Shown: positions 1 to 37,054 of the stretch, piece by piece
How positions within the stretch are numbered: position 1 is the stretch's first letter
How the letters are laid out: each line of letters starts with the position of its first letter
Source of the DNA: Gracilaria domingensis
Taxonomy: Eukaryota; Rhodophyta; Florideophyceae; Gracilariales; Gracilariaceae
DNA: 37,054 nucleotides
Direction of reading: 5' to 3'
Assembly (NCBI GenBank): GCA_022539475.1
Contig: VCMS01000351.1
Span: 1-37,054, forward strand
The notes under the pieces: model-generated
Told to the model about the DNA's origin: nothing
Databases searched by the model: none
The model's input: only the letters and a program-made list of their open reading frames with translations
Made by a program: the position numbers and the translations under genes

Positions 1-722
1 ATTAATTAATGCTCATAGAGAATGCTACAACGGCTTACAGTATTATCCAAAAGGCCATTGCTCCCTACAGACGCCGAAGGAGCTCCTCAGGAGTGAAGTT
101 CAAGAAGAGATCGCTTCGTCCGTACCGTTAGCTTGTGGTGCACGTGCGGAGCATAAGACCGTCTCGAAAATGCTGCAGGAACGAGAACTGAAACGAAGGC
201 AGAATTTGGCCAAGCAGGTGAAAGCTAAAGCAGCGGCTGCTGGCAGGCAGCAGCAGAAAGCCGCAAAAGAGCAAGAACGTGCAAAAGGTCGCAAAAGAAA
301 AGGTGGTTCAACGCGAGATTGCGCGGGAAGTGATTGAGAGACAGGTGTTCAGCCGTCGCATTGCCAAGATATGTGAACGAAAACAAAGCTCGGTGACAAA
401 TAAAGCGCGTAAAAAGATGAACATTGCTTCACGGAGTCGCTATGACTCTATTTTGAGCAGTACAAACGAGTCTGTGGGAGGAGTAGTCTGTGATGCTATG
501 GGTTGTATTGTTGTCCATAATGAGCATGCAATACCCAGGCTGTGGTTTGACTGCTTCAGATCGGAATCGCTCGGTTGGTGCTGGATTGCCACAACGAACT
601 AGACGGCGTTGTACTCCAATAGACGGAAGAGACCCTGTTGAATCGATTGAGGGCATTTTCATAGACCAGAAATGCACGGTTCAGGATTTATTAAAACTAT
701 TGCAAAACGTTGTCCAAAATTG
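1..722 (+). pseudogene. Coiled-coil protein fragment, frameshifted, 5' end outside window
   Basis: An open frame enters from the left edge and encodes a highly charged Arg/Lys/Gln/Ala-rich helix (for example KRRQNLAKQVKAKAAAAG near 190-240). It then hits a stop near 335, while an overlapping frame (279-602) carries on the same kind of helix (VAKEKVVQREIAREVIERQ). The jump looks like a small indel near 285-290. A third frame, 490-722, ends with a Leu-rich stretch, KCTVQDLLKLLQNV. Charged coiled-coil tails of this sort are common at the C terminus of pogo/Jerky-like transposases, and the next gene has one too, so this may be the 3' end of a second such element on the opposite strand. I recognise no catalytic motif here. 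Confidence 0.35.
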
Positions 723-1069
723 AACTTTTATGAACGGTACACCAAACGCCACGGCCTAACTCAGAAACACCAACGAACTAAAGGGATCACATCTCACCGA
801 TCTCGGGACCTTCCGTTTTGCCCGATTTAGGGCATTTTGGGCCATCTAAGTCCTTCGCTACAAGTTTCCAATATGACGACTCCGGGTCGTCCAACTCCTG
901 TTGCTCGCGCACAGACTCGACCAAATCCACAACGTGAGTGTCAAGGACGGCCTCACTTTCATTTCTTACCCTAAGCAAACTACATGCAATCTCACTTTCT
1001 TCCCCCAGATGAACATTTGGATGGTGTATGTACGCTTCATGTCTGATATGTTCAGGTGCCTACTCTGTG

Positions 1070-3439
1070 CTATGTTTGGCACAATGTCGTATATAAGTCG
1101 TATCTGCGTCGCATATGTGCTGTATGAGTGCCTAGTGCATGACGGATGATGGCAGATGTATCGGAATAAAAAATCGTATTTTTTTGAGATTGGCATTGTG
1201 CCTGTTGTGTGTGAACACCATCCATAAACCAACCATGCGCACGCCATAGATACGACACACATACGGCATACATCAGAGTTTTGCCCATAACAGCCACATA
1301 GTAGATATTTGAACCCTTTTGTGAGGCACAGATAGTCCATATACCACCCAATTGATTATCAGGGTCCGGATCATTCACAAAAAACCCAGTCAATGTTTTT
1401 TCTTCAACACCCTCGTGGCATTTGTTTCTGCTTACATCCACCCCCGGGCTACGCTCTGGTGCTTCCTCCTCCGCAAAAACCAACGCCCCAGCAGGAATAT
1501 TGACAAACATCGGTCTACAGGTAGGTTTTTTCTCGCATTTCTGCTTCTTCATCTTCCGCTCTAACGCTTTCTCTTCTCTTTCTAACTTTTTTCGAGCACG
1601 TTCCTCCGCAGCAGCCAGCTTCCGCTTCAGTTTTTCTTCTTTTTACTTTGCTCAAGTGGCATCCGCTTCTGCCTTCAGCTTTGCTTTCTCTTCTACTCGC
1701 GCCTGACCTTCAAAGGCTAGTTATTACTTCCCTCTGCCTCTCTCTGTCGTCCTTCTGCTACCTCAACCTTTCTTTTGGTCCTCGCTAATTTCTCCTCATT
1801 TGCTTTTCGCTCTTCCTTTTCACGTTTTTTTATCACTTCGCCGTTAATCAAATAAGCGGCAGGGGCTCCTCCTTGGATGGTGGTTCTATCATAGTGGTCG
1901 GCAGGGTACCTCCAAATGCTCTTCCTTGTCGCTGTATGCTTCTCCACGATGTTTTCAACTCGCGTTTGCCCTTGACTAATGAGGTCTTGCCGCGAAACCA
2001 ACTTATAATACATCCCCATTCGCTGGTTGACAATTCCCATAACGCCATTCCACTGCTTCCTGTCAGCAACCCGTTGAGAGCTTCTCGGTGCATCGTTCTT
2101 AACCGCCGTTCTTTCGCCCCATTTTTCTTGTTCCTAGGTGAGAAACCTAAAGTCCATGGGTCACAAGCCAAACTTTTCGAACGCCTCCTTCACAACGTTC
2201 GACGTAAGTGCGCGATACCCCGCAATACCCAGCTTTAGCTTGATGCCATACTCACCAAAGTAGACGAATACTTTTTTGTTCAGATCATCACAAGTGGCTC
2301 TAACCCTTTCCTTGTACCTCTTCTTGATTCACTGATCACAAGCCTGGAGACAATTTGATGTATGCGCGCGACTTAGAACAACTTCAATGTTTGCTGCCCT
2401 CGCTTTTTTTCAGCCACCAATATCCCTTACGCGACTTGCGACTTGTGACCATCCAACGTAGAGACAATCTTTTTCTTGTCCAGAATATTCGATACATGCT
2501 TTACAATATGATTGATGACAAACAGAATGATCTCCATTGTCATTGAGCCCTTGTCGTTACCGACCACGAATCCGTCCTCCGGAAACCAACCCTTGATTGC
2601 AATCCAGTGAGAGACACCAGCGCTGTCCTTGAGAATGTCAGGAGAGAACGGCTCGTACCAACGACTCATGTCATTCTTGCCTTCAAATATGAGGAATGGA
2701 GGCAGCGATCTGCCTGAAGCCGAAGCGATAACGACGGCGGTAAGATCCTTGCTGTTACTGTCGCACTTCATTGTCAGCCCGCTGTGGTTGTGTTGCAGAA
2801 CTTACAAACCCCTTCTTGGTTTCCGTTGAATTTATTGTGACTTGTGTCTGGGTCATGTTCCACACCCTCTCCGGGTCATGAAGGATCCCTGGGTTCTGTT
2901 TTTCGCACAGCATAAATGCGTCAACGAACGTCTTAACATGCTCTGGGCTTTGTGCAGCAATCTTAGCCCCCTCTCGGCTTTCCATCTTGCAGTATGTAAG
3001 ATCCCTGTGACGCGCAAGAAAGCTTCCGACCCAGTCCTTGGAGGGGAATTCGTTTGAAAATCGTTTGTGGCAATCATCCGCCAGTTCTGCGGATATAGCT
3101 CTTGAGTCTCACTGCCACAGGCAAAGCCGCGGTCGGCAATTTCTTTCATTCGTGCAACAACATTGTGCTTCTCTGCCTAAATTAGAACTGTAATACGAAC
3201 CACTTTCGGATCATGGACTGAGTCTTCATAGTCTATGTTTTTCTTCTTTGCAGTCAAAGTTTGGTTTTCAATCGCCAAACTGTGCCCTTCGATAGGTTTG
3301 TGAGCCTTACTATGGTTCGGAAGGGTTTCTTTTCTTTCAGAAGTGATATCACGTTCGCTTTCTGACCGTGAATGGCCTCGAGGGAGGCTACTCTACTCTG
3401 GTGTGAAAGGCTTTGCGTACGCATAGACTGCGTTACCAT
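1070..3439 (-). pseudogene. Pogo/Jerky-like (DDE_1) transposase, broken
   Basis: Minus-strand pieces line up in the order of a pogo-type transposase. First, an HTH-like segment (3439-3254; KKPFRTIVRLTNLSKGTVWRLK). Next, a domain containing DWVGSFLARHRDLTYCKME (about 3050-2985), which matches the usual W..F..RH..L motif of this family. Then VWNMTQTQV (about 2860), SGRSLPPFLIFEGK and WFPEDGFVVGNDKGSM (2771-2520), and STLDGHKSQ (about 2440), which fits the second catalytic Asp (DGHxSH). The tail is a charged coiled coil (KKREKEERKANEEKLARTKRK, about 1830-1770; more to about 1550) as in the family. The first catalytic position, normally N-x-D-E-T, reads N-M-T-Q-T, so the Asp appears lost. Frames change at least three times. 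This is a dead copy; the domain assignment is by recalled family motifs, and the 3' limit is uncertain. Confidence 0.7.
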
Positions 3440-3608
3440 TTCGGATTGCAGAAGTGCATGTCGCCTGAAGAGTAGAGCAGTGTACCTGAGCGTTTGTTAC
3501 GTCTTGTAAGGGTGCGTGTCATTGTTTTGGCGCGCTTTCAGTTTGAATAGAGAAGAACCTATACGCCGAGAACAGGAAGAAAAATTGTGGTGTGATTGAC
3601 TGAAGTAT

Positions 3609-3933
3609 TGTTGGTCAGTCCAAGAGACAGTACAGCACTGCGGTCGCGCGTAGTAGCTCGTAGTCACGATAGGCAAAATGAACAGGCACGAAGCCCTCAA
3701 GAGACTCTCCTGGGGATTGCCTCCGGACACTAGCAGACTGCTGCTGTGTCCGGGTTTTTATTATGCCTGACTCAGGCGAATGAAGACAACTGTCCTCCGT
3801 CATGGGTCGCACTTGCACAATTCTCTGTGCGTGCACCCTCCCAACTACCTACGCAGTTCCGATTTCGGAACTGCTACAAATCGGTGTTGAATTCTCCCAG
3901 CCATGCAGTGTTTACACTGCGTGGCCATCAACC
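3609..3933. repeat. Left LTR of the 1.37-kb element
   Basis: Begins TGTTGGTCAG and aligns without visible indels to 4653-4977. It contains the shared phrase GACTCTCCTGGGGATTGCCT and several short inverted repeats (for example GTTCCGATTTCGGAAC near 3856-3872). The last base is C where the right LTR has A. Short ORFs in it are not credible genes. Confidence 0.9.
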
Positions 3934-4652
3934 CTGCCCCATAGCCGAGCTGCAGACTTGGGTATTTTGTTCAAATGGCGAAGCAGGACTTCCACCTGTC
4001 CGTGATAGTATGATGAAAGGAGTCTACTTCTTTACAGTCCTTCTTCTAGGACGCATATGCCAGTTCTAGCATTTTTGATTCATCGGCAATCCTCAGCGTG
4101 GATACTTCTCCACAAGGAAGTGCCTGTGATTTTCAATTACAGTGTGCAAGTGCTTCTCCACTACGGTGTGCGGATACTTCTCCGCTTCAATTCCTCGCAA
4201 TCCATGCCATACAGAAATCGAGGAACGCTACTTCGCGTCGGGAAGTACTTTTTTATCCTTACCTGCGAATACGTCTTCGCGATTGACATCCCTTCTTCTG
4301 CAGACACTTCTTTGAGAGCGATGTACAAGTTGTACAATACCTGTGCTTCGTGCAGGTGCCGGTGCTCCTTCGATACTGCAGACGCAGATACACATTAAAG
4401 GTCTAGCTGATTTGCTTCCATCGACTCTTCCAGCCTCTGTGTTCAAACAAGTTGTTTTCCAGTTTTCATGGGAACTTAGATTGCGCCCTAAGACCTGTAC
4501 TTCTAGCCCGTCGCTTCCTAATTTCGAAATACGTCATTGACCAATCCTGTCCGCCCGAGAAGTGAAATATTCGAAAGTTCAACGACCAACACGAGCAACC
4601 ACAGTGTGTTCTGCCACGGTTCTACTACTCTTTGCGCAAGAGCAAAGCGCTT

Positions 4653-4977
4653 TGTTGGTCAAACCAAGGGACAGAACAGCACTGCGGTCGCGAGTACTCA
4701 CTCGTAGTCACGATGGGCAAAATTAACAGGCACGAAGCCCTCAGGAGACTCTCCTGGGGATTGCCTCCGGACACTAGCAGACTGCTGCTGTGTCCGGGTT
4801 TTTATTATGCCTGACTCAGGCGAATGTAGACAACTGTCCTCCGTCATGGGTCGCACTTGCAAAATTCTCTGTGCGTGCACCCACCCAACTACCTACGCAG
4901 TTCCGATTACGGAACTGCTACAAATCGGTGTTGAATTCTCCCAGCCATGCAGTGCTTACACTGCGTAGCCATCAACA
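4653..4977. repeat. Right LTR of the 1.37-kb element
   Basis: Same 325-bp sequence as 3609-3933 with scattered substitutions (most concentrated around 4688-4712), ending CAACA directly before the AGTAT target duplicate. The number of differences shows the insertion is not brand-new. Confidence 0.9.
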
Positions 4978-5346
4978 AGTATAAAGCTGTTCTTCACAAG
5001 AAGCGCACTCTTTCAGTTTGAACTATGAGTTTTACGTTTTTCCATAGGAAAGCTTTGCACCGAAGCCAATTGCCGGGCTGTTAAGGCTACCATGGACTCT
5101 ATGTGATGAAGAGAGGTCAACGAGCGTCAGTGTCCTACATTAGCCCTTGTCCCATATTGTCCTGACAAGGAAGGTACATTAAGCGAAACTGAAATAGCAC
5201 ATCCGTCTCATATGCCGGTAAAAGACGCGCACGTCATTCCCCTTTAGAGGCTGGCAAAATACAATTTAAATAGTATTCTAGCCATTGGGAGAGAGAAATA
5301 AACTATTCGCTAGGGGGAGGTGCGGGTAAAAGCGATTGCGCTTTAG

Positions 5347-5983
5347 CTAAGTATTAAATTTCAAACTCAACCTTCTTTCTGACCAAGCTATACGTCTCGT
5401 TCTTGTACGCAGTTCAACGTACACTGCCTTTGCCGACGACTCCTCCCAGCCCAAGAAGTATCCCCCATAGATGTGAGTTTCAACTGCATGTCGCAGAACA
5501 ATGGATGCTGTAGAAACGAGAACGTCGCTAATCTTCTCACACATGTTCTTGTCGAAATTCTCAAGTCCAGCCAGTTTTGGGTACCAGCCTTTTTTCTCCT
5601 TCTCACTCAACCACTTTCGATGTAGATGACTCATATTCGTAAATACTGCGGGTTACTAACAATACATTATCAATTTCTTTCTATTTGCAGTTACATGCAA
5701 AAATATCAAATCAATTTCAACTGCGGTAGGAATCAAAATGGCCACAGAGATCCGCTTGGTTGCCGTGTTTGTTTTTTCCGCTATGAAAAAGAAAGCATGG
5801 GCTTAAAATTTTTATCAAACTGGTTAGGAACACGTTCTCCATCCGACTCCGAAATAAGATAGTCATCTTCTCCTTGTTCTTTGTTCTCAAACGCATTCTT
5901 GTTAAGATTAGCTGTGGCCACATTGTTCGAACATCGCACCCCGATTTCACTTCCAGAAGCAGTCTGATCTTTTCCTTAAACAT
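5347..5983 (-). CDS. Hypothetical protein, possibly two exons
   Basis: Two minus-strand stretches look weakly coding. The upstream one (about 5960-5785) in one frame gives an acidic segment, NKEQGEDDYLISESDGERVP, ending at a TAG near 5788. The downstream one (5634-5347) starts at an ATG (MSHLHRKWLSEKEKKGW) and runs 95 residues with a mixed helical composition (NFDKNMCEKISDVLVSTAS). They could be exons of one gene, but I could not place a convincing donor/acceptor pair. I do not recognise a family. It lies just outside the Harbinger-like pair and could also be transposon debris. Confidence 0.25.
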
Positions 5984-6842
5984 TTTAGTCCATTGAATAA
6001 TGAAACATATAGAATACTATAAATACGTCGGGGCAAGTTTAAGCTTTTGCAAACTCGGTTGTACGAATTGCGAAAATTGTCCAGTTAGTACTTCGTGAAA
6101 ACATTTTCTAGTTTGTGCAAATAACTAGGTCACCGGTCTCGAGTGACTGCGATGGTCTCGAGCAAATGCCGTAAGCGCTTAACCGCAGGTGCGCTCTCCA
6201 CCAGCTTAGGGACACGTTTTGCTGCTGGGAGTCGCGGGAAAAAGATCATTTACTTCAAATCAGTACCAAAAAGATAGAAGTGAACTTCTGTTGTGATGTA
6301 CCTAAACGGGCTACTCATTAATAGGTATATGTAGAATAGGAAATGCATTTGTATTGATACCTGATATGCATGAAAGGACTTGTATACATATTGTACTTCT
6401 TACCAAGTTCAACAGATACAACCATTATAAACGCCAGATGTAAAGCCAATATATACATCTATATTCTGAGTACCTTTTCTTTCGTAAATGTTGTGAAATA
6501 ATAGTTCAATCTCAATTGTATGGGAGTAAGCAAAAGAAAGTTGTTTTGTTTCAAACCCTTTAAGCTATGCTCTGTTAATAACTGCAACGAAAATTTAGTC
6601 ACATTGTTCTATTGTGTACAAATTGTCTGAAAGTTGTTAAAAGTTTCCAAACCCAACTTTCGTTACAAGAATAAAAACCAGTAGTACCTGTTACATCAAA
6701 GCTAAGATAGTATATGGTTTAGTTAAATTTAAGAGATTTACTTTTATACTGAGAAATTTTGAATATGAAAGAAAGCTTTTATCTACATTCATTAGTACTT
6801 GCACGATTTTAATCTGAATTATAAAAGATAAATAAACAGTAA
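5984..6842. other. AT-rich stretch without genes
   Basis: No ORF of note on either strand. AT-rich, especially 6300-6840. This is the 3' flank of the minus-strand gene that ends at 6843 and probably holds the left end of the Harbinger-like element, but I could not identify its terminal inverted repeat by eye. Confidence 0.5.
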
Positions 6843-7790
6843 CTAAGCAACAACAAATTCATCGTCTTCGTTGATTTTGAAATATTCTTCGATTCCTGCT
6901 TGCTCCATATCAATGTAAATTGCTTTGCTGGGATGTCCTATCCAACCAAGATCAGTCTTTTCTACAAGATAGAATGTACAGCAAACGGAAGTGGTATCCT
7001 TGCAATAAAATATACCTTATCCGATCGACGTTCACGAAACCTTTTCAGAGAATTGTGGAACCCTCCAAATCGAGGATGAGATGTGTCCATAACATTAGTA
7101 TCAAGCCACGTCTTGTACAGAAAATCAATGTCCACTAACGGACGCGGCCAACAAACTCTAACCTCAAGAATATCACCACCATTTACAACATGGAGACCGA
7201 ATTCGCCCTTTCCGACTCCAGAAGGTAAAATAATTGCACAAGAAATCTTTTGCTGAGTTGTCTTTGGATCCGTCCATACCGAGAGCAGATAGAGAGGCTT
7301 GAATTCATTTGGTGCCAATAATATTTCAACGCCTTCTCTTGGTCGAAGCAACGGTTTCTCTTCAGAAATATCATCGTCTTCTACACTAGCCTCACAACTA
7401 TTCGACGTATTGGGTTTTCGTCGCTCCAGAATATCAGCCGTATTTTCTGAACAAGATCGATCTTAGTCAGTGACTTCGCTCAAAAATGAAAGAGCTGGTA
7501 AACTTACGGTTCAGATTCTCATAGTGCTTTCTCATCAAGTAGTACTGAGCACGAAAAGCGTTAAGCTTGTGTTTCTGAAATACTTTCTCGGAAAGCCAAA
7601 CCTGTTTCGGTGGTTTTGTGCCTGTGATATCGCCCCGTTCGAACTTATGGCGCAATAGTCTGATAGCAGGGGAGTTTTTGGTCATTCGTGGCATCTGTTT
7701 AGCTTTCTGAGGCGACATGAGACGATTGCGAGGTTTAGAAGAATGCGATGTGGGTACAAAATAGGGAGAAAAACAGCAGAAGTTAACCAT
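6843..7790 (-). CDS. Partner protein of Harbinger-like transposon, three exons
   Basis: Exon 1 is 7790-7508 (ATG at 7790), then a 61-nt intron with donor GTAAGT and acceptor TTGTTCAG (7507-7447). Exon 2 is 7446-7016, with donor GTATAT; the second intron is 7015-6957, using the AG of AAAAG just past CTTGTAG. Exon 3 is 6956-6843, ending in an acidic tail (KINEDDEFVVA, TAG). With these junctions the frame stays open through all three exons, which supports a real gene of about 275 residues. The N-terminal part is basic and helical (LLRHKFERGDITGTKPPKQV, then FQKHKLNAFRAQYYLMRKHY); the middle has WTDPKTTQQKISCAIILPSG. I do not recognise a named family. It is transcribed away from the transposase gene, as expected for the second protein of PIF/Harbinger elements, which helps nuclear import or DNA binding. 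That role is inferred from position only. Confidence 0.6.
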
Positions 7791-7873
7791 CTTAAATACG
7801 AATTGGGAAGCAAGATCGGCCCCTCTTGTTGTAAATTACACCGTACTACGCAGGGAGCACTGTCGTTGTGCAA

Positions 7874-8803
7874 GATTATTAATCTTATCTAGGGTTGAAA
7901 AGGTCCCGCGACTCCCTGGTATCTTTTGACAGCACACTTCTACACTGATGTCACTGAATCTGAGTAGACATCCTACTGAAAGAATTACGTTGGCTGACAA
8001 CGGCGTTAGTGCAAAAATACTCTTTCATGTACTGCATGGGGTTAAGGCATGTCCATGCACAACATTTACAACACTTCTGTTGCATGTTGGTTGTATATAT
8101 ATTGCATATGTGATATATATCATATGGCAAAGAACCATAACATCACAAAAACTAATATCTTCTGAACAAGCGTACAAGACCCAGTTACATGTTTTTCCTT
8201 ACTTCATGGTCTTCCTAGCAGAAGTTATAAAAATCAAAAACTTGTTCTTTACTAAAAGTTTATGGACCAGTCATGTTGCCATATAACTGTACTTTGCACT
8301 ATCTTGCTACATTTGCAATGGCATAAACTTGTTAGTTTGTTTCAGATACACATTCAAACTTTGAGGATCTCCAAGACGTTACAGAGCCGATGCTAGAACA
8401 TTTATTATTTAGTTTGGCATTTGGTCTAGCACAATCTTTATGCCATAAATCGTTCTGCCACACCTCATCATGTACAGTACAGATACCATTTGAAAAGTAA
8501 GGTGAACATGGAAAGATACTAGAAAAAGGCATGTCTACATTTTCGTTACGGAAGAGGTTACTACTGAGATAAAAGCACTTGTCCTAATTTACTAATTTGG
8601 TAAGTGGGAGGTCTGACAAGGCTCCTTGTACTTACTGGAATACTTCCCTGTTCTGAGTTTGCGCTTAGTTTGCTTATCTTTTGTCTTCTCTGCTTTATGA
8701 ATGCATGCTACTCCTTCTTTGTTGGAGCTTTTGTCTTTAGAGGCAATCAGTAGTTTCTCGTGTCGTCTTATATACGTCTTTGACTCTATGTCTACAATCT
8801 CCG
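7874..8803. promoter_or_regulatory. Divergent intergenic region between the two Harbinger-like genes
   Basis: Lies between the starts of two divergently transcribed genes, so it should hold both promoters. It contains AT-rich tracts (8090-8130, alternating TATA/CATATG) and no convincing ORF; the minus-strand frame 8592-8861 overlaps the transposase start and looks like a shadow. A possible upstream exon or 5' UTR of the transposase cannot be excluded. Confidence 0.4.
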
Positions 8804-9700
8804 ATGAAACCTTCAGTATCCCCGTCAAACTTTGAGTTCTTTTCGGAGCAGTATCTGGCATACGCCCCTGGGCTAAGTCCTCTTACATTTCTCAGAAGAT
8901 TCCGATGCTTGTTCGGGATTTCTCTCTATATATGTGGCATCATATGGGACATAATTAAGGAAAATGTCCCAAATTCTGCGAGTCCTCATCATTTGCTTTG
9001 GAATTTAATGTTCTTGAAACTGTTTGTAACGGAGCACACTCTGCATTGCATTATTGGAGCTGATGAGAAGACCATCAGATTTTGGGTGAAACTTATCATC
9101 GCGAAAATGCTCATATTTCTGAAGTAAGTACTCACTTTATTAAAGCTTTCGAAAATGAATACAAATTACATGTTCCAGATTCAATGGCGAAACAGAATCA
9201 AGAAACCTGTTCGAGAAGATTTCAATGTTTTTACATGCGTGGATGCTACTGATTGTCGAATACAAGAACCAACTCCATTCAACCCAAAAATGTTTTCTCA
9301 CAAGTTTAGAGCGGTTGGATTACGGTATGAAGTCGGGGTCGCAATTTCAACCGGAAATATTGTTTGGGTTAACGGTTCCTTTGAATGTGGTGAGTTTCCC
9401 GATAATTTAATTTTTGTGAGCGGGATGAAACACATATTATCACAAAACGAGTATGTTCTTTCGGATGATGGGTATACGGATTTGAAAACTGTTTCGCCCT
9501 CAAACGATCTCTTTGTGTTTGGTACCAATCATGCACGGGTTCGTGCGCGACAGGAAACTTTGATGAGACCGTTGAAACAATTCCATGTTCTTTCGGACGT
9601 GTTTCGTCACAAGCTATCCTTTCATTCACCTTGTTTTCATTCAGTGGCACAAATTACTCAAATCATGCTAAGTCATGAAAGTGGTTTATTTGAGTTGTGA
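8804..9700 (+). CDS. Harbinger/DDE_Tnp_4-like transposase with one intron
   Basis: The first part (8804-9123) contains FRCLFGISLYICGIIWDII, PHHLLWNLMFLKLF and GADEKTIRFWVKLI, the N-terminal fold of algal/oomycete PIF-Harbinger-like transposases. The second (9179-9700) contains VDATDCRIQEPTPFNPKMFS, then FSHKFRAVGLRYEVGVAIST, then GNIVWVNGSFECGEFPD, then YVLSDDGYTD, with ARVRARQETLMRPLKQFHVL at the end. The three acidic positions are the Asp of VDATDC, an Asp in GEFPD or SDDGY, and a late Glu (ARQETL); these suggest an intact active site. A GTAAGT donor at 9124 and a CCAG acceptor ending 9178 mark a 55-nt intron, but removing it shifts the frame by one base. So this copy either uses a non-canonical junction or has a 1-nt lesion. 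The start is uncertain; ATG 8804 is the first in frame. Confidence 0.7.
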
Positions 9701-10872
9701 GCGTTTCCTTAAATTTAGTGTGAAAGATTTTCTGTACTAGATTCGGTAATGAACTTTGTCACTATGTATGATAGGTAACCTAAAATATTATAGTATACAG
9801 AAGTACAACTGTTTCAAGTTTAGATGGAATCTTTATGACAAATGGTTCAAGTCATTATATGTTTGAACCTAGGAACACAAATGTTTTATAAAGTAGTCCT
9901 GAAATGTTTCAGAATCAGGTGATTTGAAGTAATAATGGCAGAGAATAATGAAAATCGCATTTTGTTGTTTTTCGGCAGCGAGTAACATTTTTGCGTTATC
10001 CTATTTGGAAACTAGTCTTTTCTTTCGTCCAGACATATTGTTAACAAATGAATGCAACTATATAACTATATTTCTAGCTCTACATATACTGAATTTACTT
10101 GTTAAAGTATTCGACCATCTATCATTGACGCAAGTAAGGTATATTTTCCATATATTTCATATAACAATTGTGCTCGTATTCATATTCACTGTACTGCGAA
10201 AGGCTCATATTCATGAAACGTGAAGCGTAAGAATAACTCAAATGAAAAAGCAAATTAATATTGCTTTCGCGCTTTTGAACCAGCTTTTGAAAATTCTCAG
10301 GCATTTCATACATATATTACTCACATTTTTATTTTTCTACGTATGTCGTAAAACACTTTTTCCCGCATCTCCCTGGCATTCTGGACGTTGTTGTGATAGA
10401 CGAACGGATGAAACGGTATTCCTCCGCAGTACTTAATGATAGAGCGATTGGTAAGGGTCGGGTGTTTGTAATGCCACAAATTTTATTAAAAATTAATAAC
10501 TCAATAGGTACTGCACAACAGAATAACTTCGATCGATCGCTCTACAATCTGATCGATTTTTTAAATTTGATTGGACGATCAATGCTACCAGTGGTGGAAA
10601 AGAATGCGTGGTAAGAAATATAACGTTCGTTTACGTGCTTAACTGTAAACACCTGTAGCTCATTCTGCGTACAATCATAACAAAAGGTTATGATCGATGA
10701 GTTCAATGGCCTGCTTTATGCTCTAATCGTCGATCAGAAGCAGTTTGGTTGGTCGATCATACAATGTATGAACTATTTTGAGTACGGTAGACTCTTCCTC
10801 GCTTTTGAGGATTGCTGTAGAGCAAAACGCCCTTTGTGGGGATGCACCGAGGTGTTTTTCATAGTTTGTTGA
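9701..10872 (+). other. AT-rich region with weak short ORFs
   Basis: 9701-10370 is AT-rich and shows nothing I can support. Around 10385-10614 a plus frame reads GILDVVVIDERMKRYSSAVL and then FVMPQILLKINN, and 10690-10872 carries another short frame. They have ordinary composition but match nothing I know. They may be decayed parts of the retroelement that begins just downstream or of the Harbinger-like element. Confidence 0.25.
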
Positions 10873-10896
10873 TCCGTTACCGGCTTCGACACCTCA

Positions 10897-11275
10897 TGTT
10901 ATGAGAGGCTACTGTAGTAGTGGCCCTATTTTGGGGTATGCCTAGGAAGGGTAGTGTTTCTGCACACGTGTGCTGAGTTAGCCCGATGCCGGGGGCGCCG
11001 TGGCAAGCCCGCCACGGTTTCACACGTGTAGGATGTTGGCCGGCAGCGCTGGATACTTAGATATTTCTAGTTGATATTTTCAAGTGCCCTATATAGGTGG
11101 CGGCACTTGCCGCCACCTGACGGGAAGTAAACCTCAAGGAGGCTTCTGGCTCTGACTTTCTTGCCGCTTGTGAACGGTCTTCATCCCTAATCGGACAAGC
11201 CGCCGCAATTCCGGGCTAGTCATCCGACCTCTACCACTGAGGAGTTCTAGACCGTCGTCACGGCACCTTTTGTTG
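10897..11275 (+). promoter_or_regulatory. Probable LTR/leader of the gag-bearing retroelement
   Basis: GC rises sharply at about 10870. The segment starting TGTTATGAGAGGCT has a TATA-like CCTATATAGG (11088-11097) followed by a hairpin, GGTGGCGGCACTTGCCGCCACC, and a second hairpin, CGTGGCAAGCCCGCCACG (10999-11016). Such a TATA plus stem-loop upstream of gag resembles an LTR U3/R region. I found no second copy downstream, so the LTR identity and its ends are unproven. Confidence 0.4.
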
Positions 11276-12056
11276 TTTCTTTGTTATTATTTCCGTCATA
11301 CGACTCTCGTTTCGCTGCCCTGTTATACAGGTTTCTGCCCGCTAGTCTTGGGACTTATTCCCGTTTATCACCAGTCAGTGCTCCGCAGTGCGGCTCGTTT
11401 GCTGATCCCCTGTTGCTCCCTACCGTTAGGCTGGATATCTCTACTCGCTGTGGCTCGCCGGAACAACCGATACCTACGCCGATTCTTCCCCTTCACCTCT
11501 GACTGCACGCTCAGATCGGGGCCACCCGGACTTACACCCGGCATCGCGCTGGCTCTTCAGAGGGTTCTACTGCTGCATCTACCCCTATAGAGAGCAGGTT
11601 TCGGACACCCTGTCGGTGCGCCTTCCGCGACGCGGCTCTTGTTTGCCCACTCGTGGGATTGCACCACAAACGGGTCTCCCGACCTAGAATCGGCTTTATT
11701 CGCCAACTTTTGTTGGAGTTGGTTCGTTTGTTTGGAGCCCAGATAGTTAGGAATATCCGTTCTTACGGTTCTTTCATTGACCGTTTTCGGAAGTGTTGTG
11801 GTTGCCAATTGGCCCACTGTGTCGGTGAACGATCTCGTCCCGTCGCAGGAGTGGCGCGCCACCTGCCGCTTCTGTGCCCGGTTCGTCCGGCTTGCCGGCA
11901 AGTCTGCCTCCGCTGCCGAAGGACACCCTCGAGTTCCCCGGTAATGGCGCTCCGAAACCGGTTTCCGGGGGCCTCCGTTCTGATAATGGGACCCCACCCA
12001 CTCGTGGGCCAACTGAAGCCGCACCTGCGGCTGATTCCGCCGCAGCGGTTGACGTT
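11276..12056 (+). other. Leader between putative LTR and gag
   Basis: About 780 bp with short overlapping frames but no supported gene. The gag frame opens after a TGA near 11826 and could encode 61 more residues if a non-ATG start or an upstream exon is used. Confidence 0.3.
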
Positions 12057-13598
12057 ATGTCGTCGAGGTCCGACGAGTACACCCTCCGTGAATTAGAGGC
12101 TCAGGTTCGCATCCTGCAGAACTCCCAAGTGGGCCTCATCCCGGATATTACGAAACTCCGGCAACGGCTCGATGAAGCCGATGTCCGCGATGTTTCGAGC
12201 GACGTCCGTGTTTTACGGTCTGATGTCAACCAGATTATGGAACACCGACAGGTGTCGGCTGCCCTGCACGAGCAGGCTTCTGCATGCCTGGACCGCCTGG
12301 CTATCCGTCTGGAGACGGTCCAGCAAATCATCGTATCTGATGCTATTGCGCCGGGAGCCCCGGTTTCTGATGGTTCTCAGCACTCGCGCCGTTTCCGGGA
12401 TCGTCCGGCAAGGAAAAAGGTCAGGGTTGAGTCTGACTCGTCTTCTTCGTCCTCTTCAGAAGAGGAAGCCCAAAATATGGTATCTCTATCCGACTCGTGG
12501 GACAGCGAGAACAATCGCTCTCGCCAGCGTGCTTCCCGTTCGCGGGCTACTGAAGCCACTTCTGGTGTTGCAAAAGGCCTTACAAAAGAACGGAGACACC
12601 TTGGATTGAAAGAACTGAAGCCGACAAATCTACTGTATCGGAAGCTGCTATCGTACCGATATTATCGGCTTGATGACACGACGCCACAGAGAACCCCACG
12701 TGGGACTGGCAAAGTGCGAAATCATCTCCGACAAATGGAGCTCACGCTAAAGCCCCACAAGTTCTCCGGGGAAGATCTAATTCTTGTCTTGGATTTTCTT
12801 GGCCGCTTCGTGGCGGAAGCCGATGTATTTCGGATGAGTGAGGCACATGCCTACATTGCGCTGCCCTACTTTTTGACGGGCGTAGCCGAAGATCAATTCA
12901 ATTCGGTTCGTGGGTCGTCTCGCGCCTCCAAAGGAGAAGTTACGTGCTGGCCGGAAGCGGTACAATATCTCCTGCGCTGTTACGTGACAGGCAATGCGAT
13001 ACAGGGTGCTATACTCGCGCTGCGAGACACGAAGCAAGGAGCTAAAGAGTCGGAAACCGTTTATTCTACCGGCCTCAACAAGGCTTTCCACAGATGTGGC
13101 AACGTGTTCTCCGCAACTGAGCGGTGTACGATGTTTGTTGATGGACTGGACCGATCAATTCGGACGTTGGTAGCCCGTTATCGGGAGAACAAACGCCCGA
13201 TTACCTATCTGGAACTCGTAAAATTTGCCAAAGCTGACGGAGATGCAGCTCGCGCACGCGCTGGTGTCAAGACGCGCACTCGCCGCCTCCTTCATGTAGA
13301 AGGCCGGGACTCTTCTTTGCCTCTATCGCGAGGTTCGGTTCAAGGGGGTTATGACAACCTACACCTGTTACAGGCCGGTGGTTCAATGCCGACTACGGAG
13401 TTGCCGTCAACGACGGAGCCGTCTACTGTTGACGTAGACCGAGCTCTGTACACCGGTCAACACGTTCCGGCTTTGCACGTGCCACACGCTGGTGGATATC
13501 GCAGTCAACGCCCTGGTTGGAGGGATCCCTATCCTCCACGACAGGAGCGCCGTCAGCCGAACCCGAATCTTCTCCGGCACCTTATTTGCCACACCTGA
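12057..13598 (+). CDS. gag: Retrotransposon Gag-like protein
   Basis: Start chosen at the first ATG in the frame (MSSRSDEYTLRELEAQVRI); 513 residues. An N-terminal coiled coil (about residues 10-100) is followed by an acidic Ser patch (SDSSSSSSSEEEA), then a basic linker. The Gag core begins near LKPHKFSGEDLILVLDFLGR and contains AHAYIALPYFLTGVAEDQF, WPEAVQYLLRCYVTG and FVDGLDRSIRTLVARYREN. This order of helices matches the Retrotrans_gag type capsid domain (several family motifs recalled, not searched). No CCHC zinc knuckle is visible. The protein would package the retrotransposon RNA in cytoplasmic particles. Downstream there is no reverse transcriptase or integrase, so the element is either non-autonomous or truncated. 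Confidence 0.7.
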   Translation: MSSRSDEYTLRELEAQVRILQNSQVGLIPDITKLRQRLDEADVRDVSSDVRVLRSDVNQIMEHRQVSAALHEQASACLDRLAIRLETVQQIIVSDAIAPGAPVSDGSQHSRRFRDRPARKKVRVESDSSSSSSSEEEAQNMVSLSDSWDSENNRSRQRASRSRATEATSGVAKGLTKERRHLGLKELKPTNLLYRKLLSYRYYRLDDTTPQRTPRGTGKVRNHLRQMELTLKPHKFSGEDLILVLDFLGRFVAEADVFRMSEAHAYIALPYFLTGVAEDQFNSVRGSSRASKGEVTCWPEAVQYLLRCYVTGNAIQGAILALRDTKQGAKESETVYSTGLNKAFHRCGNVFSATERCTMFVDGLDRSIRTLVARYRENKRPITYLELVKFAKADGDAARARAGVKTRTRRLLHVEGRDSSLPLSRGSVQGGYDNLHLLQAGGSMPTTELPSTTEPSTVDVDRALYTGQHVPALHVPHAGGYRSQRPGWRDPYPPRQERRQPNPNLLRHLICHT

Positions 13599-14340
13599 TA
13601 CAGGCATGGACACATCGCTCCGAATTGTTTAATGCCCATACGGGATATGGCAAAGATCGTGCCTCAATACGAATCGTTGACGCCCGCCGAACGGGAACGC
13701 GTTCCCGACAAATCGTACCTTCGTGCGAAGGCGGAGAGGGAGCCTGGAAACCAGGAAACGGTGCCATCGAACTGTGGAAACTGTAGCCGCTCCTGCGGAA
13801 TCGAAACCTCCGCAGATTGGCGGCGAAGCTCAGAAAAACTGAGCATGGGAGCCCCCAACAATGGAGAAACGCCCCAAGTGACGGGGTCTAGCGCGCCTGA
13901 GGCTGAGAAGCCTCGCTCCCCGGTCACAATCCTTTCGAGGAAGATGGCCACTACAGACGTAGACTCTGAGCACCTTGGTGTCTTGCGTCGCCCGTGGGTA
14001 CGGTCTAAGAATAGCCGGTCCCCGGATAGAGTCCTGGTCATGGCGCGTCTGTCTCTTGCAGATGCTAGTTTTTGGCGAGGGTCGTCCAGAAATTGGCAAG
14101 GGTCGTCCAGTAAATTTTTTGAAAAAATATCGAGATCAATTATTTCAAAATCTGCAGATAATTGCTTGGGTCGTCCAGAATCGCTGTGCAGTAAATACTG
14201 GTGGGTTTTCCACTCGTGCTAGTTCTTTAGTCGAGGGCTACCTGAACTGTATTTCGCGAAGTCTAGGTTCAGTTTCCATTAAGGTGCACATTACACGATA
14301 CCTTCTGCGGAATGATACCCTGCAACGCATGGAATACTAG
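13560..14340 (+). other. Decayed region after gag; possible protease remnant
   Basis: At 13597-13620, one base off the gag frame, the sequence reads DTGMDTS, which resembles the retropepsin active-site pattern D-T-G-x-D-x-S, then stops at 13627. The following ORF, 13632-14222, is polar and unrecognised. At 14078-14175 the phrase GGGTCGTCCAG recurs three times (near 14080, 14099 and 14168). No polymerase domains are found. Confidence 0.3.
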
Positions 14341-14471
14341 TGCTAGTACAGATGATGCCCATTATGAAATCATACCGTTTTATTCGTATCTATTCTTCTA
14401 TCGACCGCTTTTGCTAACCACTACTTCGCTATATTACATGTACCATTTCCCCATGATGGAGCGGGCGTAGG

Positions 14472-14628
14472 CGCAATCTGCGGCAGATGCCGCAGACTGC
14501 ACGTCCACCATCGGCTGTATCGGTAGAACAAATACGCACTCCGAGAGGATGAGGCGCGAAGCGCCTCATCCTCTCCGTTCCTCATGTAGGGAACCATGCC
14601 CAGATGCATGGTTCCCTACTTGAGGAAC
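14472..14628. repeat. Cluster of three strong hairpins
   Basis: Three inverted repeats follow each other. The first is imperfect, centred near 14486 (TCTGCGGCA / TGCCGCAGA). The second has perfect 15-bp arms, 14543-14557 and 14561-14575, with a GAA loop. The third has 23-bp arms, 14577-14599 and 14606-14628, with one mismatch. They lie in an otherwise gene-free 1.2-kb interval upstream of copy 1 of the large element. Confidence 0.85.
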
Positions 14629-15074
14629 CTGCACCTGCAACTCGTGAGCTACCTCCGCATCAAAAGTCATTTACCTGTATACGCAAGCAGAAAGTATCCA
14701 TAAGTTAGTCAATGATCCGTTGGATACATTTGAAATGCGATGGAACGTACCATTGATAAAGAAAAACAGAAACGTTGCGCTAGAAAAGTCGAGGGACCTA
14801 GTAACTCGCAAAAGTAACCCAAAGCCTTTTTCCTGCCGTTTACATGTCGCAGAGCGCGAAGAGACGTGGTGAGGATTGGTTAGTATAGAACAAAGATACG
14901 TAGAAGGAAATGGAAGCACGTACGAAAAGACTGCACGGAAAGACTGCACGGAATACATCCGTGAGATACGGATGCTGTCCGCTTTATGGAGGCGTCCGAC
15001 GAGGGCGGAGAAAGAGAATGAGGTACGCTTCATGTCCGCTTAATGGAATCCATTCTCAGCACGCTACTTCGTAA

Positions 15075-15139
15075 TCCGTCGTACTTTTTTCCGCCCTCGC
15101 ACTTCGTAGCGAGTGCGAGGGCGGAAAAAGTACGACGGA
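15075..15139. repeat. Long hairpin, 28-29 bp arms
   Basis: Arms 15075-15103 and 15112-15139 are complementary apart from one extra T in the left arm, with an 8-nt loop (TCGTAGCG). Overlapping short ORFs (15043-15307) are likely by-products. The hairpin sits about 365 bp upstream of the transposase start and may be part of the element's left end. Confidence 0.85.
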
Positions 15140-15503
15140 GCGGAGTACAACGCGAGGATGGCACGGATCACGACGGTAACAAAAGATCGAACGTCGGACG
15201 GGCGGGAGCGGCGGCGGAGGGAAGAGATTTATTTTTCTGTGCGAGATTGGACAAGTGTACAGCGTACAACGTTGGGAAACCAGAGGATTATAACCAGTGG
15301 TAGATAATACGAGAAGTACAGCCTTGTGTTGAGGTCGACGTGTACCTACGTTCCTTTTTGAACGAAAGCACGTGATTTAAACTCAAATTATATTCTCCGT
15401 TCTGAGCAAGACGTCGATATTGACTGTCGCTCGACCTCCTTCTCCCTTCGGACGCCCTTTCCTTGCAGTCTTTGTCGTCGTTTCTCGTTCATTTCTTCTT
15501 CCC

Positions 15504-18500
15504 ATGGTCTACTACTGTACACATAAGAAGCGTGGGTGCCCCTTCGTTACTCGCCGAGGAGTCTTATCTCTTCAACAGCATGTCAACCATTGCCCGTTTC
15601 GTCTGAAAGCAGCGCTGGAAGACGACAATAGCCGGGCCATTCGGAGAAGCAAGCGTCTCAAGCTTTCCGCGCCCGCGCCCGCATCTTCCGAAACGGTCAC
15701 TGCCCCTTGTCGCCTTCCCGAGCCTCCAGTGTCCGAGGACATCGTCGACCCCACTCCGTGCGCCCCTCCCATTCCGGACAATTCGCATTGTGTTTCTCCT
15801 TCCCCGGGTCCCGCGTCATTAGAGCGAGAACACGGAAGCAGTTCCCGCCCAGTGCCTTCTGAGGAGGCCCTTGGTGATTTGCATATGGATTATCTCACGG
15901 TTTGTCTGGCTTCAGTAGCTTCCAACCTTGGTCATCGTGAGGCGGACGAGCTAATTGGGCTATTTCGGGACCCGCGATTCTCGCAAAAGCGATTCAACGA
16001 GACCATAACAAGTTCCAAGCGCTGTACAGAACTGAAGAACGCCATTTTCGAACGATACGCCTCAAAGGACGGTTTCAATCGCAGAACTGTCTCGCCAGAA
16101 GGATGTAAGTTCAACGCCACCCTGTACACGAGGGACCCCGTTCAGACACTTGTGAAACAGCTGCAGATGGCTAACAACGAAAACACATTCTTCCACCCTA
16201 TACCTCAGACCCACTCCACGAAAATATCTCACCCCATGTCCGGCTCTCTCGCAAGAGACGCCACCTCAAAACTTGAGGAAATGGTCATGGGCTCTTTGGA
16301 TAGTAGAATAGTGTGGTACTCCCAAGAAATAAGTTACAGTGAATCTTTCGTAGGTCTTCTGCAGGTATACACCGATAAGTCTTCAACAACTCTAAAGCAA
16401 ACATCGGTTACCGCCTATCCTCTTCACCTCATATTTCTCAACTTCTCCGACGAGCTTCGCCGTAAGTGTATCCGTGATGACCTCACAGTAGTGGCATACT
16501 TCCCTACCACACTGATCGAGGTTTCCGCATCTGAAGCAGACGCAATGCCATTTGTTTCTAGCAAGTCTCTACGCGAGTCCAGGATGCAAATCCTTCAAGA
16601 ATCTCTTCGTCAAGTCCTGGAGCCCATTCTAAATCTCACGCAGAAAGGTTTTCAGTTCATCGGGGAAGACAAACTAAGTCGAGTGTGCCATCCTCTGCTT
16701 GCAAGTTATTGTGCGGATATTCCTGAGGCTAAGGACATTCTGTCCATTCTTCATGGGACCAAAACGGAAAGCCCGTGTCATAGATGCAAAGGCCCTCGCT
16801 CATCTTTATGCAGTCCTATTCCCACCTCATTCATCGGACGTTCTCAAAAGCACACGAAAAGCATCCGAAAGACATACACAGCTATCTTGCAACATGCACA
16901 AAAAGACGAGGCGGAAAGACGTCCTCGTCGTGCGAGGGAGAGGAGATCTCAAAAGGATACTCTGATGCATTCAAATTCCATATCTCTCATTCCTTCGTTC
17001 CTCGAAACTTCCGTAAGCCTTGGAATGATCCCGGGATTGTCTCCATACAGTCTGTTCTCATTCGAACCATTACACAACTTGCATCTCGGCATCTCAAAGT
17101 TGATAAAAACGGCCACAATCGAGAGACTGCAGTCAGACACCCTGTGCACCACAATAGGAACATCTGCATCGCGTTCATTTCGAACGATACGCACCCAACT
17201 CCTCAACCATGCAAACGCAATTCTAGCTGCCATAGAACGCGATTCTCCTGCCAAAGGTTTACATATCGATTTCTCCACGCAGGAGAAAGGCAAATCTTTG
17301 AATGGTATCTTCACGAAAGACGGTCTCCGTGGAATGCTGGAGGCCAAAAACTACAAAGCACTTGACATGGTCTTTCCCTTCATAGGAGCATTCTTTGACA
17401 TATGCTGTGGAGAACAGGACGTTGCCCCAATCACAACCGTTTTCTCTCAGTATTCGGACTTGCTCTCGACCTTATTCAGATACAATCGTGACCCGTATTG
17501 GACTGAAAACTGTCTCCTGTGTCTTAGTTCGGAGATTGAAGCCTTCAAGCGTTCCGCAACAAAGACTCTGGCGGATTTTCATCCCTCCAGACTGGAAACT
17601 CTGAAGTTTCATCTTCTCGATCATCTCGTGGACGATATTCGCCGTCTGGGAAGTATCAAGTACTACGACGCAGGCATATACGAACATGCACACCTGCTAT
17701 TTAAGAGACACTACAAAAAGACGTCCAGAAGAACAGCAACGGCTGTGGAGGAGACTATTCGCTCCATTGAGCACGGACATGTTAGAAAGCAATGGAATGG
17801 CAATACTCCTTACCAGCGTAATCCAGGTTTACCAGGAACTTCCACACAGCTTCCTCGGTTTGCAATGAGAGGGCGTTCTTTCACTTTACGAGCTCTTCAA
17901 CATTGTGTTTCAAGTATGTCCAGTTCAAAAACATGGACTGCTGTTAGAGAGATGTTCTCAAGTATGGACACAAGGTCGATTCTTGATCAGATTGGTGAAC
18001 AGGCCCTTCCTCCTTTCCTCAGTCTCGTGAAAGAAACACTGGATGAGCACTCTATTACATACTTCTCAGAAAAGACAAGGATAACTCTGGTGAATTCGGC
18101 CCTCGTGAAAGGCGGTTTCGTTCCGACTCTTGAACACTTCGATTCGTCTTCTAAGGCACTTAAGCTTGGACGACCCAAATACCCCATCATCCAACGTGTC
18201 TTCGCTTCTCCAGCATTTGGTCCCAGTAGAAAGCCAAAGTTTTCCACTGTATTGGTAAGCGGAGAAGATTCAGAGACTTGGGTTGCCCAGGTAGTCGCTC
18301 TGATGTCGGCCACGTCGCGATTCGGAGCTATTGCAAAGGTCGCGTATTGTGCTAAAAGTGGCGGATCAAGTGGGTGTGAAGCGCTAGTTTTCTCTAGTTT
18401 GATATGTGTGCACGGCGTGTGCAGCGAAATCACTGCCAGAAGAGCCGGGAGGAGTGCTTTCGAAGGTCTCCGGAGGGCGCCAAAATGTGGCCAGAACCTT

Positions 18501-18530
18501 CCCGCGGGCGGAGGGGGTCGGTCGTGTTAG
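15504..18530 (+). pseudogene. Plavaka/KDZ-like transposase, copy 1, C terminus replaced
   Basis: Start chosen at ATG 15504 (CCCATGG context). An N-terminal C2HC finger is visible: C5-X6-C12-X13-H26-X3-C30. A Ser/Pro-rich linker follows, and then the conserved body from about 15886. Body motifs: LLQVYTDKSSTTLKQTSVTA with the likely first catalytic Asp, SYCADIPEAKDIL with the second, CHRCKGP (zinc pair), LFSFEPLHNLHLGISKLIK, and KFHLLDHLVDDIRRLGSIKY leading to YEHAHLLFKRHYKKTSRR with the likely catalytic Glu. These follow the Plavaka/KDZ transposase layout. At 18304 the frame leaves the transposase and reads 75 unrelated residues of non-coding element DNA, because 6.27 kb is deleted relative to copy 2. 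About 126 C-terminal residues are missing, so the protein is probably inactive. About 32 residue differences from copy 2 over roughly 807 aligned, no indels. Confidence 0.8.
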
Positions 18531-19240
18531 GGTAGCTACCCTACCACGACCGGACCCCCCGCCCGCCGGCACGTTTTGGGCGATGTTTTGAAAAATGTGC
18601 GATATTATGCCCGCGGGCGGAGGGGGTCGGTCGTGTTAGGGTAGCTACCCTAACACGACCGGACCCCCCGCCCGCGGGCACGTTTTGGACGATTTTTTGA
18701 AAAATGTGCGATTTTATGCCCGCGGGCGGGGGGGGTCGGTCGTGTTAGGGTAGCTACCCTAACACGACCGGACCCCCCGCCCGCGAGCACGTTTTGAATG
18801 ATTTTTTGAAAAATGTGCGATTTTATGCCCGCGGGCGCGGGGGGTCGGTCGTGTTAGGGTAGCTACCCTAACACGACCGGACCCCCCCGCCCGCGGGCAC
18901 GTTTTGGACGATTTTTTGAAAAATGTGCGATTTTATGCCCGCGGGCACGTTTGGACGATTTTTGAAAATGTGCGATTTATGCCCGCGGGCGCGGGGGTCG
19001 GTCGTGTTAGGGTAGCTACCCTAACACGACCGGACCCCCGCCCGCGGGCACGTTTTGGACGATTTTTTGAAAAATGTGCGATTTTATGCCCGCGGGCGGG
19101 GGGGTCCGGTCGTGTTAGGGTAGGTACCCTAACACGACCGACCCCTCCCGCTCGCGGGCACGTTTTGGCCACATTTCGGCGCCTTCCCGGGACCTCCCAA
19201 AACACGCCGCCCCGCAGTGATTTCGCTACACCCGGCCGCC
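18415..19240. repeat. Palindromic hairpin array, copy 1 (six palindromes)
   Basis: Six near-identical hairpins centred at about 18535, 18644, 18753, 18862, 19015 and 19123, period 109 bp. One interval is longer by a partial unit. Core: a 32-bp perfect palindrome, GGTCGTGTTAGGGTAG joined to its complement. The core is flanked by a G run on the left and a C run on the right, and outside these by CCCGCGGGC / GCCCGCGGG. The spacer is AT-rich (GATTTTTTGAAAAATGTGCG). The module as a whole is bounded by inverted copies of an AGCGAAATCACTGC... sequence (18423 on, and 19190-19225 on the other strand). First and last cores carry single changes. ORFs reported through this array are artefacts. Confidence 0.95.
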
Positions 19241-19586
19241 GGTACGTTGGCGCCGCTGTCCACGTGTATTCGCTGGAGTAGGCTGTACATGGAAGTAAAT
19301 GAGTGTTCTCTTGACTACTATGCAAAGCATTTGAAGAGCATGATTAGAGAGCGCGACCATTGCTCGCGTGAGTCATCATTGCGCGAACTCCACGACTCTA
19401 AAGCGTACAATCAGCGTGCGAGCGGCCACGGACAGGACACGGACGAGACTGGCAGTGCGCTGGGAGGAGCTGCCGAAAGCGGGGGTGCCCAGCGTAAGTC
19501 GCCATTTAAAAGGCTCGCATCCGTTCTTGTATCGTCCAGAGCGAACGTATTGTTGATATAACCTTTCACTGCAATAGCTGTTCAAC
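19206..19586 (+). promoter_or_regulatory. Promoter/5' region of ParB-like gene, copy 1
   Basis: Nearly identical to 34250-34630 of copy 2. It contains a TATA-like CATTTAAAAGG near 19503 about 80 bp before the ATG. Apparent ORFs here are not conserved as proteins and are probably non-coding. Confidence 0.5.
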
Positions 19587-20705
19587 ATGAAGCCAACTCG
19601 TGTTCGAAAGCGTACGCAAAGCGTGACTCCTCGCACTCGGCGGAGCACTCGATTATTGCAAGGTGGAATGCGGGTTTCTCTGCAGATGGATATTGAGAAT
19701 GAAGGAAAGGTGATAGTAGGGTAAGCGTTTTGCATGGAATTGGAAGTGTTCTACGCCGCGATTTGCTCGGGAAGCAATTGGACCCAGGTCTTGTGATGGT
19801 TCATAATATTCTCATCATTCGAAGCGGTCAGACGTTCTACCCTTACCGGGCGGAGGGCCTGGATCTTCCACAATATATCCAGGATCTCCGGACGGCCGCT
19901 CCTTGGGATGGGAAAATGATGGAACCGGTGGCAGCCAGCATTCCGGCGTCCAAGCGAGGAACGGTGAGCGCTATGAGTGAGGTGATGACGCCGACAAGCC
20001 GCACGGAGCCAATTCAAAGTTCATCAACACCGAGAGGTAGCGCATCAGTAGCACCTCCACGGGCAGGTCCGTCGTCTGTTACGAAGCGGTCTATGAAGAC
20101 GAGAGCATCCCCAGCTACGAAGCGGACAGGTCAAACAAAGTCTACCTCCGTTACGAAGCCCACTGCGTCGAAAAGGGCTTCTCCTGCGATGAATCAAACC
20201 GTCGACACAAGGGGATCTTCTGCGTCGAAACAGACGGTTCAGCAGGGGACGGCTGTGCAAGAGGAGGAAGATGAGATCATAAAAGGTCCCTTCCAGACGC
20301 GGATGCGCAATCCGCACAAGGAGCTGGTCCATCTGTACCCCAAACTGCTGCACCAGAAACTGCGGAGCAGCAGGACGATGACGTTGTGCTTCTGTCCGCA
20401 AGAATGGCACGTTCAAGTGTTTCTGGCGAGCGGTCTGGAACACAAGGGACACCTACTCGGAGCAAGACGTACAGACGAATTCGTCAGAAGGTACCAAAGG
20501 TGAACCTCAATTCCAATTTCTGTACAACAAACTGTGGCAGTGGAGAGAAGAAGTGGATTCTGCTATTGGAGACCTGTTGCAGAAGATGGATGCGTTTGTT
20601 ATCTATCCCGGCGATAAAAGTTGCGAAATTGTGGATAACTTCCGGTTTTCACTTCGACAGTCCATTGTACGTGAAGTTAAGGAACAGGTCATTTCGATAA
20701 AGTAA
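19587..20705 (+). pseudogene. ParB-like element gene, copy 1, decayed and internally deleted
   Basis: Same N terminus as the 34631 gene (MKPTRVRKRTQSVT). Lesions seen by comparison: a TAA at 19722-19724, a 1-nt loss near 19728, and a 1-nt loss in a C run near 20289, with further small indels. Similarity to copy 2 stops at about 20511, just before the ParB domain would begin. The sequence then continues with a different open stretch (20514-20705; KLWQWREEVDSAIGDLLQKM, ending VKEQVISIK and TAA). That stretch may be the true C terminus of this gene, brought in by a deletion; copy 2 runs off the window before it could be checked. Confidence 0.75.
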
Positions 20706-20762
20706 CTTTTATGTTTAACTTCTCTAAAAGGTTTACAACACCGAAAAGTCATGTTTCTAACC

Positions 20763-21663
20763 TCAAAGCTGGGGGAATGGGGAGGGGGATAACTTTTCCT
20801 TAACAACGTTGACGTAGTTTGTATGAAAAGGAGCGGGGTCACCGCCTACAATGTTTCTTTCTTGGCGGGAAAAGTCGTAAAAGTACGCGTTCCTAAACTG
20901 AAAGTCGGAGAAAGAAGTAGGAAGCCAACGAGAGTTTTCCCATATGCAAGAAGTCGCCCAACGGTCTCTTCCAGGTTGAAAGTAGTACCTGTCTTAAGCG
21001 AAACTATCTTCAACAGCTCTTTCATTATTGTGAGCACAACCGTACTGCACTCCGTAGCGACTACGTCCATGGGAATGAAACCTCTTGAGGCCCCGACGAT
21101 GTTGAACGCTGATAGCCACACGAGCTTCTCATAATAGCTTACGAGAAATGTGTCTTCGTCGACAACCCCGCAAGTGAGACCCATAGACCTAAACCTGTCT
21201 GCAACGTTGGAGGCCCACTTTCCTGTTGCGACAGTGAGACCATCCGGACTTTGAGGAGTGACACCATCCTGCGGAGCTGCGTTTCTTGAGGGGACACCAA
21301 CGTATAGGACAACTTTTGAACATGTGTCCACACCGAGCTTCGAAACCAATGGTATGATGTCTCCATTCTCGAAGAAAACGAGATTCTCTCTGAGCGAATA
21401 AGGGCAAGCCTGAATTACGGTCTCCAGGGTGTTCGTTCTTTCACAAACTAGTATCGGTACATCAGAAAGATGAGAGGTAGCAGCCATGCTGCAGAATTCG
21501 TGTGCGGAAATGACCGTATCTTCTTCGTTCGCCAGCATGGTACCTATACGCCCCTTCCAACAATAACGGCCCGAGTCCTTCGGGCGGGAGATGAGGCCTG
21601 AGGGACGTCAGAGTATCTGGGACTCGGAGGCGGAGTGGGAGGCATGTCGCACTGGGAGTTCAT
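20763..21663 (-). pseudogene. Ketopantoate reductase-like gene with two 1-nt lesions
   Basis: From ATG 21663 a Pro-rich leader (MNSQCDMPPTPPPSPRYSD) runs into a Rossmann start, TRAVIVGRG, and then hits a stop. One base off, IGTMLANEED continues, so the dinucleotide motif GxGxxG is split by a 1-nt loss at about 21550. The middle has LVFFENGDIIPLV and the C-terminal part has YYEKLVWLSAFNIVGASRG, which resembles the conserved Lys-containing helix of PanE/ApbA-type reductases. A second 1-nt loss near 20922 pushes the frame out; in the neighbouring frame FQFRNAYFYDFSRQ continues to TGA at 20763. The family reduces ketopantoate to pantoate with NADPH. Family call is moderate. It is a host-type gene, now broken or misread. 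Confidence 0.5.
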
Positions 21664-22060
21664 TGCAAGTGTTCGAATCTTTTTGTGTGACGATAGAAAT
21701 GGAAGATGGGGCGGAGAACTGCTGGGGTAAAGAGTGATACTTAAGTAAAAACGGTTAGGAAGCGCAGAACGGGAACATGGTTCACTTTGTGAAAGTGAGC
21801 GAAATGTATGATATGTGATTGTACTGAATGAATGATAGGGCTTGTATGAGACGACAAGCCACAAAGTGTGATGATGTTTTATGAAAGGTAGGTGGAAGAG
21901 TAGAAAGTGTGCAATGAATGAAACTGATTTCGAACCTGAGTTGTAAAGTAGTTGTAAAGTACGAGTTACGGGGAGCTTGAATACAGGATGAAAGGAGCCA
22001 TTTTGGCTTCATAAATGACGTGAACGGGTTTTATAGCTTCAATCAGATTGCCATAATTGA
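21664..22060. other. Gene-free spacer
   Basis: AT-rich, between the 5' end of the reductase-like gene and the epimerase fragment. I looked for the N-terminal part of the epimerase on the plus strand and did not find it. Short minus-strand frames look random. Confidence 0.5.
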
Positions 22061-22381
22061 AAGGATGGAGTTGGATTGCGCCCGAATACGTCTATAAAGG
22101 TCGTAGAAGCACTTATGAAGGAAGGAGTTGTAGACATGTTATTGTTGATGACGGTGGAGCCAGGGTTTGGAGGACAGGCGTTTATGGAGGGTGTTCTTGA
22201 TAAGGTGCGACATGCAAGGGAGTTGTATCCAAGAATAGGGATACAGGTGGATGGGGGTATTGGACTGAGTACTGTGAAAGCAGTAGTGAAGGCCGGTGCA
22301 AACATTTCAGTTGCAGGATCTGCCATCTTTGGCTCGAGTCACCCAGCTCATGTCATAGCTGGTTTTCGAAAGGTTGGTTAG
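22061..22381 (+). pseudogene. rpe: Ribulose-phosphate 3-epimerase, C-terminal fragment
   Basis: The frame from 22061 gives KDGVGLRPNTSIKVV, then DMLLLMTVEPGFGGQAFM, IQVDGGIGLSTV and AGANISVAGSAIFGS, ending in TAG. These are the beta6-loop-beta7-beta8 motifs of ribulose-5-phosphate 3-epimerase, including the catalytic-region MTVEPGFGGQ and the second active-site Asp in VDGGI. The family is about 220-230 residues and only about 105 are here; the N-terminal Ser/His/Asp metal-site half is absent upstream. AAAG directly before GATGG at 22060 could be a former 3' splice site, so this may be a single 3' exon captured or left behind. Pentose phosphate/Calvin cycle enzyme; this copy cannot be functional alone. 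Confidence 0.85.
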
Positions 22382-22445
22382 AGATAGTAGCATAAAATTA
22401 TTGTTTATTACACTGTGACCTTTACGTGTTATCACGACTATATTC

Positions 22446-22800
22446 TCCGTCTCCATTGGAGATGTATTTCTCTTGTATCACAACCGGGAAAGGATGTGAG
22501 AGAACATAAATATATTCCCAGTGAACGCTGAGAGGGAGGATGAACTACTCTACGTCCTATCATTGTTACCCATCCGGTGTCGAGTGGTGACATATTCTCT
22601 TTTTGTCACAACCCACACAGGATATGACGGAAGAAGATGCCCCCAGTCGAGACAGAGGGTCAGCTACTCTAAGTACAATCACTAGTCCCTAGCTTGCCTC
22701 CACTGGCAATATCTTCCTGTTTTGCTATAACTATCGAGTGAGGCTATGATGGAAGAGAAAAATATCGCCGGTCGAGGCGAGGTCGGTGGGGATTATGTGA
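22446..22800. repeat. Three diverged tandem repeats, about 118 bp each
   Basis: Three successive blocks share the pattern TCTC-TTTTGTCACAAC..GGATATGA..GAA..ATAT..CCAGT/CGAG..GAGG (starting near 22446, 22572 and 22690), e.g. TTTCTCTTGTATCACAACC against TTCTCTTTTTGTCACAACC. Strongly diverged. No gene here. Confidence 0.5.
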
Positions 22801-23018
22801 GCGCGAAAGAGGAGACAGAGAGGTGGCGCTTAAATAGTGGAAGGTGCGGGGGTGTACAGTAGATGTTTTGCCGGGAAATGGGATGAGGGAAACAGGGACA
22901 ATCATGGTGCTGGATATAGCCCGTGTGATTGGACAGTGGGGGTGGACAGCACAGTTTAGCTCGATTGCACTGTATCGCAGCGGAAACTTCGATCCAACTA
23001 CTACTTCTTCTTCTGAAG

Positions 23019-23949
23019 ATGTCGAACGGATACGTGATGGATGAGGAGCTGTTGGCGCTGTTGGAGGGGGAGGAGGTACCGCAGACCCCGTCACCAAAGC
23101 GGGAAGAGGACGTGATTACGGCGGCTGGTCGGATGTCGCAGAAGAAGGAAGTGGCCGATGAAGGAAAGAAGTGTGAGGCGAGGAGAGTGGATGGTGATGA
23201 GGTGGAGAAGGGGGTAGAATTGGAGGTGGAGGGGGTCGCAATGGAGAGAAGGGGTGCGGTGCATCTGAGTCAGTTAGAGGTTGGAGACCAGATAGAGAGT
23301 GGGGGCGGGGAGGGTGACAGGGAGATGCGATTTGTGGGGGAGATGAAGGCGAGGGTGGGGATGTTGGGGTTGGTGATGAAGGAGCAACTGGACGATGGAA
23401 TTGTGGAGATTGTAACGGAAATGGGCGGTGTGGTGCTGAGTGGGGGGTGGTAGTGGTGTTTCGGTTGAGGCGATTTCGAGCCTGCGGAATTCGTTGTCGG
23501 TATTGGGAGTGGAGATGAGAAATCATGTGTATGGGATAGTGGAGTGTGCGGGAAGGGAGGTTGGAGAGTTGCGGGAGGAGAACAGGGTTCTGAACGAGAG
23601 GTTGGACGTGCTGGAGAAGGAGGTGAAATAGCTGGGCAAGAGGCAAAGATTGGTGGAAGAGGAGACGGTGAAAGGAGGTGTGGAGGGAAAGACGGAGAAG
23701 GGAAGTGTGGGAAGGGTGGCGGTGCAGAAGGGGTCTCCTGTGACACCGAAGACAAAGGGTGGTGGGGTTGGGGATGGGAAGAGCCGTCTGAAGAAGAGGC
23801 GTAAGGAGATGAAGAAGGTGGTGGAGGAGGTGCGGCGGGAGGGAGTGGGAGCTCCGGTGGTGACTGGGTTTAGGAGTGCGGCGGAGGTAGCGCGGACTGC
23901 GAAGGGGATTCTGAGGGGACAGGAGGAGAGAAGGATGGGAGGGATTTGA
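23019..23949 (+). pseudogene. Unknown acidic/coiled-coil protein with one frameshift and one stop
   Basis: ATG 23019 opens MSNGYVMDEELLALLEGEEV, an acidic protein. At a G run (23437-23447) the frame ends at 23453, while a frame one base further continues (SLRNSLSVLGVEMRNHVYGI, then VGELREENRVLNERLDVLEK, a clear coiled coil). A TAG at 23629-23631 interrupts the coiled coil, after which LGKRQRLVEEETVKGG follows in the same frame. The C-terminal part is basic (SRLKKRRKEMKKVVEEVRRE) and ends at 23949. Very purine-rich coding strand. I do not recognise the family; a gag-like or nucleic-acid-binding protein is possible. Frame and order support one ancestral gene of about 310 residues. Confidence 0.45.
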
Positions 23950-24387
23950 AGCCGTTTTGGGGCGAGGCGGGTATACGAGAAGGGGGAGAGTTGTGCACCT
24001 GACTTCTACAAAATGAACGCGTGATGGGCGAGAAATGGGTAAATAGCGGGGGTGGTGTGGACTGGGAAGAAGTGATGGGATGATTGAGGTGGGATGAGTT
24101 GCGATTGGCATTGCAACATGGGAGAAAATGGAAACGCAAACTAGCACGAGTGCAGTTTTGAGAGAGGGTCGCGGAAAAGAGTGAATGGGACCATGCGGCG
24201 AAGTAGAACCTCTACAAAAACTAGGGGACCCAAGAACTAAACTGCGCGAGATGGAATTTAATATTCCAAAATTTCTTGATTTTTTGAGTGCCAGCCTCTG
24301 CTACCCCTTCGCGCGCCCGAAATAGACCCAAAACTAGCTTAGTTTCCAAAGCGAACAGACTATATTCCACTTTGCAGAACACAGACG
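23950..24387. other. Spacer upstream of copy 2 transposase
   Basis: No supported gene. It differs completely from the DNA upstream of the same codon in copy 1, so the left break of copy 2 lies at 24388 or immediately before it. TTTGCAG at 24371-24377 resembles a splice acceptor 10 bp before the ATG. Confidence 0.5.
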
Positions 24388-27186
24388 ATGGATTATCTCA
24401 CGGTTTGTCTGGCTTCAGTAGCTTCCAACCTTAGTCATCGTGAGGCTGACGAGCTAATTGGGCTACTTCGGGACCCGCGATTCTCGCAAAAGCGATTCAA
24501 CGAGACCATAACAAGTTCCAAGCGCTGTACAGAACTGAAGAACGCCATTTTCGAACGATACGCCTCAAAGGACGGTTTCAATCGAAGAACTGTCTCGCCA
24601 GAAGGATGTAAGTTCAGCGCCACCCTCTACACGAGAGACCCCGTTCAGACACTTGTGAAACAGCTCCAGTTGGCTAACAACGAAAACACATTCTTCCACC
24701 CTATACCTCAGACCCACTCCACGAAAATATCTCACCCCATGTCCGGCTCTCTCGCAAGAGACGCCACCTCAAAACTTAAGGAAATGGTCATGAGCTCTTT
24801 AGATAGTAGAATAGTGTGGTACTCCCAAGAAATAAGTTACAGTGAATCTTTCGTAGGTCTTCTGCAGGTATACACCGATAAGTCTTCAACAACTCTAAAG
24901 CAAACATCGGTTACCGCCTATCCTCTTCACCTCATATTTCTCAACTTCTCCGACGAGCTTCGCCGTAAGTGCATCCGTGATGACCTCACAGTAGTGGCAT
25001 ACTTCCCTACCACACTGATCGAGGTTTCCGCATCTGAAGCAGACGCAATGCCATTCGTTTCTAGCAAGTCTCTACGTGAGTCCAGGATGCAAGCGATTCA
25101 TGAATCTCTTCGTCAAGTCCTCGAGCCCATTCTAAATCTCACGCAGAAAGGTTTTCAGTTCATCGACGAAGACAAACTAAGTCGAGTGTGCCATCCTCTG
25201 CTTGCAAGTTATTGTGCGGATATTCCTGAGGCTAAGGACATTCTGTCCATTCTTCATGGGACCAAAACGGAAAGCCCGTGTCAAAGATGCAAAGCCCCTC
25301 GCTCATCTTTATGCAGTCCTATTCCCACCTCATTCAACGGACGTTCTCAAAAGCACACGAAAAGCATCCGAAAGACATACACAGCTATCTTGCAACATGC
25401 ACAAAAAGACGAGGCGGAAAGACGTCCACGTCGTGCGAGGGAGAGGAGATCTCAAGCGGATACTCTGATGCGTTCAAATTCCATATCTCTCATTCCTTCG
25501 TTCCTCGAAACTTCCGTAAGCCTTGGAATGATCCCGGGATTGTCTCCATACAGTCTGTTCTCATTCGAACCAATACACAACTTGCATCTCGGCATCTCAA
25601 AGTTGATAAAAACGGCCACAATCGAGAGACTGCAGTCAGACACCCTGTGCACCACAATAGGAACATCTGCATCGCGTTCATTTCGAACGATACGCACCCA
25701 ACTCCTCAACCATGCAAACGCAATTCTAGCTGCCATAGAACGCGATGCTCCTGCCAAAGGTTTACATATCGATTTCTCCACGCAGGAGAAAGGCAAATCT
25801 TTGATTGGTATCTTCACGAAAGACGGTCTCCGTGGAATGCTGGAGGCCAAAAACTACAAAACACTTGACATTGTCTTCCCCTTCATAGGAGCATTCTTTG
25901 ACATATGCTGTGGAGAACAGGACGTTGCCCCAATCACAACCGTTTTCTCTCAGTACTCGGACTTGCTTTCGACCTTATTCAGATACAATCGTGACCCGTA
26001 TTGGATTGAAAGCTCTCTCCTGTGTCTTAGTTCGGAGATTGAAGCCTTCAAGCGTTCCGCAACAAAGACTCTGGCGGATTTTCATCCCTCCAGACTGGGA
26101 ACTCTGAAGTTTCATCTTCTCGATCATCTCGTGGACGATATTCGCCGTCTGGGAAGTATCAAGTACTACGACGCAGGCATATACGAACATGCACACCTGC
26201 TGTTTAAGAGACACTACAAAAAGACGTCCAGAAGAACAGCAACGGCTGTGGAGGAGACTATTCGCTCCATTGAGCACGGACATGTTAAAAAGCAATGGAA
26301 TGGCAATACTCCTTACCAGCGTAATCCAGGTTTACCAGGAACTTCCACACAGCTTCCTTGGTTTGCAATGAGACGGCGTTCTTTCACTTTACGAGCTCTT
26401 CAACATTGTGTTTCAAGTATGTCCAGTTCAAAAACATGGACTGCTGTTAGAGAGATGTTCTCAAGTAGAGACACAAGGTCGATTCTTGATCAAATTGATG
26501 ACCAGGCCCTTCCTCCTTTCCTCAGTCTCGTGAAAGAAACACTGGATGAGCACTCTATTACATACTTCCCAGAAAAGACAAGGATAACTCTGGTGAATTC
26601 GGCCCTTGTGAAAGGCGGTTTCGTTCCGACTCTTGAACACTTCGATTCGTCTTCTAAGGCACTTAAGCTGGGACGACCCAAATACCCCATCATCCAACGT
26701 GTCTTCGCTTCTCCAGCATTTGGTCCCAGTAGAAAGCCAAAGTTTTCCACTCTATTGGTAAGCGGAGAAGATTCAGAGACTTGGGTTGCCCAGGTAGTCG
26801 CTCTGATTCGAATATCTCTCCTTCATTCTGCACTTACCGGACCAGAGGTGGCATTTGTCCGGTATTTCGAGGTTTTACCCCCCGCAACAAACATCGACCA
26901 CATATTGAAATGCATATCTTTACGGTGGGCTACAAACGATGAAAAGAACCACACTCTTCCGTTCCCTCGTCATTCCAAAGCGGAGACTATCGTAGAGTTA
27001 ACTCCTTGGTACTGGATGGTTCCGGCTTCTGCACTACAGGGAACTGTCCATGTTGTTCGATCAAACTACCCTGCTCCACCTTTTTGTCCTCCACTTCAAT
27101 GGTTTCAACACCGATTCTACATCAATCGATTCTATCATGATTCAGATGAAGGACCAACTGAGCACGTTGATCTTGTACAGCCTTAA
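24388..27186 (+). CDS. Plavaka/KDZ-like transposase, copy 2, lacks N-terminal zinc finger
   Basis: 932 residues, uninterrupted. Likely catalytic residues: D164 (VYTDKSS), D278 (YCADIPE) and E600 (IYEHAHLLF), with a zinc-type pair C298/C301. FSFEPIHNLHLG at 392-403 matches the conserved D/E-x-x-H motif of the family. The C terminus missing from copy 1 is present: WVAQVVALIRISLLHS, FVRYFEVL, ALQGTVHVVRSNY and FYINRFYHDSDEG. Similarity to copy 1 begins exactly at this ATG, which in copy 1 is an internal Met, so about 127 N-terminal residues including the C2HC finger are lost. It cuts and joins the element's DNA ends in the nucleus, if active. Its TAA overlaps the TAA of the convergent gene (27183) in a shared TTAA. 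Confidence 0.8.
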   Translation: MDYLTVCLASVASNLSHREADELIGLLRDPRFSQKRFNETITSSKRCTELKNAIFERYASKDGFNRRTVSPEGCKFSATLYTRDPVQTLVKQLQLANNENTFFHPIPQTHSTKISHPMSGSLARDATSKLKEMVMSSLDSRIVWYSQEISYSESFVGLLQVYTDKSSTTLKQTSVTAYPLHLIFLNFSDELRRKCIRDDLTVVAYFPTTLIEVSASEADAMPFVSSKSLRESRMQAIHESLRQVLEPILNLTQKGFQFIDEDKLSRVCHPLLASYCADIPEAKDILSILHGTKTESPCQRCKAPRSSLCSPIPTSFNGRSQKHTKSIRKTYTAILQHAQKDEAERRPRRARERRSQADTLMRSNSISLIPSFLETSVSLGMIPGLSPYSLFSFEPIHNLHLGISKLIKTATIERLQSDTLCTTIGTSASRSFRTIRTQLLNHANAILAAIERDAPAKGLHIDFSTQEKGKSLIGIFTKDGLRGMLEAKNYKTLDIVFPFIGAFFDICCGEQDVAPITTVFSQYSDLLSTLFRYNRDPYWIESSLLCLSSEIEAFKRSATKTLADFHPSRLGTLKFHLLDHLVDDIRRLGSIKYYDAGIYEHAHLLFKRHYKKTSRRTATAVEETIRSIEHGHVKKQWNGNTPYQRNPGLPGTSTQLPWFAMRRRSFTLRALQHCVSSMSSSKTWTAVREMFSSRDTRSILDQIDDQALPPFLSLVKETLDEHSITYFPEKTRITLVNSALVKGGFVPTLEHFDSSSKALKLGRPKYPIIQRVFASPAFGPSRKPKFSTLLVSGEDSETWVAQVVALIRISLLHSALTGPEVAFVRYFEVLPPATNIDHILKCISLRWATNDEKNHTLPFPRHSKAETIVELTPWYWMVPASALQGTVHVVRSNYPAPPFCPPLQWFQHRFYINRFYHDSDEGPTEHVDLVQP

Positions 27187-28320
27187 ACATTAAGGGCTCC
27201 ATCCTTTACATGTTCACCTTGTGGTGCCTTTTCTTGTGATCCTGTGTTACTTCCGAAATCGTTCATGTCCATTTCCTTGAACTCCATATCCCCTTCCTCG
27301 CATTCACCAACGAAGCAATCGCTAATAGACCCCAATCTTCGGCTCACACTGTCAATAAAAAATTGTTCTTTCACAGTGAGGTAAAGTCTTCCGTTCGACG
27401 GCATTCGATATCCAAATGTAGCCTCTCTCATGTCATTACCAAGAACCTTGGTCCAATCTTCCGTTGTCGTTCCAAAATTATGAAACTCGCTGGAATTGGT
27501 CCTCAAGACACGTTGCCTAACATCCCCCAGAACATTCTTTAAACACAGAGGTAGCAGTTCGGCAAACTTCTTTGTAAACAGTTTCTGTCTCTGGCCACCC
27601 CTTGACACATCCGTACTTAGAAGGCTCACAACCGTCAACACCCAAGCGTCCAAACGTGCGAGCAACAGTATTGTGCCATCTAAAAAGGTGCCCGTATCCT
27701 TGTCTTCCACATCATACCCAATAAACTCCTTCAGTACTTGTACCCCGACACGGTTTCGGAAGAACAAGTCTTGATCCTCCGTCGGCATATCCTCGACATT
27801 GTCCGCATTGGAGTACTTTAGACCAAGAAATGGGGCTTTTCTCCACCATGAAGTGTTCGGTACACCATTTTCGTCAAGACGCAGTATGTTCTCCTGCGCT
27901 TCCTTCAACTGCATTGTGAGTTCGTCAGCATTCTCTTCTACCAGCTTTGTTCTTCTCTAAATCAGATCGTACCCCAGGAGCAGAAATAGTTTATCCCTCG
28001 TATTTCTCTTCCGAACGCCCACGACGTCACTCATGGTCTGCCGCATTCTCTGCCTAAGGCACATATCTGGACAAAGTTCCAGTATACACCTGTCGGTAAG
28101 AGATGCTTTTCTAATACCTTCCCAGCTCAACTCCTTCAACTCGCTTTCAACCATTTTCTTCAGCAAAGCATCTGGCCCCCCCTCTACCGACGGTGTGAAC
28201 ATGCCAAAACTGCCCAAGAGCTCCACGGGGTTTTTAGGAACCATGTATGAACCACCTTCCTCCGGCTCAATAAGCCCTTCCCCACTCTCAGTTGCGTCTT
28301 CCACCTTCTGGGAAGGTTAC
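27183..28320 (-). CDS. Unknown element protein with coiled coil and acidic C terminus
   Basis: The frame from about 28320 encodes VEDATESGEGLIEPEEGG, then a helical region (LLKKMVESELKELSWEGIRK), and meets TAG at 27957. The same frame resumes with KLVEENADELTMQLKEAQEN, a coiled coil, and runs through WWRKAPFLGLKYSNADNV and TILLLARLDAWVLTVVSL to an acidic tail (GDMEFKEMDMNDFGSN) and TAA at 27183. CTGATTTAG at 27957 looks like a splice acceptor, so the TAG may lie in an intron. Upstream, AAG/GTGAGT and TTCCCAG/AAGG near 28345-28308 look like a 37-nt intron joining this gene to the coiled-coil ORF described next. Family not recognised. Lost entirely from copy 1. Confidence 0.5.
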
Positions 28321-28344
28321 CCCAATTTCGGGTGAGCGACTCAC

Positions 28345-29550
28345 CTTCGAGTTATAGCTCACTTGTTTCTCTCCTTGCCCACGTCAGCATGTTGTGATAC
28401 ACTGCTCGAGCAACCCCTCGAAGCTCGTCGCACACCTCAATTTTATGCTTTTTTCGACCTGTCTGCCCAGATTCACCAGCACGTGTACTCCTATCTCCCT
28501 CCTGTTTCAGTGCCCCCTTAGCCCTTCAATGACTAGATCCTTCTCTTCAAGCCTCTTTTTCAAAGCCGTACTCTGCTCTTGGGCGACCTTTACTAGAATT
28601 CCCCGAACCATCAAGTCCTCTTGTAGCGTCTTAACCTTTTCTTTCAAGCAATTCAGTTCATTTAAAAGATCACGTCTGTTCATAGAGGTTGAATTCACAC
28701 CAGTGTGGATATCTTCCGGTATTTCCCTAGCCTCTTCGGCGACAGGCCCCGGTAATGCCGCAGGATTCGGTGTTATTTCGTTATCGGAACTATCCTCATG
28801 TGCCATAGCCTTAGACACGAGAGGCTGCAGGCGTTCTGTGTCCACCCTTGGCACGGCTCCGAGCTCCAACTCCCGTGTCTGTCCTCCTCCATTGCATCGT
28901 ATATCAGAAGAATTGGGCCTCGTACGAGCATCAACGACCCCCGTTCTGGAAAGAGGGGAAGGTCGAGGAGTAAATCGTCTATCATTTGTCTCTCGATTTC
29001 TTATTGTCTTTCTCCCTTGTTCGGACCCATTGCGAGGCATAATATGATTCATAGCGGCCCCAGTTCTAAAAGACAGGGAGGGACGTGACGATCTTAATAT
29101 ACTAGGGCTCTCACGACTTCTCGTCATTGTCCCTTGTTGTCCAGGTCCACTGGGCGGCGTAACCCGCGCCCCAGTAGCTCCGGTCTTCGATATCGGCCGG
29201 GGACATGAAGGTTTTGGTGTCATACGAACCTCTTCGGTTCCAGTTGTCATGCCCTCCTGTCCTGACCCGCTGGGCCGAGTTACCTCATCTTCTTGAGGAG
29301 CAGAGACAGATGCACGATTTGCATTATCGGCAGTTGACGGCACGACATCGTTCGCTGATCCACGAATTCTTGACGCAATCCCGGAAGACGCTGCGCTGCA
29401 AGATGGGCGAGAGAGTACTGTAGAAGGACGCCCACTGACTCTCTCCTTCGTCGAGGACGACTTCCGTTTAGAAAGTGCGGTGCTTGTAGCCTGATTCGTA
29501 TCATCCGATGCTCTTCTCTTTTCTGTCCACTCTTGTTCCGCTGCGTACTA
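28345..29550 (-). CDS. Repeat-rich and coiled-coil protein, frameshifted
   Basis: The open frame from about 29550 to 28507 has three imperfect tandem repeats of about 39 residues; each begins like TRPSGSGQEG, VTPPSGPGQQG or IMPRNGSEQGR, contains an arginine-rich middle and ends in K/RTGA-type motifs. After an acidic stretch (HEDSSDNEITPNP) comes a heptad coiled coil (LLNELNCLKEKVKTLQEDL, then TALKKRLEEKDLVIEGL). At 28508-28520 a G run (GGGG) shifts the frame by -1 and ALKQEGDRSTRAGESG continues to about 28340. No clear ATG at the 5' end. Probably the N-terminal part of the gene that continues to 27183. Function unknown; the basic repeats suggest nucleic-acid contact (inference). Confidence 0.4.
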
Positions 29551-29819
29551 CTTCGCTTTTCGGCGTTATACCCATGTTGTGGAGATAAACGGGGTAATGA
29601 AACGAAATTGTTGGCGGGGGAGAGGGGTGGGGGGGGTGCATGGTTCAGATATTCCGGGAGACTCCGCAGTTCCTGCTTTTTAGGAATTTGAGGTTCGCAA
29701 TGGGTCGCAAATATCGCCGTTACAGATGAAGAGCTCCAGTGTACATGTACAACAACGCGTATTGCAGACAGCTGCAACATTCACAAGCATATTTACTTTC
29801 TATTCGGTACTGAACTCAT

Positions 29820-30490
29820 CTATTGCTCCAATGTCAGAGCCCAGTCCCAGGCGTACTGCTCTCTGTAGTTGAAATACAACTCTTCGCCCCTCTCAATATC
29901 TCTTACTGCTCTACAACGAAGTAGAGCATAGTTAGAAAGGTCGGAATTAAACTGTATCACGGACTTCGCTTCCACCACCTGCACATTGGCACTTCGAGTC
30001 CTGTTTGACCGGGGCTCCGATAAATCGGGATCCCCGGCATGATATCCGGCGTCGTTAATGTAGCCCCCGATACAAAAAGGCCCAGGACAATGTACACTTC
30101 GCTCTCCTTTCTATCCTGAGCCTGTCCTGGTCTGTTCCTCAGGTGCAGAAACTCCGTACCAGTCACAGTGACCATCATAGAAAACAACTTGTACCGCACT
30201 GGAGTTGCTCCGAGACAGCCACTTCCATACGTTAAGTGTCTTTCCTTCCGGTTCGTCAGATCCGTGTATACCAAAGTTCCATAGAAATGACAGATAGTTT
30301 CCCCAGCCAATATCTTATGTTCCGTGAACACCCCCATACCAGCACGGGGATGTCGAATCTTAGAAGATGCTATATGTAAGCGATAGCGATTGGCTTCAAC
30401 AGTCAACAGCATATGAATATCCATTAGATTCAGAGCTTCTCGGTACTTCCCTCCCAAAGATCTACAGTACGCTGTCCACACTTGTCGACA
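29820..30490 (-). CDS. SET-domain protein (methyltransferase), one frameshift
   Basis: The first frame (about 30450-30065) contains IRHPRAGMGVFTEHKILAGE (GxG start of SET at about 30340-30326) and TICHFYGTLVY, the usual E/G..I..Y.G beginning of the domain. At a G5 run (30064-30068 on the plus strand) the frame shifts by -1, and YINDAGYHAGDP, NRTRSANVQVVEA, NYALLRCRAVRDIERGEELY and FNYREQYAWDW follow, ending TAG at 29820. NxxxANV and the RDIxxGEEL-FNY signature are the cofactor and catalytic-Tyr parts of SET enzymes, which methylate lysine on histones or other proteins. It immediately follows the DNA methyltransferase domain, with only a frame change between, so the two may have been one fused protein. 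Confidence 0.7.
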
Positions 30491-31704
30491 AAGTCCCAGT
30501 CCTTCCAGTATCTTCCTAGGAACTGAGTAATATGTCCAGGCATCACTTGGTACTGGAGGTAACCAAATGAAGCCTCCCATTCAAGCCGACCTCGGTCCCG
30601 ATGTGGAACCCGTTCATAAGTCGTTGAAGCCGCATCCACCACCTCCTGTTCAACCAGGATGTCATTCTTCCCCCCGCGAATAACTTCGGCCATAAGAGTC
30701 GTTATATGGTGCTTCGCATGACTGAAACATGGCCTATTCTTCTCGCACCCCAAGAACTTCCTATGCTTTGTCAGCGATAGGCACGCCATACCCGTAGAAA
30801 AAGTTCCTGCGAACATGTCCATGACAAGATCACCCGGTCTTGTGAAGCGACATATCAACTCCTTCATCAACTCCCTCGACTTCTGCTCCGGTCTTATGTA
30901 CTGCCCACCTGGTACTGAACTACCTGGCTCGTGTACCTTCCATGTCAACCACTCCCCCGCTCTCGGTTTGGCACCCGGTCAATTACATTCCTGTTAGCCG
31001 GGAAAGTAGAAGGAATGAAATTGTTCTCCTCAAATGGAGTAAGACTGGCTTCCTCCGATGGTCGCAATCCACGCTTCACCCCATGAACGGCGTACTCCGT
31101 TACGGGCTGTATCCCAAACTTCCGTGGATTCCCTCCAACATTACTGCGATCCCGTATGAACACCAGTGGATTCGCATCCACTTTAAACGAAGGCATGAGT
31201 TCTGGTTTACCTTCGCTTCCAGCTTCATCTTTCGTACTCGCCGTTTCCGAAAGTATCCTGTGCCAAAATGAAACTGTGCCATGGCACAGAATATAATGAA
31301 GTGCCCACCTGACCGAAGCGCGGAACTTATTAAGTCAGCCGTACGGATCATGTCATCTCACTGAAGACATCGTGACCACTATTCCGTTTGTTCCTCTTCC
31401 TTCGAGTGTTAAAGGGAGGGTCTGTTAGGACAAGCTGTGCCTCACCCCATAAAATCTCACTCTGATTCACAAACGTTTCGTGTGTGTGCCTCAGGTCCGT
31501 CATGTCACAGTTGTACGCTACAAAGTGTGACTTTCTCATCCCCTTCCACACCTTGTCCATATTCATTCGAAGGAGACTGGATATCCCCTTCATGGGCGGC
31601 TCAATACCAGTCTCTTGGATGTTGTAACCGGCAACCCGAGATTCATGCTCCGCAAGATTCACCGGCTTCTCGAAGTCGTCGCTATCGGAGCTCACGAGGT
31701 TCAT
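30430..31704 (-). CDS. DNA amino-methyltransferase (beta order, DPPF), frameshifted
   Basis: Four minus frames, each -1 relative to the one before, together give one domain. 31704-31348 ends with LVLTDPPFNTRRKRN (motif IV DPPF at 31422-31411). 31351 on continues with SALRSGGHFIIFCAMAQ. The third frame gives FWHRILSETASTKDEAG and FKVDANPLVFIRDRSNVGG. The fourth (to 30430) has PGDLVMDMFAGTFSTGMACL (SAM-binding motif I, about 30830-30770) and KFLGCEKN. Motif IV before motif I is the beta arrangement of amino-methyltransferases, most of which make N6-methyladenine when the motif starts with D. It acts on DNA in the nucleus if expressed. A prokaryotic-type enzyme on a eukaryotic transposon suggests horizontal origin (inference). 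Deleted from copy 1. Confidence 0.75.
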
Positions 31705-32360
31705 ATACTCTCGACGAGGTGGGGTGGGGCAGACTTGGTCGAAGAAGGTTCGCCATTACCGGAAGTTTTAGGGGTTTTCGTCAGTTCAATATCAGGTTTC
31801 GCGTGAATGCCGACATGGAACCCTGCCGCATGACGCATATCCTGTATCGGTTTCCATAGCAACTCCGAAAACTTCTGAAATCGAGCAGGCAACTCACCGG
31901 AGTCAGAACCAGATACGGTATCCATCCGTATCTCCGAAAACTCTATCCAGTTCCTCATCTGATCAGCCCGTAAGCTATAGAGGCTATTGTGGGTGCATAC
32001 GGTTTCGAGGTCTGTCAAAAATTCCTTAGCCAGTATTCGGAGGTTTGTATCGCATTCATCACTCAAGGTCTCCACCGATCCACTAGTACTGCTCTGTGGC
32101 ACATCGTTTGTGTTGAATCGAGTACTCTGGCTCGGCGGGGCATAACCAGACTCCCGTGTCTCTAGCGCCGTATACTTCAACGTCTGCATATTCATGTAAA
32201 TGTATGGTTTCACCATATGCTGAACGTTCGTGTATCCAAGATGAGCCGCAAAACAACTCCATGCCCATACGACCTCACTGATAGCGAATCCCAGTCGATC
32301 ACAGTTGTCTTTGGAGAACGACGTAAAAGTGGGTATGTACACAGATGGTGCATGGTTCAT
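31701..32360 (-). CDS. Unknown element protein (ORF2)
   Basis: 219 residues from ATG 32360 to TGA 31701. N-terminal part is hydrophobic/aromatic (VVWAWSCFAAHLGYTNVQHM), followed by a Ser/Thr-rich linker and a helical half (NLRILAKEFLTDLETVCTHN, FQKFSELLWKPIQDMRHAAG). Family not recognised. It overlaps both neighbours by ATGA, with ATG of one gene sharing bases with TGA of the previous. It may be a separate protein or the N-terminal part of the methyltransferase polypeptide, perhaps a target-recognition or partner region. Confidence 0.5.
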   Translation of the reverse strand: MNHAPSVYIPTFTSFSKDNCDRLGFAISEVVWAWSCFAAHLGYTNVQHMVKPYIYMNMQTLKYTALETRESGYAPPSQSTRFNTNDVPQSSTSGSVETLSDECDTNLRILAKEFLTDLETVCTHNSLYSLRADQMRNWIEFSEIRMDTVSGSDSGELPARFQKFSELLWKPIQDMRHAAGFHVGIHAKPDIELTKTPKTSGNGEPSSTKSAPPHLVESI

Positions 32361-32947
32361 TTTCGTTTCTTTTTCGGTTGTTTCTTCTTCATCATTCGGA
32401 TGTTGTCCTTCTCTCCCATTATGTGGCCGAGGTATGATAAGTATATAACGACCTCAAATGGGTTCACAGCTGTTGGTGGGATGAACATGTCGTCTTCAGA
32501 ACCTGCTTTCTCCTGGTCATGAAATAACCAACCAGGCATCGCACCGGTAGGTATATACCATATCCATAGAGAGAAGAGAAAATCGCGCAGTCTCTGGTCC
32601 TCATCCACGTCCTTCTTGTCAAGAAGCTTCGTCACAAGATATCGTTGTTCCACAGGTTTGTTATTCACAACACTCTTTCGCAGCTGTTGCAGTGTCAAGT
32701 TCTGCAGGTTCTTGGAGTTAGTGGCGTCCTCAAACATCTTCCTTGCCTCCGGAATATCCTTATAGTTCTCGGCGCAGAACTCTATTAACCCTCTAAACCC
32801 CACGTCCCGTGGGCGATCAGGGCCTCCATCGCTGTTTGCCAAAGCATCGCGAAGAACCAAGAAAAGTCTGACATATGCATGGAACGCCGGAGGCGGAGCA
32901 CTCATGTCGATAGGATGTATCTCCTCTCCAACATCGGTGGAATCCAT
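32357..32947 (-). CDS. Unknown element protein (ORF1), first of the minus-strand block
   Basis: 196 residues from ATG 32947, ending with a very basic tail (MMKKKQPKKKRK) that looks like a nuclear localisation signal. The body is helical and acidic (FCAENYKDIPEARKMFEDAT; LLDKKDVDEDQRLRDFLFSL). Not recognised. A TATA-like TTTAAA (32977-32982) lies about 30 bp upstream in the inverted promoter copy, so transcription may start close to this ATG and M15 (MSAPPP) could be the real start. It is the first gene read out of the palindromic control region. Confidence 0.5.
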   Translation of the reverse strand: MDSTDVGEEIHPIDMSAPPPAFHAYVRLFLVLRDALANSDGGPDRPRDVGFRGLIEFCAENYKDIPEARKMFEDATNSKNLQNLTLQQLRKSVVNNKPVEQRYLVTKLLDKKDVDEDQRLRDFLFSLWIWYIPTGAMPGWLFHDQEKAGSEDDMFIPPTAVNPFEVVIYLSYLGHIMGEKDNIRMMKKKQPKKKRK

Positions 32948-32959
32948 CGCTTCAGCGCA

Positions 32960-33064
32960 AACAACGGAGGCGAGCCTTTAAATGGCGACTTACGCTGGGC
33001 ACCCCCGATTTCGGCAGCTCCTCCCAGCGCACTGCCAGTCTCGTCCGTGTCCGTGTCCGCTCGG
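32960..33064 (-). promoter_or_regulatory. Inverted copy of the ParB-gene promoter segment
   Basis: About 100 bp here is the near-perfect reverse complement of 34465-34570 (shared phrases AAATGGCGACTTACGCTGGG and CGCACTGCCAGTCTCGTCC). Both contain TTTAAA and both point towards the adjacent gene, so the divergent minus and plus genes would be driven by the same promoter type. Confidence 0.75.
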
Positions 33065-33204
33065 AGCGATAGCGTCGCGTGTCGGCCACGTCGCGATTCG
33101 GAGCTATTGCAACGGTCCCGTATTGTGCTAAAAGTCGCGGATCAAGTGGGTGTGAAGCGCTAGTTTTTCTAGTTTGATATATGTGCACGGCGTGTGCAGC
33201 GAAA

Positions 33205-33748
33205 TCACTGCCGGAAGTGCCGGGAGGAGTGTTTTGGGAGGTCTCTGGAGGGTGTCAAAAAATCGTCCAAAACGTGCCCGCGGGCGGGGGGGGGGGGGTC
33301 GGTCGTGTTAGGGTGGCTACCCTAACACGACCGGACCCCCCGCCCGCGGGCATAAAATCGCACATTTTTCAAAAATTCGTCGAAAACGTGCCCGCGGGCG
33401 GGGGGGGGGGGGTCGGTCGTGTTAGGGTAGCTACCCTAACACGACCGGACCCCCCGCCCGCGGGCATAAAATCGCACATTTTTCAAAAATTCGTGGAAAA
33501 CGTGCCCGCGGGCGGGGGGGGGTCGGTCGTGTTAGGGTAGCTACCCTAACACGACCGGACCCCCCCGCCCGCGGGCATAAAATCGCAAATTTTTCAAAAA
33601 TTCGCCCAAAACGTGCCCGCGGGCGGGGGGGGGGGTCGGTCGTGTTAGGGTAGCTACCCTAACACGACCGACCCCCCCCCGCCCGCGGGCAGGTTCTGGC
33701 CACATTCTGGCACCCTCCGGGGACCTCCCAAAACACTCCTCCCGGCAC
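33205..33748. repeat. Palindromic array module 2a (four palindromes)
   Basis: Four hairpins centred near 33315, 33431, 33540 and 33653 with the same 32-bp core as in copy 1 (the first has one changed base, GGGTGGCTACCC). Spacers read in the opposite orientation to those in 34004-34206. The module begins with GGAAGTGCCGGGAGGAGTGT and ends with its reverse complement (33720-33750), so it is bounded by inverted repeats. G runs reach 12 bases, C runs 9. Confidence 0.95.
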
Positions 33749-33952
33749 TTCCTGTACCCACTGCGTCACCTCAGTGCCCCATCCCGGAAATTAGGGAGTG
33801 TCTGGATGGTGGAGAAGACGGGATGGTCACCTCAGTGCACCATCCCGGAAATTAGGGAGTGTCTAGAGGGTGAAGATGACGGGATGGTGCACGCACTAAC
33901 TTCCTGTACCCACTGCGTTACCTTGAAGGTGACGCAGTGGGTACAGGAAGTG
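33746..33952. repeat. Nested inverted and direct repeats between the two array modules
   Basis: Arms CACTTCCTGTACCCACTGCG (33746 on) and their complement (33927-33952) enclose two 61-bp direct repeats (33767-33827, 33828-33888). Each starts CACCTCAGTGC and contains CATCCCGGAAATTAGGGAGT. A second, tighter hairpin is formed by 33899-33923 and 33926-33950. No gene. It is absent from copy 1, so it is a later insertion or a rearrangement product. Confidence 0.85.
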
Positions 33953-34270
33953 CCGGGAGGAGTGTTTTGGGAGGTCTCCGGAGGGTGTCAAAAAATCGTC
34001 CAAAACGTGCCCGCGGGTGGGGGGGGGGGGGTGGGTCGGTCGTGTTAGGGTAGCTACCCTAACACGACCGACCCCCCCCCCCCGCCCGCGGGCACGTTTT
34101 GGGCGATTTTTTGAAAAATGTGCGATTTTATGCCCGCGGGCGGGGGGGTCCGGTCGTGTTAGGGTAGCTACCCTAACACGACCGATCCCCTCCTTCCGCG
34201 GGCACGTTCTGGCCACATTCCGGTGCCTTCCCGGGACCTCCCAAAACACGCCGCCCCGCAGTGATTTCGC
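33951..34270. repeat. Palindromic array module 2b (two palindromes)
   Basis: Two hairpins centred near 34053 and 34167, spacer orientation as in copy 1 (CACGTTTTGGGCGATTTTTT). The module is again bounded by the GGAAGTGCCGGGAGG-type sequence on the left and its diverged complement on the right (CCTCCCAAAACACGCCGCCC). Confidence 0.95.
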
Positions 34271-34464
34271 TACACCCGGCCGCCGGTACGTTGGCGCCGC
34301 TGTCCACATGTATTTGCGGGAGTAGGCTGTACATGGAAGTGAATGAGTGTACTCTTGACTACTATGCAAAGCATTTGAAGAGCATGATTAAAGAACGCGA
34401 CCATTGCTGGCGTGAGTCATCATTGCGCGAACTCCACGACTCTAAAGCGTACAATCAGCGTGCG

Positions 34465-34630
34465 AGCGGCCACGGACAGGACACGGACGAGACTGGCAGT
34501 GCGCTGGGAGGAGCTGCCGAAAGCGGGGGTGCCCAGCGTAAGTCGCCATTTAAAGGCTCGCCTCCGTTCTTGTATCGTCCAGAGCGAGCGTATTGTTGAT
34601 ATACACCTTTCACTGCAATAGCTGTTCAAC
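34465..34630 (+). promoter_or_regulatory. Promoter region of ParB-like gene, copy 2
   Basis: TATA-like TTTAAA at 34549-34554, 77 bp before ATG 34631. 34465-34570 is repeated inverted at 32960-33064 and directly in copy 1 near 19420-19520. Conservation between copies and inversion in front of the divergent gene support a promoter. Confidence 0.6.
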
Positions 34631-37054
34631 ATGAAGCCAACTCGTGTTCGAAAGCGTACGCAAAGCGTGACTCTTCGCACTCGGCGGAGCACTCGATTAT
34701 TGCAAGGTGGAATGCGGGTTTCTCTGCAGATGGATATTGAGGATGAAGGAAAGGTGATAGTCGGGGAAGCGTTGTTGCATGGAATTGGAAGTGTTCTACG
34801 CCGCGAGTTGCTCGGGAAGCAATTGGACCCAGGTCTTGTGGTGGTTCATAATATTCTCATCAGTCGAAGCGGTCAGACGTTCTACCCTTACCGGGCGGAG
34901 GGCCTGGATCTTCCACAATATATCCAGGATCTCCGGACGGCCGCTCCTTGGGATGGGAAAATGATGGAACCGGTGGCAGCCAGCATTCCGGCGTCCAAGC
35001 GAGGAACGGGGAGCGCTATGAGTGAGGTGATGACGCCGACAAGCCGCACGGAGCCAATTCGAAGTTCATCAACACCGAGAGGTAGCGCATCAGTAGCACC
35101 TCCGCGGGCAGGTCCGTCGTCTATTACGAAGCGGTCTATGGAGACGAGAGCATCCCCAGCTACGAAGCGGACAGGTCAAACAAAGTCTACCTCCGCTACG
35201 AAGCCCACTGCGTCGAAAAGGGCTTCTCCTGCGATGAATCAGACCGTCGACACAAGGGGAACTTCTGCGTCGAAACAGACGGTTCAGCAGGGGACGGCTG
35301 TGCAAGAGGAGGAAGATGAGATCATGAAAGGTCCCCTTCCAGACGCGGATGCGCAATCCGCGCAAGGAGCTGGTCCATCTGTACCCCAAACTGCACCAGA
35401 AACTGCGGAGCAGCAGGACGATGACGTTGTGCTTCTATCCGCAAGAATGGCACGTTCAAGTGTTTCTGGCGAGCGGTCTGGAACACAAGGGACACCTACT
35501 CGGAGCAAGACGTACAGACGAATTCGTCAGAAGGTACCAAAGGTGAACCTCAATCAGTACCGGATGGTTGTTGTTACTGTTGACATCACTCTGGTGGACA
35601 CTCCGCCCAATTTACTCCGTGGAGTAAGTAAACGCCACGTTGAAGCCCTTGTGAAGAGTATGGAGGAGCGGGGGATATTGCAGTCGATGGGTTCTCCAGT
35701 GGTGGCCTTACAAGATGCTACTACGGGAGAGAGGGATACTGACAAGGGACGCCTAACGAAGAAGTGCTTCATTGTAGATGGTTTGCATCGTCTGAAAGCT
35801 ATACAATATTTGGCAGGGACTGGTGCACCGAAGTGGAAGCGATTAGCCAAGTTTTGGCGTTGCAATCTGCTGATACGAAGAGATGGGAGGCCCATTGGGA
35901 TGAAGGAATTGTTATGTGTTGCTTCGTACCTCAATGAGTCGACGAGTACCATGCGAAGGATGATGTTTGCAGACAAGATACACTCTATAGTTAGTGTGGT
36001 CGCCATTCTAATTGAAGATGTTGAGGGGGTGACGCCGGCAGACGTGGATCCTGCAGAAGTGACAGAAGTGTTGAAGGAGAGCCAACTGATTGGGACTGTG
36101 CAAGAGCGTCAGTACCTGAGATATGCCAATGTCGCCCTGCAACTCATGTCTCGTGAGGGAATGCTGGCCCATTTCGAGGATATATGTGAGACTGTGAGTG
36201 ACATAGGTCTCACACATCTGTCCCATACTCCGCTATATGTTTTGGATGCCGAGGAGTTTTCCTTCATTCTTGATTGTCTTCAGATGTTTCTATTGAAGGG
36301 CAAGTCGACGAAGACAAGCAATGGAAAAGCTTTGAGGAGGTTCGAGGTTTCTTTTATGATAGAGCAGTGTCTCTGTTCCGCGCGGCTCGAGCAGTGAGGA
36401 ATGAACTGAACGAGGAAGAGTCCATGGAAGTGTTCCTGAAACGCGAAGTCAGTCTTTCTGCTCCATCGAATGAAGATGACGTTGAAGACCCAGACAACAA
36501 CGCAGCTGTGTATCAGTTCCTTTTGGGACAAGTTGTGAACTTCAACACTTGCCGCGTGTTCGGAGCAGGACGAACTCAATTAGAACTGCCACGACTTCCG
36601 TTCAGAATCGATTGCGGACGATGCTCAAGGTAATTCCGCCCCCCGCACCAGTGAAGCAGTCCGTGACGAAGAGGAGGACTCCCGCTGCTGCTGCTGCAAC
36701 ATCTGCCAGTGAAGAAGGGGAGCCGCGAAGAGGTGCACGAGAACGGGCGCAGGTGAGTTATAGGGAAATTGAACACGGCCGAAATCGAGGTGCCATAGAA
36801 GTTCTGGATGCTCTGATGAAGAACGGCGGGCTCCGCGAGGAAGAAACGGAGAAAGACTTTCACACAACAGATGAGATCTACTCTGAACAGCATGACACGG
36901 GATGACCTGATGTCTCAACTAAATGAACATGTGCTGAGAGGAAGGTCGATGAAGGTTCAGTTCGTGGCATTGGGAGAGGGAGCGAATGCAGAGATCGCAG
37001 GCAGTTCTGCATTGTGGATGACCGAAGCTTCTTTCTGTGACATTTCCACGGGTT
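34631..37054 (+). CDS. ParB/sulfiredoxin-like domain protein, 3' part beyond window
   Basis: ATG 34631 (MKPTRVRKRTQSVT). Residues 1-110: basic start and a compact region (ILISRSGQTFYPYRAEGLDL). About 120-300: Ser/Thr/Lys-rich low-complexity repeats, then acidic and Arg-rich stretches. From about 35560 a ParB-type domain: KRHVEALVKSMEERGILQSM, then CFIVDGLHRLKAIQYL (35767-35815), where DG-x-HR is the family's signature, then a helical region with MKELLCVASYLNESTSTMRR. In bacteria ParB grips palindromic parS sites and clamps on DNA using CTP; related domains are nucleases or phosphotransferases. A 98-nt intron (GTGAGA at 36186 to TTCAG at 36283, phase 1) joins the frame to an acidic exon (GQVDEDKQWKSFEEVRGFFY). 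Beyond about 36600 several frames look coding and further introns are likely (GTGAGT at 36752). The exon plan there is unresolved. Confidence 0.65.

Follow-up and report, generated by a model that had tools for sequence, protein, structure and literature searches.

A giant Plavaka-type transposon in the red alga Gracilaria domingensis carries a predicted DNA methyltransferase–SET fusion gene and a ParB-like gene

A stretch of 37,054 nucleotides from the red alga Gracilaria domingensis (contig VCMS01000351.1; called the window here) contains a transposase gene close to sequences with DNA methyltransferase, SET and ParB-like motifs. This raises the question of whether these genes form part of a single mobile element and, if so, what they might do for it. 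A first-pass annotation made from the sequence alone had proposed one transposon of 12.7 kb. We agree that this is a single mobile element, but 12.7 kb is only the part of one copy (copy 2) that lies in the window. Copy 2 extends to contig position 44934, where it finishes with the right end CTTTGCAGAACACAGACG. Measured in the coordinates of copy C178, which carries the complete gene set, it lacks 1,837 bp at the start of the element, and the transposase N-terminus with them. Next to it is copy 1, which has both a left end (CGTCTGTCTCTTGCAGATGC) and a right end (CTTTGCAGAACACAGACG) in common with other copies. A blast map shows that both HAD genes and the methyltransferase–SET gene are missing from copy 1. 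Its ParB-like gene stops after about 308 codons, at position 20511, and neither the ParB-like domain nor the dioxygenase-like region is left. The features are listed in Table 1.

Table 1. Positions of the two element copies and of their features in the window.
Feature	Position	Strand	Basis or remark
Copy 1 of the element	14046..24387	+	Internally deleted, 10.3 kb; blast map
Copy 1 transposase	15420..18305	+	Pfam Plavaka; end set from blast map
Copy 2 of the element, 5'-truncated	24388..37054	+	Window part only, 12.7 kb
Copy 2 transposase without N-terminal part	24388..27186	+	Pfam Plavaka; CQRC and HLLDH motifs
Coiled-coil-looking gene, three frames in copy 2	27183..29547	-	535-aa open frame in copy C178
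Fused DNA methyltransferase–SET protein (predicted), ~1,040 aa	29820..32947	-	Frames; homologs of fusion
SET domain, C-terminus of fusion	29865..30340 (approximate)	-	Pfam
Beta-class N6_N4_Mtase domain	30727..31437 (approximate, by hand from frames)	-	DPPF, then FAGTFST
Inverted repeat, left arm, 93 nt	32960..33052	.	5' side of methyltransferase–SET gene
Array of six palindromes, core GTCGTGTTAGGGTAGCTACCCTAACACGAC	33281..34199	.	Between methyltransferase–SET and ParB-like genes
Inverted repeat, right arm, 93 nt	34479..34571	.	5' side of ParB-like gene
ParB-like / dioxygenase-like gene, cut by window end	34631..37054	+	ParB-like stretch ~35555-35834

The transposase had been called Plavaka-type, and domain searches bear this out. 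The copy 2 open reading frame at 24343-27186 matched the Pfam family Plavaka (PF18759) at 4.2e-20 over approximately 24616-25381, and the copy 1 transposase matched it at 7.3e-18; both passed the cut-off. The C(2)C and H(3-4)H motifs of Plavaka are found as CQRC and HLLDH, and an N-terminal Cys/His cluster (MVYYCTHKKRGCPF...) is present in copy 1 and missing from copy 2. The element ends in CGTCTG..CAGACG, and the termini of PlavakaA and PlavakaB (TGT..ACA or CATCA..TGATG) are absent from its ends. Because the transposase fits and the termini do not, we name the element Plavaka-type and place it outside both PlavakaA and PlavakaB. Judged by these features, the segment belongs to a DNA transposon of Plavaka type whose termini are inverted and whose complete length is approximately 22 kb, and cut-and-paste movement is assigned to it from the transposase type.

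Searches of the genome, which has a published size of 78 Mb (PMC10388701), revealed 563 left ends and 576 right ends, with none found by reversed-pattern controls. A 2-bp direct target duplication was seen in 7 of 10 end pairs hand-picked from the listing and, read by eye, in two of four additional copies, where chance would give 1 in 16 each. Identity between copies is mostly 97-99% in long blocks. Forty-six elements could be paired end to end; their mean length is 14.3 kb, with 37 under 20 kb and nine of at least 20 kb. Extrapolating this mean to approximately 570 ends, the family would make up about a tenth of the assembly. Among other cargo, the 535-aa C178 frame of the coiled-coil-looking gene belongs to no Pfam family, and a reductase-like protein gave no significant match in a phmmer search of the PDB. 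The cargo also includes an apparent gene fragment, the C-terminal half of a ribulose-phosphate 3-epimerase without a start codon.

The first-pass annotation had used copy 1 to argue that transposase and ParB-like gene move together. That comparison alone fails because the ParB-like domain is gone from the codons that copy 1 retains, but other copies do support the claim. Three copies that have both of their ends (C29, C505 and C51) gave full-length matches to the C178 gene set, and three more (C169, C617 and C56) matched it as far as their contigs reach. Thus, the transposase, methyltransferase, SET and ParB-like parts, which had been proposed to form one element, recur together in other copies. 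The block is also found elsewhere in the genome, with 198 methyltransferase motif sites and 235 ParB motif sites compared with 0 in controls. At 51 of the 84 methyltransferase sites examined, a divergent ParB motif lies 2.5-6.5 kb away, where approximately 0.6% would be expected per site. Counting exact sites only, so that presence is a lower bound, five of the nine paired elements of at least 20 kb contain both motifs and four are without one or both. By the same count, both motifs occur in none of the 37 shorter elements, three of which have only the ParB motif and three only the methyltransferase motif; neither motif is found in 31 of the 46, all under 20 kb. Since there are 198 methyltransferase sites for approximately 570 ends and many elements are without the motifs, the block is dispensable in cis.

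The methyltransferase and SET domains had been annotated as separate genes. Both domains were recovered, but they belong to one fused protein. In copy 2 its reading frame is broken at several places; read through as one protein, it matched Pfam N6_N4_Mtase (5.3e-15) and SET (7.8e-7), both above the cut-off. Motif IV (DPPF, residue 510) precedes FAGTFST (from residue 714), which is the beta-class order, and PDB profile matches of the methyltransferase part were to the N6-adenine methyltransferases DpnA, CcrM, MboIIA and RsrI. The protein is thus predicted to be a beta-class N6-adenine DNA methyltransferase fused to a SET domain. Sixteen other proteins are homologs of the fusion, with 24-41% identity over the alignment; one of them is assigned to Chondrus crispus. 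Across the 17 aligned family members, N6_N4_Mtase was found in all and SET in 16. DPP is invariant in this alignment and the catalytic motifs of the methyltransferase are intact. The SET part has the GxG and GEEL..Y motifs. The classical SET motif is NHSC; this is not kept, and the aligned family has an invariant N-D at residues 965-966. We also considered a viral or bacterial origin for the whole fusion and rejected it: among the matches listed, at least 64 viral and at least 28 prokaryotic loci matched the methyltransferase part only, and none of them matched the SET residues.

The gene divergent from the fusion is matched by three annotated G. domingensis proteins (P0001, P0002 and P0019), of which P0002 is 100% identical to locus L014 over 323 aa. 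A fungal host was rejected in view of these matches. In C178 its counterpart consists of open frames of 868 aa and 452 aa, and in copy 2 the dioxygenase-like part falls largely inside a run of N at 37055-38529. The earlier ParB call, based on a VDGLHR motif, fared differently depending on the search. The ParB-like stretch scored 33.9 against a 17-sequence profile compared with 21.1 for the best of 200 shuffles. Three of 300 real ORF pieces scored above 33.9 and all three came from ORFs within the profile. There was also a weak PHROG ParB match (7e-4). By contrast, the VDGLHR ORF had no credible match in Pfam, and no ParB there, and two shallower profiles did not find it: with 7 bacterial ParB sequences it ranked 108 of 3752 and was not detected, and hhalign with 8 sequences (one a wrong frame) was not significant, with 1 of 20 shuffles scoring higher. 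The protein had no significant phmmer match in the PDB. We consider a ParB-like domain in this protein to be moderately supported.

The dioxygenase-like region is called at the level of motifs. It contains HTD, AGSH and GDVTH in order, which we take to be 2-oxoglutarate dioxygenase motifs (PhyH- or TET/JBP-like). This frame had no match in Pfam (TET/JBP included) or NCBIfam, no phage match by tblastn and nothing significant by phmmer in the PDB; against a PhyH profile of only three sequences it scored no better than shuffles. Among the 8000 candidates sharing most words in each search, and at the limits applied, neither the ParB-like nor the dioxygenase-like frame had relatives outside G. domingensis. 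In C505, what looked like a divergent form of the dioxygenase (43% identity) was rejected as a frame-broken stretch adjoining an N. When nine copies were compared, substitutions at the three codon positions numbered 33, 29 and 33 in the ParB/dioxygenase gene, with no third-position excess, and 34, 36 and 58 in the methyltransferase–SET gene, a mild excess. Because of this, most differences between copies look neutral after insertion.

On either side of the palindromic array between the two genes, the same promoter-side sequence lies in opposite orientations, with 91 of 93 positions identical between the arms. The palindrome occurs at 1,229 places genome-wide and its reversed pattern at 0; 31 of 50 listed places are inside elements paired end to end. 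No palindrome was found in C178. The half-site GTTAGGG hinted at an origin of the palindromes from telomeres, but this is unsupported, with no (TTAGGG)4 in the assembly.

The sequence data show the element boundaries, the 2-bp duplication (in most copies checked), the copy number, the recurrence of the gene set, the fusion and its conservation, and the intact catalytic motifs of its methyltransferase part; enzymatic activity, a histone target and palindrome binding are what we infer beyond these. Our preferred reading, to which we give about an even chance, is that this is a giant Plavaka-type transposon with a DNA- and chromatin-modification module that lets it avoid or tune host silencing. 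The fusion would write N6-methyladenine on element DNA and methylate a lysine on chromatin at the element, and the ParB-like protein would bind the palindromes, placing this activity and co-regulating both divergent genes. Together, these marks and this binding could allow the element to escape or tune silencing. Counting against this reading are the broken frame of the fusion in copy 2, the largely neutral differences between copies, the dispensability of the block in cis, the missing palindrome of C178, the loss of the NHSC motif and the failure of the dioxygenase-like region in its profile test. More tentatively, a single polypeptide may act as a dual writer of marks on DNA (N6-methyladenine) and histones, with the ParB-like protein targeting it to the element by nucleating on the palindromes and spreading from there, a eukaryotic parallel to parS/ParB combined with phage DNA modification.

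We think it unlikely that the module instead restrains the element, with DNA and lysine methylation quieting copies and limiting their number as a self-silencing device. A eukaryotic precedent is rotifer N4CMT, a DNA methyltransferase of bacterial type that silences transposons in concert with histone methylation (PMC8885841). Against this idea, the 563-576 ends in 78 Mb together with the high identity between copies indicate strong recent amplification. We give an equally low probability to the marks timing transposition, in which methylated adenines in the promoter or the element ends would couple excision to replication, as Dam methylation does for Tn10, and the ParB-like protein would chiefly repress the divergent promoters. 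The position of the palindromes between two divergent genes with inverted, near-identical flanks and their distribution in the genome favor this, but C178 is without them. It is quite improbable that the genes are passengers captured and amplified along with the transposase with no benefit to the element: the epimerase fragment, the weak selection signal among copies and the absence of the block from many elements fit this, but the fusion has been kept over deep divergence, its catalytic residues unchanged, and recurs with the ParB-like gene in a fixed order.

Returning to a module that helps the element to avoid or tune silencing, transposons bringing their own epigenetic enzymes are already known from the TET/JBP-bearing Plavaka of fungi (Kojima 2025, PMC12730594). 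These and the giant Plavaka repeats of Amoebidium are the closest known kinds. As described in PMC12730594, the fungal elements share with ours a Plavaka-type transposase with its C(2)C and H(3-4)H motifs, target duplications of 2 bp, cargo that includes a DNA-modification gene and a proposed escape from silencing. They differ in host (fungi rather than a red alga), in termini (TGT..ACA or CATCA..TGATG in the Plavaka sublineages rather than CGTCTG..CAGACG) and in cargo, which is a TET/JBP oxidase rather than a methyltransferase–SET fusion and a ParB-like/dioxygenase-like protein. The giant repeats of Amoebidium appalachense are also very large and gene-rich, are flanked by Plavaka transposase and have gene matches that include red algae (PMC11244446). 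However, they form tandem clusters of up to 50 kb with many tyrosine recombinase genes, and the accessible text of their description mentions no methyltransferase–SET or ParB-like gene (PMC11244446). The Pfam matches of our element's frames include no tyrosine recombinase. The Starship elements of fungi are likewise described as giant cargo-carrying transposons, but they are classified by a tyrosine recombinase, whereas this element has a Plavaka transposase, inverted termini and 2-bp duplications. The rotifer N4CMT-chromodomain protein similarly combines a bacterial-type amino-methyltransferase with a chromatin domain in a eukaryote; it is described as the product of a host gene, has SPPY as its motif, and both deposits 4mC and recognizes a histone mark (PMC8885841), whereas the Gracilaria methyltransferase has DPPF, is transposon-borne and is joined to a putative histone writer. 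Phage and bacterial ParB-methyltransferase ORFs combine a ParB-like N domain with an N6_N4-type methyltransferase, as the Gracilaria element appears to do, but in one polypeptide with no SET match rather than in two divergent genes.

As cargo of a high-copy element, an adenine-methyltransferase/SET fusion would be of a new kind, and it makes testable the disputed question of whether 6mA marks transposons in a complex eukaryote, and what writes it. The genome itself offers the comparison, since only some of its hundreds of copies carry the module.

The transposase of copy 2 was confirmed as Plavaka type, with a Pfam Plavaka match of 4.2e-20, and copy 1, the other copy in the window, gave 7.3e-18. 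The first-pass annotation had equated the element with a 12.7-kb segment. This segment does belong to a mobile element, but comparison of copies placed it within a larger one. Comparison of the window with fetched copies gave a left end (CGTCTGTCTCTTGCAGATGC) and a right end (CTTTGCAGAACACAGACG), the termini being imperfectly inverted. Copy 1 has big internal deletions and copy 2 lacks the first 1,837 bp of the element, in coordinates of C178, a reference copy in the same genome with the full gene set. A genome-wide count with up to two mismatches returned 563 left and 576 right ends, with none for the reversed-pattern control; the genome holds copies by the hundreds. End pairing drew on the 100 places listed for each end, using 91 left ends (contigs up to C64) and 100 right ends; nine listed left ends on C65 and later were left out. 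This resulted in 46 elements paired end to end, with 14 of 10.0–11.3 kb, 17 of 12.3–15.4 kb, nine of at least 20 kb, and six of other sizes. A 2-bp direct duplication occurred at seven of ten end pairs chosen from the listing and was absent from three. Among four further copies inspected by eye, it was seen in C178 (AT) and C505 (TA) and not at C51 or window copy 1. Copy 1 meets copy 2 exactly at the transposase codons ATGGATTATCTC, where a target duplication is absent; we read the junction as the product of a rearrangement or of assembly, and not of a simple insertion.

Positions and C178 gene order of element features and neighboring sequence (C178 is bounded at both ends and lies in loci L016–L017; C351, contig that begins with the window; L009, stretch of C351 directly after the window)
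Feature	Order in C178	Strand in C178	Position
Copy 1			window 14046-24387
Copy 2			window 24388 to contig C351 44934
Copy 1/copy 2 junction			window 24387/24388
Transposase	1	+	window 24343-27186 (copy 2 ORF)
Coiled-coil-looking gene	2	-	
Methyltransferase-SET	3	-	window 29.8-32.9 kb (minus-strand frames)
Palindromic array region (palindromes gone in C178)	4		
ParB-like/dioxygenase-like gene	5	+	
HAD hydrolase	6	+	element 15396-17466 (with second HAD; C178, L016-L017)
Second HAD	7	-	as preceding row
Reductase-like gene	8	-	L017:1093-2047
Epimerase fragment	9	+	L017:2367-2684; window 22061-22378; contig C351 42614-42931
Another coiled-coil-looking gene	10	+	
Two tandem 61-bp units			window 33765-33886
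N run			L009:1-1475 (contig C351 37055-38529)
Frame with GVPQGD and FADD			L009:7881 onward (contig C351 44935 onward)
Dispersed repeat			window 10816-11676
Stretch present twice			window 3608-4951

Three copies with both ends present (C29, C505, and C51) matched C178 over essentially the full length; long blocks were mostly 97–99% identical, and some fell to 78–95%. C169, C617, and C56 matched it to the limits of their contigs. In C465, which is rearranged, part of the block appears twice, once in each orientation. C41, the single 13.8-kb copy mapped, has neither methyltransferase-SET nor the ParB-like gene. Methyltransferase-SET and both HADs are missing from window copy 1. This copy had been taken as evidence that transposase, palindromic array, and ParB-like gene travel together; the first two are present, but the ParB-like gene is reduced to a 5′ piece.

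The methyltransferase call held, and the SET call depended on the reading frame. In the separate frames of the window the N6_N4 methyltransferase half matched Pfam at 1.1e-11, but SET pieces were below the cut-off (0.0015 and 0.092) because the gene is frame-shifted in copy 2. When the frames were joined into one protein, both N6_N4_Mtase (5.3e-15, residues 505–742) and SET (7.8e-7, residues 871–1028) passed. A search with residues 430–1042 against 5.8 billion proteins (limit 1e-3) found 16 homologues of 638 to 1,082 aa, one from Chondrus crispus, with 30–45% local identity and 24–41% across the full-length alignment. Counting the query, 17 of 17 aligned members contain N6_N4_Mtase and 16 contain SET. 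DPP of motif IV and two motif I residues, D and G, never vary, and Y, YG, and N-D of the SET part are invariant or almost so; the NHSC motif of SET is not kept across the aligned family. Against PDB, the profile matched DpnA (3e-14), CcrM, MboIIA, and RsrI, and the SET part weakly matched EZH2 (1e-4). PMC8885841 assigns DPPY/F to the N6-adenine type and SPPY to the N4-cytosine type. The DPPF type and the PDB relatives make this half a likely adenine methyltransferase.

Joint recurrence of the methyltransferase/SET block and the ParB-like gene was also borne out. Allowing up to three mismatches, motif IV of the methyltransferase was found at 198 sites genome-wide and VDGLHR at 235, with no control sites. 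From these, 100 exact sites per motif were listed for pairing. On contigs C1–C212, 51 of 84 listed methyltransferase sites had a listed VDGLHR on the opposite strand, 2.5–6.5 kb off in the expected direction, against a chance expectation of about 0.006 per site; six of the 33 unpaired sites are less than 4 kb from a contig start. Among paired elements of at least 20 kb, both motifs were found in five of nine, ParB alone in three, and neither in one. In the shorter ones the counts were 0, 3, and 31 of 37, with methyltransferase alone in three. Only exact sites were used, so the presence of a motif is a minimum estimate. This distribution indicates that the pair is characteristic of long elements and that shorter ones lost one or both, jointly or singly.

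The identity of the ParB-like protein was less clear. Its ORFs had no ParB match in Pfam, and a profile of seven bacterial ParB proteins did not detect it; PHROG ParB-like matches were 7e-4 (window ORF) and 1.3e-3 (C178 ORF). The profile was then enlarged with 10 viral or bacterial-contig ORFs joining a ParB-like region to a methyltransferase motif. With this, the element protein and its copies ranked right behind true ParB proteins and outranked every one of 500 shuffles (E 0.08 among 3,752 sequences; hhalign probability 65%). It scored 33.9 versus a maximum of 21.1 over 200 shuffles, and the three of 300 real ORF pieces that outscored it all came from ORFs in the profile itself. We regard a ParB-like fold as likely but unproven. 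The end of the ParB-like frame in C178 is overlapped by a second frame, which has HTD, AGSH, and GDVTH motifs. It looks like a 2-oxoglutarate dioxygenase, a reading that Pfam, NCBIfam, and PhyH-profile searches did not confirm. The annotated proteins P0001 and P0002 span both frames and their gene models omit the dioxygenase core. Among the best 8000 candidates by word sharing, relatives of either half came only from G. domingensis. An N run masks most of the dioxygenase-like part in copy 2.

Each window copy has six palindromes, and ten copies ranged from 0 to 6. The pattern occurs at 1,229 genomic places; of 50 places listed, 31 fall within the 46 elements paired end to end. The copy 2 array sits between mutually inverted 93-nt arms (91/93 identical), one before each divergent gene. 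Judged by sequence, its anatomy is that of a shared regulatory or loading region. The tandem 61-bp units, 92% alike, lie between two palindrome groups.

The two HAD-type hydrolase genes are convergent and 47% identical over 240 aa; the counterpart pair of copy 2 is in L009. One has DVDGT, which we take to be the HAD motif, and the other SVDGT, so the latter may be a dead paralog. By eye, the reductase-like gene is similar to ketopantoate reductase; it had no Pfam family and no significant match in a PDB sequence search. The epimerase fragment is the C-terminal half of ribulose-phosphate 3-epimerase in a frame without a start codon. It is stop-free in 149 of 150 matches listed (of 456 candidates) and is perhaps a captured gene piece.

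Selection between copies leaves a weak signal at best: of the 128 sites that changed in methyltransferase-SET, 58 are third codon positions, and in the ParB/dioxygenase gene 33 of 95 are. Little weight can be put on a broken frame in any single copy, since frame breaks vary in position from copy to copy and at least one such stretch, in C505, seems to be poorly assembled.

To its right, copy 2 probably adjoins a non-LTR retrotransposon, where a frame contains GVPQGD and FADD, presumably reverse transcriptase motifs. Outside the element, a dispersed repeat (78–84% alike) also lies near element copies in C51 and C465. Elsewhere in the window there is a direct repeat with two units of 300 nt or more, 95% alike and spaced 1,044 bp apart.

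In titles and abstract openings of the open-access papers listed, we found neither a transposon-borne methyltransferase-SET fusion nor Plavaka elements of Gracilaria described; the G. domingensis genome paper is cited as Nakamura-Gouvea 2022. Among the papers listed we found no earlier description of a transposon with this recurring epigenetic cargo. We infer the mechanism of the cargo; the element itself is a real, high-copy, multi-gene transposon of Plavaka type in which such cargo recurs.
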